From Candidatus Methylomirabilis lanthanidiphila (GTDB taxonomy: Bacteria; Methylomirabilota; Methylomirabilia; Methylomirabilales; Methylomirabilaceae): 64,000 nt of DNA. Numbering within the stretch: position 1 is the first letter of the stretch; every line of letters begins with the position of its first letter. The stretch lies in the NCBI GenBank assembly GCA_902196205.1, contig CABIKM010000026.1, positions 1-64,000 on the forward strand, in the 5' to 3' direction. The notes under the pieces were generated by a model, which ran no database searches, was not told the origin of the DNA, and saw nothing but the letters and a program-made list of their open reading frames with translations. This document shows positions 1 to 64,000 of the stretch, in pieces. Both the position numbers and the translations under genes were made by a program.

Positions 1-1
1 T

Positions 2-85
2 TTGCTGGGCACTACAACCTTCATGCTCATAGACGCACCGCAGGCGCATGGGGTGTATCGGTTCTTGCTGAATGATAACCGCTGA
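2..85 (+). CDS. Possible 3' end of an upstream gene (partial)
   Basis: An open frame enters from the left edge and ends at a TGA at 83-85, giving a tail of 27 residues that finishes RFLLNDNR. It lies 18 bp before the DedA gene on the same strand. Too little remains to name a family; it may simply be chance open frame. Confidence 0.3.
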   Translation: MLGTTTFMLIDAPQAHGVYRFLLNDNR

Positions 86-103
86 CAGCTGAGGGTTGCT
101 GAT

Positions 104-739
104 ATGGAATGGCTCTGGGATCTGTTCCACACCATCTACGATGTTGAGGGCCTGGTCCGCGTCGGCGGCCTGATGGCGCTCATCGTCATCGTGTTTGCCG
201 AGACGGGCCTGCTGATCGGCTTCTTCCTGCCCGGCGATTCCCTGCTGGTCACTGCGGGATTATTCGCGGTGAGCGGTCACCTGGAACTGTGGAGCCTGTT
301 CCTCTTTGTCAGCCTGGCCGCCATTGTGGGTGATGCTGTCGGCTACTTCATTGGCGTGAGAAGCGGTCCTCGAATCTTCTCCAAAGAAGACTCTCTCCTC
401 TTCCATAAGAAGCACCTCATCACGACCCAAGAGTTCTACGATCGTCATGGCGGTATCACCATCGTCCTCGCCCGGTTCATGCCGATCCTCCGCACCTTTG
501 CGCCCGTCGTGGCGGGGGTCGGCAACATGCAGTACAGTCGATTTGCCCTCTACAACGTGATGGGAGGGGTCGGATGGGTTGTGAGCATGACCTCCATCGG
601 CTATTTCCTCGGCAAGACTATCCCGGATATCGACCGCTATATCCACGTTGTCATCGTCGCCGTCATCCTGCTTTCCTTAGTTCCCGGGATTGTCGCCTTT
701 GTAAGAACCAGCCGCCGCGCCCGCAAGCTGTCCACGTAA
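104..739 (+). CDS. DedA/SNARE-associated family membrane protein
   Basis: A 211-residue integral membrane protein of the DedA (VTT domain) family, whose members act in the inner membrane as lipid-scramblase or flippase-type proteins, including undecaprenyl-phosphate recycling. The family signatures are visible: an acidic residue in FAETGLL (about 31-37), PGDSLL (43-48), GDAVGY (76-81), and the long conserved ARFMPILRTFAPVVAG block (123-138) in the re-entrant hairpin. Several hydrophobic helices flank these, and a basic tail (about 200-211) is cytoplasmic. Length matches the usual 200-220. The exact substrate cannot be told from sequence. Confidence 0.9.
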   Translation: MEWLWDLFHTIYDVEGLVRVGGLMALIVIVFAETGLLIGFFLPGDSLLVTAGLFAVSGHLELWSLFLFVSLAAIVGDAVGYFIGVRSGPRIFSKEDSLLFHKKHLITTQEFYDRHGGITIVLARFMPILRTFAPVVAGVGNMQYSRFALYNVMGGVGWVVSMTSIGYFLGKTIPDIDRYIHVVIVAVILLSLVPGIVAFVRTSRRARKLST

Positions 740-777
740 TCTCTGGTGCTTACTTTCGAAAGTTAGCGCGTATAAAC

Positions 778-850
778 CGTCATACCCGCGAAAGCGGGTA
801 TCCAGCAAAATCAATGGATTCCCACTTAAGGACTGCGGGAATGACGATAC
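778..850. repeat. REP-like inverted repeat (CGTCATACCCGCGAAAGCGGG type)
   Basis: The left half is CGTCATACCCGCGAAAGC followed by GGGTATCCAG (778-805) and the right half is TGGATTCCCACTTAAG (815-830) plus CTGCGGGAATGACG (832-845), so the ends CGTCAT and ATGACG are inverted. The left half also contains its own short stem (CCCGC-GAAA-GCGGG). This matches the palindromic intergenic repeat found dispersed in many GC-rich proteobacterial-type genomes. The right half has drifted (CCCAC instead of CCCGC). It sits between DedA and the VapBC-type pair. Confidence 0.75.
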
Positions 851-916
851 GGGTATTATTGCAATCAAGGGCTAGCGTAGCGACACCCAGCGCTCAGCAC
901 TCCGGAATTATCATGG

Positions 917-944
917 TTGATAAATGGAAGCCATATGCTATACT
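917..944 (+). promoter_or_regulatory. Candidate promoter of the VapBC-type operon
   Basis: TTGATA (917-922) and TATACT (939-944) are separated by 16 bp and lie about 40 bp before the antitoxin start. Both hexamers match the sigma-70 consensus at 5 of 6 positions. VapB-type antitoxins normally repress their own operon by binding here; no clear operator palindrome was identified. Confidence 0.6.
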
Positions 945-982
945 AAAGCTAGTAATGTGCTACCTGGTTGGAGGGATGTTGT

Positions 983-1210
983 ATGAGTACACTGGTTATT
1001 AAGAATTTTCCCGAAGAGCTGCATGCGCGGTTGAAGGCGCAGGCGCAGCGGCACCATCGCTCCGTCACGAAAGAGGTGGTGAGTTTGATTGAGTCCGTAC
1101 TCGCGGCGCCCAGCCGCCCCCCAACGCTGTCGCCACCGCTGAAGCTGAAGGGCGGATACCGTCCGACCATTGAGGACATTGAAGCCGCTATCGCTGAAGG
1201 GCGCGCCTGA
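983..1210 (+). CDS. Ribbon-helix-helix antitoxin (FitA/VapB type)
   Basis: A 75-residue protein beginning STLVIKNFPEELHARLKAQA, the classic N-terminal ribbon and helix of FitA-like Arc/MetJ-type antitoxins, with HHRSVTKEVVSLIE completing the DNA-binding fold. The C-terminal third (LKGGYRPTIEDIEAAI) is the toxin-binding tail. The frame is open from a TTG at 968, but the ATG at 983 is preceded by GGAGGG (970-975) at ideal spacing, so I start there. The PIN-domain toxin follows 12 bp downstream. Expected role: neutralise the toxin and autoregulate the operon. Confidence 0.85.
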   Translation: MSTLVIKNFPEELHARLKAQAQRHHRSVTKEVVSLIESVLAAPSRPPTLSPPLKLKGGYRPTIEDIEAAIAEGRA

Positions 1211-1222
1211 GCGTCGCCGCCG

Positions 1223-1627
1223 ATGGTATTGATCGATACCAACATCGCGGTCTCATTGTGGGTCGAGAATGATTGGACGCATGCGGCGCGCCGGTTACTG
1301 GAAAAGGATTCGGATTGGCGCACAGAGTCCTTCGCGTTGATAGAATTTGCTAACGTGATGGCGACCTACGTGCGTATGGGAATGACCAGCGAGCGCGAGG
1401 CGCTTTCGCAGCTCGATGAGGTTGAGGCATTCCTAAGCCCAGGGTCGACCATTGTCAGCCACCCCCAGGCCTTGTCCATGGCGATAGCGTACAAGGTGTT
1501 AGTCTACGACGCCCGCTTTCTTGTGGCGGCTCGGAAACTGGGAGTAAAGCTAGTTACGGAAGATGCCGCCCTCCGACGCGCTGCTCCCGAACTGACGCAG
1601 TCGCTCAACGAAGCTCTCGCCGCTTGA
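1223..1627 (+). CDS. PIN-domain toxin (VapC-like ribonuclease)
   Basis: A 134-residue PIN-domain protein, expected to be a magnesium-dependent endoribonuclease that cleaves a tRNA or rRNA target when free of antitoxin. The acidic active-site residues are in place: D5 in LIDTNIAV, E41 in ALIEFANV, D96 in YDARFLVAA, and the TEDAAL motif (112-117) near the C-terminus. No catalytic residue appears lost, so the toxin should be functional. It is translated directly after the antitoxin. The cellular RNA target cannot be inferred. Confidence 0.88.
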   Translation: MVLIDTNIAVSLWVENDWTHAARRLLEKDSDWRTESFALIEFANVMATYVRMGMTSEREALSQLDEVEAFLSPGSTIVSHPQALSMAIAYKVLVYDARFLVAARKLGVKLVTEDAALRRAAPELTQSLNEALAA

Positions 1628-2123
1628 CCATGGCCCGCCGGCAAAAGCTCGCCTACGACCTGACTGACGCCGAAAAGCGCGACCTGCTCTAACTATGCCA
1701 ATCTCCTCAAGGGCGGCGTTTCGCTTTTTCAGCCAGCACCGTGACACCTTCTAACCTATGGAAATAACTGGACCAATAGCCTCTTAGTCTACCTGGAACA
1801 GTAAATCGATGGTGAAGCGACAGGGGTTGACCCGATGGGGCTGCCGTTTTTTTAGGCTTGCCTCTCTCCGGGAGGCGGGTTACTCTGATTGTGCATCTGG
1901 CGAGTCTGCCGGTTCATGAGGTCGCCTGGGCACAAGCAGACCGATGGTCTCCTGCGAGGGGCTTCAGCCGGCTCCTCCTCCACGCGAATCCATCTTCGCG
2001 AACGATCATCCAAGATAACACCGATAGCGATAGGCGTTTTACCGGTCAGGGCGCCGCAATAAAAGATTCCCCAATTATTGTGAAGCTGGGCACACCTTTT
2101 TCACGCAGTGTCGATAGCGGTTG
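1628..2123. other. Gene-poor stretch with a short remnant ORF
   Basis: No convincing full gene is seen in these 496 bp. Right after the toxin gene a 20-codon frame (1630-1692) encodes MARRQKLAYDLTDAEKRDLL and stops; this resembles the beginning of a larger protein that has been cut off, but I cannot name it. The open frame at 1858-2124 has no ribosome-binding site and no recognisable motif, and I do not accept it as a gene. Confidence 0.5.
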
Positions 2124-2660
2124 ATGGCGATGGATCTCTATCTTAGCGAAAATGCCTTTGTCGGCCTGTTGGTTTCGACCATTGAAGTCTACCGGAAAGA
2201 GTGCTTCGGCGTACTCCTCGGCCAGACTACATCGGACCGGATTCTCATCGATTTTGTGGTCCCGTACCAGACGGCGAATCGGAAGTTCCGCGAGGTGCAT
2301 GTCGATCTGATGCGGAGTCAGCGGGTCGAGGAGGCCGTCAGGAGCACCTCGCGCTGGGAGTGTGTGGGCGACTATCACTCGCACCCGATGTATGGCACCT
2401 TTCGAGCGACGACCATACTGAGCAAGGCGGATCGGGACTTCTTCAAGGATGGAAACGTCGCCATTGTGGTGGCGATCAACGATTCAGTGAGGCAGCAGCG
2501 ATGGAACTATGTACAAGGCGGCGGTGTGTCCGGCAGCATCAACGGGTATAATATCCGGATTGCCGGCTACTACAAAGCAAACGGGACCATCGAGCGAGCG
2601 CCGATCCACTGCCCCTATGCCATCGGCTTTCAAGCCAAGGAGCTGAACGACAAGGGGTGA
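2124..2660 (+). CDS. JAB1/MPN (JAMM-type) metalloprotein
   Basis: A 178-residue single-domain protein of the JAB/MPN fold, zinc-dependent isopeptidase or amidohydrolase relatives. The metal-site elements are visible: E26 in RKECFGVLLG, the HSH pair at H85/H87 (DYHSHPMYG), and S100 with D103 (ILSKAD). The gap between the second histidine and the serine is 12 residues rather than the usual 7, so the active-site loop is enlarged. ATG at 2124 or 2130 could be the start; neither has a strong ribosome-binding site. It precedes a DUF2400 gene by 9 bp and is probably cotranscribed. Substrate unknown. Confidence 0.75.
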   Translation: MAMDLYLSENAFVGLLVSTIEVYRKECFGVLLGQTTSDRILIDFVVPYQTANRKFREVHVDLMRSQRVEEAVRSTSRWECVGDYHSHPMYGTFRATTILSKADRDFFKDGNVAIVVAINDSVRQQRWNYVQGGGVSGSINGYNIRIAGYYKANGTIERAPIHCPYAIGFQAKELNDKG

Positions 2661-2669
2661 GTCGCCGTC

Positions 2670-3497
2670 ATGGTCATGCGCACTTACCCGCAGCTCAAGG
2701 CGCTCCTGGATGAGCTGTATCACCGTTACAGCCGGCCTGTCTTCCTCTCGACCAGTGCCCTCGGCATCCCTCACCGCTACAGCAGCCTGGAGGACCGGGA
2801 GATTGCGGCATTCGTGACCGCCTCCCTTGCCTATGGGAACGTCAAGCAGATCCACCGCAGCGCCGAGACCGCGCTGAAGGCTATGGGCGAGAGCCCAGCC
2901 AGGTTCGTTCGACAATTCAATCCGACTCGAGATTCGGCGCGATTCCAAGACGTTGTTCACCGCTTCAATTCGGGTGTCGATCTTGCGCTGCTCTGCCATC
3001 TGCTCCATCAGGCGATTGCGGCCGCTGGGTCGCTTCAGGCCTTCTTCCTGAAGGGGTACGATCCCGCTCACGACGACATCAAGCCGGCGCTGACCAGCTT
3101 CGTTGAGCGGATGCTGTCGCTGGATGTCTCGCCGTTCTACCCCTTGGGTCTGCTCCCGGCCAAGGCCGGCGTTCGCTTCTTTTTTTCTTCGCCGGCCCAG
3201 GGAAGCGCCTGTAAGCGCCTCAACCTGTTCCTGCGGTGGATGGTGCGTCGCGGGGATGCGATCGATTTCGGCATCTGGACAGAGGTCTCCCCGGCAAAGC
3301 TGATTGTGCCGCTGGACACGCATGTGGCGCGGATTGTGCGGCAGCTCGGCCTAACCACGATCAAGCAGCCCAACTGGCGAATGGCCAAAGAGGTGACCGA
3401 GCGGCTTCGCGCCTTCGATCCCGAAGACCCGGTGAAATATGACTTTGCCCTTTGCCGCCTCGGGGTTCTGAAGCAGCCGATCCCTAACCTTGGATAG
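2670..3497 (+). CDS. DUF2400 / TIGR02757 family protein
   Basis: A 275-residue protein of the TIGR02757 (DUF2400) family, which has a helical, DNA-glycosylase-like layout but no established function. Characteristic segments are the N-terminal DREIAAFVTASLAYGNVKQI (about 46-65), the SACKRLNLFLRWMVR block near 183-197, LIVPLDTHVARI (about 210-221), and the closing KYDFALCRLGV. The ATG at 2670 follows GGGGTGA with good spacing. The LDTH and helical-hairpin-like segments make a nucleic-acid role plausible, but this is inference. Confidence 0.85.
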   Translation: MVMRTYPQLKALLDELYHRYSRPVFLSTSALGIPHRYSSLEDREIAAFVTASLAYGNVKQIHRSAETALKAMGESPARFVRQFNPTRDSARFQDVVHRFNSGVDLALLCHLLHQAIAAAGSLQAFFLKGYDPAHDDIKPALTSFVERMLSLDVSPFYPLGLLPAKAGVRFFFSSPAQGSACKRLNLFLRWMVRRGDAIDFGIWTEVSPAKLIVPLDTHVARIVRQLGLTTIKQPNWRMAKEVTERLRAFDPEDPVKYDFALCRLGVLKQPIPNLG

Positions 3498-3511
3498 ATA
3501 TACTGATTCGT

Positions 3512-4423
3512 ATGGATCGTGTCACCGGACTCTTTCCGCTCTGGGCCCTGCTTATCTCGGCTCTCGCAGTCGTCTATCCCGCATTGCTGATGCCGCTCAA
3601 GTGGGCGATCGTGCCGCTGTTGGGGGTCGTCATGTTCGGCATGGGCGTGACGCTGACGCCGAGCGATTTCGCGGCTACCGTGAAGCGGCCTGTCATCATC
3701 GCCCTCGGGGTGGTCTTACAGTTTCTTCTGATGCCGCTGATCGGATGGCTATTGACACGGCTCCTCGCCCTGCCGTTACCTCTGGCGGTGGGCGTCGTGC
3801 TGGTGGGCGCGGCGCCGGGCGGGACCGCATCGAATGTGATCACCTATCTGGCGAGGGGCGATGTGGCACTCTCCATCACCCTGACCTCGATGTCGACCAT
3901 GCTGGCCGTGGTGATGACGCCGCTGCTCACGTGGCTGTACGTCGGGCAGTTGGTTGCCGTGCCTACCGCCGATATGCTGCTCAGCATCCTGAAGATGATC
4001 CTGATCCCGGTGGCGTGCGGCGTGTTCGTTAATACACTATGGGGCAGTCGGCTTGGGGAACTCAAGCGGGTGTTCCCTCTCATTTCAATTGTTGGTGTTG
4101 TTCTCATCATCGGGGCGATCGTTGCGCTGAATCAACCACAGCTTTCCACGTTAGTCCTGCCCGTTGTTCTCGCCGTGATTCTGCACAATCTCCTGGGGCT
4201 GGCCGGCGGGTACATGATACCCAAGGCGTTCGGGTTCGACGCTACCATCTGTCGAACGATTGCCATCGAGGTCGGCATGCAGAATTCTGGGCTGGCAGTG
4301 GCACTGGCTGTCAAATACTTCTCACCCGCCGCGGCACTCCCCGGGGCCATTTTCAGCATCTGGCATAACTTATCCGGCGCGGCGCTGGCGAGCTTCTGGT
4401 CCCGGACCGGCCGACCGAGATAG
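3512..4423 (+). CDS. Bile acid:sodium symporter family transporter (BASS)
   Basis: A 303-residue protein with about nine to ten hydrophobic helices and the conserved family motifs: MFGMGVTLTPSDF (about 46-58), VGAAPGGTASNVITYLARGD (about 98-117) in the first crossover helix, and EVGMQNSGLAVALA (about 251-264) in the second. These crossover helices hold the sodium sites in structurally known members. Members move organic acids (bile acids in animals; pantoate, pyruvate or similar in bacteria and plastids) with sodium. The substrate here cannot be assigned. It starts 14 bp after the DUF2400 gene. Confidence 0.9.
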   Translation: MDRVTGLFPLWALLISALAVVYPALLMPLKWAIVPLLGVVMFGMGVTLTPSDFAATVKRPVIIALGVVLQFLLMPLIGWLLTRLLALPLPLAVGVVLVGAAPGGTASNVITYLARGDVALSITLTSMSTMLAVVMTPLLTWLYVGQLVAVPTADMLLSILKMILIPVACGVFVNTLWGSRLGELKRVFPLISIVGVVLIIGAIVALNQPQLSTLVLPVVLAVILHNLLGLAGGYMIPKAFGFDATICRTIAIEVGMQNSGLAVALAVKYFSPAAALPGAIFSIWHNLSGAALASFWSRTGRPR

Positions 4424-4442
4424 GACAGTCGCCCCTTCTCCT

Positions 4443-5570
4443 CTAGAGCGGCTGGCGGAAGGGGGCGGCGTAGCCGGTCATCTCGAGGTAGCCTACGCCG
4501 GCGATCGGCCGGTTGCCTGCAGTCCCCGAAATGGCGACCGACCCTTCCCAGTAGGTCACCAGGGTGCTGCCGCGGGTATCCAGCTCCTGATCGGGGAATG
4601 CGGCCTGTACCGACAGGTCGAGGTCTCGGCCGGGGACCTGGATCTGCCAACGGATCGGGTATCGACCGCCGCTCTTCGGGCTCTGCCAGACCTCTTGCGG
4701 CGTGAGACGGAAGGCGCTAAAGGGGAGATGCTCGACTTGCCCATCCGGATGGATCAGGCTGCCGCTGGAGTGGGGATCGGCTCGCCCATCCGTCAGTCGG
4801 AGCTGGTAGAGCATCAGTTCGGCGCCATCCTCAAGCTGAATCGCGAACCAGTCCCAGCCTACCTGCGATTCCGTCAGTTGGTTACTCCCGAATTCGTGAT
4901 CCATCCAGGTCGAGCCGGTTACGGTCCGTGGCTTTCCGGTCAGCGTCAATGTTCCCTCAGTGGCCATATTGGTGAGTGAGTAGTAGTGAGAGGCGCGGCC
5001 CGGGCCCGCCGCCTTTTGGCTTACACCATGACTACCGTGGATGGCGGGTGGCTTTGTTGGAGTAAGGGTGAGGTCGATCGCATACCCCTCCGCGCGTGCG
5101 GTTACATGGTGAACCTTTTCATCGCCACTGGCTTCCCACGGACCGTTCCAGACCTTGAACCCTGCGGTCAAGGCGCCGGCCGAATCCAGCGCGCCGCGGC
5201 TGCGGCGCTCCCAAAACTGGAAGCGGCGTTGCGTGAGGTCCGAGATGGCGAAGTGGGCCAGATGCAGGTCCCGAACGGCCCACCGGGACCGACTGTCACC
5301 GCGCAGCGAAGGATCCACACCAACCCGGAAGAAGGTCAGTTGGTAGCCGAACCGCTGCCCGTCCTCAGTCTGCAGATGGCCTGAATAGTACCACCACTCT
5401 GTCTTGAAGTCGGGATGTGAGGCGTGGTCCCGTGGGAAGGCGAATCGATAGCCGGGCAGCGCCTGCCGGAAGGCTTGCTTGGCGTACGCACCACTTCCGA
5501 CGCTGAGACACAAAAGCATCGCGATTCCGATTATGACCGGCTTAGCCGTGTGATCACTAAACCTCCTCAC
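4443..5570 (-). CDS. AttH-like secreted lipocalin-fold protein (CrtC-related)
   Basis: A 375-residue exported protein with a signal peptide (hydrophobic core IIGIAMLLCLSVGSGAYA, about 13-30). The mature part has the AttH / carotenoid 1,2-hydratase-like two-domain lipocalin fold, marked by the FKTEWWYYSGHL motif (about 55-66) and the WMDHEFGSNQL motif (about 221-231). It is the last gene of a minus-strand ATPase-permease-AttH set, so I infer a periplasmic or outer-membrane partner of that exporter. The GTG at 5570 is the likely start. Enzymatic hydratase activity is not implied by the match. Confidence 0.8.
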   Translation of the reverse strand: MRRFSDHTAKPVIIGIAMLLCLSVGSGAYAKQAFRQALPGYRFAFPRDHASHPDFKTEWWYYSGHLQTEDGQRFGYQLTFFRVGVDPSLRGDSRSRWAVRDLHLAHFAISDLTQRRFQFWERRSRGALDSAGALTAGFKVWNGPWEASGDEKVHHVTARAEGYAIDLTLTPTKPPAIHGSHGVSQKAAGPGRASHYYSLTNMATEGTLTLTGKPRTVTGSTWMDHEFGSNQLTESQVGWDWFAIQLEDGAELMLYQLRLTDGRADPHSSGSLIHPDGQVEHLPFSAFRLTPQEVWQSPKSGGRYPIRWQIQVPGRDLDLSVQAAFPDQELDTRGSTLVTYWEGSVAISGTAGNRPIAGVGYLEMTGYAAPFRQPL

Positions 5571-5594
5571 TCCTTACTCCTCACGTCTTACGCC

Positions 5595-8159
5595 CTACCC
5601 TTCATACGCTACCGCTTCCGCGATGTTCAGGCGGGCCGCCCGCCTCGCAGGCAGATAGCCGGCCAACAAGGCGGCGCCGAGCGCAATGATCGACGACTTG
5701 ACGACAATCCACCAGGAGAACTGAAACTGGATGGTCCAGCCGAACGACTGCTTGTTGATGACGTGGATCAGAATGAACGAGAGTGCGATGCCGGCCAGCA
5801 GGCCAAGCAGTTCGGCCAGCAGACCAAGGAGCCCCGCTTCTCCCAGGATGATCCGTACAAGCTGCGCCCTCGTCGCGCCGACTGATCGCAACACGCCGAT
5901 CTCCCGCCGGCGACTCAGGACCGAGGCCCACAAGACGTTAAAGATTCCGAGAATACCGACCAGGATTGCGATCAGTTCCAGGGCGCGCGCCACCGCAAAG
6001 GTGTTGTCAAAGATCTCCAGAACCCTGACCCTCAGCGCTCGATTCGAGTTGAGCGCGATCGCGCCATCCTCGCCGGCAATCACCAGAAGCTGCCGTCGGA
6101 TAGCCGCCTCGTCGGCTCCCGGTTGAAGATAGATCGCCAGGATGTCGGCTCCGTGCTCGCCCTCCATTTTTGTCCAGAGACTTCGGTCCATCACCACCTT
6201 GCCGCCATCGGTTGAGTAGTCGTAGAAGACGCCGGCAACCGAGAGATCGACCCGGCCTGAGGGAAGATAGAGCGGTATTTGGTCGCCCTCAGCGAGCCCT
6301 CTGGACAGCGCGAGGCTCTCCGAGATGATCACCCCATCCTCATTCTTGGCGCGCCGCAGGATCGCGGCCGACTCCCCTCTCCTGAACAGGAGCCTGCCGT
6401 ACCGCGCGCCCACCTCAAAATCTCCCGCTGCAAGCAACCCCTCTTGCCCCAGCAACTCGACCCGTTTGCCGATGAACGGGTCAAGGGCAGCGATACCGGA
6501 AATCCGGGCGGCGCCCTCGATGAAGGTGTGGGAAAGCCTTGCATGGCTTCCCTTCACGAAGCGCGCGGCCGGCGATACGATGAGATCGGCTCTGATCGTC
6601 TGCTCTATCCATAACTCCACTGTCCGCCGGAAGCTGCCGATCATGAGGGTGAGCCCGACCAGCATCGCAATGGCGGTCATCATCGCGGCCACCGCGACCG
6701 CACTGCGCCCGACCTGCGAAGAGAGATTACCGGCCGCGAGCGCGAGGAGTGGAGCCCGCCGTCCCCCACAGAGGCTATGAATCCCTGCCCCGGTCAGGCG
6801 TAAGAGCTGGGGGGTGAAGCAGGCGACCCCGAAGATGAGGCAGGCCAGCGAGAGATAACCGAAGAGGGGTGCGCCGGCGACCGGACCCGGGCGAGTCAGG
6901 AGGAACGACGCGACGAGCAGCAAGAGACCGCCCAGCATGGCAAGCCGGGAGCGGCGCATCCAGGTTCTTTCAAACGAACCGACTTGTATCGCGTCCTTCG
7001 GCGCGATCCGGCTCGCCGCATAGGCCGGCGCGAGAGAGGCCAGTAACGCACCGACGCTGCCCAACCCGAGCGCCGTGAGCAGTACGACCGGACTGACCTC
7101 GATCTCTTCTACTTGGAGGTAGGCATAGAGGGTGGAGACGGTCTTTGAGACACCCTGCAGGAGCGCTCGGCCCAGCAGCAGCCCGCCGCCGACTCCGAGC
7201 AGCGAGCCCAGGAGCCCCAGCGTCATCCCTTCTGCGGCAAAGAGCGCAGCGACTCCGCCCCGCGTGAGGCCAAGTGAACGGAGGATCCCGATCTGACGCC
7301 GCCGCTCCAGGACCGAGAGGGAGACAGCATTGTAGACCAGGAACAGACTGACCAGCAACGCGATCGCGCTCAGCGCCGTCAGGTTGAGACGAAATGCCCG
7401 GAGCATTTTCTCCACCTGGTAGCCCCGCCGATCGGGACGCTGAATCGTCAGATGCGGGGGCAGGAGTGTCGCCAGGTGCGCCCTGATCTCATCCAGCGGC
7501 ACCGGTTCATGTGTTACCAGATCGATCCGATCGAGTCGGCCGAGCTTCCCGAATGCCACCTGGGCCGCGGCGATGTCTAAGATTGCGATATTGCCGTCGA
7601 AGGCCCGAGCCGGCCCTTGCGGGGCGAGCAGACCCTTTACGCTGAACCTCTGTCGCCTTAGTCCGACCAGGAGGGTGAGGCTTTCACCTTTCCGCAGACC
7701 GTGCGTCCGTGCGAACGCCGTCGTCACAAAGATCGCGTCGGGACTGAGCAGCTCCTCCATCGCAGGCGGACGGTCGCCGTCGGCCAGTCGGTACTCTCGA
7801 AAGGGGTCTTCGGCAAACAGGTCGACCCCCATCAGCAAAAGAGCGTCGCCGGGCCGATCAGCGACGGCGGCCACGGTGTGGATAATCGGCGCGGCCGCCG
7901 ATACCCCCTCAACCCGCTGTATCGCCGGCAGGAACCGCTCGTCGATGCCCAGCTCGCCGCCGGAGATCTCGAGCGTGGTCCGACCTGCTACCAGATCGAT
8001 AGCCCGTGTAAACGAGCTCAGGACACTTTCGTTGGTTGTCTGGATCGCGGTGAAGGTCGCGACACCGATAGCGACGCCCGCTACAGTCACCAGTACCCTG
8101 ATGGGGCTGGTTCGCAGATGGCGGAGGATCGTGAGTCGCATAACCGACCAGGTATGCAT
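5595..8159 (-). CDS. FtsX-like ABC transporter permease (AttF/G, LolCE-like)
   Basis: An 854-residue permease with two FtsX domains. The first TM helix is at the N-terminus (TSPIRVLVTVAGVAIGVATF), followed by a large periplasmic MacB-type core domain (about 35-240), a cluster of helices with LERRRQIGILRSLGLTRGGV, a second set of helices and periplasmic domain, and the last helices with LSRRREIGVLRSVGATRAQL. These E-G-R-S-G motifs contact the ATPase. The ATG at 8159 lies one base after the ATPase stop and follows GAGGGG, so I prefer it over the longer frame from 8195. This belongs to the mechanotransmission ABC class that extracts lipids or lipoproteins rather than importing solutes. Confidence 0.9.
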   Translation of the reverse strand: MHTWSVMRLTILRHLRTSPIRVLVTVAGVAIGVATFTAIQTTNESVLSSFTRAIDLVAGRTTLEISGGELGIDERFLPAIQRVEGVSAAAPIIHTVAAVADRPGDALLLMGVDLFAEDPFREYRLADGDRPPAMEELLSPDAIFVTTAFARTHGLRKGESLTLLVGLRRQRFSVKGLLAPQGPARAFDGNIAILDIAAAQVAFGKLGRLDRIDLVTHEPVPLDEIRAHLATLLPPHLTIQRPDRRGYQVEKMLRAFRLNLTALSAIALLVSLFLVYNAVSLSVLERRRQIGILRSLGLTRGGVAALFAAEGMTLGLLGSLLGVGGGLLLGRALLQGVSKTVSTLYAYLQVEEIEVSPVVLLTALGLGSVGALLASLAPAYAASRIAPKDAIQVGSFERTWMRRSRLAMLGGLLLLVASFLLTRPGPVAGAPLFGYLSLACLIFGVACFTPQLLRLTGAGIHSLCGGRRAPLLALAAGNLSSQVGRSAVAVAAMMTAIAMLVGLTLMIGSFRRTVELWIEQTIRADLIVSPAARFVKGSHARLSHTFIEGAARISGIAALDPFIGKRVELLGQEGLLAAGDFEVGARYGRLLFRRGESAAILRRAKNEDGVIISESLALSRGLAEGDQIPLYLPSGRVDLSVAGVFYDYSTDGGKVVMDRSLWTKMEGEHGADILAIYLQPGADEAAIRRQLLVIAGEDGAIALNSNRALRVRVLEIFDNTFAVARALELIAILVGILGIFNVLWASVLSRRREIGVLRSVGATRAQLVRIILGEAGLLGLLAELLGLLAGIALSFILIHVINKQSFGWTIQFQFSWWIVVKSSIIALGAALLAGYLPARRAARLNIAEAVAYEG

Positions 8160-8160
8160 G

Positions 8161-8838
8161 TTAGGGCCCCTCAATCCCGGCCAGTTTCCCATCACGAATG
8201 TGGACGACTCGACCGGCCCGTCTCACCGCCTCCTGGCTATGGGTGGCCAGGACAATCGTCTGACCGTGATCCCGATGCAACGCCTCCAAGAGATCCAGGA
8301 CCACACTACCCGCCACTGAATCCAAGTTCCCGGTTGGCTCATCGGCCAGGACAACCCGCGGCTCAACGACGATCGCCCGAGCGATGGCTACCCGCTGCTG
8401 TTCCCCGCCGGACAGCTCGTGAGGCCAGTGCTCCGCGCGGTGCGTTAGACCTACCCGGCGTAGCCCCTGCTCAACGCGCTGTTCGACTTCGCCACGCTGC
8501 AATCCATCTAACAGCAGCGGCAGGGCCACGTTCTCTCGGGCGGTGAGGGTTGGCAGCAGGTTGAAGAACTGGTAGACGATTCCTACCCGATTCCGGCGAA
8601 GTCGCGAGAGACGGTCGTCCGACAGGCGATCCAGGCGATCCCGTTCTAACCATACCTCGCCGGAGGTCGGCCGGTCGATTCCGGCCATCAGGTTAAGGAG
8701 GGTGGTTTTGCCGCAGCCGCTCGGACCGACCAACGCGACGAACTCTCCCGCTCCGATGGTCAACGTAACCCCGTCGAGGGCCCGTACCTCAGCCGTACCC
8801 ATCGAGTACACCTTTGAAACCTGCTGCAGCCTGATCAT
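8161..8838 (-). CDS. ABC transporter ATPase, LolD/MacB class
   Basis: A 225-residue nucleotide-binding subunit. Walker A is GPSGCGKTT (38-46), the Q-loop is in VYQFFNLLPTLTARENVALP, the signature is LSGGEQQR, Walker B is VVLADEPTGNLD, and the switch histidine is in ATHSQEA. The VYQFFNLLP and DEPTGNLD wording is typical of the LolD/MacB/FtsE family that pairs with FtsX-type permeases. AAAGGAGG precedes the ATG. It heads the three-gene operon with the permease and the AttH-like protein. Confidence 0.93.
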   Translation of the reverse strand: MIRLQQVSKVYSMGTAEVRALDGVTLTIGAGEFVALVGPSGCGKTTLLNLMAGIDRPTSGEVWLERDRLDRLSDDRLSRLRRNRVGIVYQFFNLLPTLTARENVALPLLLDGLQRGEVEQRVEQGLRRVGLTHRAEHWPHELSGGEQQRVAIARAIVVEPRVVLADEPTGNLDSVAGSVVLDLLEALHRDHGQTIVLATHSQEAVRRAGRVVHIRDGKLAGIEGP

Positions 8839-8866
8839 CCACTCCTCCTTTACCCTGATCTAGCCC

Positions 8867-8895
8867 ATTATTACGTGTCCCTTCTGTTGAGTCAA
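8867..8895 (-). promoter_or_regulatory. Candidate promoter of the ATPase-permease-AttH operon
   Basis: On the minus strand, TTGACT (8890-8895) and AATAAT (8867-8872) are spaced by 17 bp, about 30 bp before the ATPase start at 8838. Each hexamer matches the sigma-70 consensus at 5 of 6 positions. Confidence 0.65.
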
Positions 8896-8912
8896 CGCGC
8901 CCCCTTCCAGGG

Positions 8913-8930
8913 GGTCTCGTACGCGAGACC
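8913..8930. promoter_or_regulatory. Perfect inverted repeat between divergent operons
   Basis: GGTCTCGTACGCGAGACC is a perfect 7-bp stem with a 4-base centre. It lies between the minus-strand promoter above and a TTGACA at 8941 pointing to pal. It has no T-tract and so is more likely an operator or a supercoiling-sensitive hairpin than a terminator. Confidence 0.45.
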
Positions 8931-8940
8931 AGGAATTCGA

Positions 8941-8969
8941 TTGACAAGCCTGTAGACCGGGAGTAAAGA
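8941..8969 (+). promoter_or_regulatory. Weak candidate promoter for pal
   Basis: A perfect TTGACA (8941-8946) is followed 17 bp later by TAAAGA (8964-8969), a poor -10 match. A better -10-like TAAAAT lies at 8981-8986 but at the wrong distance. The pal start is at 9058. Confidence 0.3.
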
Positions 8970-9057
8970 TACCCCTGTTCTAAAATAGAGGTAGGGCTGC
9001 GGTGAGCGCTGCGAGCCGCCCTATCCCAAGAGAACTCTTGTGAGGAGGCGAAAGCAA

Positions 9058-9618
9058 ATGGGGAAATCCTGGAGGCTCAGAAGTATTTCGACCATAGGGC
9101 TATTTTTTTCTCTTGTAGTGCTACTCTCAGGCTGCCCGAAGCGTGCGGATCTTGGCGATACGGGAGCGATCTCCTCTTCCACCGCAACCCAGTCGGAGGA
9201 GGCAGTCAAGCCTTCGAAGTCGATTCAGGAGCCTCCGGCAGCAGGCGCGCCCTCGGCACAACAACCGGCAACGGCAGGCCAGGAGTCGCCGCTCAAGGAC
9301 GCCTTCTTCGATTTTGACAAATCGACTATCCGTGGTGATGCAAAATCCAATCTCAATGAGGATCTTCAGTGGCTCAACAGCAATCCGACGGCGCAGATTA
9401 CGATCGAAGGCCACTGCGACGAACGCGGCACGGCGGAATATAATCTGGGTCTGGGCGAACGACGGGCCAAGTCTGCCCAAGACTACCTTGTGGCGGCAGG
9501 CATCGATGCCAAGCGTATCAAGATCGTGAGTTTTGGGAAGGAGCGCCCGTTCGCGATGGGTCACGATGAGTCGGCCTGGAAGTGGAACCGAAGGGCACAC
9601 CTCGTAGTGAGCGAGTAG
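9058..9618 (+). CDS. pal: Peptidoglycan-associated lipoprotein (Pal)
   Basis: A 186-residue lipoprotein anchoring the outer membrane to peptidoglycan. A lipoprotein signal ends in LLSGC, with lipidated C26. A low-complexity Ser/Ala/Gln/Pro linker (about 35-75) follows, then the OmpA-like domain: DAFFDFDKSTIR, IEGHCDERGTAEYN and LGERRAKSAQDYL are the peptidoglycan-binding signature motifs. The ATG at 9058 is preceded by GAGGAGG (9042-9048), which rules out the longer GTG frame from 9040. The rest of the Tol system (tolQRAB) is not adjacent here, which is unusual. Confidence 0.93.
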   Translation: MGKSWRLRSISTIGLFFSLVVLLSGCPKRADLGDTGAISSSTATQSEEAVKPSKSIQEPPAAGAPSAQQPATAGQESPLKDAFFDFDKSTIRGDAKSNLNEDLQWLNSNPTAQITIEGHCDERGTAEYNLGLGERRAKSAQDYLVAAGIDAKRIKIVSFGKERPFAMGHDESAWKWNRRAHLVVSE

Positions 9619-9631
9619 TCGCTCCGCGGGG

Positions 9632-11035
9632 TTACGAGCGAAAGAAGACGAGGGTTACCAAAAGAAAGAGGGGCAGGAGGATGCCGATCGCATACTTCAT
9701 GTACCCGAAGAAGGACGGCATCTTGACCCCGGCCTCTTCCGCGATCGCCTTCACCATGAAATTGGGACCGTTGCCGATATAGGTATTGGCTCCCATGGAG
9801 ACGGCGCCAACGGAGATCGCCGTCAGGAGCGTCTCGCCATCCAGGCCTCCGGCCACGGCCCGTAGAAGTTCGCCCAGATGCGCCGCCTCCGTCCCCATCA
9901 ACCCACTGGCCATCGACGTAAAGGTCAGATAGGTCGGCGCATTATCGAGGAAGCTCGAGAGGAGTCCCGTCACCCAAAAGAACTGCCATGGGTGCGTGAG
10001 GCCAAGCTCGCCTCCGCGTGACTCCAGAATCACCAGCGCAGGGATCATGGTTGCGAAGATCCCGGCAAAAATCACCGCCACCTCCACAATGGGGGATAAG
10101 GTGAAGCCGTTGGCCGCGCGCGTTTCCTGACGTGTCATCAGCAGAGAGAGACCTGCGAGGACACCCATCCCCACTATCTGCCCTCCCCGGCGCGCATAGT
10201 CGGACTGCAGGCCGATTTGGGCGCCGAATCGCCCGATTACAAAGGCTACGGCAAGCACGCCCAGCAAGAGCAGGAAATTTACCTTGCCTTCTACGTGGAG
10301 CCTTTCCCGAACCTCGAACCCCGTACTCACGGCCTCCTGGCGTATCGTTCGTTCGGCTTCAAATCGACGCCGATCCCACGCGTAGAAGATGATAAGCAGC
10401 GTTGCGATCATCGTGAGCCAGTGAGGCAGCAGTCGGATGGTCCACTCAAACGGCACTCCTCGGAGAAAACCGAGAAAGAGCGGCGGATCGCCGAGGGGTG
10501 TCAGCATCCCGCCGATATTCGAGACAATAAAGATGAAGAACACGACGATATGCACCTGGTGCCGACGCCGCTCGTTGGCCCGAAGGACCGGACGAACCAA
10601 TAGCATCGAGGCCCCGGTCGTTCCGATGAGATTTGCGAAGATGGCACCAATCGCCAGGACGACGGTGTTGCTGAAAGGTGTTCCAGACAGTGAGCCTCGA
10701 AGGTAGATGCCGCCGGAGATGATAAAGAGGGCTGCGAGCAGGGCCATGAATGCGGCATACTCGATTCCAGTCTCGATAAGGCGCGAGCTCTCCACCATAA
10801 CGATATAGAGCACGACGGGAAGCGCGAAGACGGCGCTGACGATCCCTTTATTGAGGTTGGATTCCCACCAGTGAGGAGCCAGCAGCGGCAGGACCGCAAT
10901 GGACAGGAGCATCAGGGCGAATGGGGCCACCCAGACCAGCCCAAGCTGATGATCCAATGGTGTCCCACCCTCCTTTGCGGCTGCGGTGAAGTCCTGAAAA
11001 GCCGAGTGTGCCGGCGCCGTCAACACCGGTGTCAC
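9632..11035 (-). CDS. ArsB/NhaD-superfamily sodium:proton antiporter-like protein
   Basis: A 467-residue protein with about eleven hydrophobic helices of the ion-transporter superfamily that includes NhaD and ArsB. Landmarks are NLIGTTGASMLLVRPVL (about 135-151), SNIGGMLTPLGDPPLFLGFL (about 172-191) and, near the C-terminus, FLDNAPTYLTFTSMA and GANTYIGNGPNFMVK. The paired NIGG..TP.GDPP and DNAP..GNGPNFM motifs form the two symmetric re-entrant sites. The frame begins at a GTG at 11035, but a TTG at 10957 is preceded by AAAGGAGG and removes a non-hydrophobic leader of 26 residues, so the true start may be there. Gene end faces pal with a 13-bp gap. Confidence 0.85.
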   Translation of the reverse strand: MTPVLTAPAHSAFQDFTAAAKEGGTPLDHQLGLVWVAPFALMLLSIAVLPLLAPHWWESNLNKGIVSAVFALPVVLYIVMVESSRLIETGIEYAAFMALLAALFIISGGIYLRGSLSGTPFSNTVVLAIGAIFANLIGTTGASMLLVRPVLRANERRRHQVHIVVFFIFIVSNIGGMLTPLGDPPLFLGFLRGVPFEWTIRLLPHWLTMIATLLIIFYAWDRRRFEAERTIRQEAVSTGFEVRERLHVEGKVNFLLLLGVLAVAFVIGRFGAQIGLQSDYARRGGQIVGMGVLAGLSLLMTRQETRAANGFTLSPIVEVAVIFAGIFATMIPALVILESRGGELGLTHPWQFFWVTGLLSSFLDNAPTYLTFTSMASGLMGTEAAHLGELLRAVAGGLDGETLLTAISVGAVSMGANTYIGNGPNFMVKAIAEEAGVKMPSFFGYMKYAIGILLPLFLLVTLVFFRS

Positions 11036-11047
11036 GCGTCAGGTGTG

Positions 11048-11075
11048 ACCATACCAGAGTTGGCGTAAAAGTCAA
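11048..11075 (-). promoter_or_regulatory. Candidate promoter of the antiporter gene
   Basis: On the minus strand TTGACT (11070-11075) and TATGGT (11048-11053) are 16 bp apart, just before the antiporter reading frame. If real, transcription begins within about 10 bp of the GTG at 11035, which favours the internal TTG start with its ribosome-binding site. Confidence 0.5.
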
Positions 11076-11121
11076 AGCGCTCCCGGTGCGGTCTGCGACC
11101 TCGCTGTGCTATACTATATTA

Positions 11122-12147
11122 ATGGTGTATCAGCAGTCTCAGCAGGGTAACGAGATCTTCAGGATCGCCCACCTCTCCGATCTGCATTTCACGTCACTGG
11201 GTAACATCAAAATCCGTGACCTCCTGAATAAGCGCGCGCTTGGCTACCTGTCCTGGCGATTCCGGCGGCGGCACGAACACGTACTTGAAATCCTGAGCGC
11301 CCTACTCCGCGACTTGAGTGGGCTGGCGTTGGACCATATTGTGATTACGGGTGATCTGACCCACATCGGCCTCCCTGGTGAATTTCAACAAGCTCGACAA
11401 TGGCTGGAGACGCTTGGCTCGCCAACCGATGTGACTGTTGTGCCGGGTAATCACGATACCTATGTGAACACCCCGTGGCAAGATTCCCTCGCCCTGTGGA
11501 CGCCCTACATGGCCTCCGATCCTGGACTCAACATCGGAGAACAGCGGGCGTCGGGCCGTTCATTCTTTCCAAGCGTACGGATGCGCGGACCTGCCGTTCT
11601 GATCGGAGCCACCTCGGCGCGCCCATCGGCTCCTTTTTTTGCCACAGGAAGCCTGGGGGCTGCACAGATGGACAGATTGGGCGATATCCTCGATCTGACC
11701 CGCCGACAGGGTCGGTTCAGAATTCTCCTCATTCACCATCCACCTGTAACGGCCACAGTCGGATGGCGCAAACGACTCACCGACGGAGCTGTGTTGAGGG
11801 CCCTTCTCACTCGGTATGGTGTGGAGATGGTATTGCACGGACATGCGCACCGGTCGTCCGTAGCGTATCTGCCCAACGGGTCGGACGCTATCCCTCTGAT
11901 AGGCGTTCCTTCCGCCTCCTCGCGCAGGGTCAAGGCGAAGCGGCGTGCGGGGTATTATGTCTATGAGGTACGGCCGTCGTCTGCGGGGTGGGAGATCGGA
12001 GTATCGATGCACTGCTACTCTCCGGACGATCGCTGTTTTGTTGCAGGGAAGCAGCGAGTGATATGGGTACCCGGCGCGGCGACGGGCTCACTGGATGCGG
12101 CGGTACACCCACACGGTCAGCCCGCCGAGGACGGCCAGCGGGCTTAA
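11122..12147 (+). CDS. Calcineurin-like metallophosphoesterase
   Basis: A 341-residue two-metal phosphoesterase. All five blocks are present: IAHLSDLHF (D20, H22), ITGDLTHIG, VPGNHDTYV, LLIHHPP and LHGHAHRS. Family members hydrolyse phosphodiesters or phosphomonoesters such as cyclic nucleotides or lipid pyrophosphates. The ATG at 11122 begins the conserved domain, but no ribosome-binding site precedes it, and TATACT at 11110-11115 lies only 7 bp upstream, so the message may be leaderless. The 3' end overlaps the convergent lptG end by 60 bp. Confidence 0.85.
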   Translation: MVYQQSQQGNEIFRIAHLSDLHFTSLGNIKIRDLLNKRALGYLSWRFRRRHEHVLEILSALLRDLSGLALDHIVITGDLTHIGLPGEFQQARQWLETLGSPTDVTVVPGNHDTYVNTPWQDSLALWTPYMASDPGLNIGEQRASGRSFFPSVRMRGPAVLIGATSARPSAPFFATGSLGAAQMDRLGDILDLTRRQGRFRILLIHHPPVTATVGWRKRLTDGAVLRALLTRYGVEMVLHGHAHRSSVAYLPNGSDAIPLIGVPSASSRRVKAKRRAGYYVYEVRPSSAGWEIGVSMHCYSPDDRCFVAGKQRVIWVPGAATGSLDAAVHPHGQPAEDGQRA

Positions 12148-13155
12148 TACTGTCAGCGGGGCGCTCAGGTGCCAGATCGCTCCGAGATGCGCCATAAAAT
12201 GGCTACCCAGATGAAAAGCGGCGCCGAGCAGCGATCCGTGCAGGATCCGCTTGCCGACCGTCGCCTTCCGAAGAGGACCGAGCACAAACGGAATCGCAAC
12301 CAGCACCATCATCAGGGTCGACAGGGGCATCGTAAGCTGCTGCCACAGCCGGATCTCGAGACGTGCGACATCCTGGCCGGTCTTTTTCAGAAATGCGATA
12401 TACTGGCTGAGGGTCGAACGCGACAGCACGTCGGCGGGCAAGACGAGCAGCTCCACCTGCGCCGGGGTCAACGACCCGGCCCATGGAAGACTGGCAAGCT
12501 GTTGCGAGACGACCCCCTCCTCTCCCATCGTTCGTTGTGCCACATCCATGAGAATCCACCGATCCGAATCCACGGGGTCGGCTTGTGCCGCCCAGGTCAT
12601 GAGGCGCAGCCGATCGTGCTCGTCGAATTCATAGATCTCGACATCTGAGAGGACGCGACCGGGCAGTACCTTATGTACCCGGATAAATTGCCGACCATCG
12701 CGCGACCAGAAACCCTGCCTGGTATGTAACGCTTCCGGCTTCGTGATCGCTTGGAGACGGCGCGTGTACGCGAGTTGATCGGCAGACGGCGCAACCCACT
12801 CTTGAATCCCTACCACCACAATCATGAGGAGGATGCCGGTTGCGGTCACTGACACACCGATACGCAGCGGTGAGGTCCCTAATGCCTGCATGGCGATGAG
12901 TTCATGGCTACTGGCCATTTCTCCCAGACCGATGATGCTCCCCAGCACGGCGGTTGCGGGCGCCAGCTCAATCATTCGGCTCGGCACCGTCAATACGACA
13001 TTCAGGAACGCGTCGCCAAGTCCGTAGGTGCCGCGGCCGACCGAGTCCAACTCATTGACGAACGCCATCAGGCTGAAGACGGATAATAGGACGGCCATCA
13101 CAAGCGCATAACCCCTGATCACTCTGAACCAGATATGACGATCGATCGTGCTCAT
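12088..13155 (-). CDS. lptG: LPS export permease LptG
   Basis: A 355-residue YjgP/YjgQ-family inner-membrane protein. Three helices precede a periplasmic jellyroll domain (about 120-255) and three follow it, the usual LptF/LptG plan. With LptF and LptB it draws lipopolysaccharide from the inner membrane into the Lpt bridge. The start MSTIDRHIWFRV at 13155 overlaps the lptF stop in ATGA. GELIAMQ-like SSHELIAMQALGTSP is the coupling-helix region that contacts LptB. The lptB gene is not in this window. Confidence 0.85.
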   Translation of the reverse strand: MSTIDRHIWFRVIRGYALVMAVLLSVFSLMAFVNELDSVGRGTYGLGDAFLNVVLTVPSRMIELAPATAVLGSIIGLGEMASSHELIAMQALGTSPLRIGVSVTATGILLMIVVVGIQEWVAPSADQLAYTRRLQAITKPEALHTRQGFWSRDGRQFIRVHKVLPGRVLSDVEIYEFDEHDRLRLMTWAAQADPVDSDRWILMDVAQRTMGEEGVVSQQLASLPWAGSLTPAQVELLVLPADVLSRSTLSQYIAFLKKTGQDVARLEIRLWQQLTMPLSTLMMVLVAIPFVLGPLRKATVGKRILHGSLLGAAFHLGSHFMAHLGAIWHLSAPLTVLSPLAVLGGLTVWVYRRIQ

Positions 13156-14216
13156 GGGTTCCTCGTTCGTCTCCACAACAGGCCTGCCACCAGAATCCCT
13201 AATAGCAGGTGGACCCACCAGATACCCGGAACGGTGCCGACCATCCCCTTCTCGACCCATGTCTTCACCATCATGTTCAGATTATAAAACGTGGCGTAGC
13301 TTACCACCGATACGAATAATTTAGCGTATTTGCCTTGACGTGCCCTGGCGTGCCCGAGGGGAAAGCCCAACAATCCCATCAGCAACGCGGCCACCGGGGT
13401 TGAGAGGCGCCATTGAAACTCCGCGATGTCCTTGGGCGAGGTGGAGCCGGCCAACTGCCAGGTTGGGGCGGCCTTTCGCCGATACTCCTCTGACAGCACC
13501 TGCGCTTTCTCCCACTCGAGAACCAGTTCGTCGGATGTGGCCTCCCTGACCGCCGCCCGATTTCGCGAGATCTCATAACTCACGGCTTCGGAACAGACCA
13601 ACGTCCGGGCGCCGCCCGATTCCACACGTTCAGGATAATGCGCCTCTTCCGCCCAGACGAGCCGAATCAGATCCTCCGAGCGGGACTGGATAAAGACCTG
13701 CTGCATGCGACCGGTGCGTTGATCGCGCCGTTGAAAGAATAGGACGGTGCCGGATGAATTTTCGTAGAAGTGACCCGGCTGCATTTCGTTCAGATCGACG
13801 TCCGCAGCCGCCTCGCGCTCCAGGCGATAGCGGTTTTCGTTGGCCCATGGCCGCACATAGATAGACAGATAGGCCACGAGCCCTGCGATCACGAGAGAAC
13901 CCACAAACACGATCCGTATGATCCGCGACGGGCTGACGCCGGAACTGAAAAGCGCGGTCATTTCGGAATCGGTATAGAGACGTCCCAGCGTCACGACAAC
14001 CGACAGGTGCAGTGCGACCGGCAGCAGGATCTCCAGCGCAACTGCAGCCCTGACCATGACGAGCGGCAGGACACTGTGGAAGGGCATGAGGCCGTCGGCT
14101 ACCCGACTCATATAACGGATGGCGGTGAAGTTGGCAAACAGCAAGAGCAGCCCGCCGCAGAAAATGACAAGAGGCTTGGCAATCTCGCGGGTCAGATACC
14201 GATCGAGTATCAACAT
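13152..14216 (-). CDS. lptF: LPS export permease LptF
   Basis: A 354-residue YjgP/YjgQ permease, partner of LptG. It begins MLILDRYLTREIAKPLVIF, typical of LptF; the coupling segment is YTDSEMTALFSSGVSPSRI (about 81-99), followed by a periplasmic domain and three C-terminal helices. It is the first gene of a two-gene operon (4-bp overlap with lptG) and is divergent from the nucleotidyltransferase gene at 14366. The distinction of F from G rests on order and N-terminus and could be reversed. Confidence 0.85.
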   Translation of the reverse strand: MLILDRYLTREIAKPLVIFCGGLLLLFANFTAIRYMSRVADGLMPFHSVLPLVMVRAAVALEILLPVALHLSVVVTLGRLYTDSEMTALFSSGVSPSRIIRIVFVGSLVIAGLVAYLSIYVRPWANENRYRLEREAAADVDLNEMQPGHFYENSSGTVLFFQRRDQRTGRMQQVFIQSRSEDLIRLVWAEEAHYPERVESGGARTLVCSEAVSYEISRNRAAVREATSDELVLEWEKAQVLSEEYRRKAAPTWQLAGSTSPKDIAEFQWRLSTPVAALLMGLLGFPLGHARARQGKYAKLFVSVVSYATFYNLNMMVKTWVEKGMVGTVPGIWWVHLLLGILVAGLLWRRTRNP

Positions 14217-14365
14217 AGAGCTCTGCGAAATGTCACACCTATCCCTTTCAAGGTATGTTATGGTATCGTATTACGGCTGGATCGCACAAGTCCGCTTTTC
14301 TGGAAGTTGGGGTCGAATGCCACCGTTACGGTATCCGGGCGCAGGTACGCAGGAGGATATGGTTC

Positions 14366-15085
14366 ATGAGGGGTATCATATTGAGCGCAGGCCAAGGCAA
14401 ACGTCTGCTCCCGCTGACGGCGGAGGTTCCGAAATGCGTACTCCAGGTCGGAGGCCAAACTCTCGTGGAGCGGCAGATCGCCTACTTGATGAAGTGCGGC
14501 ATCGATCAGGTGACTGTGGTTGTGGGGTTCGGGGCCGAAAAGGTGGAGCAGGTCGTACGCACTCATTTTCACCCCGATCAAGCCACAACTTTATATAACC
14601 CCTTCTTTTCCGTCAGCGATAATCTGGTCAGTTGTTGGCTGGTTCGCCACCTGATGACGGAAGATTTTGTTTTACTGAACGGAGACACACTGTTCGAGCC
14701 GGCCATTCTTCAATGTCTTCTGGATGCGCCGCCTGGACCGATTACGCTTGTCGTCGACCGTAAACCGGCTTATGACGCCGACGATATGAAGGTGATGGTA
14801 GAAGGACGTAGATTGCTCAGAGTCGGAAAGACATTGAGTCCGGAACAGTCTCATGGCGAGTCGATCGGCATGACGCTGTTCCGTGGAAACGGGCCGGGTC
14901 TCTTTTCCGAGGCGATTGAGCGGGCATTGCGAAAACCCGATGCCCTGAGGAACTGGTATCTCTCAGTGATCGACGAAATGGCGCAGGCGGGTCTGGTCCG
15001 GACCTGTCCCATCCAGGGCCTACAGTGGACCGAAGTGGACTGTCTTGCCGACCTGGAGCAGGCCCAACAACTGACTGCCCTGTAA
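14366..15085 (+). CDS. Sugar/polyol-phosphate nucleotidyltransferase (LicC-like)
   Basis: A 239-residue NTP-transferase-fold enzyme. The nucleotide-binding signature is IILSAGQGKRLLPLTAEVPKC (about 4-24), with FVLLNGDTLFEP supplying the metal-binding aspartate, and the closing WTEVDCLADLEQAQQL the second metal site. The DNLVSCWL motif is shared with choline-phosphate and inositol-phosphate cytidylyltransferases (LicC, IPCT). GGAGG lies 9 bp before the ATG at 14366. It is next to the ceramide genes, so I infer that it activates a headgroup (as a CDP-alcohol) for the phosphotransferase at 29.3 kb. Confidence 0.8.
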   Translation: MRGIILSAGQGKRLLPLTAEVPKCVLQVGGQTLVERQIAYLMKCGIDQVTVVVGFGAEKVEQVVRTHFHPDQATTLYNPFFSVSDNLVSCWLVRHLMTEDFVLLNGDTLFEPAILQCLLDAPPGPITLVVDRKPAYDADDMKVMVEGRRLLRVGKTLSPEQSHGESIGMTLFRGNGPGLFSEAIERALRKPDALRNWYLSVIDEMAQAGLVRTCPIQGLQWTEVDCLADLEQAQQLTAL

Positions 15086-15113
15086 ACAGCGCGCATCGGT
15101 AATTCGGTATCGT

Positions 15114-15914
15114 TCACGATTTCTTGAGATCGACAATCGTCTGAGCCAGTTTCCAATCACTTATCGTATCCACGTCTAGTGCAGCCTCAGGAAATGGGAG
15201 CATAATAACGTCGATCGAGAGGTTCAGGCGCCGTGAGAGTCGGTCGACGGCCTGACGAACCGATAACCCTCCGAGGACAAACCGCAACACCGTCATCCAG
15301 CCCAGCGTCGAGATGAGCCGGATCGGCCTCTTGCGCAGACCTTCAACCTGGCCCCAGAATTGTATCAGGGAACGGCCTCGCGCGGTCGAAAATGCATACA
15401 GATTGCACCCGCACACCCCGCCGTCCCGAAATCTGAGTACGGTCCGCCGCATGGTCGGATAGGCCGTCGCGATCAGATCGTATGCGGCCAACCCGACACC
15501 GACATCCGCATGGCCGGCCTGTGCTGCCGTACAGAGGTAGTCGATAACGCCAGCGTTGAGAAGGGCGTGATCTGCTGTCACCAGCAGAATCGGATGATCC
15601 TGCGGCAGCGACTGCATCACGGTATACGCGCTGATGCTGGGCGTCGCGTACGTCTCATGCCATGTCACCGCTCCGGATGTCACTAAGCTGCGGAGACTGT
15701 CGTTTGTCTCCACTGTGCGCCAGTCGGGCCCGCACAGGATGCGATCTCCGATTGTCTGTGCCTCGGCCAGCGCATCCAGTACGCGGAGGACCATGGGAAC
15801 GCCACCGACTGGAACCAGCGCCTTGCACGAGACTCCTGCTGCGCGAGCGACCGGGTCGTCAGGCGTACGGTCTCCAGCGAGTACAATCGCGGTAAACGGC
15901 CGACTCTGACTCAT
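15114..15914 (-). CDS. MobA-like NTP transferase domain protein
   Basis: A 266-residue protein with an N-terminal NTP-transferase domain: TAIVLAGDRTPDDPVARAAG, KALVPVGGVPMVLRVLDAL (about 31-49) and PILLVTADHALL supply the nucleotide and metal sites. The canonical GGxSxRMG loop is replaced by an AGDR..DPVA form, seen in uncharacterised relatives associated with lipid and polysaccharide loci. The C-terminal half closes with ALDVDTISDWKLAQTIV. It overlaps the ceramide-synthase-type gene by 4 bp (ATGA) as the second gene of that operon, suggesting a shared pathway. Substrate unknown. Confidence 0.75.
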   Translation of the reverse strand: MSQSRPFTAIVLAGDRTPDDPVARAAGVSCKALVPVGGVPMVLRVLDALAEAQTIGDRILCGPDWRTVETNDSLRSLVTSGAVTWHETYATPSISAYTVMQSLPQDHPILLVTADHALLNAGVIDYLCTAAQAGHADVGVGLAAYDLIATAYPTMRRTVLRFRDGGVCGCNLYAFSTARGRSLIQFWGQVEGLRKRPIRLISTLGWMTVLRFVLGGLSVRQAVDRLSRRLNLSIDVIMLPFPEAALDVDTISDWKLAQTIVDLKKS

Positions 15915-17101
15915 TGCAAGGCCTTTTCATAGATCCGGTAGCGCTTATAGGGCACACCTCCAATTATCGCCAGCATATCTCGCATCCGCATATTGTCCTC
16001 CAGGATCCAGGACAGTTCAACCTCCCGGATCCCGCGCCTGATTCCATAACCGCGTACGGCATCGATGAGCATGAAGGCGAGTGCGGTTCCCAGTGCGCTT
16101 CTTTGAAAATACTTGCGGATGCCCATTAGAGCGACACGGGCGGTTGTCGGCCGCTTGACCTTGAGTCGCCATAAGAGCTTGAGCCAGCCGAACGGCAACA
16201 AACGTCCGTGAAGGTCGCGTATCGCCTCATTGAGATTCGGTAAGGCTATGATCATGCCGGCCGGTATCCCATCGACCTCCGCAATCTGCACGCCCTCGTC
16301 ATCAACTAATAGTCGCAAGCTGTGCCCGAGATGCCGAAACTCCTCCTCCGTAAAGGGAATAAAGCCCCAGTTTGCGGACCACGCGTCCTCGAAAATCTCC
16401 TTGAGAATCCGGAGTTCCTCGTTCATGGACGGCCTGCGTAACGGCCGGATTCGGACACAGCCGGCCGCCTTGTTTACGGCGGCGCGCATGAGCGCAGGGG
16501 GCGTGAAATCGGTGGTAACCCGATAGGCCAGAAGGTCTTTCGAACGCTGATATCCCTCGGCCGCAATGCGATCGGCATAATAGGGGCGGGCATGGCCCAT
16601 CATAATCATTGGAGGTGTATCGTACCCCTCCACGAGCAGCCCGCACTCCTGATTGATCGACAGATTGAACGGACCTCGGATGCGCGACATCCCTTGGTTG
16701 CGCAGCCAGGTTTCCGCCGTACTCAACAATGCGCGAAAGGTATCTGCTTCGTTCTCGGCCTCGAGTAAACCGAAAAATCCGGTGGCATCCCGATACCGCG
16801 CCTCATGTAATTCGTCAATTTGGGCGCTGATCCGTCCGACCGGTCTGGTACCGCGGTACGCGAGCCAGAAACAGCAGTGCGCGTGCGCGAAGTATGGGTT
16901 GCGCGGAGAGAACTGCTCCCGTCGCTCGATCAGCAAGGGAGGGATCCACGCGGGGTCGTCGGCATAGAACGACGACGGAAGGCGAATAAACCGGCGAAGA
17001 TCGCGTGATCCGTTGATCGGCACGATGCGTACGGATTCGGAAGTGACGCGTATAGTAGGGGGTGTTCCTCCGGGGAGGGTTGTGGAGTTCCGGTCCGACA
17101 C
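15911..17101 (-). CDS. GNAT-fold N-acyltransferase, probable bacterial ceramide synthase (bCerS type)
   Basis: A 396-residue protein of the N-acyltransferase superfamily, sometimes annotated as a dATP pyrophosphohydrolase. It opens with a conserved IVPINGSRDLRRFIRLP..FY..DPAWIPPL block (about 27-55), has a central GPFNLSINQECGLLVEGYD segment (about 142-160), and ends with the GNAT-like RVALMGIRKYFQRSALGTA and VELSWILEDNMRM blocks. This is the architecture of the Caulobacter bCerS family, which acylates the sphingoid base. The GTG start at 17101 follows GGGGG. It is divergent from the fatty acyl-AMP ligase, reductase, ACP and serine palmitoyltransferase genes, which strongly supports the role. 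Confidence 0.75.
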   Translation of the reverse strand: MSDRNSTTLPGGTPPTIRVTSESVRIVPINGSRDLRRFIRLPSSFYADDPAWIPPLLIERREQFSPRNPYFAHAHCCFWLAYRGTRPVGRISAQIDELHEARYRDATGFFGLLEAENEADTFRALLSTAETWLRNQGMSRIRGPFNLSINQECGLLVEGYDTPPMIMMGHARPYYADRIAAEGYQRSKDLLAYRVTTDFTPPALMRAAVNKAAGCVRIRPLRRPSMNEELRILKEIFEDAWSANWGFIPFTEEEFRHLGHSLRLLVDDEGVQIAEVDGIPAGMIIALPNLNEAIRDLHGRLLPFGWLKLLWRLKVKRPTTARVALMGIRKYFQRSALGTALAFMLIDAVRGYGIRRGIREVELSWILEDNMRMRDMLAIIGGVPYKRYRIYEKALQ

Positions 17102-17598
17102 TATGTCCCCCGTGCGGGGTTCGTTTTACCGATTGTCAACAACGCGTAGAGTCTCCTTGCGTTTTTTTGTTGCACAAAACCCCTCCGATCTTGTATATAA
17201 TACCGATTGATTCTTTATTGTGGCAACGATAGACATGACAGTCGCCCTTGGATTTCACTATTATGCATGTTTACTGGTCGCGTTCAACACATTATGCGCG
17301 CTCTGCGAGGCGGAGTAGTCCGTAGTGCCGCTGCCCACTGTATCGCTGGGTAGGAGCATCGCAACAGCTTTCTGCCATCGACCTCGATATGTCAGCTCCA
17401 TTCGAGAGACCTGCGGCGGAGTAATCTGCCGCTTGTGGCTGTACGTGCGCCGCTCGGCTTTTGATCTAGCCGTTTGCAGTGGTCACGAAGACGTTGAGCC
17501 GTTCTGTTCCTCTGTGGCCGGTACGTAGAAAGCCTTGCCGGCGCTGAGACGTTGAGTCATTCGGTAACGTCGTATTGTGTACAGGGGGTGTAGGGGGG
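17102..17598. other. Intergenic region between divergent ceramide-gene operons
   Basis: No credible gene is seen in these 497 bp. It carries the divergent control region of the ceramide-synthase-type gene and the acyl-AMP ligase operon. A plus-strand TATAAT is at 17196-17201. The 67-codon frame at 17325-17528 has no ribosome-binding site and a Cys/Arg-rich, chance-like composition. The long leader (about 390 nt) before the ligase start could hold regulation. Confidence 0.5.
17170..17201 (+). promoter_or_regulatory. Candidate promoter upstream of the ceramide operon
   Basis: A perfect TATAAT (17196-17201) in the context TTGTATATAATAC has a TTGCAC (17170-17175) 20 bp upstream, longer than the ideal 17. 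The A/T-rich stretch stands out from the surrounding GC-rich DNA. The ligase gene starts about 400 bp downstream. Confidence 0.4.
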
Positions 17599-19425
17599 AT
17601 GATAACAGGACCGACGCCGACTGAGAATACCTTACCGCTTCGGATTACCGGTTTTTCTACGCTGGCCGAGGCGCTGGATTATGCAGCCGGGGGAGAGACT
17701 GGATGTAATTTTTACGGAGACCGGGGTGAGCTATACGCAGTCCTGCCGTATGCTGAGCTTCGAGAGCAGGCGCGATCGCTGGCGCGACGTCTCATGAGCC
17801 TTCAACTCGAGCGAGGCGCTCGAGTGGCGATCGTTGCGGATACCGGCCCCGATTTTCAGCGCTTCTTTTTTGCCTGTCAGTACGCCGGTCTCGTGCCTGT
17901 TCCGCTGTCGGCATCACTGTTGATCAGCGGTCGCAAGCGATACGTCAGCCAACTTCGGGCGCTTTTGGCGAACTGCCTGCCGTCCGTCGCCATGGCGCCA
18001 TCCGAATTCTTTCCATTCTTGAGCGAGGCTGCCGACGGTCTCGAGTTGGTCCACATCGGCACACCGGACGCCTTTGATTGCCTGCCCGAAGCCCTGGAGG
18101 AGTTGGAGCCTCTGCGCCCTACCGAGATGGCCTATCTTCAATACACCTCGGGAAGTACCCGGTTTCCTCGCGGGGTGATGATTACCCAGACCGCGGTACT
18201 CGCCAATCTGGAGGGGATTGTTCAACAGGGTCTCCAGATTCGCCCCGGCGATCGAGCGGTATCGTGGCTGCCTTTTTACCACGACATGGGGCTTGTGGGT
18301 TTCGTGCTGGCGCCGATGGTATGCCAGGTCTCTGTCGATTATTTGAAAACGCAATCGTTTGCTATGCGACCCCGGTTGTGGCTGTCGCTCATGACGCAGA
18401 CGAAGGCGACGATCTCTTTCAGCCCGTCATTCGGATATGAGATGTGCGTGAGGCGCCTCAGGCAGGATGAGGCCGGCAGGTTCGACCTCAGTGCGTGGCG
18501 GGCCGCCGGGGTGGGCGCAGAAACCATTCGGCCCGGCGTCTTGCAGGAGTTTGCTAATGTGCTGGCGCCGAGCGGGTTCAAGGCGAGCGCGTTTGTAGCC
18601 TGCTATGGAATGGCGGAGGCATCCCTTGCCGTAAGTTTTGCGCCGATAGCTACTGGGGTGACCGTCGATCAGGTAGATCAGACGCTGTTATCGAAGTTTG
18701 GAGTGGCATCTTCCCTGAACGAGTGTGCAGCAGGATCAGAGTCCGGCAAGACGAACATCAGCCGATTTGTCAACTGCGGTATTCCCCTCTCGGGCATTGA
18801 AGTCGAGGTGCGAGACGAAAAGGGCCATGCGCTACCGGATCGTCACGCCGGGGTAATCTTCGTGCGGGGCGCCAATATGACGTCCGGTTATTTTGGTGAT
18901 CCCGAGAAAACTCGAAAGGTGTTGTCTCCTGACGGATGGCTCGATACGGGAGATCTGGGATACCTCGTAGAAGGCAGCCTTATCATCATCGGCCGCAAGA
19001 AAGATGTGATTATCGTACACGGTCGAAATATCTGGCCTCAAGATCTGGAGCACCTCGCCGAGGAGTTGCCGGAGGTCAGGCCTGGCGACGCGTGCGCGTT
19101 CTCGGTGGAGGGGCCTGACCGGACTGAGATGGCCGTCATGGTTGTCCACTGCCGGGAGCTGGATACCGCCAAACAGGCCGATTTCATCCGCCGTTTGCAA
19201 GGGTTAATCCGCGAGTATTTCGCGCTTGACTGTTTTGTCGAACTCGTTCCCCCCCGCACCCTGCCGCGCACGTCCTCCGGGAAACTCTCCCGTTCAAAGA
19301 CCCGGGAAGAATTTTTGGCTCGGAACGACATGGCCCGACTCTTTCACAGCCGAAACGGATCCGGTCACAACCGTTTTCCGCAGCCCGACCAGCAAGCGGA
19401 CTCATGCGCGGCGTCATCGCGCTGA
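17599..19425 (+). CDS. Fatty acyl-AMP ligase / acyl-ACP synthetase
   Basis: A 608-residue adenylate-forming enzyme of the FAAL class. Motif A3 is YLQYTSGSTRFPRGVMI, A5 is ACYGMAEASLAVSF, A7 is GWLDTGDLGYL, A8 is GRKKDVIIVHGRNIWPQDLE, and the catalytic lysine is in PRTSSGKLSRSKTRE. SWLPFYHDMGLVG is the FAAL form of A4. FAALs activate a fatty acid as its AMP ester and pass it to an acyl carrier protein; here the partner is the ACP at 20464. In Caulobacter an equivalent enzyme charges the ACP used for ceramide. The ATG at 17599 is preferred over an upstream GTG because AGGGGGTG lies at the right distance. The last 30 residues overlap the next gene. Confidence 0.88.
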   Translation: MITGPTPTENTLPLRITGFSTLAEALDYAAGGETGCNFYGDRGELYAVLPYAELREQARSLARRLMSLQLERGARVAIVADTGPDFQRFFFACQYAGLVPVPLSASLLISGRKRYVSQLRALLANCLPSVAMAPSEFFPFLSEAADGLELVHIGTPDAFDCLPEALEELEPLRPTEMAYLQYTSGSTRFPRGVMITQTAVLANLEGIVQQGLQIRPGDRAVSWLPFYHDMGLVGFVLAPMVCQVSVDYLKTQSFAMRPRLWLSLMTQTKATISFSPSFGYEMCVRRLRQDEAGRFDLSAWRAAGVGAETIRPGVLQEFANVLAPSGFKASAFVACYGMAEASLAVSFAPIATGVTVDQVDQTLLSKFGVASSLNECAAGSESGKTNISRFVNCGIPLSGIEVEVRDEKGHALPDRHAGVIFVRGANMTSGYFGDPEKTRKVLSPDGWLDTGDLGYLVEGSLIIIGRKKDVIIVHGRNIWPQDLEHLAEELPEVRPGDACAFSVEGPDRTEMAVMVVHCRELDTAKQADFIRRLQGLIREYFALDCFVELVPPRTLPRTSSGKLSRSKTREEFLARNDMARLFHSRNGSGHNRFPQPDQQADSCAASSR

Positions 19426-20330
19426 CGGGGGCGACCGGATTCATTGGAAGTGCCCTAGCTCGAAGGCTGATACAGGAAGAATGGTGGGTACGCGCGCTTT
19501 ATCGCTCACCATCCCCGCCATTACATCTCGCGGGCCTCTCACCGGAATGGGTGCGGGGGACGCTCGAAGATCGCGACTGTCTGGAAGCCTTGGTCGGCGA
19601 TGCGGATGTGGTCATCCATTGCGCAGGAGCCCTGCGCGGCATCACCGCCGCTGATTTTTACCAGGCCAATGTCGAGGCAGTCTCGCGCTTGGCCTCTATC
19701 GCCGCCAGCCGCAACCCCGCGCCCCGGTTTCTGCTCATATCGTCTCTCGCAGCTCGCGAACCTGAGTTGTCGCCCTACGCTGCCAGCAAGCGGATGGGGG
19801 AGGTCGCTCTATCAAAAGTCTCCGACCAGCTTTCATGGACCGCGCTTCGCCCTCCGGCGGTCTATGGTCCAGGAGACCGCGCGTTACTTCCCTTGTTGCG
19901 CCTGATGCTGCACGGGATCGCGCCCATACCCGGTTGCAAAGATGCCAGGTTCTCCTTACTCTACGTGGAGGATTTGGCAGAGGCCGCGGTGAAATGGCTC
20001 ACCGGCGAGGTCCGAGAGAAACGCGCGTTCGAGTTGGATGATGGACACCCGCAGGGATACACGTGGCATGAGGTCGTCGAGACCTTCGAACGGCTCAGGG
20101 GAAGACGGATGGTTTATTGTCAGATTCCGGAGTCGATCTTGAATCTGGCGGCCGGGCTTAACAAGACGGCTGCTTCCGTGATAGGATACTCTCCGATGTT
20201 TACTCCAGGAAAGGTGCGGGAGCTCAGGCACCCTGACTGGGTCTGCGATAACGGCCCGTTCCGCCGGGTGGTGGACTGGACGCCGAAGGTGCGTCTGGAA
20301 GAGGGTCTGCGGCTGACACTTGGCCTGTAG
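19404..20330 (+). CDS. cerR: NAD(P)-dependent epimerase/dehydratase, probable ceramide reductase
   Basis: A 308-residue extended short-chain dehydrogenase. The nucleotide-binding motif is TGATGFIGSALARRL (8-22), the HCAGA segment is in VVIHCAGALRG, SSLAARE carries the catalytic serine, and YAASKRMGE is the YxxxK pair. Substrate-site features are LRPPAVYGPGDRALLPL. In Caulobacter the homologous gene next to spt reduces the 3-keto group of the acylated sphingoid base (CerR). It overlaps the ligase by 22 bp and precedes the ACP by 133 bp, so coexpression is likely. The specific reaction is inferred from context. Confidence 0.78.
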   Translation: MRGVIALTGATGFIGSALARRLIQEEWWVRALYRSPSPPLHLAGLSPEWVRGTLEDRDCLEALVGDADVVIHCAGALRGITAADFYQANVEAVSRLASIAASRNPAPRFLLISSLAAREPELSPYAASKRMGEVALSKVSDQLSWTALRPPAVYGPGDRALLPLLRLMLHGIAPIPGCKDARFSLLYVEDLAEAAVKWLTGEVREKRAFELDDGHPQGYTWHEVVETFERLRGRRMVYCQIPESILNLAAGLNKTAASVIGYSPMFTPGKVRELRHPDWVCDNGPFRRVVDWTPKVRLEEGLRLTLGL

Positions 20331-20463
20331 GAGAGCGACTTCTTAGTTTTGAGTTTCTAGTTTCTAGTTTTCAGTAGTAATTGAAGAGACATGGGAATCG
20401 CGTAGTCTCTCTACCAGTCAAATCTGACTCATAACCAAAAACCAAAAACTTTTTAGCTTACAG

Positions 20464-20712
20464 ATGGCTCACTACGAAACGATACTGCCACAGCTCTATG
20501 AGATCTTGAAACCGTTCGCGCAGGACGGCCAGACCCTTTCCGACGAAACGGAACTGGTGGCCGACCTCGATCTTGATTCAATGAAGGTCCTGGAGATCCT
20601 GCTCGAGGTGGAGGAGCGGTTCGATATCTCTATTCCGTTAAATGTCATACCGGATGTACGGACCATCAGGGATTTTGCTCGCCAGATCGAGCAGCTTACG
20701 GAGCAGAAGTGA
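20464..20712 (+). CDS. Acyl carrier protein dedicated to the ceramide pathway
   Basis: An 82-residue ACP. The phosphopantetheine attachment serine is in LDLDSMKVLEI (S39), in the form DSM rather than the DSL of the housekeeping AcpP. The predicted helices match the four-helix ACP fold. It is flanked by the reductase and the serine palmitoyltransferase and overlaps the latter by 4 bp (GTGA), which means translational coupling. I infer that it carries the acyl group made by the FAAL to SPT or to the ceramide synthase. Confidence 0.87.
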   Translation: MAHYETILPQLYEILKPFAQDGQTLSDETELVADLDLDSMKVLEILLEVEERFDISIPLNVIPDVRTIRDFARQIEQLTEQK

Positions 20713-21899
20713 CAGCGCTTTTGGAAAAATTCCGACAACTCGCCGACGCCCGTGAGGCGTTGACACAATTAAGTCAGGACCCCTTTCGGGTGACGATTGA
20801 GCGGATTCTGTCGTCGACGGAGGCTATTGTAAACGGCCGTCCCATGATTCTGGCCGGCACGAATAATTACCTCGGTCTGACGTTTGATCCCCAGTGTATA
20901 GAGGCGGCGGTCCGGGCGGTGCAGGAGCAGGGAACAGGTACGACCGGATCCAGAATGGCGAACGGCAGCTTCAGCGGGCATCTTGCGTTGGAGCAAGAGC
21001 TGGCGGAATTTTTCGGGCGCCGGTGGTGCGACGTGTTCTCAACCGGCTATCTGGCCAACTTGGGGGTTATTGCGGCGCTCACCGGCCCAGGCGACGTGAT
21101 CCTGATCGATGCCGATTGTCATGCGAGTATTTATGACGGATGCCGGATGAGCGGGGCGGACGTTATTCGATTCCGGCATAACGATACGGCCGATCTCCAT
21201 AAGCGCTTGAGGCGTCTTGGGAAACGGTGCGCCAACACACTCATTATTGTTGAAGGTCTGTACAGCATGCTCGGCGATCGTGCGGCACTGGCGGAGGTCG
21301 CAGCCGCAAAACGCGAGTACGGCGCTTATCTGCTGGTCGATGAGGCCCATTCGCTTGGGGTGCTGGGGGAGCACGGTCGCGGACTGTCGGAGGAGGCCGG
21401 CGTTGAACAGGATGTCGATTTCATCGTCGGAACGTTCAGCAAAAGCCTGGGCGCCACCGGCGGATTCTGCGTCTCGGATCATCCCGAGGTAGACTTGGCA
21501 CGATATATCAGCCGTCCGTACATCTTCACCGCGTCGCCTTGCCCATCGGTCGTCGCCTCTACAAGAGTCGCCTTGCACAAACTTCAGACTGAGCCGGAAC
21601 TGCGCGTGCGGCTTTGGGACAACGCGCGCCGGTTGTACGACGAGTTGAAAGGGTTAGGATTCAGGCTGGGCCCGGAACCCAGTCCGATTATTGCAGCCCG
21701 GTTCGGCCAGAAGGAAGAGACGATCGCCTTCTGGAACGGGCTCCTTGATCAAGGCGTCTACGTCAATATGATATTGCCGCCGGCAGCGCCGGACGGCAGC
21801 AGCCTGCTCCGGTGCAGCGTGAGCGCGGCGCACACGCCGGATCAGATCGACCGCATCTGCCAAGCCTTTGCATCAGTCAAGTTTGCCCTGTCGTCATAG
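20709..21899 (+). CDS. spt: Serine palmitoyltransferase (alpha-oxoamine synthase family)
   Basis: A 396-residue PLP enzyme. The family core is clear: NNYLGLTFDPQ (about 52-62), GTGTTGSRMANGS, DVFSTGYLANLG, DADCHASIYDG (H that stacks on PLP), LLVDEAHSLGVLGEHGRG, and the PLP lysine in TFSKSLGATGGF. Condensation of serine with an acyl thioester gives 3-ketosphinganine, the first step of sphingolipid synthesis. Related enzymes (BioF, Kbl, HemA) share these motifs; I choose SPT because of the neighbouring ACP, FAAL, reductase and ceramide synthase, and because no biotin genes are near. The start is a GTG at 20709 within the ACP stop. Confidence 0.85.
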   Translation: MTALLEKFRQLADAREALTQLSQDPFRVTIERILSSTEAIVNGRPMILAGTNNYLGLTFDPQCIEAAVRAVQEQGTGTTGSRMANGSFSGHLALEQELAEFFGRRWCDVFSTGYLANLGVIAALTGPGDVILIDADCHASIYDGCRMSGADVIRFRHNDTADLHKRLRRLGKRCANTLIIVEGLYSMLGDRAALAEVAAAKREYGAYLLVDEAHSLGVLGEHGRGLSEEAGVEQDVDFIVGTFSKSLGATGGFCVSDHPEVDLARYISRPYIFTASPCPSVVASTRVALHKLQTEPELRVRLWDNARRLYDELKGLGFRLGPEPSPIIAARFGQKEETIAFWNGLLDQGVYVNMILPPAAPDGSSLLRCSVSAAHTPDQIDRICQAFASVKFALSS

Positions 21900-21900
21900 T

Positions 21901-22032
21901 CTCGCCGACCGGCGCTGGCTGAAGACCATCCTTTCGGCACCGGACGACCTGCTCTACCCCTGGGGACTGTGCGCGTGGGCCTTCCTGTTCTCTGTGAATC
22001 ATGCCGTCGAACGTTACCCGAGACAGCGCTGA
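21901..22032 (+). pseudogene. Possible short gene remnant downstream of spt
   Basis: A 43-codon open frame without a start codon reads like protein (WLKTILSAPDDLLYPWGLCAW and then FLFSVNHAVERYP) before a TGA at 22030. It begins right at the spt stop. I suspect the tail of a lost gene, perhaps removed when the low-GC sulfotransferase segment was inserted, but a chance frame cannot be excluded. Confidence 0.25.
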
Positions 22033-22074
22033 CAATTCAGTCATCAACTGCAGTCATAACGAGTACAAGGATCG

Positions 22075-23004
22075 ATGCGGCCGGTATTTATTGGCGGGTG
22101 TGAACGGAGCGGTACCACTCTACTGGGATCTATGCTGGGTGGTCACAACGATTGTTTGTGCGTACCGGAGATGCAGTTTAAATTTAATATTTTGCGGCTT
22201 ACGGCAAGTGGCGATCAGAACTCAGTTGATACGGTAAATATCTTGCGCAGACTAAGCGACCGATCCCGATTTAGAATATGGGAGCTGGATGTGGCTTCAG
22301 TGACTCACAAAAGGCTGTCCTGCCGGGAATTGATAGAATGGATTGTTACCGCCTACAGTCAAAAGGTCGGTAAACCCGCGCCAGCGGTTTGGGTTGACCA
22401 TACCCCTGCAAATATCAGATATGCGTGGACGTTGTTACACCTGTTTCCAGACGCCAAAATGATTCACATTATCAGAGACGGCCGTGCCGTTGCCGCCTCG
22501 ATTCTCCCGCTGGACTGGGGACCCAACGGGATAGACTATGCGGCCCGTTTCTGGGCAGAAAGGTTGGCGTATGGCCTTGCTGCAGAGTCACTATGGCCGG
22601 ATAAGGTTATACGGATTCGATACGAAGACTTGGTGCAGTACCCAGAGAACACTTCGACGGAACTCTGCAAGGCGTTGGCAATCAACTATGAATCTGCAAT
22701 GAGTCAAGCAACAGGCTTTCAAGTGCCAAAGTATTCCGCGAGCCAACATACCCTGATCGGCAACGCACCGGACCGGGCGCGAGTCGATGCCTGGATGAGG
22801 GAGCTCACGTCTAGACAAATCGAGATCTTCGAAAGCATCGCGTCGGATCTATTGGAGTCGCTGGGCTACGTCCCCAAGTTTGGTCTGCATGCCAGACGAA
22901 TGTCACGGATGGAAAGGATTGGTTCAGACCTCCGCGAGCTGTACAAAAAGGAACTCAACAGACACCGTAAGCACAGAAGGAAGAAGACTACCATACCTTC
23001 GTGA
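22075..23004 (+). CDS. PAPS-dependent sulfotransferase family protein
   Basis: A 309-residue sulfotransferase. The 5'-phosphosulfate loop is GGCERSGTTLLGSML (about 7-21) and the 3'-phosphate site is IIRDGRAVAAS (about 140-150); HTPANIRYAWTLLHLFPDAKMI lies between. It would transfer a sulfuryl group from PAPS to a lipid or glycan. Base composition is more AT-rich than the flanking genes, which suggests later acquisition. The C-terminus is very basic (KELNRHRKHRRKK). Position in the ceramide locus suggests sulfation of a sphingolipid or of a linked glycan, but that is inference. Confidence 0.8.
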   Translation: MRPVFIGGCERSGTTLLGSMLGGHNDCLCVPEMQFKFNILRLTASGDQNSVDTVNILRRLSDRSRFRIWELDVASVTHKRLSCRELIEWIVTAYSQKVGKPAPAVWVDHTPANIRYAWTLLHLFPDAKMIHIIRDGRAVAASILPLDWGPNGIDYAARFWAERLAYGLAAESLWPDKVIRIRYEDLVQYPENTSTELCKALAINYESAMSQATGFQVPKYSASQHTLIGNAPDRARVDAWMRELTSRQIEIFESIASDLLESLGYVPKFGLHARRMSRMERIGSDLRELYKKELNRHRKHRRKKTTIPS

Positions 23005-23183
23005 CGCTTACGGGTTTGCCGGTGAAGATGATTCCAACGCTCTTCCTGTCACCAGACGAGGCAACCTACGGACGTCGTTATATCCGTCCGTCGTGTGCGT
23101 GTGTGATACCGTAACCCTACGCCACTACAGATTCGCGGACTCAGCAATGCGTTCTTCACGGCGCTGTCCTGGTTGACGCGATA

Positions 23184-24464
23184 ATGGTACAGGTGGGACG
23201 TCCGAAGTGCGTACCAGGTGCCATGCGCACTGCCGCAGGTCTCATGATGGTTGATGCTGTTATGGTGGATTGTACCGCAAAGCACCCCGGTGAGGTCGGA
23301 GGATCAGTCGCGCCACCGGCGGCGAAGGGCGCGATTGCGCTCTTTTTGTCCGATCTATCGGGTGGTGGGTCCAAGCAACGCGCCCTTACTCTGGCCGACG
23401 CATTCGCCGCCAACGGATACAGGGTCGACATAGTAGTGGTGCGCCCGGAAGGCCAGTTACGCAGTAAATTGCCGAATCGCGTACGGCTCGTCCCGTTGCA
23501 ATTCTGGCTGGCCCGTCTCTCTGTAGTGCGCAACACTGAACGCCGTCAGCTATGGGCGAATATACCGGCCCTGGTACGCTATCTGCGATGCGAGCGTCCA
23601 GATGTCCTGCTGGCAACAGGGAATTACGTCAACTTTGCGGCAGTATGGGCGTGTCGCTTGGCGCGTACGGGAACCCGCCTTGTGTTGCGCGCTTCCAACC
23701 ACCTCTCGCAGTCTGCGTGGAACCCGAACAGGAAAACCCGACCGTTGCGACCCGTATTCGCACGACTGCTCTATCCTTGGGCCGATGCTATTATTGCCGT
23801 ATCGGAGGATGTGGCGCGTGACCTTGCTCGTGTAACCGGGATTCCGCGTGAGCGGATTGCTGTCATCCCTAATCCGGTTGTAACGGGTGAGCTCGAGGAG
23901 AAGGCACGGTCTCCTTTGGACCATCCCTGGTTTCGGCCAGACCAGCCGCCCGTAGTACTCGGCGTCGGTCGACTCGTCTCGCAAAAAGACTTCCCCACTC
24001 TGCTTCGCGCCTTCGCCCGGTTACGCGTGAGGCGCCCCATTCGGTTGATGATCCTTGGCGAAGGAAAGGTTCGTACGCAACTCGCTTCGCTTGCCCAACA
24101 ACTGGGAATCTCGGAAAACACCTCGTTTCCGGGCTATATGGACAATCCCTATCCCTATATGGTGCGCAGCGCCGTGTGTGTCCTTTCCTCCGCCTGGGAG
24201 GGATTGCCGGGCGTGCTCATCGAGGCGATGGCCTGCGGCTGCCCCGTCGTGAGCACCGATTGCCCGGGCGGTGCCGCAGAGATTCTGCAGGGCGGCGTGT
24301 ACGGGCCCCTCGTGCCGGTCGGCGACGACACCGCACTGGCGATGGCGATCGAGTCGGTATTGGACAGTCCTCCGGAGCGCGAGCACTTACAAAAGCGGGC
24401 ACGTTACTATAGCGCCGATCGCGCGGTGGAGCAGTATCTGGAAATACTGCTTCCTGAGGATTGA
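23184..24464 (+). CDS. Family 4 glycosyltransferase, first of a tandem pair
   Basis: A GT-B-fold retaining glycosyltransferase (up to 426 residues). The acceptor domain begins IALFLSDLSGGGSKQRALTLA (about 49-69); the donor domain contains VLGVGRLVSQKDFPTLLRAF, LMILGEGKVRTQL, FPGYMDNPYPYM and the GT4 glutamate motif SSAWEGLPGVLIEAMACGCPVV (about 332-353). It is similar to the next gene throughout. The start is uncertain: ATG at 23184, or an internal ATG at 23244. It probably adds a sugar to a lipid- or polymer-linked acceptor made by this locus. Confidence 0.85.
   Translation: MVQVGRPKCVPGAMRTAAGLMMVDAVMVDCTAKHPGEVGGSVAPPAAKGAIALFLSDLSGGGSKQRALTLADAFAANGYRVDIVVVRPEGQLRSKLPNRVRLVPLQFWLARLSVVRNTERRQLWANIPALVRYLRCERPDVLLATGNYVNFAAVWACRLARTGTRLVLRASNHLSQSAWNPNRKTRPLRPVFARLLYPWADAIIAVSEDVARDLARVTGIPRERIAVIPNPVVTGELEEKARSPLDHPWFRPDQPPVVLGVGRLVSQKDFPTLLRAFARLRVRRPIRLMILGEGKVRTQLASLAQQLGISENTSFPGYMDNPYPYMVRSAVCVLSSAWEGLPGVLIEAMACGCPVVSTDCPGGAAEILQGGVYGPLVPVGDDTALAMAIESVLDSPPEREHLQKRARYYSADRAVEQYLEILLPED
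24228..24304 (+). repeat. 77-bp exact direct repeat shared by the two GT4 genes
   Basis: The 77 bp from 24228 to 24304 recur without a mismatch at 25543-25619, 1315 bp downstream, in the same position of the paralogous gene. Flanking codons differ at many positions, so the identity of this block is above the level of the rest of the genes. It encodes MACGCPVVSTDCPGGAAEIL and following residues in the donor-site region. Confidence 0.85.
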
Positions 24465-24561
24465 CCTGGAGGGACCACTCACCGATATTAAAAAGGGGAT
24501 GATTATGCGATGCCTCCAGTTGCCTTGAAGTACATCATGTGCAAGCATCGCGCGCTTTAGG

Positions 24562-25905
24562 GTGGCTGGCGCTGCCATGGTGAACGATGTTGGAGGGCGA
24601 CCTGATGGGGTCATAAGGCGAGGCGCTCAACCGGCGGAGAAAGCTGTCATCGCGCTCGTTGTGGCCAGTCTGCGCGGCGGTGGAGCTCCACGGCAGGCGG
24701 TGATCCTCGCGAATGCATTTGCCGCACGCGGACAGATCGTCCACCTTGTGGTCATTCAACCTGAGGGCGCACTGAGGAGTGCAGTCGCGCCCTGTGTACG
24801 GCTTGTATCGCTCGAATCCCGGATGCTCCGTCTTCCATTGGTCCGCAGTAACCGCCGCCTTCAGGTCGTGGCAAGCATACCGCCGTTGGTACGTTATCTG
24901 CGCCACGAGCGTCCCGATGTTCTGGTCGCTGCGGCGAGCCATGTCCACCGTGCCGCGATATGGGCGCGCTGTCTGGCACGCACAGAAACCCGTCTTGTGT
25001 TGCGCGCAAGCAACCATCTGTCGCGCTCGGCGTGGAATACCAAGAGGTGGCCGCGACCGTTGCTGCCGGTGTTTGCCCGGCTATTTTATCCATGGGCCGA
25101 CGGGTTCATCGCGAATTCGGAGGGCATTGCGGACGATCTTTCGCGTGTCGCCGGGATTCCGCGTGAGCGGATTACGGTCATTCCGAATCCGGTCGTCACA
25201 CCTGAGCTCAAAGAGCAGGCGTGCGTACCGCTTGACCATCCCTGGTACCGACCAGGTCAGCCGCCCGTGATCCTCGGCGTCGGGCGCCTCACCACCGCGA
25301 AAGACTTTCCTACCCTGCTTCATGCCTTCGCGCGGCTGCGCGCAACCCGCCGGGTTCGGCTGATCATCCTCGGCGAGGGTAAAGGCCGTTCACGGCTGAC
25401 CGTGCTTGCCGAACAGCTTGGCATCGCCGCCGATCTTGAACTGCCGGGCTGGATGGATAATCCTTATCGGTATATGGCGCGCAGTGCCGTGTTTGTCCTT
25501 TCCTCGGCCTGGGAGGGGTTGCCGAATGCGCTCATCGAGGCCATGGCCTGCGGCTGCCCCGTCGTGAGCACCGATTGCCCGGGCGGTGCCGCAGAGATTC
25601 TGCAGGGCGGCGTGTACGGACCCCTCGTTCCGGTCGGTGACGACGCGGCACTTGCCGAGGCTATTGCATCGGTGCTCGACAATCCGCCTGAGCGCGAGCG
25701 TCCGCAGACGCGAGCGCGCTACTATAGCGCTGATCTTGCGACGGAGCGGTATCTCCAGATATTACTCGGTGTTGCCGGTATATCCCAGCCTCACGAACCT
25801 GAATCAGAGAGCGCGCGGCCGGGCGCTGATGAGGCGTACGCCCACAGTCCCACACTGTTGCCTCAGCGGCCCGGAGAGCGCGCCGGTGTCCTCCGTTCGG
25901 AGTAA
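24562..25905 (+). CDS. Family 4 glycosyltransferase, second of a tandem pair
   Basis: A 447-residue GT4 enzyme, paralogous to the preceding gene. Shared blocks include LRGGGAPRQAVILANAFAARG at the N-terminus, VLRASNHLSRSAWN, GVGRLTTAKDFPTLLHAFARL and SSAWEGLPNALIEAMACGCP. The last 40 residues are a unique tail (PESESARPGADEAYAHSPT). The GTG at 24562 opens the frame; the ATG at 24577 is an alternative. A conserved 77-bp identical tract links the pair. Duplication probably gave two sequential sugar-adding steps. Confidence 0.85.
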   Translation: MAGAAMVNDVGGRPDGVIRRGAQPAEKAVIALVVASLRGGGAPRQAVILANAFAARGQIVHLVVIQPEGALRSAVAPCVRLVSLESRMLRLPLVRSNRRLQVVASIPPLVRYLRHERPDVLVAAASHVHRAAIWARCLARTETRLVLRASNHLSRSAWNTKRWPRPLLPVFARLFYPWADGFIANSEGIADDLSRVAGIPRERITVIPNPVVTPELKEQACVPLDHPWYRPGQPPVILGVGRLTTAKDFPTLLHAFARLRATRRVRLIILGEGKGRSRLTVLAEQLGIAADLELPGWMDNPYRYMARSAVFVLSSAWEGLPNALIEAMACGCPVVSTDCPGGAAEILQGGVYGPLVPVGDDAALAEAIASVLDNPPERERPQTRARYYSADLATERYLQILLGVAGISQPHEPESESARPGADEAYAHSPTLLPQRPGERAGVLRSE

Positions 25906-25911
25906 GTAACT

Positions 25912-27081
25912 ATGCGTATTGGCTTTCTTTTCAACCACTACTCGCCGCACCAGATGCCTCACGCGGCGCCCTATGCCTACGAACTGTCGCGCCGGTACCC
26001 GGAATTCGAGGTGGTCATCGTTACCTCGTCCGAGGCCGAGGTCGCCATGGCCAGGTCGATTGGCGCGCTCTATCCGGGGCATCGTTGCAGGCTCGCCCGT
26101 CTCTACTCGGCCTGGTGGTATCGGCTGATCGATCCTCTCGTGTCATTACTTGTGTTCGGTCGCAAGAATCGAATTCTAAAGGATAATCTTGACTTCTTTC
26201 GCGGCCTTGATGCGCTGGTATCGCCGGAACGGCACTGCCGGCGGCTGCATACACAATACGGATTGCAACAACTCAAACTGATCCACACGCGGCACGGAGC
26301 CGGCGACCGCGAAGGAACGAGGGAAGAGGAGGTCGCGCTGTTCGACTTCGTCCTGTTGCCCGGGCAGAAAAACGTCGACCGTTTGGCCGCAGCTGGATAT
26401 CTGAAACCCGGGCGCTACGTCGTAACCGGCTACCCCAAGTTCGAGGTGATTCGCGGTTGGGATCGCGGAAGGCGGCGCCTGTTCGACAACCCCAATCCGG
26501 TGGTGGTCTATAATCCACACTTCTACCAGCCTCTCTCCTCATGGTCCAGCATGGGACATGCGGTCCTCGACTTCTTTGTCGCCCATCCGCAGTATAACCT
26601 GATCTTCGCACCGCATGCGGTGTTGTTTGAACGCCGCTGGCGTCACCACGCCTCACTGCCTGCACGGTACAAAAAGGCCTCCAATATCCTTATCGATACC
26701 GATAGCCCGGCCTTATCGGATATGACGTACACGCTGGCCGCCGATATCTACCTGGGAGACGTGAGCAGCCAGATCTACGAGTTTCTTCTCGAGCCGAGGC
26801 CCTGCATCTTTCTGAACGGGCATAAGGTTGCGTGGGAAAATAATCCCCACTATGCCCATTGGCGGTTTGGCCAGGTCATCGACGACGTTGCGCGCGAACT
26901 GGGTCCGGCGCTGGCTGCCGCTTCAGACACCCACCCGCGATTCCTGCCCGAGCAACTGGCGGGTTTCGCCTATACCTTCTACGAGGAGTCCGGAAGTACC
27001 GCGGCGCAACGCGGCGCCGATGCCATCGCCACATTTGTGGTCGGCGATTCGCAAGCCGCTGTAAGTCTCAGTGCCGCCTAA
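25912..27081 (+). CDS. CDP-glycerol glycerophosphotransferase-like (TagB/TagF-type) protein
   Basis: A 389-residue GT-B-type protein. Recognisable blocks are IHTRHGAGDREGTREEE (about 123-139), a donor-domain GYPKFEVI, VVYNPHFYQPLSSW (about 199-212), LIFAPHAVLF, and YLGDVSSQIYEFLLEPRPC (about 283-301). The HGxGDR and DVSS..YEFL motifs match the poly-glycerophosphate transferase family. It could transfer glycerol-phosphate or a related unit onto a surface polymer or lipid. It follows the GT4 gene by 6 bp, so it is cotranscribed. Confidence 0.7.
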   Translation: MRIGFLFNHYSPHQMPHAAPYAYELSRRYPEFEVVIVTSSEAEVAMARSIGALYPGHRCRLARLYSAWWYRLIDPLVSLLVFGRKNRILKDNLDFFRGLDALVSPERHCRRLHTQYGLQQLKLIHTRHGAGDREGTREEEVALFDFVLLPGQKNVDRLAAAGYLKPGRYVVTGYPKFEVIRGWDRGRRRLFDNPNPVVVYNPHFYQPLSSWSSMGHAVLDFFVAHPQYNLIFAPHAVLFERRWRHHASLPARYKKASNILIDTDSPALSDMTYTLAADIYLGDVSSQIYEFLLEPRPCIFLNGHKVAWENNPHYAHWRFGQVIDDVARELGPALAAASDTHPRFLPEQLAGFAYTFYEESGSTAAQRGADAIATFVVGDSQAAVSLSAA

Positions 27082-27181
27082 GCGACCGAGTGGCGGCTGG
27101 CTCATGACCAGCCCTGCGGGCGCACTCTCAGGCCGCAGACACAGCGACACACCTCCTCTCTCGTGAGACCCCATCGGATTA

Positions 27182-27211
27182 TTGTTCAGGATATCGATAA
27201 TAGAGTATAAT
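27182..27211 (+). promoter_or_regulatory. Candidate promoter of the ABC exporter gene
   Basis: A perfect TATAAT (27206-27211) has a TTGTTC (27182-27187) 18 bp upstream, within an AT-rich pocket of the 291-bp gap before the exporter gene. Confidence 0.45.
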
Positions 27212-27372
27212 TCAACATTTGGCGTCTACTCCTTTACGTGAGTGCGGCAGGAATATCAAGGCGCTATCGCAATGACGACACTGCGAGGGCAGAATCGTAG
27301 GGATGCCACAACGACATTGGCCTTCAAGACCCTCACGTTGGTCGCTCTAGTACCGGACAGGTGCGCGTTGCC

Positions 27373-29133
27373 ATGCGGTTTTTGATTACGATTATTCGGA
27401 AATATCCCAGACGGAGCGCGCTCACGCTGATCTGTCTCCTGCTCGCGAGTATTGCGGAGGGGATCGGGCTCCTCATGCTGCTGCCCGTGCTCAGCGTGGC
27501 GACCGACGACCAGCCCCAGGGAACCGGTTCTCACCTATTCGGGGCGCAGCAGATTCTGACGCAGGCACTATCGGTCGTGGGGCTGAAACCGACCGTCGGC
27601 ACGCTATTGACCCTCATCATCCTCTGCATAACGGTGAAGGCAGCATTTTCCCTGTTGGCCAAGACCCAGGTAGGATACACGGTGACACACGTGGCCACCG
27701 ATCTCCGACTCACCCTGCTGCGAACCCTGCTGGCTGCCCGGTGGGAGTATTACGTGCGTCAACCTATCGGGGGCTTAGCTAACGCGGTAGGAACCGAAGC
27801 GATGCGGGCGTCTATGGCCTACTTTGAGGGCGCCAAGGCCATCACCTTACTCATTGAAGCCATTGTGTACGCAGGGGTGGCCTTCGCCGTAGCCAAAATG
27901 GCGACCTTTGCCTTTCTGGTCCCCGGAATACTGATCCTCTACGGACTTAGCTACCTTGTCCGCAAAGCCCATCGGGCCGGCACCCGCCAGACCAAGTTAT
28001 TAAAATCCCTTGTGGCCGGCCTCACCGATAGCCTCCAATCCATTAAACCGCTCAAAGCGATGGCGCGGGAAGAGCTGATCGGCCCGTCGCTCCAATCCAG
28101 CACCAAGCGGTTGAATCGGGCGTTTCAGCGCGAGGTGTTGAGCACCGAGCTTCTCAGCTCTTCTCAAGACCTGACGTTGGCGCTCGTCGTGGTTGTCGGG
28201 TTATACGTAGCCCTCAGCCAGTGGAAGATGCCGCTCAATGTCGTGATGGTGATGGTGATTCTGCTCGCGCGCATGCTGACCTTCCTCGCCAAGATGCAAC
28301 GGCAATACCAGAAGGCACGGACCCTGGAGAGCGCCTTCTGGTCGTTACAAGCCGCTATCGACGGCGCGAGCGGGGATCGCGAAACAGAGTCGGGAGGCCC
28401 TTCTCCCAACCTCGAAAAGGCTCTTCGGCTGGATAAGGTCAGCTTTGGCTATGAAAAGTATTCCGTGCTGCGAGATGCGTCGCTGACCATCCCTGCAGGG
28501 TCGTTCACCGTCATCATAGGACCATCAGGGGCCGGGAAAACGACAGTTGCCGATCTGCTCACGGGCCTGTTGCGTCCGCAGCAAGGCCGCGTCTGGATCG
28601 ACGGTCTGCCGTTAGATGGTGTCGATCTGAGGCAGTGGCGGCGAATGATCGGGTACGTCCCGCAAGAACCCTTCCTTCTCCACGACACCATACTGCGGAA
28701 CGTGACACTCGGCGATCCTGAGCTGAAGGAGGCCGACGTCGAGGCCGCGCTGCGCGCGGCCGGCGCCTGGGACTTTGTGGCGGTACAACCCTTCGGGATC
28801 CACAGTTCGGTCGGAGAACGCGGAACCGCGCTTTCAGGAGGTCAGCGACAACGTATTGCGATCGCTCGCGCATTAGTGCATCGGCCCAAGCTGCTGATTC
28901 TGGACGAGGTGACCAGCGCGCTTGATCAGGAGAATACGGCGACGATTTGCCGAACGCTGCGCGGTCTTCGGGGTCGCCTCACTATTCTCGCCATTTCACA
29001 CGACGCTGCTGTCGTAGAGAGTGGGGATAGGGTGTATCGGATATACAACGGCGAGGCGTCGTTGGTGACCAACGGCCACGATCCAGATTTTGTCCACAGT
29101 GAACCGGCAGAGCAATCCAAATCCAAAGGCTAG
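27373..29133 (+). CDS. MsbA-like ABC exporter (TM and ATPase in one chain)
   Basis: A 586-residue half-exporter that acts as a homodimer in the inner membrane. The TM domain has about six helices (about 15-300, first helix LTLICLLLASIAEGIGLLM). The ATPase domain has Walker A GPSGAGKTT, Q-loop VPQEPFLLHDTILRN, signature LSGGQRQRIAIARA, Walker B LLILDEVTSALD and AISHDAAV. The start could be the GTG at 27361 or, as chosen, the ATG at 27373. Position between sphingolipid and polymer genes suggests flipping of a lipid or lipid-linked glycan made here. Confidence 0.88.
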   Translation: MRFLITIIRKYPRRSALTLICLLLASIAEGIGLLMLLPVLSVATDDQPQGTGSHLFGAQQILTQALSVVGLKPTVGTLLTLIILCITVKAAFSLLAKTQVGYTVTHVATDLRLTLLRTLLAARWEYYVRQPIGGLANAVGTEAMRASMAYFEGAKAITLLIEAIVYAGVAFAVAKMATFAFLVPGILILYGLSYLVRKAHRAGTRQTKLLKSLVAGLTDSLQSIKPLKAMAREELIGPSLQSSTKRLNRAFQREVLSTELLSSSQDLTLALVVVVGLYVALSQWKMPLNVVMVMVILLARMLTFLAKMQRQYQKARTLESAFWSLQAAIDGASGDRETESGGPSPNLEKALRLDKVSFGYEKYSVLRDASLTIPAGSFTVIIGPSGAGKTTVADLLTGLLRPQQGRVWIDGLPLDGVDLRQWRRMIGYVPQEPFLLHDTILRNVTLGDPELKEADVEAALRAAGAWDFVAVQPFGIHSSVGERGTALSGGQRQRIAIARALVHRPKLLILDEVTSALDQENTATICRTLRGLRGRLTILAISHDAAVVESGDRVYRIYNGEASLVTNGHDPDFVHSEPAEQSKSKG

Positions 29134-29183
29134 CCGAACTCGGACCACCGCGTCGGTCTCATCTTACGGGACGTACGTTTAGC

Positions 29184-29213
29184 TTGACGAGACCGGGCTT
29201 GCTGTAGTATAAA
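29184..29213 (+). promoter_or_regulatory. Candidate promoter of the headgroup operon
   Basis: TTGACG (29184-29189) and TATAAA (29208-29213) are 18 bp apart, each 5 of 6 to the consensus, with an extended AT run. The CDP-alcohol phosphotransferase gene starts at 29312, so this would drive the four- to five-gene operon downstream. Confidence 0.6.
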
Positions 29214-29311
29214 TATATGTTTTTTACCCAGCCCTCCGAACGTGCGACCAGGTATCGGAGTCAGAGCGGGGCGGTGTCCCGTATCCCCAGGAAGCATACT
29301 CGTTTTACGTC

Positions 29312-30517
29312 ATGACCGTTTATGCCCATATACTCGGAGAGGCCTCAGTCACGTTGTGGGGGCTTTCATCTCGTGAGCGCTACCGGCGGGTATTGAAACC
29401 GGTAGGGGTCACCGGGATTGTCGATGATTTCTCTTCCCTGCAACCGGACGATTCGGTGCTGATGGTTCGTGGGGATTACCTCTTGGATGGACGCATCCTC
29501 CAGAGCATGACCAAGTCACCACATATCATGCTTGAGGCGCCGGCCGGATCATCACGCGCGGTCATCGCCGCTCATGTGTCGGCTGACATGGCCATGAAGG
29601 CAAGGGCGGTCCTGGCTCGGGCAGAGAACGCGGTGAGACTTCCGGGTATCCGCGTCGAGAAACTTGAAGACCAGCTATCGTCGTTTGATCCGCGGTTACG
29701 CAAATCGGAGCCACCCTTTGCGGAACCGATCAGGCCCGATACGAAACGCGCGTTGGAGAAGCGCTTGTTCGCCAGTTCCTACAAAAGCGTAACCGATCTG
29801 GTCACCAAATGGCTATGGCCTTCGCCTGCCCGATGGGCTGTGCGTCTGTGCGTCGCTGCGGGGTTGAGGCCCAACCATGTTACGACGGTCAGCGTACTAT
29901 TGGTCGTAGCGGCCGCCATCCTCTTTGCTCAAGGTCTCTATGGGTGGGGACTGGCCGCCGGATGGGTCATGACCTTTCTTGATACCGTGGACGGAAAGCT
30001 CGCCCGAGTGACCGTGACCAGCACCAGGTTTGGCCACCTGCTTGACCACGTCCTGGACCTGGTGCATCCGCCCTTCTGGTACCTGCTGTGGGGGCTTGGG
30101 CTGGAGTCGTTCGCTCCAGGCATTCCGTGGCTTACCCTGCGACTGGCAATCTGGGCGATCTTCGTCGGATACATCGTTGGGCGCCTTGTTGAGGGGATCT
30201 TCAGAAAGTGGCTTGGTGGCTTTGTTATCTTCTGCTGGCGTCCTGTTGACTCGTACTTTCGGTTGGTGACAGCCCGGCGTAACCCGAATATGATTCTTCT
30301 CACCATAAGCCTGGTCTTAGGCAGACCGGATCTGGGATTAGTGGCTGTCACCGGATGGACAGTGCTCTCGTCTCTTCTGCTGCTGGCGCGCCTCGGTATC
30401 GCTGTGTATGCGCGCATGCACGGACCGTTGCGATCCTGGCTGGCCGATGATACAGGTCGCGTCGGCAACGATTCGCTTGCCGTAAGGCTGTTTATCCATC
30501 AATTTCCCACTCCGTAG
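29312..30517 (+). CDS. CDP-alcohol phosphatidyltransferase with an N-terminal degenerate nucleotidyltransferase-like domain
   Basis: A 401-residue membrane enzyme. The C-terminal part has the complete CDP-OH-P motif, DTVDGKLAR, then eight residues, G, three, D, three, D (about 224-249), within several TM helices; it would join a CDP-activated substrate to an alcohol with release of CMP. The N-terminal 150 residues (AHILGEASVTLWGLSSRERYRRVL and onwards) resemble the remains of an NTP-transferase fold but lack its glycine-rich loop. Bifunctional inositol-phosphate cytidylyltransferase/phosphotransferases have a similar order. It heads an operon with a lipid kinase, desaturase and nucleotidyltransferase. 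Confidence 0.85.
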   Translation: MTVYAHILGEASVTLWGLSSRERYRRVLKPVGVTGIVDDFSSLQPDDSVLMVRGDYLLDGRILQSMTKSPHIMLEAPAGSSRAVIAAHVSADMAMKARAVLARAENAVRLPGIRVEKLEDQLSSFDPRLRKSEPPFAEPIRPDTKRALEKRLFASSYKSVTDLVTKWLWPSPARWAVRLCVAAGLRPNHVTTVSVLLVVAAAILFAQGLYGWGLAAGWVMTFLDTVDGKLARVTVTSTRFGHLLDHVLDLVHPPFWYLLWGLGLESFAPGIPWLTLRLAIWAIFVGYIVGRLVEGIFRKWLGGFVIFCWRPVDSYFRLVTARRNPNMILLTISLVLGRPDLGLVAVTGWTVLSSLLLLARLGIAVYARMHGPLRSWLADDTGRVGNDSLAVRLFIHQFPTP

Positions 30518-30547
30518 GTTGCGAGTGGCGGGAGGCGCTTTGACGCC

Positions 30548-31594
30548 ATGTTGCGGGATATGATGTCTGAGCCCGTGAAGGGCGAAGTCGGTTTCGCGCC
30601 CGGCGCTTGCCTTCCGTGGGATAACCGCAGCGCACGTCGGGTCGGCGTACTGATCAACCCGGAGAGCGGGGCGAATCGAGAGGGTCTCCAGGCCCTACGG
30701 CACGTCCTGGATCAGTATAAGCCGGCGATCCACCGATATGTTGTCGGACAGGCAAGTGTAGCCGGCGCCCTTGCGGCAATGGCGGCTCAGCACGTGGATG
30801 TCTTGGCCGTTTGCGGCGGGGATGGAACCGTCCAGGCGGTATTGACCGCCCTGTTGCACAATGGACCCTTTACCGTGTTGCCTTCCCTGGCGCTTATTGC
30901 CGGAGGGACCTCGAATATGACCGCCGCCGATGTCGGCGTGAGAGGCAAGCCGACGCGAGCATTGCGGCGCCTGTTTGCGTGGTCGGAGGGCAGAGGCCCG
31001 ACCGGTCGGGTTGTACGGCGAGCGATCATACGGGTGGATGGCGGAGCGGGCAGCACGCCGCAGTTTGGGATGTTTTTCAGCGCTGCCGGGATCGTTGAAG
31101 TCACTCGCGCCCGATGGGAGACCCGTCGGCAAGCCAGATCAAAGCCGATGCGCGGCGCCCCGGGGACGGCCATTACGGTGGGTCGGTATCTGCTGGGTCT
31201 CGCGCTTGGGCGTCAAGTGGTTGCGCCAACCCCGATTACGATTCGCTTAGACGGTCGGTCACACAGTGTGAAGAACTACCTCGCACTGTTTATCACTACC
31301 TTGGAACGGCTGAACCCTGGGATACGACCATACTGGGGCGAGGGACATGGCCCACTCAGGTATACGGCGGTGGCCTATCAACCGCGGAACCTGCTTCTGG
31401 CTGCACCGTCGCTGATCCGTGGAAGAGCCAGCCGATACCTGACGCCAGAGTCCGGGTATACGAGCGGGAACATCCACGAGGCCGTATTGCAACTCCAGAC
31501 GGAATGTGCGCTTGATGGAGAGATAGTGAGGCGCGTGACGGCGCGCGCACTCGCAGTGACGTACGGAGGGGAGGTTAACTTTGTACGAGTATGA
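30548..31594 (+). CDS. LCB5/diacylglycerol-kinase-family lipid kinase (possible ceramide kinase)
   Basis: A 348-residue protein of the DAGK-catalytic family. The Walker-like VAVCGGDGTVQAVL (about 82-95) carries the GGDGT motif, preceded by VGVLINPESGANREG (about 33-47) and followed by LALIAGGTSNMTAADVG. Members phosphorylate diacylglycerol, sphingosine or ceramide. In Caulobacter a kinase of this family, next to ceramide genes, phosphorylates ceramide. I infer the same here because of the neighbours; sequence alone does not distinguish the substrate. It overlaps the desaturase by 14 bp. Confidence 0.82.
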   Translation: MLRDMMSEPVKGEVGFAPGACLPWDNRSARRVGVLINPESGANREGLQALRHVLDQYKPAIHRYVVGQASVAGALAAMAAQHVDVLAVCGGDGTVQAVLTALLHNGPFTVLPSLALIAGGTSNMTAADVGVRGKPTRALRRLFAWSEGRGPTGRVVRRAIIRVDGGAGSTPQFGMFFSAAGIVEVTRARWETRRQARSKPMRGAPGTAITVGRYLLGLALGRQVVAPTPITIRLDGRSHSVKNYLALFITTLERLNPGIRPYWGEGHGPLRYTAVAYQPRNLLLAAPSLIRGRASRYLTPESGYTSGNIHEAVLQLQTECALDGEIVRRVTARALAVTYGGEVNFVRV

Positions 31595-32732
31595 AAAGAA
31601 GGCGCCATCGATTGCCGTGGAGGGATCGGAATCGCCGGCTGCCGCTCAGCAAGAGAGTCCGGAGTTTTCCCGCCGGGAGATCAAGAAGCTTGTACACGAT
31701 CTGTTCATTCCAAAGCCGATGCTTTATTGGGCCGACTTTCTGATTACGGTGTCCATCGGGTACGGTTTTGCCGCAATCTACCTGATGGCACCCGCCTTCT
31801 CGTTGCTTCAGATCGCCGCAGGTCTGGTGTCCGGCCTGGCGTTGTTCAGGGTCGGCATCTTCATTCATGAGCTGGTCCATAGAGAGGAGCCCTCCATGAG
31901 AGGATTCCATGTCGTCTGGAATCTGCTGTTTGGAGTGCCGTTTCTCCTCCATTCGCTCCTGTACCGCAGTCACCTTGACCATCATCATCCTCGTAAATTC
32001 GGCACACCCGCCGAAGGCGAATATCTCCCCCTTGGCTCGTCGCCAATCAAGGAAACGCTGCTGTATCTTGCGCAGATTCCGGCCGTACCGCTCCTGGCCG
32101 CGTTCCGTTTCCTGGTCCTGGTGCCGCTGTCGTTTCTCTATCCCCCCTCTCGCCGCTGGGTCTTGGAGCGCTGGTCCTCATATACCATCAACCCATACTA
32201 TCGGCGCGTCGTCCCCTCAACGGAACCCCTAGGTCTGTGGGCCATACTGGACCTGCTCTGCCTACTGTGGCTGATAGTTGTGATCGGGCTGATTGTCACG
32301 GGAGTCATTGCATGGACGACAGTCGGCCTGATTTATGGTCTGACGATCTGTACGATCGCGCTGAACTGGGTCCGTACCCTCGCGGCTCACCGATTCTTGA
32401 ATACGGGGGGGAATATGACCTACGCGGAGCAGATTGAGGACTCGTTGACGATCGAGGGGCGTTCCTTATTGACGCTGCTCCTGTTTCCTATCGGATTGCG
32501 GTACCATGCCCTGCATCATCTGTTTCCGCTGATGCCCTATCACTCCATGGGTGAAGCTCATCGTCGGCTGATGAAAGCCCTCCCGGACGACTCGCCGTAC
32601 AAAAAGGGGATCTTTTCCGGTTTGTGCGCCGCGCTCCGCGAGCTGCTTCGAAGCGCAAGAACAGCAGGAAGGGTCGGGCACAATCCGGTGGAGACGTGGC
32701 GTCATCCGGAAACGGCGACCTATGCACGATAA
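31581..32732 (+). CDS. Membrane fatty acid desaturase/hydroxylase
   Basis: A 383-residue diiron membrane enzyme. Three histidine boxes are visible: HELVH (about 95-99), HLDHHH (about 131-136) and HALHH (about 310-314), with hydrophobic helices between them. The family inserts a double bond or hydroxyl into acyl chains, sphingoid bases or ceramides. The start is a TTG at 31581, chosen because GGAGGGGAGG (31565-31574) ends 6 bp upstream and no in-frame ATG is near. Overlaps the kinase by 14 bp and the next gene by 11 bp. Which chain is modified is unknown. Confidence 0.85.
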   Translation: MYEYEKKAPSIAVEGSESPAAAQQESPEFSRREIKKLVHDLFIPKPMLYWADFLITVSIGYGFAAIYLMAPAFSLLQIAAGLVSGLALFRVGIFIHELVHREEPSMRGFHVVWNLLFGVPFLLHSLLYRSHLDHHHPRKFGTPAEGEYLPLGSSPIKETLLYLAQIPAVPLLAAFRFLVLVPLSFLYPPSRRWVLERWSSYTINPYYRRVVPSTEPLGLWAILDLLCLLWLIVVIGLIVTGVIAWTTVGLIYGLTICTIALNWVRTLAAHRFLNTGGNMTYAEQIEDSLTIEGRSLLTLLLFPIGLRYHALHHLFPLMPYHSMGEAHRRLMKALPDDSPYKKGIFSGLCAALRELLRSARTAGRVGHNPVETWRHPETATYAR

Positions 32733-33684
32733 GCCGGAGGCGTGGACGCAACTGGCGTCCGCCATCGAACGACACAGTGCGGGACCCGTCACGCCGGGGA
32801 TCCGTGCTGTGGCCGACGCGCTGCTGCAGCGTTATGGCGATGCCGCGACCGCCGTGCTCGCGTACGGATCCTGCTTTCGTAATCGGACGGACGAGGGGCT
32901 CATCGATCTGTGCGTCCTGGTTGACAGCTACCGGTCTCTCCCCGGACCTGTGCGACAGCAGTGGCTGTATCGTCTTCTGTCTCCCACGGTGTTTCATCTG
33001 GAGACCCCGCACAACGGCCGCACACTTCGAACCAAGTACATCGTCATCTCGCGTGAAGACTTCGAGCGAGGTGTCTCACCACGCTGTTTCCATTCGTATC
33101 TGTGGGCCAGGTTTGCCCAACCCACAGGCGTGCTGTATGCTCGAGACGAGTCCAGCGCCAGGCGGGTGTACGCGTCGTTGGCACAGGCCGTCGTGACATT
33201 CGTCGATCGCGTCGTTCCGATGCTGCCCTCGACGTTCGATGCTCGCGACCTGTGGCAACAGGGATTGCGCCTCACCTATGGGACCGAACTGAGGCCCGAG
33301 CGGACAGACGCCGTCACACGACTGGTCGAACACTCCCTTGATTACTATGAGCAGATGACCCGCATCGGAATGGAGTGTGGGCCGTTTGATGTGCGACCGG
33401 CTGAGGAAGGTCGGAAGACCGGATATCGTGCGGCCATACCCTTCTCCGTCCGTTTTATGAGCGGCCTTGCATGGCGACTTCGGAAAGTGCATGGCAAAAT
33501 GCTGAATATCTTGCGCCTGCTGAAAGGGTTGTTGACATTCAGAGGCGGCAGGGACTACGTCCTGTGGAAGATCGAACGACACTCCGGCATAAAAGTAGAA
33601 GTCCCGCCGTACTACGAACGGTATCCATGGTTCGCGACAGCACTGATCCTCGGAAGGCTCTACCGACAAGGCGCGTTCCGGTAG
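32722..33684 (+). CDS. Nucleotidyltransferase-fold protein (possible lipid-phosphate cytidylyltransferase)
   Basis: A 320-residue protein with a probable pol-beta-type nucleotidyltransferase core: AVLAYGSCFRNRT followed by DLCVLVD (about 48-73), which supplies GS and two aspartates. This is the arrangement in Tam41-type CDP-diacylglycerol synthases, which also carry a YGS..D.. motif. The rest is helical with a basic segment (RLRKVHGKMLNILRLLKG, about 252-269). It sits after a lipid kinase and a desaturase and ends the unit. I infer that it may make a CDP-activated lipid (CDP-diacylglycerol or CDP-ceramide); no close match is asserted. Confidence 0.6.
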   Translation: MHDKPEAWTQLASAIERHSAGPVTPGIRAVADALLQRYGDAATAVLAYGSCFRNRTDEGLIDLCVLVDSYRSLPGPVRQQWLYRLLSPTVFHLETPHNGRTLRTKYIVISREDFERGVSPRCFHSYLWARFAQPTGVLYARDESSARRVYASLAQAVVTFVDRVVPMLPSTFDARDLWQQGLRLTYGTELRPERTDAVTRLVEHSLDYYEQMTRIGMECGPFDVRPAEEGRKTGYRAAIPFSVRFMSGLAWRLRKVHGKMLNILRLLKGLLTFRGGRDYVLWKIERHSGIKVEVPPYYERYPWFATALILGRLYRQGAFR

Positions 33685-33701
33685 AGAAAGATCGGTCGGC
33701 C

Positions 33702-34196
33702 ATGAATCGCATGCCGGTTATCTTGTCCGGCCTCGTGCTGGCTTGTCTGCTTGTGCTGTCGTGGGATGCACATGCCCAGATTCATGCGACCGAGGGGGCA
33801 TGTAACGGTGCTGCCACCGCCATCGACGTTCGAGTGCAAGGGGTCCGAAGCGACCGCGGGAATATTATGTTTGTCCTGTATGGCGACAACCCCGACGATT
33901 TTCTCGTGAAGGGTAAGAAGATCTTCAAGCAACACGTTGCTGCGAAGCGCGGGACCGTGGCGTTCTGTGTGATCGTCCCAAAGGCGGGCAGTTATGCGGC
34001 CAGCGTCTACCACGACGAAAACGGGAATAAGAAACTTGACAGGAGCTGGATAGGGATACCGGCCGAAGGCGCCGGCTTCTCGAACAATCCCCCGCTACTC
34101 GTGGGCCCACCCAGCCATACGCAAGCGGCATTTCAGGTCTCGAACGGCCCCAAGCGTGTAGAGATCCAACTCAATTATTCGATCCTGGGCCAGTGA
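33702..34196 (+). CDS. DUF2141 family secreted protein
   Basis: A 164-residue exported protein: signal peptide LSGLVLACLLVLSWDAHA (about 8-25), then a beta-rich DUF2141 domain with YHDENGNKKLDRSWIGIP (about 106-123), a calcium-loop-like segment, and GFSNNP. The ATG at 33702 matches the signal peptide, so the earlier in-frame start at 33471 inside the previous gene is not used. Family function is unknown; members occur next to carotenoid, sterol or sphingolipid-type loci. It lies 17 bp after the nucleotidyltransferase gene. Confidence 0.8.
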   Translation: MNRMPVILSGLVLACLLVLSWDAHAQIHATEGACNGAATAIDVRVQGVRSDRGNIMFVLYGDNPDDFLVKGKKIFKQHVAAKRGTVAFCVIVPKAGSYAASVYHDENGNKKLDRSWIGIPAEGAGFSNNPPLLVGPPSHTQAAFQVSNGPKRVEIQLNYSILGQ

Positions 34197-34220
34197 AGTC
34201 CTAATCTGTTGCAGCGCAGA

Positions 34221-34341
34221 GTAAGCTGGGATGAACGAGGCGAATCCCGGCACCACGCCTACTCCCATCGACAGGTTACAATTCCGACGACCCCACCACA
34301 GTTCTTGGGGCGAGTGTTGTTCGTCAACTCGGCCACCGTAC
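34221..34341. repeat. Degenerate repeat copy A (GTAAGCTGGGATGA type)
   Basis: Starts GTAAGCTGGGATGAACGAGG and ends TCAACTCGGCCACCGTA. It aligns loosely with copies at 34490 and 35179 and the half-copy at 35900. The family resembles the palindromic GTAGGGTGGGTTGAGCGAAG-type repeat common in GC-rich genomes. Confidence 0.5.
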
Positions 34342-34365
34342 CATCGCATCGAACATGCGATACGG

Positions 34366-34467
34366 CTATTTCATTAATATCGAATAGACGACTCCGGCGA
34401 TAAGAAGAACGATCAATGCGATGAACGGGATAAACATCAGCCAATAATCGCGGAGCTTGAGGCGCAT
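34366..34467 (-). CDS. Small single-helix membrane protein (33 residues)
   Basis: A 33-residue ORF starting at an ATG at 34467, with AGGAG six bases upstream. It begins MRLKLRDYWLM and continues as one hydrophobic helix, FIPFIALIVLLIAGVVYSIL, ending MK; the positive N-terminus would sit in the cytoplasm. No family name is justified. The good ribosome-binding site and clean amphiphilic layout make it more than chance. It sits alone between two degenerate repeats. Possible roles include a type I toxin or a small membrane-complex subunit. Confidence 0.5.
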   Translation of the reverse strand: MRLKLRDYWLMFIPFIALIVLLIAGVVYSILMK

Positions 34468-34489
34468 GCAATCTCCTGATCTCAATTCG

Positions 34490-34572
34490 ATAAGCCGGGA
34501 TGAGTAACGTGAACTGCGGTACTCCGGCTATTCTCATCGCCACGTCGCGACGTCCGGTGATGCCGCTTTCAC
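34490..34572. repeat. Degenerate repeat copy B
   Basis: Begins ATAAGCCGGGATGAGTAACG and contains CGTCGCGACGTCCGGTGATG, which matches TCTCGACGTCCGGCGATC in copy C at 35179. The right end has been lost. Confidence 0.5.
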
Positions 34573-34684
34573 ATCCTCACGCGGCCTCGGTTCGCAGCGC
34601 GACATGCTCACGAAGCACACGGTTTATACGTACCTGCCAGCCTTTCGTGGACGAGGGTGCCTGGTATTGCCTTCAACCGCAGAG

Positions 34685-34903
34685 TCAGGCATACATCAAT
34701 CGTCCTTTAGGGTCCGGGACAATGCGTCCGAGTGCCTGGGCAGTTTCAATCCATTCGCCGATGATCACTTCCACGTTCGCCAGCGCTTGCTTGTAGGTGG
34801 CGCCATCGGCGGCGCAACCCGGCAACTCGGGGACTTCGGCAATATAGGCCTCATCCTCGTCGCTCCAGTAGATGATGATCTCGTACTTCCACTTACTTCG
34901 CAT
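34685..34903 (-). CDS. hicB: HicB-type antitoxin
   Basis: A 72-residue protein of the HicB-like fold: KYEIIIYWSDEDEAYIAEVP, then ELPGCAADGATYKQAL, the classic beta-hairpin plus LPGC motif of RNase-H-like HicB proteins. The usual C-terminal DNA-binding RHH/HTH is absent, as in many short HicBs. It overlaps the 3' end of the upstream HicA-like toxin by 11 bp, so the order is toxin then antitoxin. Confidence 0.8.
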   Translation of the reverse strand: MRSKWKYEIIIYWSDEDEAYIAEVPELPGCAADGATYKQALANVEVIIGEWIETAQALGRIVPDPKGRLMYA

Positions 34904-35156
34904 GCTCGCCTCCAGCCAGTCGATACTTTACCAGCACGCCACGCACCTGTCGAACCTGATACGGTTTCGCGTAGCGCCCTCTGGGTTGTAGGTTTAAGAT
35001 CTCCACCACATTCTCTTTCGTAAAGATGTAGTGGTCACCCCGAATGCGCTCATCGAACTCAAAGCGTCGGAGCAAGTACCGTAAGCTATTGAACGGGATC
35101 GCCGCGTCGGAATCGCCGCGTAGAATCCGAGAGAGCAGCGCATCGTACCTAGTCAT
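34893..35156 (-). CDS. hicA: HicA-like toxin
   Basis: An 87-residue protein with the HicA (YcfA) dsRBD-like fold: FNSLRYLLRRFEFDERIRGDHYIFTK carries the histidine of the GDH motif, in place of the usual GSHH, and the C-terminal half LNLQPRGRYAKPYQVRQVRGVL is the HicA YQV segment. It should act as an mRNA interferase neutralised by the HicB downstream. The ATG at 35156 lies just 22 bp from repeat copy C. Confidence 0.7.
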   Translation of the reverse strand: MTRYDALLSRILRGDSDAAIPFNSLRYLLRRFEFDERIRGDHYIFTKENVVEILNLQPRGRYAKPYQVRQVRGVLVKYRLAGGEHAK

Positions 35157-35178
35157 CTTTTGTTCTCACAACAGTTCC

Positions 35179-35295
35179 GTAGGCTGGGATGAGCTAAACG
35201 GATCCAAGCCTCCGATTGCTCCCATCGGCAGGTCTCGACGTCCGGCGATCCCGCCAAGGTTATCGAGCTGAGTGTTATTCCTCAACCCAGGCTAC
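35179..35295. repeat. Degenerate repeat copy C with imperfect terminal inverted repeats
   Basis: The left end GTAGGCTGGGATGAG (35179-35193) and the right end CTCAACCCAGGCTAC (35281-35295) are inverted with two mismatches. The best-preserved member of the family, about 117 bp, sitting between two HicAB loci. It has no ORF. Confidence 0.7.
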
Positions 35296-35329
35296 CGTCC
35301 CGTAAAGGGCGGTCCATTTGAACGAGGTA

Positions 35330-35752
35330 TCATGCGGCGGCTTCGACTTCGATGAGTTCGCCGGATGAAGAAGGCTCCGGGATAGGTTGTCCGTCTGCCT
35401 TCAAGCCCTCCAGGTGAAATTCGATTGCCTCCCGAATCAAGGCCAACACCTCGCCCTTCGATTCACCGGCGGCAACACAACCCGGCAGATCCGGAACATA
35501 AGCTCCGAATGACGTAGGGCCTTTTTCAACGACGACGAGATAGCGCATGGCGACTCCGTACTTCCTAGGCCTCGCCTGTTTTAACGCGTGATGCAGCGTG
35601 CCGGGAGGAATGTCCACGCTCGGCTTTCCGGAGACCGTTACAGTCCCAGGCTTAGTCGGGTGATGAAATTGCCGGTGGCTGCCTTTCATTCGAACTCGAA
35701 ACCACCCGTCAGCCTCGATCAGGGCGATGAGCTCTTTGACTTTCACAGCCAC
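35330..35752 (-). CDS. HicA-HicB fusion in one reading frame
   Basis: A 140-residue frame that encodes both partners. Residues 1-60 are a full HicA: KVKELIALIEADGWFRVRMK, GSHRQFHHPTKPGTVTVSGK and IPPGTLHHALKQA, with the catalytic H of GSHRQ. Residues 69-140 are a HicB: MRYLVVVEKGPTSFGAYVPDLPGC and AIEFHLEGLKADGQPIPEPSS. The linker is RPRKYGVA. In typical loci HicA stops just after LKQAGLK and HicB starts separately. The internal ATG at 35548 keeps a GGAG ribosome-binding site, so a free HicB may also be made. Confidence 0.85.
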   Translation of the reverse strand: MAVKVKELIALIEADGWFRVRMKGSHRQFHHPTKPGTVTVSGKPSVDIPPGTLHHALKQARPRKYGVAMRYLVVVEKGPTSFGAYVPDLPGCVAAGESKGEVLALIREAIEFHLEGLKADGQPIPEPSSSGELIEVEAAA

Positions 35753-35899
35753 AAGTTACAACGCCCCGATAACGGGCCGCTTGATTTCGAGACAATATCT
35801 TACCATACCGCTTGAGATCGCGAACGGCGCGCCAGAATGGGAGGTGTGGTTCCGCCGCGACTATCGGCGATATCGCTATGGCCATCGAGTCGGGTTTCG

Positions 35900-35930
35900 C
35901 TCCTCAACCCAGCCCACCGGGCTATGCCGC
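35900..35930. repeat. Right-end fragment of the same repeat (copy D)
   Basis: GGGTTTCGCTCCTCAACCCA followed by GCCCACCG matches the right end of copy C (CCTCAACCCAGGCTACCG). Only the terminal part remains, just outside the HEPN-like gene end. Confidence 0.45.
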
Positions 35931-36722
35931 TCAGTACTCCGCTACATGAATTTCCGTACCGTCGTTTAGCCGTACTATCTTCCCCAGATACACGAAAGAC
36001 GCTGCAGCCTTGAGGGCTGCCTCAAAACCGCCATGAGGTATGATGCGCATACTCGTCCTCGACGAGTTAAGCAGTTCTTCCCGGTTTTCAAGGAGTTTCC
36101 TGCGTGACTGGTATTCATCGAAGTTGATCTGATAGATTTCAGGTTGTCGTTGTTTCAGTAACTCCAAGTTCTGCTCACAAAGATTCAACCCCGTATCTAA
36201 CCTCGCTATCGCCGCATAGTTGCAGTGAAAGAAAAAGTGGCCACCGCCACAACTAATGACTTGAATTCCCCGCATCAATACTGACGCTTCGGGGGTACCG
36301 AATACGTTTGTCAGTGACGTATCTAGCTGCAGGATGAAATCGTCGTAGGGAATGATTACGTCCGGAGCCATCGAAACTGGCCGCCCTTTTGAGTTTGCTC
36401 TCTTGATTGTTCGGCTCGTTTGACTCGGATATCTTCTGTCAAAGTTGTCCTCGATAAATTCTAGAAAATCCGAACTCACGTGTACGTCTTGGAGATAACC
36501 CGCATTCCGAAGTACACTGAACGCTCGGGAAAAGTCATGCCCAAAACTGTGCTTTAGCGCGATGGTTCTATCGGAACTGATGAGGTGTTTGAAGTGGGCC
36601 TCTATCGCATAGCCAAGCATGAGAACGCCCATTTGCGCTTGATTGGTAAAGAGCAGCGTACGCCCGGCCCAGTAATAGTCAAATCTGAGGTTGGTCCATT
36701 GGGTGAGATTGTCTGTGTTCAT
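35931..36722 (-). CDS. Uncharacterised protein with a HEPN-like N-terminus
   Basis: A 263-residue protein of unknown function. It starts TDNLTQWTNLRFDYYWAGRT and has VLMLGYAIEAHFKHLISSD (about 33-51), a helix pair similar to HEPN domains (A/GYxxExxxKxL). Middle and C-terminal parts are mixed, with VIIPYDDFILQLDTSL and FFFHCNYAAIARLDTG. The expected HEPN R-x4-6-H motif is not obvious. The frame runs from 36737 but the ATG at 36722 is the likelier start. It is AT-richer than the neighbours, in a toxin-antitoxin-rich island, and may be of foreign origin. I do not recognise the family. Confidence 0.6.
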   Translation of the reverse strand: MNTDNLTQWTNLRFDYYWAGRTLLFTNQAQMGVLMLGYAIEAHFKHLISSDRTIALKHSFGHDFSRAFSVLRNAGYLQDVHVSSDFLEFIEDNFDRRYPSQTSRTIKRANSKGRPVSMAPDVIIPYDDFILQLDTSLTNVFGTPEASVLMRGIQVISCGGGHFFFHCNYAAIARLDTGLNLCEQNLELLKQRQPEIYQINFDEYQSRRKLLENREELLNSSRTSMRIIPHGGFEAALKAAASFVYLGKIVRLNDGTEIHVAEY

Positions 36723-36902
36723 GGCTCTGCGGTACACCCCAATTTTTGCAGTCTATCTGGCATAGCTTAGGACACCTTATACGGTTGAAGCGATTGTAAT
36801 ATCCCGCTGTTCGACTAAGCTGTCAAGCGCCGTCTCGCCTGGGTAAGCTATCGGCTACGCGGCCTCTCTCCCGTTCGGTTCGTCGGAAGGTGCCGATGGC
36901 CT

Positions 36903-40204
<3,302 letters not shown>

Positions 40205-40208
<4 letters not shown>

Positions 40209-41404
40209 CCCCCCGTCTCCACATGGCTGCCGTCGGAGACCCGTTCCACCCCTTCCACGATGACGCGCTCGCCCGCGCTGAGACCGGCCAGGATCTCAAC
40301 CTGATCCTCGTACACCTTGCCCGTTTTCACCAGCCGGAGACGAGCGATGTTGTCCTGATCGAGGACGTAGACGCCTTCAAGCTGCCCCCGCTCGACGACC
40401 GCCTTGCGGGGGGTCGCCAGCGCCTGTTGCCGGCCGACGGCAAACCGGGCCTGTCCGTAGAAGCCGGATCGAAGGCCCCGCGGGTGAGACAGGTCGATCT
40501 TCACGGTGAAGGTCCGGCTTTGAGGATCAGCCGCCGGGACAATTTCGACGATGAGGCCGGACAGCGTCCGGCCGATGGCATCGATCTCCACCTCCGCCTG
40601 CTGCCCAGTCCGAATCTTCCTGATCTCCGACTCCTGGACGGTGGCTTCCAGGCGATACCGCTCCTCTTCTACCGTAACGAGGGGCGCGCCGGGGGCGGCG
40701 AGGTTGCCGACCTCAACGCGCTTGGCGACGATGATTCCGTCGAAGGGAGCCCGGATCGTCGTGTAGCCGAAGACCGCCTGAGCGTGGTGCAGTGCCTCCT
40801 GAGCCTGGTCGATCCGCGCCAGCGCCTGACTCTTCCTGGCGGACAGGGAGACCCGCACCTCCCGAACCCGTTGCAGCTCGGCCGATGCGGCCTTAGACTT
40901 GGCGGCAACTTCGTCGAACTCTTGAGGCGCGACGGAGCGCCGTTCCAGCAGAGTCTTGTATCTGGTCAACGTGGCCAGCGCCAGCTCTTCCTGGGCCTTT
41001 GCGGCATCAATGGCGTTCTCTTGCGCCTGAATGACCGCCCCGACCTCTTCGAGCGCGTCCTTCGCCTCTCGAAGTCCGGCTTCGGCCCGCCCACGCTGGG
41101 CCTTCACATCCCGGTCGTCAAGTTCCACCACGACCTGGCCGGCCTTGACCCGGTCACCCTCTCTTACATGGACGGCAACGACAGAGGCCGTAATCTTCGC
41201 CGAGAGTACGCTTTGCTTCCTCGACTGTACCGTCCCTGACGCCCCGATCACCTCCGGGAATGGCTGAAGCCCGATCGTCTCGACCTTTACTCCGGTGACG
41301 ATAGCCCCCTTTTCGTCGGTCTTCGGCGCCTCCTCCTTCTGGGAGCAGCCGGCAATAAGAAGCAAGCTTGCGATAATGGCATGGGACCGTCTTAAACCTC
41401 GCAC
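40205..41404 (-). CDS. RND periplasmic adaptor (HlyD/MFP family lipoprotein)
   Basis: A 399-residue membrane-fusion protein. A GTG at 41404 with GAGGGGG upstream gives a lipoprotein signal ending LLIAGCS, so the longer frame from 41491 is not used. Then comes a barrel-sandwich domain ([19 protein letters not shown]), a long alpha-helical hairpin (about 110-190), and the C-terminal half with [20 protein letters not shown] and a beta-barrel. It links the RND pump to the TolC protein and overlaps the pump gene by 4 bp. Confidence 0.9.
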
Positions 41405-41423
41405 GTTGAACCCCCTCGACCTT

Positions 41424-42785
41424 TCAGAACGACTCTTTACCGATGGTCCCCACCGCCAGTTCCAGGGCTGCGAGACCCACGTTATGATCATACAGGGCCT
41501 GGGCGAGGTTGCCCCTTGACTGGGTCAGGGCGGCCTCACTGGCGACGAGATCGACGATTGTGGTCAGGCCCGCCTCATACCGATCCTTCACGATGCGCAA
41601 CGCCTCTTCGGCCTGGCCTACCGCCCGTTGCGCCACCTCGATCCGCGCTTCGGCGGTCTTGAGCGCCAGAAACGCCTCCTTGGTCTCGAGCCGGATCCGG
41701 CTGGCCATCCTGGTCCGAACGGCCTGGATCTCTGAAAAGCGGGCCTGGGCTTCCGCGACCTTGGCGCGGTCCTCCAGGCCGTTGAACAGATTCCACTGAA
41801 AGGCGACCCCGACAAACCAACTGTCCCGGCCATCGGCGGCGAACTTCAGATGGTTCAGCTCATAGCTTGCCGTGGCGCCTAAGGTCGGAAGGAATTCGGC
41901 CTGAGCCAACCCGACCCCCCGGCTGAGCGCTCCCTCCTCAAAGCCGAGCCGCCGATAGTCAGGACGCCGCTCCAGCGCAAGCCGTTCCAGCTCGGCCAGC
42001 TCCTGAGGACGAGCTGTCCACTGGGTCAGTCGATCCGTGACGTCGAACGGCTGGTCTAACGGGAAACCCATCACGTCGTTCAAACCCGCTTTGGCAAGGG
42101 TGAGCCTGTTCCGGGCCGTGATGGCCTGTTCCTGCAGCCTGGCCAGACGCACATCAGCCGACAGCAGATCGGACTCGACCACCAGTCCTGTCTCGAACCG
42201 GATACTGGCCAGGTCGCGGTTGGCCTCCGCCGCCTGGATCGCGGCCGTTGCCACCTCCAGATCGGTCTGGGCCAGTAGGACGCCGTCGTACGCCCTGGCC
42301 ACGTGGAAGACCACCTCCTGCCTGGTTCGGTCGAGGCCCTGCGCGCTCGCGTCCCGGTTCAGCTTCGCCTGTTCGAATCCGATCGAGGCCTTGCCTCCGG
42401 TATAGAGCGGCTGGGACAACGCGAGGATTGTTCGGAAGTTGGTCATGGCGCTCGGATCGTTCAGGCGCCCTATCTGGAAGTCGTCCTGGGTAAATCGGCC
42501 CTGGCTGAGTTTCGAGCTGAAGACAAATGCCGGATCGTCGGACCGGGTGAACGATTCGCTAAGATTCAGTTTCGGGAGGAAGCCAGCCCTAGCCCGATCC
42601 ACGCCGGCTCCGGCCGCGTCCACCCGATGTCTGGCAGTCTGAAGGAGGGGGCTCTTCTCCAAGGCGATCTCGATGGCGCGGGCGCGCGTCATGCCGCGCG
42701 CCCCTTCCTGGGCATCCGCCACTCCAGGACTGAAGGCTACCACCACCACGAAGCCAAACGCCAGGAAGCTCTTTTCCGCCCTCAT
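41424..42785 (-). CDS. TolC-like outer-membrane efflux protein
   Basis: A 453-residue outer-membrane channel. Signal peptide FLAFGFVVVVAFSPGVADA (about 6-24). The two TolC repeats show as paired coiled segments, starting ALEKSPLLQTARHRVDAAGA and, in the second half, ALERRPDYRRLGFEEGALSRG; the closing RYEAGLTTIVDLVASEAALTQ is typical. GGAGGTG lies before the ATG at 42785. First gene of the pump operon. Confidence 0.92.
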   Translation of the reverse strand: MRAEKSFLAFGFVVVVAFSPGVADAQEGARGMTRARAIEIALEKSPLLQTARHRVDAAGAGVDRARAGFLPKLNLSESFTRSDDPAFVFSSKLSQGRFTQDDFQIGRLNDPSAMTNFRTILALSQPLYTGGKASIGFEQAKLNRDASAQGLDRTRQEVVFHVARAYDGVLLAQTDLEVATAAIQAAEANRDLASIRFETGLVVESDLLSADVRLARLQEQAITARNRLTLAKAGLNDVMGFPLDQPFDVTDRLTQWTARPQELAELERLALERRPDYRRLGFEEGALSRGVGLAQAEFLPTLGATASYELNHLKFAADGRDSWFVGVAFQWNLFNGLEDRAKVAEAQARFSEIQAVRTRMASRIRLETKEAFLALKTAEARIEVAQRAVGQAEEALRIVKDRYEAGLTTIVDLVASEAALTQSRGNLAQALYDHNVGLAALELAVGTIGKESF

Positions 42786-42991
42786 CCTTCACCTCCGTAG
42801 CAGTGTCACAGCTCACCGAGTCTCATGACAGAATGCGCGCCCATCCTGTGCTAACGCAGAAGTCCCCGAAGATGTCCGCGTAGCGTTCATATTGATCCCG
42901 GAAGAGGGAAAAAGGATTTAGGCAGGGATGGCATTGAAGCGCGCTCATCTTCAGGGTCCGAGCGATGGTTTGGCAGAGCTCATACCCCCTT

Positions 42992-43672
42992 CTATATACG
43001 CCGAATTCGCATCATCTGGTTGCCACCACGCTGGAACTCGTACGGGACGTTGTCTATCGAGACCTCGAACGCTGAATTGCCACACTCGTCAGCAATTCGC
43101 TCTACAAAAGCGGAGCGTCGCCCGCCCAGCGCCAGCAATGGGAAGATGCGAACCTCATTGGCAACACGGCACATTTCTCGAACCGCCGCGCGGTGGAAGT
43201 CCTCGCCCAACTGCGTCGTATAGAGAAACAACAAATGTGATGAGAGTGCCAGATCAAATGATTCGCTGGGGAACGGAAGTATCGGGAGCGCAGCATCGAT
43301 GTATCGTCCCTCGTTCTTACCGACAGGATAGTCGCTCAAGAACTCCTTCATCGCAGCCATACGGACCAGGCCAAGCTCCTCAACGGACCGAATAGACGCC
43401 CAGACAAATTCGTCTACATTTTTTCGGACCTGCTCAAGGACTTCGTTGTAGGTAGCCGCAATCCGGTCTTCGATGTGAACGGCATCCCAGCGGTAAATGG
43501 GATCACAAGAGATCACGCGGAACCCCAAGCGCGTAGCCTCGGCATTAAAGCTTGCCGGGCCGTCCCCACAACCAATGATTCTCAGACAAAGATCATGGTT
43601 CGTGAGCGCGAACATGCGCCGGTATTCGTCAAATGACCGACCCCAAGGAACGACCTGATCTAGCGTGAACAC
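42992..43672 (-). CDS. SAM-dependent methyltransferase-fold protein
   Basis: A 226-residue class I methyltransferase-like protein. The SAM-binding motif I is LRIIGCGDGPASFNAEATRL (about 30-49) followed by the acidic end of beta-2 in VISCDPIYRW, with SFDLALSSHLLFLYTTQLG (about 138-156) as motif IV. The last part (IDNVPYEFQRGGNQMMRIRR) is beta-rich. It starts at a GTG 16 bp after the comM stop and is probably the last gene of the ffh operon. Substrate unknown. Confidence 0.75.
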   Translation of the reverse strand: MFTLDQVVPWGRSFDEYRRMFALTNHDLCLRIIGCGDGPASFNAEATRLGFRVISCDPIYRWDAVHIEDRIAATYNEVLEQVRKNVDEFVWASIRSVEELGLVRMAAMKEFLSDYPVGKNEGRYIDAALPILPFPSESFDLALSSHLLFLYTTQLGEDFHRAAVREMCRVANEVRIFPLLALGGRRSAFVERIADECGNSAFEVSIDNVPYEFQRGGNQMMRIRRI

Positions 43673-43688
43673 GTCGCCGGCCTACTTA

Positions 43689-45221
43689 CTACCATCCGGA
43701 GCGGCGGTCGAGGGTGCGGTATTGGATGGCCTCGGCCAGGTGGTCGGTGCGGATCGTGTCGTGGCCTTCGAGGTCGGCGATGGTGCGGGCGACCTTGAGG
43801 ATCCGATCGTGCGCCCGCGCGGAGAGGCCGAGACGCTCGATGGCGGCTTCCAGGAGCGCCTGTCCGTCGGCTCCGATCGCGCAGTACCGGCGAATCTGCT
43901 TGACGCCCATCTGGGCGTTACAGAAGGTCCGGGTTCGCCTGAACCGCTCCTGCTGGAGTCCCCTGGCCCCTTTCACCCGCGTCCGCACCTGCTCAGAGGA
44001 CTCCCCCTGGGAATCGGTCGTCAGTTCCCGATACCGGAGCGGCGGCACATCGAGGTGCAGGTCGATCCGGTCCAGCAGCGGGCCGGAGATCCGCGACCGG
44101 TACCGCTGGATCTGCTGGGGGGCACAGGTGCACGGCCGCTGCGGGTCGGTGAAGTAGCCGCAAGGACAGGGATTCATGGCGGCAGCCAGCATGAAGCGAG
44201 CCGGGTAGGTGACGGAGGTCGCCGCGCGCGCGATCGTGACGGCGCCGTCCTCCAGCGGCTGGCGTAATACCTCCAGCACCGACCGCTTGAACTCCGGCAG
44301 TTCGTCGAGAAAGAGAACGCCGTGGTGCGCCAGGCTCACCTCGCCGGGGCGCGGGATCGTGCCGCCGCCGATCAGCCCGGCATCCGAAATGGTGTGGTGC
44401 GGCGATCGGAAGGGTCGCGTAGCCACCAGCGCCGCACGGCAGGGCAGGAGGCCGGAGATGGAATGGATCTTCGTCACCTCAATCGCCTCCTCCAGGACCA
44501 AGTCAGGCAGGATGGTGGCGAGCCGCTTGGCGAGCATCGTCTTGCCGGACCCTGGCGGGCCGATCAGGAGGATATTGTGTCCGCCTGCCGCAGCGACCTC
44601 CAGCGCCCGCTTCGCGTGGGCCTGTCCCTTCACATCGGCCAGATCGACACCGTAGCTGGCGTGCTGCGCGAAGACCTCCTGAAGATCGATGCGCGTGGGC
44701 GGCACCTCCTGCGCGCCGTTCAGAAACTCCACCACCTGCGGCAGCGTTTCGATCCCGAAGACCTGGATCCCCTCCACGACAGCCGCCTCTGGGGCATTCT
44801 CAGCAGGGAGGATCATTCCAGTGAGATGGTTGCGCGCGGCCGCAACCGCCATCGGCAAGGCGCCGGTGATCCCTCGGACGCCGCCGTCCAGCGCCAGCTC
44901 GCCCAGGAGCAGATGGCTCTGGAGCCGGTCAGGCTTGATCAGGCCCATGGCCGCCAGGATGGCGCAGGCGATGGGGAGGTCGAAGCAGGCGCCCTCCTTC
45001 TTGATGTCGGCCGGCGCCAGGTTCACGGTGATCCGTCGAGCGGGAAAGTCGAACCCGCAGTTCTTGATGGCCGCCCTCACCCGATCGCGGCTCTCCTTGA
45101 CCGCCGCATCCGGTAACCCGACGGTGTTGAAGTTGGGTAGGCCCTGGGCGATGTCGACCTCTACATCGATCAGGTAGGCCTCGACCCCCATCACTGCGCT
45201 GGATAACACCTTGGCCAGCAT
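43689..45221 (-). CDS. comM: ComM/YifB-family AAA+ (Mg-chelatase-like) protein
   Basis: A 510-residue AAA+ protein. The N-terminal part has a Lon-like fold ([22 protein letters not shown]). The AAA+ core holds Walker [15 protein letters not shown] (about 221-234), [20 protein letters not shown] with Walker B, and [19 protein letters not shown]. The C-terminal part has a Cys-rich and helical Mg-chelatase C domain. In other bacteria ComM acts as a branch-migration helicase in natural transformation. It follows yraN by 10 bp. Confidence 0.9.
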
Positions 45222-45231
45222 CGTACCTCCG

Positions 45232-45621
45232 CTAAAAGAGGGTAGTTCCCTCGCTGCTGAAGGCGTCTCGGATCAGGAGGATCTCTGGCTGTCCTGTCTG
45301 GCTCCCTGCAAACGTGACCGCGACAACATCGAAGCGGCAAGCCGCCCCTGAGAGCCGGTTACGCTGCAAAAACAGCTCCGCCACCTTGACGATCTGGCGC
45401 TGCTTCTGGCGCGTGACCGAGGCCTGCGGCGGACCGAACTCGCCAGAGGTGCGGGTCTTCACCTCCACAAACACCACCACGCCGTCCTCCTGCGCGATCA
45501 GGTCGATCTCGCCCAGCGGGGTAGAGTAGTTCTCGTGGAGGATGCGAAACCCTTGAGTCTTCAGATACGCCTTCGCGGCGCGCTCCCCTTCTGCCCCTAG
45601 AGCCGACCGTCCGGTTTTCAT
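45232..45621 (-). CDS. yraN: YraN/UPF0102 endonuclease-like protein
   Basis: A 129-residue protein of the UPF0102 family, a restriction-endonuclease-like fold. [20 protein letters not shown] and [20 protein letters not shown] then [13 protein letters not shown] contain the E, D, ExK triad. An ATG at 45621 has GGAGG eight bases upstream, so I do not use the longer frame from 45654. Cellular role is not defined; usually next to rnhB as here. Confidence 0.88.
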
Positions 45622-45634
45622 CCGTAGGCCTCCG

Positions 45635-46237
45635 TTACACGTGTTCCCGGACACCCTTGAAGCTCTTCCTGTGGATAGGGCTCACACCGAATCGCGCAAT
45701 GGCCGTCAGATGTTCTGAGGTCCCGTACCCTTTGTGTTGGCTGAAGCCGTACTGCGGGAGGGCCAGGTCGTATGCCTGCATGATCCGGTCCCGGGCAACC
45801 TTCGCAACGATGGACGCCGCTGAGATGGAGAAACAGAGACGATCCCCAGAAGGGATCAGTCGGTGAGGGATGGAGCAGTGGGGGGATTGATCGCCGTCGA
45901 TCAGGATGAAGTCGGGGGGCGGGTTCAGCGCGTCGATAGCGCGCCGCATGGCAAGCATGGTCGCCTGGAGGATATTAATGGCATCGATCACCTCTTCCTG
46001 GATCACGCCGAAGCCGACGCCTATGGCTTCGGCCCTGATCGCCAGGTCGAGCTGTTCCCGCCGCCGCGCGCTCAGGGCCTTGGAGTCTTTCACCCCCTGG
46101 ATCACGCAGCTTGCGGGAAGGATCACGGCGGCGGCCACGACCGGCCCCGCCAGCGACCCGCGTCCGACCTCATCAACACCCGCAATAAGCTGATGCCCTG
46201 CGGTACGAAGGCAGGCTTCTACCTCTGCGGGCGACAG
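45635..46237 (-). CDS. rnhB: Ribonuclease HII
   Basis: Removes ribonucleotides and RNA-DNA hybrids. Catalytic aspartates and glutamate are in LIAGVDEVGRGSLAGPVVAA, GVKDSKALSA and SISAASIVAKVARDRIM; YGFSQHKGYGTSEHLTAI is also diagnostic. There is no ATG, GTG or TTG close to the domain. The only canonical start in frame is a GTG at 46348, which would overlap rplS by 97 bp. A CTG at 46237, preceded by AGAGGG with an 8-base spacer, is a better positional fit; I choose it with uncertainty. Confidence 0.85.
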   Translation of the reverse strand: MSPAEVEACLRTAGHQLIAGVDEVGRGSLAGPVVAAAVILPASCVIQGVKDSKALSARRREQLDLAIRAEAIGVGFGVIQEEVIDAINILQATMLAMRRAIDALNPPPDFILIDGDQSPHCSIPHRLIPSGDRLCFSISAASIVAKVARDRIMQAYDLALPQYGFSQHKGYGTSEHLTAIARFGVSPIHRKSFKGVREHV

Positions 46238-46251
46238 CGCGGTGACCCTCT

Positions 46252-46599
46252 TTAGGTCAGCTTGCGCTCTAAGATCCTGGCGGCCTTGCCCCGTAGCTTT
46301 CGCAGGTAGTAGAGTTTGGCTCGACGGACCCGACCACGCCTGACGCACTCGATCTTCTCAATCATGGGGGAATGAACGGGGAAGATACGCTCAACCCCGA
46401 CACCGTACGTGACCTTGCGGACTGTAAAGGTGGCGCCCACGCTGGTGCCGCGCTTGCGGATGACCACCCCTTCAAAAGCCTGGAGTCGTTCCTTGTCTCC
46501 CTCTCGCACCTTCACCTGTACCTTGATCGTATCACCGGGCGAGAAGTTCGGGATCTGCGCCTTCAGCGAGGGCGTTTCGACACTTCTGATGACATCCAT
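46252..46599 (-). CDS. rplS: 50S ribosomal protein L19
   Basis: A 115-residue ribosomal protein. [40 protein letters not shown] and [20 protein letters not shown] match L19 over its full length; the end [17 protein letters not shown] is basic. It lies between trmD and rnhB in the expected order. Confidence 0.97.
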
Positions 46600-46667
46600 G
46601 ATTCAGCCTCCAAGTATACAGAAGGTGCGAGGTATGTCGCACCGTGCCAACCGAGCCTCAAATCGTT

Positions 46668-47408
46668 CTAACCGGCCCCTTGCTCTTCTTCGATCTCCTT
46701 CAGGAGTTGAAGGTCCTCTTCGCTCAACGTCGCGTGCCGCAGGAGATCGGGCCGACGCGCCTTCGTACGTCGGAGGGCCTCCTTCCGACGCCAGCGCCTG
46801 ATCCGCTCATGGTCGCCGGACAGCAGCACATCGGGGACCGCTAACCCCTGAACGCTCTGTGGCCGCGTATAGTGGGGAAAGTCCAATAACGCGTCCACGA
46901 ACGAGTCGTACCGGGCGGAGTCCTCGTCGCCCAGCACGCCGGGCAGCAGTCGGATCACCGCATCCAGGAGCACGAGGGCCGGCAACTCGCCCCCCGTCAG
47001 AACATAGTCCCCGATGGAGATCTCATCGGGCGACAGGAGGTCTCTCACCCGTTCGTCGAACCCCTCGTACCGGCCGCAGACCAACAGCAGGCGCTGGTGT
47101 TCGACAAGCTCCTGGGCAATCGCCTGCTTAAACGGACGACCCTGTGGGGTCAGAAAGACCAGATGTGTCTCTGACTCCTGGCGAAGGCTCGTGACCGCCT
47201 CAATGATCGGCTCGGGCTTAAGCACCATCCCGGCGCCGCCCCCGTACGGCCGATCATCCACGACGGCATGGCGATCATGGGCATAGCTTCGAAGATCGTG
47301 AACGGTGATCTGCACGATCCCGTGCTGCTGGGCTCGCTTGAGGATGCTTTCTGACAGCGGCCCTTGAAAAAACCCCGGGAAGAGGGTGAGGATGTCATAC
47401 CGCCTCAG
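46668..47408 (-). CDS. trmD: tRNA (guanine-N1)-methyltransferase TrmD, probable CTG start
   Basis: Methylates G37 of tRNA. SPOUT-family motifs: PYGGGAGMVLKPEPI, LLLVCGRYEGFDERV, EISIGDYVLTGGELPA and LDFPHYTRPQ. The conserved N-terminus RYDILTLFPGFFQGPLSESI lies upstream of the first GTG, so the gene must begin earlier. The frame has a TGA just before TCGAAGCTG, leaving only a CTG at 47408 (246-residue product, the usual length). No ATG, GTG or TTG lies in the interval. It overlaps the rimM stop by 14 bp. Confidence 0.93.
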   Translation of the reverse strand: MRRYDILTLFPGFFQGPLSESILKRAQQHGIVQITVHDLRSYAHDRHAVVDDRPYGGGAGMVLKPEPIIEAVTSLRQESETHLVFLTPQGRPFKQAIAQELVEHQRLLLVCGRYEGFDERVRDLLSPDEISIGDYVLTGGELPALVLLDAVIRLLPGVLGDEDSARYDSFVDALLDFPHYTRPQSVQGLAVPDVLLSGDHERIRRWRRKEALRRTKARRPDLLRHATLSEEDLQLLKEIEEEQGAG

Positions 47409-47919
47409 CTTCGATCATCCCTTCCAGAAGATGGACCAGCATGATCGCCCGCGCGAGATCAATCTTTTTGACGACCTCCTTGGTCGCGGGCAGCAGCCAT
47501 TCCACACCTTCACCGTGGACCACGTAGACATCGTTGGCGCCCGTTTCCAGGATTTCAACGATTCGTCCGAGCTCTCGCCCCTCTTCAGTCACGACCAGAA
47601 GGCCGATCAGATCCGCTTGGTAATAGGTGCCCTCCGGAAGCGATGGGGCTGCCGATCTGAGAATCACCAGCTCACAGCCGACCAGCCGTTCGGCCTGTTC
47701 AATGGTCTGTACGCCCCGCAACTGCAGAATCCATGCTTGGCCTGCCTGTCGAACCCGCTCGACCGCATACTCGACAAGGTCGCCACCGGTGCCCTTGAGG
47801 GACACGGTTGACGACCCTGCTGTTATCGTGATCGAGTCAGCGTAGGGCTGTACTTTCAGTTCCCCCTTAAGCCCCCAAGCCTTGACAGCCTTGCCAAGGA
47901 CAAGGTACGGCGGCGCCAT
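47395..47919 (-). CDS. rimM: Ribosome maturation factor RimM
   Basis: A 174-residue 30S maturation factor. The N-terminal RimM barrel begins YLVLGKAVKAWGLKGELKVQ; the C-terminal PRC-barrel has YYQADLIGLLVVTEEGRELG and NDVYVVHGEGVEWLLPATKE. It sits between the KH gene (4 bp) and trmD (overlap) in the canonical order. Confidence 0.94.
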   Translation of the reverse strand: MAPPYLVLGKAVKAWGLKGELKVQPYADSITITAGSSTVSLKGTGGDLVEYAVERVRQAGQAWILQLRGVQTIEQAERLVGCELVILRSAAPSLPEGTYYQADLIGLLVVTEEGRELGRIVEILETGANDVYVVHGEGVEWLLPATKEVVKKIDLARAIMLVHLLEGMIEAEAV

Positions 47920-47923
47920 TCAC

Positions 47924-48208
47924 CTATTCCAGGATCTCCAGAACAGCCCGGTGCTTCGACCGGGCTGCAATGGCGTGCAACACGGTGCGCATCGCCTTGG
48001 CCGTCCGGCCCTGCTTACCGATCACCCGGCCGACATCGGAGGAGGCCACTCGCAGACGAAGGACCATCGCGTTATCCTCCTCTGTCGTCTCGACGGTCAC
48101 CTGCTCCGGACTGTCCACCAGCGCCCTGGCCATCCGTTCCACCAGCTCTTTGAGCGCCTGCGCTTCTTCCATGGAACTCTGATTCGGAACCGACGGACCG
48201 CCTTCCAT
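47924..48208 (-). CDS. khpA: KH-domain RNA-binding protein (KhpA type)
   Basis: A 94-residue single-KH protein with the GxxG loop in GRVIGKQGRTAKAMRTVL, placed between rpsP and rimM as in most bacteria. It extends about 12 residues at the N-terminus compared with KhpA (EGGPSVPNQSS). GGAGG sits near the ATG at 48208. An internal start at 48172 would give the normal length. Confidence 0.9.
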   Translation of the reverse strand: MEGGPSVPNQSSMEEAQALKELVERMARALVDSPEQVTVETTEEDNAMVLRLRVASSDVGRVIGKQGRTAKAMRTVLHAIAARSKHRAVLEILE

Positions 48209-48247
48209 GTGCCCTCCTTCCGGTGCGTTGGCCTGACGACCCCAGCG

Positions 48248-48529
48248 TTATTGACGCTTGCCTGCGACCTTCAACTCGGCCAATTGCCGCATGACGCCTG
48301 CCCGACGCAAAAGCTGGCGTGCACTGTCGGTTGGCTCGGCCCCACGCTGCAGCCAATGCAATGCTCGCTCGGCCTGCACAGAAAGCGCAGGCGGCTCCCC
48401 GTGAGGATCGTAGGTACCCAGGGTCTCCAGTACCTTGCCGCCCCCCGCGACCGGCGCATCTCCCACCACCAGGCGATAGAAGGCGTGCTGTTTTGCCCCC
48501 ATTCGCCGCAACTTAATCTTCACAGCCAT
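48248..48529 (-). CDS. rpsP: 30S ribosomal protein S16
   Basis: A 93-residue S16. The N-terminus VKIKLRRMGAKQHAFYRLVV and the DPHGEP and LGTYDPH segments are diagnostic. It lies between ffh and the KH gene. Confidence 0.97.
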   Translation of the reverse strand: MAVKIKLRRMGAKQHAFYRLVVGDAPVAGGGKVLETLGTYDPHGEPPALSVQAERALHWLQRGAEPTDSARQLLRRAGVMRQLAELKVAGKRQ

Positions 48530-48556
48530 CGTTATCTCCCTCTCACTTGTCTGTCG

Positions 48557-49900
48557 TCACACGCCCATGAAGGATCGAAGGCGCTTTGCCATTCTAGCCT
48601 TTGTTCCACTGCCCCCAGGCATGACATGTTTCATCAGTTTTCGAGCCTGGAGAAACTGCTTCAGCAGACGATTCACGTCCGCCACTGATGTGCCGCTTCC
48701 GACCGCGACCCGTCGGCGTCGGCTCCCGTTGAGGATCTCGGGAACCTCGCGCTCCTTCCGGGTCATCGAGTTAATAATCGCCTCGGCCTGCTTGAAATCC
48801 CGCTCCGCTGAAGAGGTATCGGCCAGGCCCTTATGCCGTGATAACCCCGGGATCATCTCCATCACCTGATCGAGGGGTCCGATATCCTTCAACTGCTGGA
48901 GTTGCAGACGAAAATCTTCCAGCGTAAAGCCCTCGGAGCGAACTTTCTTCACAAGCTCCTGGGCCTGTTGCTGATTCACCCTCGCCTGCGCCTTTTCCAC
49001 GAGGGTCAGAATGTCGCCCATCCCGAGGATCCGGGACGCCAGCCGTTCGGGGTGGAACGGTTCGAGGGCATCCGGCTTCTCGCCGACACCGATGAACTTG
49101 ATCGGCTTCCCCGTCACCGATCTGATCGACAGGGCCGCGCCGCCTCGGGAATCCCCATCCAGCTTGGTGAGGATGAACCCGGTCAGGTCAAGATCCGCAT
49201 TGAACCGGAGGGCGGAGTTAACCGCATCCTGTCCGGTCATGGCGTCGGCGACCATCAGCCGCTCAGTCGGACCGGTGGCCGCGGCAATCGCCACCAGCTC
49301 TTGCATCAGCGGCTCATCGACATGGAGTCGCCCGGAGGTATCCAGAATCACCGGATTCTGCCCGCGCTCTTTTGCCAGCCGCCTGGCCTCCTGGCAGACC
49401 TCCAGCGCAGAACCCGAACCGGCGTATACGGGCACCCCAAGCGCCTGCCCCAGGGTTTGGAGCTGCTCCCTGGCCGCCGGCCTCACCGTATCGGCTGCTA
49501 CCAGCAGCGGCGACCGCCCTTCCGATACGAACCATCGGGCGAGCTTCGCCGACGTAGTCGTCTTGCCGGCTCCATGCAGGCCGACCAGCATGATGGTCGT
49601 CGGGGAATCCGACGCATAGGTCAGCGGAGCGCGCGTCTTGCCCAGCACCTCGACCAGCTCTTCGTAGACGACCTTGACGACCTGCTGGCCTGGGGTTAGA
49701 CTCTCTAAGACGTCACGACCGACAGCCCGTTCACGGACCCGCTCGATGAATCCCTTGACGACCTTAAAATTGACGTCCGCTTCGAGCAACGCAAGCCGCA
49801 CTTCTCGAAGCGCCTCGGTGATGTTCTCCTCACTGAGCCGCCCGTGGCCACGAAGCTTTTTCAGGACCAGACCTAATCGTTCTGTAAGTCCTTCAAACAC
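48557..49900 (-). CDS. ffh: Signal recognition particle protein Ffh
   Basis: A 447-residue SRP GTPase. The N domain (FEGLTERLGLVLKKLRG) leads into the G domain with Walker A GLHGAGKTT, a switch of the DTSGRLHVDEPLM form (usual DTAGR has an alanine), and TKLDGDSRGGAALS. The M domain follows (about 300-447) and is methionine- and lysine-rich. GTG start at 49900 with GGGAG upstream. Directs signal peptides to the inner-membrane translocon together with 4.5S RNA; the RNA gene was not seen in this window. Confidence 0.96.
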   Translation of the reverse strand: MFEGLTERLGLVLKKLRGHGRLSEENITEALREVRLALLEADVNFKVVKGFIERVRERAVGRDVLESLTPGQQVVKVVYEELVEVLGKTRAPLTYASDSPTTIMLVGLHGAGKTTTSAKLARWFVSEGRSPLLVAADTVRPAAREQLQTLGQALGVPVYAGSGSALEVCQEARRLAKERGQNPVILDTSGRLHVDEPLMQELVAIAAATGPTERLMVADAMTGQDAVNSALRFNADLDLTGFILTKLDGDSRGGAALSIRSVTGKPIKFIGVGEKPDALEPFHPERLASRILGMGDILTLVEKAQARVNQQQAQELVKKVRSEGFTLEDFRLQLQQLKDIGPLDQVMEMIPGLSRHKGLADTSSAERDFKQAEAIINSMTRKEREVPEILNGSRRRRVAVGSGTSVADVNRLLKQFLQARKLMKHVMPGGSGTKARMAKRLRSFMGV

Positions 49901-49927
49901 CTTATATGACTCCCTTCGCAGCGCTTA

Positions 49928-49956
49928 AAAATAGCCCTCTTATCACTCCGTGTCAA
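49928..49956 (-). promoter_or_regulatory. Candidate promoter of the ffh-comM operon
   Basis: On the minus strand, TTGACA (49951-49956) and TATTTT (49928-49933) are 17 bp apart and 28 bp before the ffh start. The -35 is perfect. Likely the main promoter of the nine- to ten-gene translation/RNA-processing operon. Confidence 0.7.
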
Positions 49957-49986
49957 GGTTAAAACTGTACCGGCGTATGCGGGCTG

Positions 49987-50502
49987 TCACGGCGTGCGCG
50001 GCAGCCGGATGACAGACGTGCCTGCCAGCATGTCGTGCAGGGCGCGTTTGTGGCGGGTACACGCGATCGCGAGAAAGCCAAGGCCGAAAAGCAGCAGCGA
50101 GAGCATCCAGCCCAGCGAGCGTATCAAGGCCCTGCCGTACGTCATCTCTCGACCGCCACCCCGAATGACCTTCAGGCGGAAGAGCATCTTCCCCGGGGTC
50201 TGCCCGCACGATCCGATAAAGATCGTGAAATAGGCCACCCCGCTGAACAGGACGATGGCGCCGCTGGTATACCCCGCCAGCGCGATCACCTGGTCATTGA
50301 TCTCACCGCCTAACTGACCCCCGACATAAATAACTGTCAACGCGACAAAAGTTAAAGCGGTGGTGACCAGGAAGAGGCAGGCAAGATCGACGTTCCAGGC
50401 CGCCAGTCGAATCCAGAATCCAGCCTTACGGTCCGGCGGCTCTGCCACAATCTGCGCGCTGTCGACCGGTGCGGCAGAATCGCAACACTCAACGCTACCC
50501 AC
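49987..50502 (-). CDS. RDD family membrane protein
   Basis: A 171-residue protein with the RDD signature (KAGFWIRLAAWNVDLACLFL) and several hydrophobic helices, ending in the typical GQTPGKMLFRLKVI and RALHDMLAGT segments. RDD proteins are uncharacterised or act as sodium antiporters in a few cases. The GTG at 50502 follows GGGGGG and overlaps the previous gene stop by 8 bp, so I prefer it over the frame from 50562. Confidence 0.82.
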   Translation of the reverse strand: MGSVECCDSAAPVDSAQIVAEPPDRKAGFWIRLAAWNVDLACLFLVTTALTFVALTVIYVGGQLGGEINDQVIALAGYTSGAIVLFSGVAYFTIFIGSCGQTPGKMLFRLKVIRGGGREMTYGRALIRSLGWMLSLLLFGLGFLAIACTRHKRALHDMLAGTSVIRLPRTP

Positions 50503-50701
50503 TGCCCCCCTGTTTGTTTGCCGCTGCCACCGCGTCCGTAAACTTGAGCCCGCAACTTTCACACCGGCGGAAGAGGGGTACGGGTTTGAGCATCTCGCCG
50601 AAGGGTCCCGAGGTCACGATCGTGTAGATGAGAGAGTGAATGAACGATCTCTTCGGCGGAAACTCCCGTTCCTGGTTACACTTGGGGCAGTGAATAGCCA
50701 T
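50495..50701 (-). CDS. Small zinc-ribbon protein
   Basis: A 68-residue protein with two zinc knuckles: HCPKCNQ near the N-terminus and RRCESCGLKF near the C-terminus. A hydrophobic-rich middle lies between. The ATG at 50701 (MAIHC) is the better start than 50707. It is coupled to the RDD gene by overlap. Confidence 0.7.
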   Translation of the reverse strand: MAIHCPKCNQEREFPPKRSFIHSLIYTIVTSGPFGEMLKPVPLFRRCESCGLKFTDAVAAANKQGGSG

Positions 50702-50776
50702 ATGCAACTCCTTACAATGTACCGGCCAAACGCTTCAGGGGTTCTTCGCGATTTCTACGAACGCCATCCCGGCTCC

Positions 50777-51118
50777 TCAGCTCTTCCCCTCGGAAAACTT
50801 GGCTGCCAGCTTGCGTCCATCGGGTGTATTCGCCGCAATCAGCGTCGCACTTCCGCATGTGGGGCATACTTTCTGCCGAGTAGACTGGCGCCATAGGCTG
50901 TAGAGAAGACCAGGAATTACAAACGCCAACCACAGTACAACTTCGACCGCAAATAAGCCCCTCGTTTTTGTGTGAGGCATGTCGGTCTGAGCGCCGCAGG
51001 TTGTGCAGATCAGAGGTTCCTCGGAGCGCCTCGACGACAACGACAAGATGGCGCGTCCGCCCACCACAAAAATCACCACAAGGGCTAACAATGGGATCAG
51101 CCAACGGAGCGCGTCCAT
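50777..51118 (-). CDS. Membrane protein with two zinc ribbons
   Basis: A 113-residue protein with a hydrophobic N-terminus (WLIPLLALVVIFVVGGRAIL), a CTTCG zinc ribbon (about 38), a second hydrophobic helix (VEVVLWLAFVIPGLLYSLW) and a CPTCG ribbon near residue 85. Function unknown. It is the first gene of a three-gene set with the zinc-ribbon protein and the RDD protein, with a promoter at 51221-51249. ATG at 51118 is preferred over 51136. Confidence 0.7.
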   Translation of the reverse strand: MDALRWLIPLLALVVIFVVGGRAILSLSSRRSEEPLICTTCGAQTDMPHTKTRGLFAVEVVLWLAFVIPGLLYSLWRQSTRQKVCPTCGSATLIAANTPDGRKLAAKFSEGKS

Positions 51119-51220
51119 CAGGGCATTCCTCCTCAACTCCAGTGTCAGGTGCGGTGAGCGTTGACGGTCGTTCGACCGGTTCAGCTATCTCAACTCGTAA
51201 AACCTCCGGGCAACGCGGTG

Positions 51221-51249
51221 ATTCTCTCGCCTTTGCGGAATCTTGTCAA
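51221..51249 (-). promoter_or_regulatory. Candidate promoter of the zinc-ribbon operon
   Basis: On the minus strand TTGACA (51244-51249) is perfect and GAGAAT (51221-51226) lies 17 bp downstream (4 of 6). The palindrome at 51238-51254 overlaps the -35 box. Confidence 0.5.
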
Positions 51250-51254
51250 GATTC
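51238..51254. promoter_or_regulatory. Perfect palindrome over the -35 box (possible operator)
   Basis: GAATCTTGTCAAGATTC is a perfect 7-bp inverted repeat with a 3-bp centre, placed on the candidate -35 element of the minus-strand zinc-ribbon operon. Lack of a T-tract argues against a terminator. It might be bound by a dimeric repressor, possibly zinc- or stress-responsive. Confidence 0.45.
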
Positions 51255-51327
51255 GGTATACCTCGTGTTAACCGGCCACCAACATGGTGCTCCTCAACCT
51301 TTTCTTATTCTTACTATGTCGCGACAA

Positions 51328-52338
51328 TTACTGCATGAGCTGTCTGACGCCGGCACAGATGCGCTCTTTATTGGGAAGCACCTGGTCTTCTAAATGGCGG
51401 GCATACGGAATCGTTGTCTGGGTGCAAACGCGGGCGTACCCACAAGAGACACCGGCCTCCAACACGACCGCCGACAATTCACCTGACAAACCAAAACCTT
51501 TGTAGTCTTCGTCTACCACCAACAGACGCCCGGTCTGCGCGACCGCTTGGCAGACTGCCGCCTTGTCCAGCGGGGTGACGGTCCGCAAGTCCAGCACTCC
51601 TGCTGAAATGCCTTCCGACTCAAGAGCCTGCGCGGCTTCTGTCGCGCGATGCACCCCCACTCCCACGCTCACGATGGTGACATCACCTCCTGTCCGGCGG
51701 AGTACGGCCTTCCCGATGGGAAGGGGTTCCCACCTTTGCGGCACCGATCCTCTTGCGCCCTCTGCTGGAACATCATACTGAACCGTACGTCGCGCGCCTG
51801 AGCCAAGGAACTCCAGCCAGGTTTCTGATAGGAGCTTATGTTCAAGGAAGATCACCGGCCCATCATGCTGGAGCGCAGCCAGCATCAGGCCGCCCGCATC
51901 GGCCGGTGTGGATGGAACCAGCACGGTCAGCCCTGGAATGTGCGCCAGCCAACCCCACAAAGACTGTTCATGCTGTCCACTGTCGCCGTAACCGCCGCCA
52001 CACGGTGCACGCACCACAATGGGCACAGTCCATTTGCCGCCTGAAAACGCTTCGACTTTGGCGGCATGGTTGAGCAGGACATCCATGCACACCCCGAGAA
52101 AATCCACCATATAGACTTCCACGACTGGGCGTAAACCGGCCATTGCGGCGGACACGCCGGCTCCCAGAAAGGCGCTTTCGCTGATGGGGGTACCACGAAC
52201 GCGTTTGGGCCCAAATCGCACCAACAGGTTACGTCGCAGCAACGGGGTATCTTCACCAAAAAGAATGATACGCGAGTCGTCTGCCATGGCTTGGGCAAGT
52301 GCATCGTCAATGGCTTGTGTGAAAAACATGGTTCTCAT
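51328..52338 (-). CDS. 2-oxoacid dehydrogenase E1 component, beta subunit
   Basis: A 336-residue E1-beta protein (pyruvate, acetoin or branched-chain 2-oxoacid dehydrogenase). Features: DDSRIILFGEDTPLLRRNLL with the conserved E-D, RGTPISESAFLGAGVSAAMAG, and GGYGDSGQHEQSLWGWLAHI; the transketolase C-terminal domain ends GEDY-like DEDYKGFGLSGE. It overlaps the alpha gene by 4 bp (ATGA). No E2 or E3 gene is adjacent, so the substrate is not clear. Confidence 0.87.
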   Translation of the reverse strand: MRTMFFTQAIDDALAQAMADDSRIILFGEDTPLLRRNLLVRFGPKRVRGTPISESAFLGAGVSAAMAGLRPVVEVYMVDFLGVCMDVLLNHAAKVEAFSGGKWTVPIVVRAPCGGGYGDSGQHEQSLWGWLAHIPGLTVLVPSTPADAGGLMLAALQHDGPVIFLEHKLLSETWLEFLGSGARRTVQYDVPAEGARGSVPQRWEPLPIGKAVLRRTGGDVTIVSVGVGVHRATEAAQALESEGISAGVLDLRTVTPLDKAAVCQAVAQTGRLLVVDEDYKGFGLSGELSAVVLEAGVSCGYARVCTQTTIPYARHLEDQVLPNKERICAGVRQLMQ

Positions 52339-53363
52339 GATGGCGCCTGCGCCAGGGCAGATGCAAGCACATGGCTGACCTCTTTCTCAACCTGGTTCTC
52401 CAGCTCTTGCAAGCGCATCGAGTCCGACTGCAAGGTTGTGCGCGTACGGCGGACCGGGTCATGCACCGAATCTTGGCGTGGATCGCGCAACGTCGAGAGC
52501 ACCGCCGTACACACGGCTTGCAGTCCTGCCAGGCGCTCGCGCCACGCAGCCCCGGCGGGCCGCAAGAGTGATTGTGTGAGCGGGACGGCGATGACAGGTA
52601 TTTCTCTCAGCGGATCGCGCATGATCCGTAACAAGTGAAAGCCCAAAAAGTGGCCTTCAAGGTGGACACATCGGGCGTGCAGGAAGGTCGGCCCCTGACC
52701 GGAACGAGCGCGTTCAATCGCCGAATGGGCAGCCTCCCACACGTCCGCTATATCGCCGCCGTCCACGTTAACAGCGGGGATGCCCAGCCCGCGCGCTCGT
52801 TCGTTCACATTTCCACCGGTCACCCTGTCGGATTGAGTAGTGATGGCCCAACCGTCGTCCTTACAAACGAACAACACCGGCAAGTTCCACGCCGATGCCA
52901 GGTTCATCGATTCCATCAACATACCTTGGTTCATCGCCCCTTCACCAAAAAAGGCCACAGCGATCGCGCCCGGGCGCACGTATTGCGCCGAGAGCGCAAA
53001 GCCGGCGGCGGTTGGTCCTGCTGCGCCGACAATCCCCGAAGATACGGCGAGGTGCTCTCTCGAAAACAGGTGCATATGCCCGCCCGTACCGCCGCATAAC
53101 CCGTCCGAGTAGCCGAGCAGTTCGCGCAGGATCGCGACAGGGTCTATGCCGCGCATGAGCAGTGCCGCAGTGCCGCGATGATCCAACGCCATGGCGTCGC
53201 CTTCATGTAATTGGGTCACGACGCCCGCGATGATGGCTTCTTCGCCCGTTCCAAGGTGCATTTCGCCCGAGATCAGGCCATCATGCCAGAGTTTCGCAAT
53301 GGCTTCTTCGAGCAAACGACTTTTCAGCATGAGGCGATACAGGGACCACAATTCGGGTGGCAT
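52335..53363 (-). CDS. 2-oxoacid dehydrogenase E1 component, alpha subunit
   Basis: A 342-residue TPP-dependent E1-alpha. The HMHL motif (GGTGGHMHLF) binds TPP together with AVAFFGEGAMNQGMLMESMN (GDG/GEG..N motif), and KDDGWAITTQSDRVTGG is typical. The C-terminal 60 residues are extra compared with the minimum. It is the first gene of the pair; a weak TTGAAC..CATAAG lies upstream. Confidence 0.88.
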   Translation of the reverse strand: MPPELWSLYRLMLKSRLLEEAIAKLWHDGLISGEMHLGTGEEAIIAGVVTQLHEGDAMALDHRGTAALLMRGIDPVAILRELLGYSDGLCGGTGGHMHLFSREHLAVSSGIVGAAGPTAAGFALSAQYVRPGAIAVAFFGEGAMNQGMLMESMNLASAWNLPVLFVCKDDGWAITTQSDRVTGGNVNERARGLGIPAVNVDGGDIADVWEAAHSAIERARSGQGPTFLHARCVHLEGHFLGFHLLRIMRDPLREIPVIAVPLTQSLLRPAGAAWRERLAGLQAVCTAVLSTLRDPRQDSVHDPVRRTRTTLQSDSMRLQELENQVEKEVSHVLASALAQAPS

Positions 53364-53467
53364 AATGACCTTCTCTTCTACTTATGCATCCCGGTAAAGT
53401 GACGTTCAAAAGAAATACGTGAGCTTGCCCCTTGACTCGGCCCTGGCGAGCTCCGCGCGCAGTGCGC

Positions 53468-54811
53468 TCAGTGTGCAGGAACTTCGTCGGCGCGCCTTGC
53501 CCTGATCGCCTGAGCGCGGGTTTCCAGCCTTTCCGCTTCCATCGCCCGGTTTGTCTTCCGCAACAGGGCCGCGTATCGCTCCAGGGTCGCCGCCACCTCC
53601 GGGTGCTTCGGACCAAGGGTCTTTTCCTGAATCCCCAGCGCCCGTTGAAAGAGCGGCTCGGCCCGCGCGTATCGACCATCGCTGAGATACAGCCCCGCCA
53701 GGCCGTTGAGCCCTTTGGCCAGGTCCGGATGCGTCGGCCCCAAGACCTTGTCCCAGACTGCCAACGCTCGCGTGTAGAGCGATTCGGCCTCGGTAGGCTT
53801 ACCTTGATCCCGGTACAGAGTAGCCAGGTCGTTGAGACCCTTAGCCACACCCGGATGGTCAGGTCCGAGCGTCTTCTCGTAGATGGCCAGCGCCCGCTTG
53901 AGGAGCGGCTCAGCCTCGGCGTACCTGCGTTGCAGGTAGTAGAGCACCCCCAGCTCATTGCGGATCGTACCCACATCCTGGTGGTCCGTGCCAAAGGCCT
54001 TCTCCTGAATCGCGAGCGCCCGCTTGAGGAGAGGCTCGGCGTGCGCATACTCCGTGCGCACGCGGTAGAGCGAGGCCAGGTTCGTAAGGCTTGTGGCTGT
54101 GCCCGGATGGTCAGGTCCGAGCGTCTTCTCGTGGATGGCCAGCGCCCGCTTGAGGAGTGGCTCGGCGTTGGCAAACCTTCCTTTGGCACGATGCAGCAGC
54201 GCCAGGTTGTTCAGGGTCCGAGCGGTTTCCGGATTCTCCGGTCCCAGCGTCTTCTCGTAGATGGCGAGGGCTCGCCTAAGCAGCGGCTCAGCCTCGGAGT
54301 ATTTGCCCTTCCGGTACAAGAGCACTCCAAGATCGTTGAGACTCCTGGCCGTATCCGAATTGTCCTGGCCCAGGGTCTTCTGTCGGGTCGCCAAGGCCTT
54401 TCTGAAAAGGGGCTCGGCCTCCGCGTATCGCGCCTGGGCGTTGTAGACCTCCGCCAGGCTATTGAGCGTCCGAACTACCTCCCGGTGGTTTGCGCCCAGG
54501 GTCTTATCACGAATAGCGAGAACCCGCTTCAGCAGCGTCTCCGCCTCGGCGTACCGCCCCTGGATTTCGTAAAGCACCCCCAGGTTGTGGAGCGTACCGA
54601 CCAGACGAGGGTCTTCAGATCCGAATCGCTCCGCCTCCTTGAGGGCCGCCGTAAGATGCGTCCCTGCCTCGGTATAGTGGCCTTGCTGAAAGGCCCGGAC
54701 CGCCGCGGAGGTATAGGTGCCCCAGTCGGTCTCTTGAGCGCTGACCTGGGCAGCGGTCCACAGTAGTGCGCTCAATCCTGCTATCGGCCACCACCGAGTC
54801 TGACTTCGCAT
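53468..54811 (-). CDS. Secreted TPR protein with ten 42-residue repeats
   Basis: A 447-residue protein. A signal peptide (WWPIAGLSALLWTAAQVSA, about 7-25) is followed by ten TPR units of 42 residues, kinesin-light-chain type, with the core [L]xNLGxLYxxxGRYAEAEPLLK, RALAIYEKTLGPDHP. Protein-protein scaffold in the periplasm or outer envelope. The DNA repeats nearly exactly: 53858-53906 and 54110-54158 are almost identical. Function cannot be assigned. Confidence 0.85.
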   Translation of the reverse strand: MRSQTRWWPIAGLSALLWTAAQVSAQETDWGTYTSAAVRAFQQGHYTEAGTHLTAALKEAERFGSEDPRLVGTLHNLGVLYEIQGRYAEAETLLKRVLAIRDKTLGANHREVVRTLNSLAEVYNAQARYAEAEPLFRKALATRQKTLGQDNSDTARSLNDLGVLLYRKGKYSEAEPLLRRALAIYEKTLGPENPETARTLNNLALLHRAKGRFANAEPLLKRALAIHEKTLGPDHPGTATSLTNLASLYRVRTEYAHAEPLLKRALAIQEKAFGTDHQDVGTIRNELGVLYYLQRRYAEAEPLLKRALAIYEKTLGPDHPGVAKGLNDLATLYRDQGKPTEAESLYTRALAVWDKVLGPTHPDLAKGLNGLAGLYLSDGRYARAEPLFQRALGIQEKTLGPKHPEVAATLERYAALLRKTNRAMEAERLETRAQAIRARRADEVPAH

Positions 54812-54889
54812 CTCGACCTCCTGGGTTCAAGACCAATGGACGCCGGAAGATACAGGCGGCGCCTTCATTGGCTGGTCAACCAGGAGTCA

Positions 54890-55102
54890 CTATAGAAGTG
54901 CTTTGAACTGCTCGATCGTCAGGCCGGCATCCACCACGAGCCCGCCCATGGTGTAGGCGTTTACCGGATTGTGACGCGGGATGGTGATGAGGCGGATACC
55001 ATCGGACATCACAATGTGCTTGCCTTCACGAATGATCCGAAAGCCCGCCTTCTCAAAGGCGCGAACCGCGTGGAGATGACCGATGCCCGGCAGCTTCGGC
55101 AC
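54890..55102 (-). CDS. hicA: HicA-like toxin
   Basis: A 70-residue HicA/YcfA-like protein: LHAVRAFEKAGFRIIREGKH and VMSDGIRLITIPRHNPVNAY. The catalytic histidine is in REGKHIVM, replacing the usual GSH. It is the second gene of an antitoxin-toxin pair (HicB first, 2-bp gap). Confidence 0.75.
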   Translation of the reverse strand: MPKLPGIGHLHAVRAFEKAGFRIIREGKHIVMSDGIRLITIPRHNPVNAYTMGGLVVDAGLTIEQFKALL

Positions 55103-55104
55103 GG

Positions 55105-55302
55105 CTAGACGAGCACCTCGACTTCGCGAGTCTCCTGGTCCTTCATCACCGCGTTACGGGCTTCCAAATACTCCCGAATGGCCTCGCGGATATTGGCAAG
55201 GGCCTCTTCCTCTGTTTTCCCCTGCGACCAGCACCCCGGTAAGCCGGGGCACGAGACGCTAAAACCCTCTTCAGACTCCCGGAGAACAACCTTGTACTTC
55301 AT
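55105..55302 (-). CDS. hicB: HicB-type antitoxin
   Basis: A 65-residue HicB fold: VVLRESEEGFSVSCPGLPGC, followed by WSQGKTEEEALANIREAIRE. It lies just upstream of the HicA-like toxin. Short form without a C-terminal DNA-binding domain. Confidence 0.8.
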   Translation of the reverse strand: MKYKVVLRESEEGFSVSCPGLPGCWSQGKTEEEALANIREAIREYLEARNAVMKDQETREVEVLV

Positions 55303-55467
55303 ACTCCTCCCACCTTTCTATCGTCACGCAGGCCTACCTCTGTACGACGGCCCATTGCTCGGAAACTTTACCCGGCCCAGTTCTGCCGATGGCCTGTCGT
55401 CGCCCTACTATGTCGTTCAGCCGCAATTTGAAACGCAAGCGGACGACAGCCACGCGCCGAAGCTCCG

Positions 55468-55707
55468 TCAGGCAACGTTGAGCATCTTATTGGCGTAGTC
55501 TCTCCCACTGGTGGCAGGGGGCAGCGGTTTGCCGTCCTTCCTGTACAGCGCTATCGTTTCGTCCACAATCTCGCATAACTCCGCGAACACCGCTTGCTCA
55601 TCGTTTCCGTGGCAGCCTCCATACAACAGCCCCGGACAACTCCCGACAAAGCACTGATCTTCATCCGACCATTCGACAATTTTGACGTACCGGGCGCTCT
55701 CTTTCAT
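55468..55707 (-). CDS. HicB-like protein without an adjacent intact toxin
   Basis: A 79-residue HicB-like protein: YVKIVEWSDEDQCFVGSCPG has the beta-hairpin and SCPG motif, and LYGGCHGNDEQAVFAELCEI extends it. No HicA partner is seen next to it; the frame at 55704-55910 overlaps by 4 bp but does not look like HicA. Confidence 0.65.
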   Translation of the reverse strand: MKESARYVKIVEWSDEDQCFVGSCPGLLYGGCHGNDEQAVFAELCEIVDETIALYRKDGKPLPPATSGRDYANKMLNVA

Positions 55708-55910
55708 CGTTGAGACTCCTCAATGGCCGCCAGAACGTCCTCATTGAGGACAACTGCGGACGGCGTAGCAGCCCAAAGCGGTATTGAAACGGCCGGTCTA
55801 ACCTCAAGCGAGTGTGCCTCGGCGCTGTCCGTTATGCCACCTGGTAAATCGCCGGTCGAAAGGACGGCTTGGGGATCGGCTTTTTTGCTGCTCGTGCCGC
55901 TTTGAGCCAA
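55704..55910 (-). pseudogene. Doubtful ORF, perhaps a degraded toxin partner
   Basis: A 68-codon frame with a TTG start, Ser/Ala-rich N-terminus and a better C-terminus (PSAVVLNEDVLAAIEESQR). It overlaps the next HicB by 79 bp on the same strand, so the N-terminal half is probably not real. It might be a decayed partner between two HicB genes. Confidence 0.25.
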
Positions 55911-56050
55911 GCCGCTTTCGCCTTCAGGACTTCCGTCAGCGCTTCGCTCGGGGTGTCACCGAACGCAGAGCAGAACTTCAAGTCGGGGATATCAGCGATG
56001 TAGCCGCCGTCTTCATCGCTGTAGAAGATGTTGATGTGGTAATCCTTCAT
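55832..56050 (-). CDS. HicB-like protein, second orphan
   Basis: A 72-residue HicB-like protein (HINIFYSDEDGGYIADIPDL and FCSAFGDTPSEALTEVLKAK), close in design to the 34685 protein. The LPGC motif is replaced by LKFC. No HicA is adjacent. Confidence 0.65.
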   Translation of the reverse strand: MKDYHINIFYSDEDGGYIADIPDLKFCSAFGDTPSEALTEVLKAKAAWLKAARAAKKPIPKPSFRPAIYQVA

Positions 56051-56116
56051 CCGTGTTCACCCAACGTCAAATTATACCTCTGAACGGGGCGTTGAGCGAC
56101 GCTAAAGACGTATGGG

Positions 56117-56515
56117 TCAGATGAACACGGCGGGTGACACCTGAAATCGCTTGGCCAAAAGACGAATCTGGCGAATATTTAATGCTCGCTTGCCGTTCAG
56201 GATTTCAGACACCACGCCCTGAGAGCCGATCTCCGACAAGTCCGATTGGTTCAAACCATGCTCTTCCATGAAAAACCGAAGCACGTCGGCTCCAGTACAT
56301 TCAGGCATGGGATGATGTGTTTCCTCGTACACGTGGATCAGCGTACCTAGCGTGTCTAGCAGGCCGTACAGGGGATGGCGTTCGTTGTCACCGATTTCAT
56401 CCAACAGCTCATTGAGCCGCTTAATCGCGGAGTCGTATTCGCGCTCATTGCGAATGGTGAGGATAGGGTGGATATTGGCCCAATGACCTTGGATGTCTTT
56501 TGTGAGCGTGCTCAT
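56117..56515 (-). CDS. higA: HigA-type antitoxin with HTH domain
   Basis: A 132-residue protein. N-terminal region IRNEREYDSAIKRLNELLDE and LLDTLGTLIHVYEETHHPMP match the HigA long-form; the C-terminal XRE-type HTH is FFMEEHGLNQSDLSEIGSQG and VVSEILNGKRALNIRQIRLL. It should neutralise the HigB toxin and repress the operon. It overlaps the toxin by 4 bp (ATGA); the toxin is upstream, as is usual for HigBA. Confidence 0.87.
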   Translation of the reverse strand: MSTLTKDIQGHWANIHPILTIRNEREYDSAIKRLNELLDEIGDNERHPLYGLLDTLGTLIHVYEETHHPMPECTGADVLRFFMEEHGLNQSDLSEIGSQGVVSEILNGKRALNIRQIRLLAKRFQVSPAVFI

Positions 56516-56739
56516 TGCTTCCAGCTTCCTTTGTCATATTCTTGGTGCGTCAGAACATGACGAATGTATAGCGTACCCCGGTTAAAGTGAATGACCGCGA
56601 TCAGCCGATATTTGTTGCCACCGATATTGAACACAATCCATTTGCCGACTTTGTCAACCGATGGAAAAGTCATTCGCAATTCACCAAAATCGCGAAAGGT
56701 GGTATGCTGCACGATTTTGAGCCAGCGCGTCAGCGCCAA
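56512..56739 (-). CDS. higB: HigB-type toxin, N-terminally truncated
   Basis: A 75-residue RelE-fold mRNA interferase: TFRDFGELRMTFPSVDKVGK, VFNIGGNKYRLIAVIHFNRG and LYIRHVLTHQEYDKGSW are the HigB core. About 20 residues that normally precede WLKIV are absent. The frame has a TAA four codons before the TTG at 56739, so the missing part is not in frame. The truncation might inactivate the toxin. It abuts a HAD remnant at 56744. Confidence 0.8.
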   Translation of the reverse strand: MALTRWLKIVQHTTFRDFGELRMTFPSVDKVGKWIVFNIGGNKYRLIAVIHFNRGTLYIRHVLTHQEYDKGSWKQ

Positions 56740-56743
56740 TTTG

Positions 56744-56848
56744 CTATATGGTTAGAAACACAGGCCGCTGCGCCTCCCGGATTCCGGCCTTCCAACCGAT
56801 CAACGTACCGTAGCAATCAAGAGTCAGCAATCCACGATTATCGAAGTT
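56744..56848 (-). pseudogene. 5' remnant of a haloacid dehalogenase (HAD) family gene
   Basis: On the minus strand, NFDNRGLLTLDCYGTLIGWK ends in a stop after a further 14 codons. LTLDCYGTLI is the HAD motif I (here with DCYGTLI rather than DxDGTLI). Only the first about 34 residues remain; the rest has been replaced by the HigB gene. It marks an insertion or deletion breakpoint. Confidence 0.55.
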
Positions 56849-56942
56849 CAGCTTTTGTTGTCCGAAAACGACGGGGAGTATAACCGTCAAACGCACATGG
56901 TCAGCCGCGTATGTCTTCTTGCGTATCGGTTTCATGTGCGAG

Positions 56943-57743
56943 TTAGCTCGTGGGTTGCGGTTCACACTCTTCGCACGCTTCGAGGATTTGCTCAGCCTTC
57001 TTGGCGAGGTCGACCAGCCCGGGCCAACGGCCTGTGATGATATCTTGCGCATGGGCGAGTTCGTTTCTAAGCTGTTCGAGCTCTTCCAGAATCGACTCGG
57101 CAGTGTTGCTTGAGGTGAAGCCGATGGCGCTATGAAGCTCAGCCGTCTTAAGGATAATAGTTCTCTTGTCTGCAAACTGAAGACAGTCTGCAAGATCGAT
57201 AGCTTCATTCCTCCGCTGCCTGTCCTCTAAAAGCTGACGAGCCTTATCCAGCCGCTCTTTCGAGATCATACTCTTCCACGACTCTTGCGGGTAGACAGCA
57301 CGGATCAGCCGAAGAAACTGCATTTCGATAAGCGAGACAATACCAAAAAGCCACATGCGAACGGGTGCCTTCTGCAGATCTCCTTTTGTGACGATAGCCC
57401 AAACCTTCCCCATCACACGAACGAAAATGCGAGGCGACTGAGCGAGTAGTTGCAGCGCCCCAAGGATAGAACTTGATTCATCCAGTAGAAGCTGCTCTTC
57501 GAAACACCTAAGGTGCTGTTCGAGCGTGCCCTCGCAAAGCTGAGCGCGCTCGACATATCCTACGATAAGGCCGTTCCGTCTGACACCGACCACATCGAAG
57601 TCCTTGTCCTCCATGAAGTCTCTAACCTCACTTGCGAGCCGTACTGCATCAAACGATATAAAAGGTTCTGCAATATACTTGACCGAAACGCTCCGATCGA
57701 AAAGCTCGCGTAAGCCCCGAAGTGATGATTTGAGATGCTTCAT
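56943..57743 (-). CDS. Protein with CBS-like N-terminus and HEPN-type RNELAH motif
   Basis: A 266-residue protein of unknown function. Residues about 35-125 look like a CBS pair (FDVVGVRRNGLIVGYVERAQ and VMGKVWAIVTKGDLQKAPVR). The C-terminal helical half ends with LEELEQLRNELAHAQDI, where RNELAH is the R-x4-H catalytic signature of HEPN ribonucleases. The surrounding genes are toxin-antitoxin pairs, so an RNase-type effector regulated by a nucleotide-binding CBS module is a reasonable hypothesis. Confidence 0.55.
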   Translation of the reverse strand: MKHLKSSLRGLRELFDRSVSVKYIAEPFISFDAVRLASEVRDFMEDKDFDVVGVRRNGLIVGYVERAQLCEGTLEQHLRCFEEQLLLDESSSILGALQLLAQSPRIFVRVMGKVWAIVTKGDLQKAPVRMWLFGIVSLIEMQFLRLIRAVYPQESWKSMISKERLDKARQLLEDRQRRNEAIDLADCLQFADKRTIILKTAELHSAIGFTSSNTAESILEELEQLRNELAHAQDIITGRWPGLVDLAKKAEQILEACEECEPQPTS

Positions 57744-58144
57744 TAGAACTTATCTGGACACAATGATCCGGTGCCTAAACACAATTAGACTGATTCCCCA
57801 CTATTCCGACTCTTGATACCTTTCAGAAGTGGGGTAATCTTCCCGCCTTTTCCGGCACTTGTCAAGCTTCGCCAGGACCTCCTCACCCCAACCCTCTCCG
57901 CACCCAGAGGGTACCCGGGAGGCGAGGGGATGTGATAAAAACGCCGCTCCGCGCCGAGAGGGTACCGGGGAGACGAAGGGGAGAGTTTGTCAAAGACGGT
58001 GAGATCGCTTCGCTGTGCTCGCAATGACGGAAACCTCCGGGAAGGCAACGACTCTTGACAGAGGTGGGGGGATTTGGTAACTGCTTACGGGAGATGGTGG
58101 TAAGTACCGGAAGGTGATGGGTGGTAGAAGACACGAGGTGGACG
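57744..58144. repeat. 401-bp gap with short direct repeats
   Basis: No gene is seen. Two imperfect copies of a 36-38 bp unit, CTCCGCACCCAGAGGGTACC..GGGAGGCGAGGGGA, lie at 57895-57930 and 57945-57982. A further GAGATCGCTTCGCTGTGCTC then GCAATGACGG (58001-58030) matches a common dispersed intergenic repeat. The start of the gap is AT-rich. Confidence 0.6.
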
Positions 58145-58495
58145 ATGCCGATTTATGAATATGCGTGTAACAGTTGCAGGAAGCGAGTGAGCCTGCTGAT
58201 CCGGAATATCCGCAACCCCGACACGCCTGTCTGCCCACGCTGTGGGGGGCGGGAACTGACGCGGCTGTTCTCGCGGTTTGCGGTGGTCAAGTCCGAGGAG
58301 AGCCGTTTTGAACGCATGGCCGACCCCAGCAATTTCGGCGATCTTGATGAGAACGATCCGCGGAGTGTGGCGCGCTGGGCCAAGCGGATGGGGAAAGAGA
58401 TGGGCGAAGACGTCGGCGAGGACTTCGACCAAATGATAGAGGAGGCTGCGGAGGAAGGGACGGCTGCCGAGGGGGGAGCGGAGGACATGGAGTAA
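58145..58495 (+). CDS. FmdB-type zinc-ribbon protein
   Basis: A 116-residue protein with the FmdB/CxxC-CxxC ribbon (MPIYEYACNSCRKRVSLLIR and CPRCGGRELTRLFSRFAVVK), followed by an acidic helix-rich tail. The ATG at 58145 is the family start and follows GAGGTGG. It may be a regulator or a small zinc adaptor; role unknown. Confidence 0.8.
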   Translation: MPIYEYACNSCRKRVSLLIRNIRNPDTPVCPRCGGRELTRLFSRFAVVKSEESRFERMADPSNFGDLDENDPRSVARWAKRMGKEMGEDVGEDFDQMIEEAAEEGTAAEGGAEDME

Positions 58496-58536
58496 GCGAC
58501 GGCTGCGCGTCTGGCCTGTCCGAACCCCGTTTCACC

Positions 58537-58566
58537 TTGACAGTTCCGAGCCGTTTTGGATATAGT
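58537..58566 (+). promoter_or_regulatory. Strong promoter of the serine/histidine/purine operon
   Basis: TTGACA (58537-58542) and TATAGT (58561-58566) are 18 bp apart. The -35 is perfect and the -10 is 5 of 6. Transcription would begin near 58573, about 45 bp before the aminotransferase start. Confidence 0.75.
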
Positions 58567-58617
58567 CGGCACGGATTGAAGGGACGTATCGGTTCCATTA
58601 TAACGGTAGAGGCAGCA

Positions 58618-59757
58618 ATGAAAAAGCGACATCTGTTGGCGCCAGGCCCGACGCCGGTCCTTCCGGACGCGTTGCTGGCGATGGCCCGGCCGATCCTGTA
58701 CCATCGCGGTCCGGAGTACGAAGCCCTCCTGGGCCGAGTCCGGGATGGGCTGAAGTTCCTCTTCCAAACCAAGCACGAGGTGTTGTTGTTCACCTCATCG
58801 GGTACCGGTGGGATGGAAGGGACGGTGGTAAACACGCTCTCGCCCGGCGATCGGGCTCTGGTCATCCGGAGCGGTAAGTTCGGTGAGCGCTGGGGGGAGA
58901 TCTGCGAGGCCTACGGCCTTCAGCCGCAGTATATCGATGTGGAGTGGGGGCGAGCGGTAGACCCTGACACAGTGGCTGCCGCCCTCGCAGCCGATCCCGC
59001 CATCAAGGTGGTCTTTGCGACCCACACTGAGAGCTCTACGGGTGTCCTGCACCCCATTGAGGCCATCGCCAGGATCGTCGGCAAGACGCCCGCTATTTTG
59101 GTCGTTGACGCCATCATGAGTTTGGGGGTGGCGGATCTGCCAATGGATGCCTGGGGGGTAGACGTCGTCGTGGGCGGCTCTCAGAAAGGGTTGATGATCC
59201 CGCCTGGCCTTGCCTTCTGCGCGGTCTCCGATAAAGCCTGGGCGATGGTGCAGCAATCCCGCCTCCCGAAATTCTACTTTAACTTCCTGGCAGAGCGGAA
59301 GAGCCTGGAGAAGAACCAAAACACCTTCACGCCGGCGGTCTCGCTGGTGATGGCGCTTCACGAGTCCCTCGCCGCCGTCAGGGCGGAGGGCCTCGCGGCG
59401 CTCTTTGCGAGGCATGACCGGCTTGCGCGGGCGACCCGCGCCGCCGTCAGGGCGCTCGGACTCGAACTGTTTGCCGACCCGCCTACGCCGGCACTGACCG
59501 CTGTGGCCGCCCCACCGGGCATTGAGGCCGGCGCCATCGTGAAGACGATGCGAACGGCCCACGGCATCACCATCTCGGGCGGACAGGCCCAGCTCAAAGG
59601 GAAGATCTTCCGCCTGGCCCATCTGGGATATGCCGACGAATCCGACGTCGTCCTCTGCCTGGCGGCGCTGGAACGAACGCTCACCGATCTCGGCTATCCG
59701 ATCAAGCTGGGCGAGGGGGTGCGGGCGGTCCAAGAGGTGCTGAGTCAGGCAGGTTGA
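58618..59757 (+). CDS. Class V aminotransferase (serine-pyruvate / phosphoserine-type)
   Basis: A 379-residue PLP enzyme. LLAPGPTPVLPDALLAMARP, SSGTGGMEGTVVNTL and the PLP lysine in GGSQKGLMIPPGLAFC identify the alanine-glyoxylate / serine-pyruvate aminotransferase group. It precedes serA by 52 bp, so I infer the transamination of 3-phosphohydroxypyruvate in place of SerC, or a serine-glyoxylate role. The ATG at 58618 starts the family-conserved KKRHLLAPGP. The frame runs from 58537 in the promoter, which is not used. Confidence 0.88.
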   Translation: MKKRHLLAPGPTPVLPDALLAMARPILYHRGPEYEALLGRVRDGLKFLFQTKHEVLLFTSSGTGGMEGTVVNTLSPGDRALVIRSGKFGERWGEICEAYGLQPQYIDVEWGRAVDPDTVAAALAADPAIKVVFATHTESSTGVLHPIEAIARIVGKTPAILVVDAIMSLGVADLPMDAWGVDVVVGGSQKGLMIPPGLAFCAVSDKAWAMVQQSRLPKFYFNFLAERKSLEKNQNTFTPAVSLVMALHESLAAVRAEGLAALFARHDRLARATRAAVRALGLELFADPPTPALTAVAAPPGIEAGAIVKTMRTAHGITISGGQAQLKGKIFRLAHLGYADESDVVLCLAALERTLTDLGYPIKLGEGVRAVQEVLSQAG

Positions 59758-59760
59758 GTG

Positions 59761-59796
59761 AAAGCAGCTTTCAGCTAATAGCTGATGGCTGCTTTT
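59761..59796 (+). terminator. Strong nested hairpin between aminotransferase and serA
   Basis: AAAGCAGC (59761-59768) pairs with GCTGCTTT (59788-59795), and inside is the perfect palindrome CAGCTAATAGCTG (59772-59784). Four T follow. It could be an attenuator, a partial terminator or a processing site within the operon; serA starts 14 bp after. Confidence 0.5.
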
Positions 59797-59809
59797 CAGA
59801 GAGGAACGG

Positions 59810-61390
59810 ATGCGAATTCTTGTGAGCGACGGCCTCTCGCCGCGCGGCATTGAGGTGCTGCGCCAGGCCGAGGGGTTCGAGGTCGATGAGCGGCGCAAGT
59901 TGAGCCCAGAGGCGCTGCAGGAGTGCATCGACAACTACGACGCCCTGATTGTCCGAAGCGCCACGAAGGTCACCGCGCCGATCCTGCGGGCCGCGCACCG
60001 GCTCAAGGTCGTCGGGAGGGCTGGCGTCGGGGTGGATAATATTGACGTCGAGGCGGCCACGGCTCGCGGCGTTCTGGTCATGAATGCCCCGAGCGGCAAT
60101 ACCCTGGCCACTGCTGAGCATTCCTTTTCGCTCCTCCTGTCCCTCGCCAAGAATATCCCGCAGGCGACCGCCTCGATGAAGGGCGGCCGGTGGGAGAAGG
60201 GTGCATTCCTCAGCGTCGAGTTGGGGAGTAAGACATTAGGGATTGTCGGGTTGGGACGGATCGGAAGCGAGGTCGCCCGACGCGCCAAAGGGTTCGCCAT
60301 GCGCGTCATCGTTGCTGATCCCTTTGTCTCTGAGGAGACCGCGAGCGCGCTGGGGGTCGAACTGGTGGAGTTGCCGGACCTCTTCCAACGATCGGATTTT
60401 ATTACGATTCACACCCCCATCACCCCGGAGACGTACCATCTCATCGATCGCGACGCCATTGCAAAGATGAAGACCGGCGTTCGGATTATCAACTGTGCCA
60501 GGGGTGGGATCGTCGATGAGGACGCCCTGTATGAGGCGATGAAGGCCGGCAAGGTTGCAGGGGCGGCCATGGATGTGTTTGAACAGGAGCCGACCACCAG
60601 CTCATCGCTGTTCACGCTTCACAACTTCATCTGCACCCCGCATATCGGCGCGGCGAGCGAGGAAGCGCAGGAGAATGTCGCCGTCGAGATCGCCCAGCAG
60701 GTCGTCGAGTACCTCCAGAAGGGGCTGATCAGGAATGCTGTCAATGCGCCGTCGATCGACCCGGCGCTGTACAAGGTGCTTCAGCCGTACCTCACCCTGT
60801 CCGAGAAGCTGGGCCGCTTGGCCTCTCAGCTTGCCGAGGGGGGAATCAGGCAGCTCCGAATCGATTATCGGGGCGAGATCGCCGGCTATGACCCGGCGCC
60901 GCTTACCGCGTCCGTCGTCAAGGGGGCGCTGGACCCTTTCCTGGGCGACGAGGTCAACTACGTCAACGCCTTGGCCATAGCGAAAGGGCGCGGCATCCGG
61001 ATTATTGAGAGCAAGGTGCTGGAAGAGGCCGACTACACGAGCCTCATCACCGTTTCGATCAAGGGTGACCGCGGCACGAGCGAGGTGGCAGGGACGCTCT
61101 TCAGTCGCCGGGAGCCCAGGGTCGTCCGGATCAACGAATTCCGTCTGGAAGCGATCCCGGAAGGGTACCTCCTGATCTTCTCCAACCTGGACGTGCCCGG
61201 GGTGATCGGAACAATCGGCACCCTGCTCGGAAAACACCGGGTCAATATTGCCGGCATGCAGTTGGGACGGGAGCAGCCTGGCGGTCGGGCCGTGTCGGTG
61301 GTGAACGTCGATAATCCCGTTCCCGCTCATGTCATCGATGAAATCCGACGGCTCCCCAATATCGTCTTCGTCAAGCTGGTGAAGGCCTAG
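59810..61390 (+). CDS. serA: D-3-phosphoglycerate dehydrogenase SerA (ACT-domain long form)
   Basis: A 526-residue first enzyme of serine synthesis. NAD-binding Rossmann motif GIVGLGRIGSEVARRAKGF, catalytic region NCARGGIVDEDALYEAM and DVFEQEP, intervening allosteric domain (about 310-450) and a C-terminal ACT domain (NLDVPGVIGTIGTLLGKHRV). The ACT domain normally senses L-serine. It lies in an operon with the aminotransferase and hisZ. Confidence 0.94.
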   Translation: MRILVSDGLSPRGIEVLRQAEGFEVDERRKLSPEALQECIDNYDALIVRSATKVTAPILRAAHRLKVVGRAGVGVDNIDVEAATARGVLVMNAPSGNTLATAEHSFSLLLSLAKNIPQATASMKGGRWEKGAFLSVELGSKTLGIVGLGRIGSEVARRAKGFAMRVIVADPFVSEETASALGVELVELPDLFQRSDFITIHTPITPETYHLIDRDAIAKMKTGVRIINCARGGIVDEDALYEAMKAGKVAGAAMDVFEQEPTTSSSLFTLHNFICTPHIGAASEEAQENVAVEIAQQVVEYLQKGLIRNAVNAPSIDPALYKVLQPYLTLSEKLGRLASQLAEGGIRQLRIDYRGEIAGYDPAPLTASVVKGALDPFLGDEVNYVNALAIAKGRGIRIIESKVLEEADYTSLITVSIKGDRGTSEVAGTLFSRREPRVVRINEFRLEAIPEGYLLIFSNLDVPGVIGTIGTLLGKHRVNIAGMQLGREQPGGRAVSVVNVDNPVPAHVIDEIRRLPNIVFVKLVKA

Positions 61391-61391
61391 T

Positions 61392-61477
61392 TCAGCTATC
61401 AGCTACTAGCCATCAGCAGTCAGCAAACGAAGGAATGAGCAGGCACTGAAGGCTACTGGCTGGCTGCTGAAAGCTGA
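61392..61477. repeat. Intergenic inverted repeat between serA and hisZ
   Basis: TCAGCTATCAGC (61392-61403) and GCTGAAAGCTGA (61466-61477) are inverted with one mismatch, with other CAGC/GCTG half-palindromes between. The same CAGCTATCAGC vocabulary is in the hairpin at 59761. A dispersed intergenic element type. Confidence 0.55.
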
Positions 61478-61483
61478 TCGCCG

Positions 61484-64000
<2,517 letters not shown>

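Follow-up and report, generated by a model that had tools for sequence, protein, structure and literature searches.

A Caulobacter-type phosphosphingolipid cluster in Methylomirabilis encodes a remote Tam41 homologue, a candidate CDP-ceramide synthase

Four adjacent genes of Candidatus Methylomirabilis lanthanidiphila raise the question of whether bacteria activate ceramide as CDP-ceramide and, if so, which enzyme uses it. The window analysed here is a stretch of 64,000 nucleotides of contig CABIKM010000026.1. A first-pass annotation had placed a lipid kinase, a CDP-alcohol phosphotransferase, a desaturase and a nucleotidyltransferase with a Tam41-like YGS motif at 29312-33684, and had read them as a route from ceramide to ceramide-phosphate, a CDP-activated lipid and headgroup transfer. 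All four open reading frames were confirmed with exact placement. The gene set was correct but its order was not, the actual order being the following:

29312-30517, plus strand: CDP-alcohol phosphotransferase, CpgA/CC_1159-like (CDP-OH_P_transf, Pfam E 1.6e-10)
30548-31594, plus strand: DAGK_cat lipid kinase, putative CpgB-like ceramide kinase (Pfam DAGK_cat E 1.4e-16; GGDGT at residue 90)
31581-32732, plus strand: membrane fatty acid desaturase/hydroxylase (FA_desaturase E 1.5e-22; three His boxes)
32722-33684, plus strand: Tam41-like nucleotidyltransferase, positional ortholog of Caulobacter CC_1161/CpgC (profile comparison, synteny)

The four genes run in the same direction with gaps of +30, -14 and -11 nt and are therefore operon-like. 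Catalytic motifs are uninterrupted in the first three products, including DTVDGKLARx8GHLLDHVLD at residues 224-249 of the CDP-alcohol enzyme, which fits DxxDGxxARx8GxxxDxxxD, and the desaturase boxes HELVH/HLDHH/HALHH. The kinase, which gave nothing at 0.001 in a PDB search, is of the CpgB type as judged by its DAGK_cat domain, GGDGT motif and sphingolipid surroundings, in agreement with the lipid kinase first proposed; the biochemistry of the CpgB ceramide kinase has been described (PMC10331486).

The system extends well beyond the span 29312-33684, which forms the distal portion of a Caulobacter-type phosphosphingolipid cluster. This cluster is complete, runs from 12088 to 34196 and also comprises:

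12088-14216, minus strand: LptF/LptG permease pair (LptF 13152-14216, LptG 12088-13260), like LptF2/LptG2 of the Caulobacter cluster
14255-15085, plus strand: MobA/IMPCT-like nucleotidyltransferase, CpgD/CC_1152-like, probable CTP:phosphoglycerate cytidylyltransferase (top PDB match 4JD0)
15114-15914, minus strand: NTP_transf_3 protein, CC_1153-like
15911-17101, minus strand: GNAT-domain protein, bacterial ceramide synthase (CC_1154/CerS)-like
17575-19425, plus strand: fatty acyl-AMP ligase, AasR/CC_1165-like (NF006624 773 bits, cutoff 600)
19404-20330, plus strand: NAD-dependent epimerase/reductase, CerR/CC_1164-like
20464-20712, plus strand: acyl carrier protein, AcpR/CC_1163-like (82 aa with DLDS)
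20709-21899, plus strand: serine palmitoyltransferase, SPT (NF047599 637 bits, NCBI equivalog cutoff 500)
27361-29133, plus strand: ABC transporter, MsbA/HepA-like, candidate flippase
33699-34196, plus strand: DUF2141 protein, a conserved neighbour of the cluster, as seen in Roseomonas and Qipengyuania

The ceramide gene set is complete, with counterparts of SPT, acyl carrier protein, acyl-AMP ligase, CerR and GNAT ceramide synthase adjoining the four genes and bearing out their sphingolipid context. SPT and the acyl-AMP ligase exceed curated cutoffs, the GNAT protein and CerR were assigned via Pfam and synteny, and the acyl carrier protein gene sits between CerR and SPT, matching the arrangement on plasmids. 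CpgA, CpgB, CpgC and CpgD all have counterparts, assigned by family and gene order rather than against the Caulobacter sequences. The window cluster thus shares with Caulobacter crescentus CC_1152-CC_1168 the five ceramide genes, the LptF/G genes and CpgD-, CC_1153-, CpgA-, CpgB- and CpgC-like genes, but it is located in NC10 and contains an extra desaturase, a sulfotransferase, two GT4 genes and a TagF-like gene; no counterpart of the metallophosphoesterase (CC_1158) was recognised among the cluster genes examined. Judged by gene content, Methylomirabilis (NC10) carries a copy of the Caulobacter-type phosphosphingolipid pathway. A literature search found no paper on sphingolipid synthesis in nitrite-dependent methane oxidisers.

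The 32722-33684 protein matches no Pfam or NCBIfam family. The Tam41-like motif claimed for it, YGSCFRNRTDEGLIDLCVLVD, was found at residues 48-68 and includes the nucleotidyltransferase (NTase) pattern YGS(x11)D (residues 48-62), a pattern of a kind that arose in 27 cases when the protein was shuffled 20,000 times. Members of this family occur in NC10 and three proteobacterial classes, and 12 homologues with identities down to 30% all keep Y, G, S, R53, G59 and D62. A single acidic residue follows YGS in place of DxD, and the C-terminal 100 residues carry a net charge of +13. An AlphaFold model based on an alignment of three sequences only (window, L002 and L003) had a pLDDT of 43.

Tam41 is the CDP-diacylglycerol (CDP-DAG) synthase of mitochondria and Firmicutes. 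Single sequences match it weakly: hmmsearch with two Tam41 sequences gave an E of about 3 at best, a PDB search with the window protein alone returned chance matches only, and the Pfam Tam41 model had zero matches in the organism's own genome, even at E 10. The gathering cutoff of PF09139 was not reached, the window protein giving no match and the homologue L009 15.8 bits against a cutoff of 24; Tam41_Mmp37 was nevertheless the sole Pfam family matched by several homologues (4 of 12, best E 0.0036, under cutoff). When the PDB was searched with a profile of the 12 homologues, the Tam41 structures 6IG2/6IG4 ranked first, and hhalign of the family profile against Tam41 gave an E of 2.7e-5 and a score of 40.5, about twice the best of 500 shuffles (maxima of 20.7 in 300 column shuffles and 19.1 in 200 block shuffles; none reached 40.5). 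Other window proteins scored at most 18.9. The homology is detectable across the NTase and winged-helix parts, and Y48, D62, K105, R130, F131, P134, Y186, R191 and E193 are common to the window protein and both structures. YGS with a single Asp, K, RF..P, Y..[DE].R and E follow in the same order over ~160 residues as in Tam41/TAMM41 (6IG2, 6IG4; bacterial 7ECD), which shares the strongly basic C-terminus. Differences are the identity of ~22-24% in the aligned part, the shorter region after the Asp motif, the Pfam score under cutoff, and the company of sphingolipid genes where Tam41 keeps that of cardiolipin synthesis. At sequence level, then, the nucleotidyltransferase is a remote homologue of Tam41, as the first-pass annotation had suspected. 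It would be very surprising if it were instead a catalytically silent scaffold with an NTase fold, or an enzyme that ceramide phosphoglycerate (CPG) synthesis requires for modifying a protein: it does lack one acidic residue, the second, that canonical nucleotidyltransferases have, but active Tam41 enzymes likewise retain just one of three acidic residues (PMC11646218), and every family member keeps the basic and acidic residues typical of Tam41.

In Roseomonas plasmids the unnamed nucleotidyltransferase occupies the slot of Caulobacter CC_1161/CpgC; Roseomonas haemaphysalidis is colinear gene by gene with CC_1152-CC_1163, with the nucleotidyltransferase between kinase and SPT. The CpgC-slot gene lies next to that of the ceramide kinase and is inherited together with it; in the window the desaturase separates the two. 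The likeness to CC_1161/CpgC (ccna_01219) is one of position beside the kinase, and the CDP-DAG-synthase InterPro domain published for CC_1161 accords with the Tam41 match. Olea-Ozuna et al. 2024 (PMC11324152) suggested that CC_1161 carries such a domain and may produce NDP-activated ceramide, so that CDP-ceramide synthesis is not a new idea; the term 'CDP-ceramide' itself was not found in the literature searched. Among the Caulobacter headgroup genes tested, just CC_1160 and CC_1161 are required for CPG, loss of CC_1161 halts the pathway ahead of CPG, and CpgC acts directly after ceramide kinase, by a mechanism that a 2026 preprint calls unidentified. The Methylomirabilis system adds a member from a new phylum to a kind that is already known but whose biochemistry is unsolved.

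The usual users of CDP-lipids are CDP-alcohol phosphotransferases, and in the scheme first drawn the adjacent one would use CDP-ceramide directly, transferring ceramide-phosphate to a headgroup alcohol. Nucleotidyltransferase, kinase and CDP-alcohol enzyme co-occur perfectly: among 99 related genomes all three are found in one and the same set of 8, and among 72,556 plasmid records they share 16. This speaks for such use, as do two genomes (G008 and G014) that retain all three genes without a close CpgD; a diverged NTP transferase (29%) replaces CpgD there, so headgroups may differ. An apparent loss of the CDP-alcohol enzyme beside the kinase in G014/MO2 was ruled out, an intact copy lying elsewhere in that genome. 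Against direct use, Caulobacter CC_1159/CpgA is dispensable for CPG and required for the second phosphoglycerate, and the kinase/CC_1161 pair occurs without CC_1159 in a Qipengyuania plasmid and, as published, in Z. mobilis. Moreover, the CDP-alcohol enzyme falls in a CDP-inositol-type branch and its N-terminal part, to about residue 135, seems to be the remnant of a fused cytidylyltransferase domain, both of which point to a small CDP-alcohol donor. In bifunctional IPCT-DIPPS CDP-inositol enzymes (4MND) and IMPCT (4JD0), the cytidylyltransferase half is matched by the CpgD-like protein, and the transferase half by the CDP-alcohol enzyme; the window differs in having two separate genes, with the degenerate remnant apparently on the membrane enzyme. 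In Caulobacter the CpgA donor is probably CDP-glycerate from CpgD, whose top structural match is also 4JD0 (PMC12275187). The CDP-alcohol enzyme thus probably resembles CpgA, using CDP-glycerate from the 14255-15085 protein. Ceramide phosphorylation and a predicted CDP-activation fit the original scheme, but its last step probably does not hold, and direct use of CDP-ceramide by this enzyme appears unlikely.

The substrate of the nucleotidyltransferase could be another phospholipid or phosphate, such as phosphoglycerate, phosphatidate or CPG, since sequence does not reveal it and the pathway includes further nucleotidyl-activation steps (CpgD, CC_1153). However, CDP-glycerate is already made by CpgD, the genome encodes its own CdsA and so has its CDP-DAG supply covered, the Caulobacter block lies before CPG, and the nucleotidyltransferase tracks the ceramide kinase. 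In genome G005 the two were removed by separate deletions, with SPT and the desaturase kept, the latter between the deletions; as it outlasts the loss of the other three genes, the desaturase lies outside the headgroup path. A search of viral contigs for the nucleotidyltransferase yielded a single 71-residue fragment. We consider a substrate other than ceramide-1-phosphate improbable.

We therefore rather favour, with some reserve, a Caulobacter-type pathway copy with a putative Tam41-like CDP-ceramide synthase in the CpgC slot. The shared occurrence of nucleotidyltransferase, kinase and CDP-alcohol enzyme, and the separate deletions of kinase and nucleotidyltransferase in G005, speak for this reading as well. 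The CpgB-like kinase would produce ceramide-1-phosphate, whose phosphate would attack CTP on the nucleotidyltransferase to give CDP-ceramide and pyrophosphate. Glycerate would then displace CMP to form CPG, catalysed by the nucleotidyltransferase itself or by another enzyme; no dedicated CDP-ceramide:glycerate transferase was recognised, which counts against the whole scheme. The CpgA-like enzyme would add the second phosphoglycerate from CDP-glycerate, the desaturase probably modifies the ceramide chain, and the LptF/G-type and ABC transporters would export the lipid.

The range of the full cluster now reaches nitrite-dependent methane oxidisers, a new phylum for a known kind of system. In our view the chances are slightly better than even that a Tam41-type enzyme converts ceramide-1-phosphate to CDP-ceramide in bacteria, and that Alpha-, Beta- and Gammaproteobacteria as well as NC10 use it for sphingolipid headgroups. 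The Tam41 kinship of the CpgC-slot family and its joint loss with the kinase make a brief published suggestion specific and assayable. In the pathway by which Caulobacter is helped to live without LPS, the conversion of ceramide-1-phosphate to ceramide phosphoglycerate is the reaction still missing. If the proposal is true, CDP-ceramide would stand beside CDP-diacylglycerol as a parallel lipid-nucleotide intermediate, one that serves sphingolipid headgroup synthesis.

The window lies on contig C26 of a 3.05-Mb genome, and the genomes closely matching it are Candidatus Methylomirabilis MAGs. Four co-directional frames are present in the following order, with gaps of +30, -14 and -11 nt:

29312-30517 (+), CDP-alcohol enzyme, CDP-OH_P_transf
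30548-31594 (+), kinase, DAGK_cat
31581-32732 (+), desaturase, FA_desaturase
32722-33684 (+), nucleotidyltransferase, no assigned family

The first-pass annotation had located these frames correctly and had given their order wrongly. The known catalytic motifs of the block are all intact, and the YGS(x11)D motif reported for the nucleotidyltransferase is real and invariant across 12 homologues. Upstream of the block are encoded:

serine palmitoyltransferase (SPT), score above the NCBI equivalog cutoff
fatty acyl-AMP ligase, score above cutoff
CerR-like epimerase
ACP, 82 residues
GNAT protein
two NTP transferases
LptF/LptG pair

Together with the block, these form the same gene set as the Caulobacter phosphosphingolipid genes CC_1152-CC_1168 (PMC11324152). 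The ceramide context proposed earlier was therefore correct, and the cluster is almost certainly of the Caulobacter type. Positions 22075-27081, inside the cluster, also carry a sulfotransferase, a tandem GT4 pair (23184, 24562) and a weakly TagF-like protein (25912-27081), none of which was found in the cluster of the related genome G006; extra glyco-, sulfo- or polyphosphoglycerate sphingolipids could be their products.

As a single sequence, the nucleotidyltransferase gave no match in family or PDB searches. Pfam Tam41_Mmp37 matched 4 of the 12 family members, with a best E of 0.0036, under the curated cutoff for formal membership. A 12-member profile searched against the PDB ranked Schizosaccharomyces pombe Tam41 first (E 0.01), followed by kanamycin nucleotidyltransferase at the YGS motif. 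For profile-profile alignment, the Tam41 sequences 6IG2 and 7ECD were taken solely from the PDB letters in alignments to a consensus-like bait. Between 148 and 159 columns aligned in order (E 2.7e-5, score 40.5), against maximum scores of 20.7 for 300 column shuffles, 19.1 for 200 block shuffles, 11.1 for the reversed profile and at most 18.9 for other window proteins. At nine nearly invariant positions of the family, both Tam41 structures have the identical residue. Of the three acidic residues of nucleotidyltransferases, Tam41 retains only one (PMC11646218), and the family likewise keeps a single one at the YGS motif. The Tam41 C-terminus is a basic amphipathic membrane segment (PMC7018664); the last 100 residues of the window protein have a net charge of +13, and the last 75 carry +11 to +14 in all members. 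Judged from sequence, the nucleotidyltransferase is very probably a remote homologue of Tam41, so that the earlier Tam41 claim stands for family profiles and not at the Pfam cutoff.

In Caulobacter, CpgB (CC_1160) is a proven ceramide kinase (PMC10331486). Ceramide phosphoglycerate (CPG) requires, of the headgroup genes, CC_1160 and CC_1161 (CpgC), the mechanism of the latter being called unidentified as of May 2026 (PMC13228409). An energetic objection to direct glycerate addition has been raised, and NDP-activated ceramide suggested (PMC11324152). For a Tam41-type enzyme whose step comes immediately after that of a ceramide kinase, the simplest reading is a putative CTP:ceramide-1-phosphate cytidylyltransferase, and we consider CDP-ceramide synthesis by the window protein somewhat favoured. 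A role in CDP-diacylglycerol synthesis is unlikely, because the genome encodes a separate CdsA.

The obvious guess for the enzyme that would move ceramide-phosphate from CDP-ceramide to glycerate is the CDP-alcohol enzyme, to which the first-pass annotation had assigned headgroup transfer. Against this, its family signature is of the CDP-inositol type, and its 4MND match spans profile positions 46-277, extending into the cytidylyltransferase part. The window also contains a CpgD-like gene (14255-15085; top PDB match 4JD0), and the product of CpgD (CC_1152) is CDP-glycerate (PMC12275187). In Caulobacter genetics, CC_1159, like CC_1152 and CC_1153, is needed only for CPG2, which bears a second phosphoglycerate. 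Signature, CpgD-like gene and genetics thus point to an enzyme that would add the second phosphoglycerate. Elsewhere in the genome (L065, C55 69412-69666 and flanks) there is another large CDP-alcohol phosphotransferase, 399 aa long and with an extra N-terminal region.

Among 99 related genomes, the window's own included, the nucleotidyltransferase, kinase and full-length CDP-alcohol enzyme occur in the same eight (G000, G006, G008, G009, G010, G011, G014, G056), not counting partial matches in G005 (nucleotidyltransferase stub, 46 residues) and G062 (CDP-alcohol enzyme, 30%). The naive chance of this distribution, 1/C(99,8) or ~6e-12, overstates the evidence, since seven of the eight genomes share a genus and so do not count as independent. 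More telling is the persistence of SPT orthologs without the trio in G003, G004, G005 and G013 (completeness of G004 and G005, 99%). In G005, kinase residues 314-347 and nucleotidyltransferase residues 1-46 remain on either side of an intact desaturase, which is two deletions with one functional outcome. Since the desaturase was kept and both flanking genes were lost, it most likely acts on the ceramide side of the pathway, with the kinase and the nucleotidyltransferase on the headgroup side. One deletion fuses the nucleotidyltransferase stub in frame to a downstream DUF2141 gene (L011/L027, G005:C97). In G014, an MO2 MAG, the copy of the CDP-alcohol enzyme next to the kinase is missing the catalytic part, residues ~103-319 (L059/L002, C29), yet still reads open over 203 aa; a different contig holds an intact copy. 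The cluster's NTP transferase has diverged (29%, GTGSRL motif) in G014:C102 (L056) and G008:C108 (L058), which suggests a different CDP-alcohol and headgroup there.

In 72,556 plasmid records, relatives of the nucleotidyltransferase (31-40%) and of the kinase were each found in 17, and of the CDP-alcohol enzyme in 16. All three occur together on Roseomonas, Pseudomonas JS425/BYT-5 and Diaphorobacter plasmids, and the trio adjoins sphingolipid genes in each record opened. In the stretch seen of a Qipengyuania plasmid, the kinase and the nucleotidyltransferase are present and the CDP-alcohol enzyme is absent. Roseomonas haemaphysalidis p546-2 carries, in order, two NTP transferases, GNAT, LptF/G pair, HIT, DUF2141, metallophosphoesterase, CDP-alcohol enzyme, kinase, nucleotidyltransferase, SPT and ACP, and this series runs in the same sense as Caulobacter CC_1152 to CC_1163 by published description. 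This matching order places the nucleotidyltransferase family in the CC_1161 slot; by gene order, not CC_1161 sequence, it is the positional ortholog of CpgC. In Diaphorobacter sp. JS3051 a phosphosphingolipid cluster is present in full on pDCB2 (L015, L068), a conjugative plasmid of the IncP group that also bears mer genes and a Tn3 transposase. This cluster encodes an additional CDP-alcohol enzyme, 35% identical, which may be the CDP-ceramide:glycerate transferase that the proposed pathway lacks. A Pseudomonas veronii plasmid (51728-64896, L029) has SPT and kinase without the other two genes; YghR/YghS-type ATP-binding proteins and an aspartyl hydroxylase stand there instead, probably for a different headgroup pathway.

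Neither the term 'CDP-ceramide' nor a relevant link of Methylomirabilis to sphingolipid genes was found in the literature searched, most subscription papers being outside its reach; the NDP-activated ceramide hypothesis is already in print for Caulobacter. The first-pass observation is thus confirmed and its interpretation partly supported, the ceramide context and Tam41 homology holding and the CDP-alcohol enzyme as final step not. The window holds a further case, from a new phylum (NC10), of an already known pathway in which one step is unsolved, and a CDP-ceramide step would answer the energetic objection to direct glycerate addition.

Follow-up and report, generated by a model that had tools for sequence, protein, structure and literature searches.

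Proteins in which CBS domains are joined to a HEPN domain, with or without an HD phosphohydrolase domain, were recorded in a 2013 survey of HEPN proteins, which suggested for them a possible role in nucleotide-responsive control of RNA stability (Anantharaman et al. 2013, PMC3710099). In the same survey, 'CBS and HD (alr3009), active' is listed for the Swt1/Abi2 HEPN family, and the HEPN domain of eukaryotic Swt1 itself is described as inactive (PMC3710099). A one-protein system composed of CBS and HEPN domains, DS-11, was reported in 2026 in the DefensePredictor work to protect E. coli MG1655 from phage; the protection was abolished by the Y157A mutation in the CBS domain or by HEPN catalytic mutations (PMC13092281). 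It is through DS-11 that CBS domains have only recently been shown to act in phage defence, and its adenine ligand, according to that report, remains to be discovered (PMC13092281).

Here, we describe a CBS-HEPN gene in a 64,000-nucleotide stretch of DNA from Candidatus Methylomirabilis lanthanidiphila (contig CABIKM010000026.1, positions 1 to 64,000; hereafter referred to as the window). The initial annotation, made from the letters of the window, had read it as a regulated RNase with a CBS-like N-terminus and a HEPN-like C-terminus, a possible defence or stress effector. The open reading frame runs exactly where that reading had placed it (Table 1). Its ATG start choice is supported by L002, the nearest of its relatives and found in a Rhodospirillales MAG, whose product begins with the identical peptide, MKHLKSSL. 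Comparison of the window gene with its closest relative (57% identity) gave identities of 65/79/31% at codon positions 1/2/3, a pattern indicating that the protein is under purifying selection. The gene is single-copy in its own genome.

Table 1. Features of the CBS-HEPN gene and of the adjacent toxin-antitoxin pair; residue numbers are those of the 266-aa protein.
Feature	Position in the window	Strand	Basis
CBS-HEPN protein, 266 aa, ATG start, intact	56943..57743	−	Open reading frame; start shared with L002
Tandem CBS pair (Bateman module), residues 16-125	57369..57698	−	AlphaFold model, PDB matches, Pfam CBS in 8/15 relatives
T-K-G-D, residues 119-122, second CBS	57378..57389	−	T/S at 119 in 14/15 rows, D/E/N at 122 in 15/15
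HEPN domain, residues 126-259, all helical	56967..57368	−	Pfam, profile-profile match, helices in model
RMWLFG, residues 129-134, signature at CBS/HEPN junction	57342..57359	−	R129 to G134 invariant in 11/11 bacterial rows
DCLQFADK, residues 186-193, family signature	57165..57188	−	Invariant in 11/11 bacterial rows
RNELAH, residues 226-231, putative HEPN R-x4-H catalytic motif	57051..57068	−	R and H invariant in 15/15 rows
HigB-type toxin	56512..56739	−	PF09907 E 8.3e-30; PADLOC PD-Lambda-2_A E 2.6e-17
HigA-type HTH antitoxin	56117..56515	−	PF01381 E 4.5e-7; PADLOC PD-Lambda-2_B E 1.1e-20

One scan of species genomes yielded 12 relatives, 58% to 32% identical to the window protein except for L013, which shows 61% identity over the C-terminal 98 residues only. 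They were found in MAGs of Rhodospirillales, Acidobacteria, Planctomycetes, Anaerolineae, Gammaproteobacteria, Deltaproteobacteria, Nitrospirae and rumen bacteria. Two of the 12, L008 and L013, are broken genes and were left out of all alignments. Plasmid records contributed 8 further relatives, all of them haloarchaeal and 23-27% identical; by tblastn, haloarchaeal members can be connected with the window protein at E values down to 3e-16 (1e-11 for L016, but only 0.4 for L074). The fold alignments were built without the haloarchaeal rows; L006 lacks its N-terminus, L010 and L012 were trimmed C-terminally for alignments A2-A4, and alignment A5 was without L073, which is truncated by an IS. 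Seven residues (F133, E140, W156, Q189, F190, R226 and H231) never vary over 15 aligned rows. An artefact or a chance motif was rejected, since the family is conserved. A phage-borne gene was likewise rejected, as no viral relatives were found: phage records held no relative, two weak matches (E 0.3-0.4) covering a CBS-length stretch; viral contigs, scanned twice, gave pattern matches and no relative; and a Foldseek search against viral models returned nothing at E<=0.001, the best match being a giant-virus CBS protein.

The AlphaFold model of the window protein, made from an 11-row alignment (mean pLDDT 88.7, pTM 0.80), shows a tandem CBS pair followed by helices. When it was compared with PDB structures, solved CBS pairs aligned to residues 15-136 with Z scores of up to 14.1; 2yzi, the best of them, superimposed with an rmsd of 3.4 A over 118 residues, and 1pbj with a Z of 13.9 and an rmsd of 2.3 A over 107 residues. 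At the sequence level, Pfam CBS matched 8 of the 15 family members, the best at 1e-6, and the window protein had no match of its own at E<=1. These results bear out the CBS-like N-terminus proposed in the initial annotation. The matched PDB structures include binders of c-di-AMP, AMP, ATP, Ap4A or S-adenosylmethionine, and the c-di-AMP binders OpuCA and DarB are among the closest solved CBS pairs. The second CBS domain contains T119-K-G-D122, which we take to be a nucleotide-contact motif of the T/S-x-x-D type. The ligand of the CBS pair is probably a nucleotide, either of the adenine type or a second messenger.

The C-terminal half was modelled as helices at high confidence; the PDB matches listed for the whole model were filled by CBS chains, with no HEPN chain among them, and say nothing on this half. 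Pfam HEPN_Swt1 matches residues 146-235 (E 5.9e-5, 23.8 bits, which is below the curated cut-off of 27.5) and is found at E<=1 in 9 of the 15 family members. When the family was aligned by hhalign to Swt1-type HEPN segments, the probability was 91.5 and E 8.8e-7, R and H falling in matching columns; the comparison set consisted of five segments fetched from other genomes of the phylum, and since these had been found with the same Pfam model, the Pfam and hhalign tests are only partly independent. The haloarchaeal HEPN halves gave a profile match at a probability of 97.6 (E 3.7e-12). In the model, RNELAH closes the helix of residues 212-231, the position at a helix end that is expected of the HEPN motif (R-x4-6-H, in which N or D usually follows the R), and in the profile alignment DCLQFADK falls on the 'YADF' stretch of Swt1-type HEPN domains. 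A phmmer search of PDB sequences with the window protein gave no match, and a HEPN-profile search of the same sequences returned 29 distinct entries at E<=10, of which the best had E 0.37 and none could be recognised as HEPN; no solved structure related in sequence to the HEPN half came to light. The helical model and the Pfam and profile matches thus speak for a HEPN fold, upholding the other half of the initial reading, and by motif and profile relation the window protein can be placed in the Swt1/Abi2-type HEPN superfamily.

A nucleotide-regulated RNase is the best reading of this domain combination, and a defence role is plausible. With moderate confidence, we take the gene to encode a one-gene, nucleotide-gated dimeric RNase that would arrest growth under phage attack or comparable stress. 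In such a mechanism, a change in a nucleotide signal would lead the CBS pair to bind or lose its ligand; the resulting change in its shape would rearrange the dimer and bring two HEPN domains together into a composite R/N/H active site; and the HEPN dimer would then cut RNA, either tRNA or mRNA, and growth would stop, most likely under phage attack or comparable stress. The defence role is considered plausible because DS-11 is a validated antiphage protein (PMC13092281) and defence-rich stretches surround archaeal relatives. The suggested antiphage purpose draws on DS-11, on the mobile setting of the gene and on the archaeal contexts, and it is weakened by the mixed contexts of the bacterial relatives.

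Most of the 12 bacterial loci are outside defence islands, and no recurrent partner gene, such as the cognate antitoxin of a type II toxin, was found beside the relatives in them. An ion-transport gene lies next door on the same strand in 4 of the 12, a count that came from mechanical ORF calls, with 10 ORFs picked by eye for Pfam and a SulP count as the only background: a SulP+STAS+cNMP gene 50 bp upstream in L002, a SulP+STAS gene 55 bp downstream in L011, a Na+/H+ exchanger gene 52 bp downstream in L004 and an MscS channel gene about 100 bp upstream in L006. SulP scored over the cut-off in 14 of 95 phylum genomes and is therefore not ubiquitous. This adjacency to transporters is new here and is a lead, not a result.

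The main rival to the gated growth-arresting RNase is a stress regulator that acts on the cell's own RNA and is not a defence gene. Its CBS pair would read an adenine nucleotide, a c-di-AMP-like messenger or an alarmone reporting energy or ion status, and its HEPN domain would trim particular transcripts, for example those of the neighbouring transporters. The ion-transport neighbours, with SulP as infrequent as it is in the phylum, argue for this explanation, as do the resemblance of the CBS pair to OpuCA and DarB and the presence of an alarmone-hydrolase domain in two relatives (see below). However, the window gene has no adjoining transporter and sits in a toxin-antitoxin hot spot; in the other 8 loci no transporter was found among the ORFs looked up or recognised, which were chosen after viewing; and, with thousands of gene families, chance alone would be expected to make some neighbour recur. 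We regard a regulator of this kind as rather unlikely.

The two relatives in question, L007 (7410-8768) and L009 (636-1985), both from gammaproteobacterial MAGs, have an N-terminal HD domain fused to the CBS-HEPN part. Pfam HD_4 matches this domain with E 4.6e-19 in L007 and 1.5e-16 in L009. The model of L009 (mean pLDDT 86.4, pTM 0.55) found its best match in human MESH1 (Z 24.0, 1.7 A over 171 residues, 33% identity), and also matched Pseudomonas SAH (Z 22.6) and Corynebacterium RelH (Z 22.5). HD and ED motifs, presumably the metal-site residues of an alarmone hydrolase, can be seen by eye in the fused domain of both proteins. By fold (MESH1) and sequence (HD_4), the fused HD domain is thus a small alarmone hydrolase, an assignment that is new here; a search of full-text literature, outside which most subscription papers lie, found no description of the HD domain of CBS-HEPN proteins as an alarmone hydrolase. 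The window protein lacks such a domain, and its genome contains one HD_4 match, lying in an open frame of 767 aa, a size that fits RelA/SpoT.

Of all the leads, these fusions interest us most, since they hint at the identity of the CBS ligand: with the CBS-HEPN unit fused to an alarmone hydrolase, that ligand may be (p)ppGpp, (p)ppApp, NADPH or PAPS, that is, a pyrophosphorylated or 3'-phosphorylated nucleotide. Such fusions offer a concrete class of candidates for a DS-11-type ligand. In its full form, this idea would give an alarmone-controlled family of HEPN ribonucleases in which the hydrolase would serve as a built-in off switch and the stand-alone form in the window would be reset by RelA/SpoT; we consider the idea as a whole, its ligands included, doubtful. 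If it were true, RNA cleavage, and possibly defence as well, would be directly linked to the stringent response.

Conservation of the putative active site bears on a different alternative, in which the HEPN domain is catalytically dead, binding RNA or other proteins, and the CBS pair serves as the switch. The inactive eukaryotic Swt1 domain (PMC3710099) provides a precedent, but R226 and H231, of the motif that the initial annotation had singled out, are invariant in all 15 aligned relatives, a conservation not due to chance; N227, the N after the R, is kept in 14 of the 15, and the HEPN domain of the CBS/HD protein alr3009 is marked active in the survey (PMC3710099). A dead domain thus appears improbable, and a putatively catalytic one remains the preferred reading.

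The haloarchaeal relatives are placed in defence-rich stretches, with restriction enzymes, AAA ATPases, ADP-ribosylglycohydrolases and transposases among their neighbours. A divergent gene of ~118 aa faces the CBS-HEPN gene and is homologous in 8 of 8 records; a second copy is also accompanied by a gene of the same length. Loci with the divergent gene are L014-L017, L070-L073 and L083, and four have a ~90-aa gene behind; the one divergent gene scanned, that of L014, had no Pfam match. In L074 (Haladaptatus), CBS and HEPN-like parts are joined to a long N-terminal part, which by eye we take to be methyltransferase-like, and Pfam finds only the CBS part. This relative, by genes for a UvrD-type helicase and a PD-(D/E)XK protein, lies next to the BREX-5 genes pglX, pglZ, brxA and brxB, an association that is also new here. 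At the locus of its nearest plasmid relative, in Natrinema, a restriction-endonuclease gene lies three genes upstream, and no annotated BREX gene was found in the 20.7 kb examined. L074 (2191-3663) and L082 (9287-10702), both on haloarchaeal plasmids, have the same layout of ~470-490 aa, with a long N-terminal part, CBS and a HEPN-like part; proteins of this type are a possible new defence component.

Within the genus, the CBS-HEPN gene is present in 1 of 15 genomes, and across the phylum in 1 of 95. Its G+C content is 51.7%, vs 59.6% for the window; its GC3 is 56.6%, vs 67.6-79.7% in four neighbouring core genes, whose G+C is 60-64%, and the G+C of HigB is 46.9%. The four other genus genomes included in the site comparison (4 of 14; G023, G024, G025 and G032) have the same site without the CBS-HEPN gene. 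The hot spot spans 51250-58053, and its flanks are ~140 bp apart in G023; therefore, ~6.8 kb is accessory, holding a TPP-dehydrogenase-like gene, a TPR gene and a toxin-antitoxin run. By these computations, the CBS-HEPN gene is accessory and horizontally acquired. The toxin-antitoxin neighbours claimed in the initial annotation are real, Pfam recognising HigB, its HTH partner, HicB and HicA; PADLOC relates the HigBA pair to PD-Lambda-2 and gave no match for the CBS-HEPN protein.

The HicA/HicB pair is at 54890-55302 on the minus strand. Two further HicB-like ORFs without HicA, possible orphan antitoxins, are on the same strand at 55468-55707, which has no Pfam match, and at 55832-56050, which is Pfam-supported. 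Between HigB and the CBS-HEPN gene, at 56740-56942 on the minus strand, a frame reads LLTLDCYGTLIGWKAGIREA; from its appearance by eye, we assume it to be an N-terminal remnant of a HAD-type hydrolase. The HigA stretch is present in G025, and the stretch of HigB and the CBS-HEPN gene is absent; in that genome (L058, 5296-6036), HigA occurs without HigB in an in-frame fusion to a trypsin-type protease-like fragment, at the site that HigB and the CBS-HEPN gene occupy in the window. HigA adjoins a ParE-type toxin in G024.

A further alternative makes the CBS-HEPN protein a toxin that works with the neighbouring HigBA pair or with a partner protein. Such a toxin-antitoxin role is suggested by the position of its gene, which shares the strand of HigBA and lies 203 bp upstream of it, and by the divergent haloarchaeal gene, but is very improbable: HigBA is already a complete pair, the bacterial relatives have no recurring adjacent partner, and a partnership with HigBA was rejected because G024 and G025 keep HigA without the CBS-HEPN gene.

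The preferred reading, a nucleotide-gated RNase, invites comparison with DS-11, which was made through NCBIfam NF053863 (305 positions, cut-off 260 bits). At E<=1, this model gave no match in any of the 11 bacterial rows, of which the window protein is one; in alignment A1 it matched 4 of the 15 members at this threshold, each of them haloarchaeal. Of nine haloarchaeal proteins, eight matched with E 6.3e-7 to 0.01, and L071 did not; the haloarchaeal members scored 15-29 bits against the 260 bits of the family cut-off. With L016 (E 2e-5) and L074 (E 6.3e-7) the match is collinear over CBS and HEPN. In the phylum, the matches listed are stretches of the CBS part, all under the cut-off. Like the window protein, DS-11 is one protein with CBS followed by HEPN; its model has ~65-80 further N-terminal positions before the aligned part, and because of gaps in the model and the numbering of DS-11, the counterpart of Y157 in the window protein is ambiguous from model coordinates. 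The missing bacterial matches and the weak collinear haloarchaeal ones indicate that the window protein is a remote cousin of DS-11 and not a member of its family. Both domains of the earlier interpretation are real; its suggestion of a defence role loses strength with the window protein outside the DS-11 model and the bacterial relatives mostly outside defence islands.

Nucleotide-gated HEPN proteins, if the family is read in this way, extend far outside the DS-11 group and occur in many bacterial phyla and on haloarchaeal plasmids. The CBS-HEPN architecture is already known, and the window protein adds a real, well-conserved member to it. By description, the CBS-HEPN and CBS-HD-HEPN proteins of the Abi2/Swt1 group (PMC3710099; alr3009, Pelobacter propionicus) have the same domains and belong to the same HEPN family. 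The survey describes the HD domain of such proteins as a phosphohydrolase (PMC3710099); we place the fused HD domain of L007 and L009 among the small alarmone hydrolases (MESH1, RelH and PaSAH).
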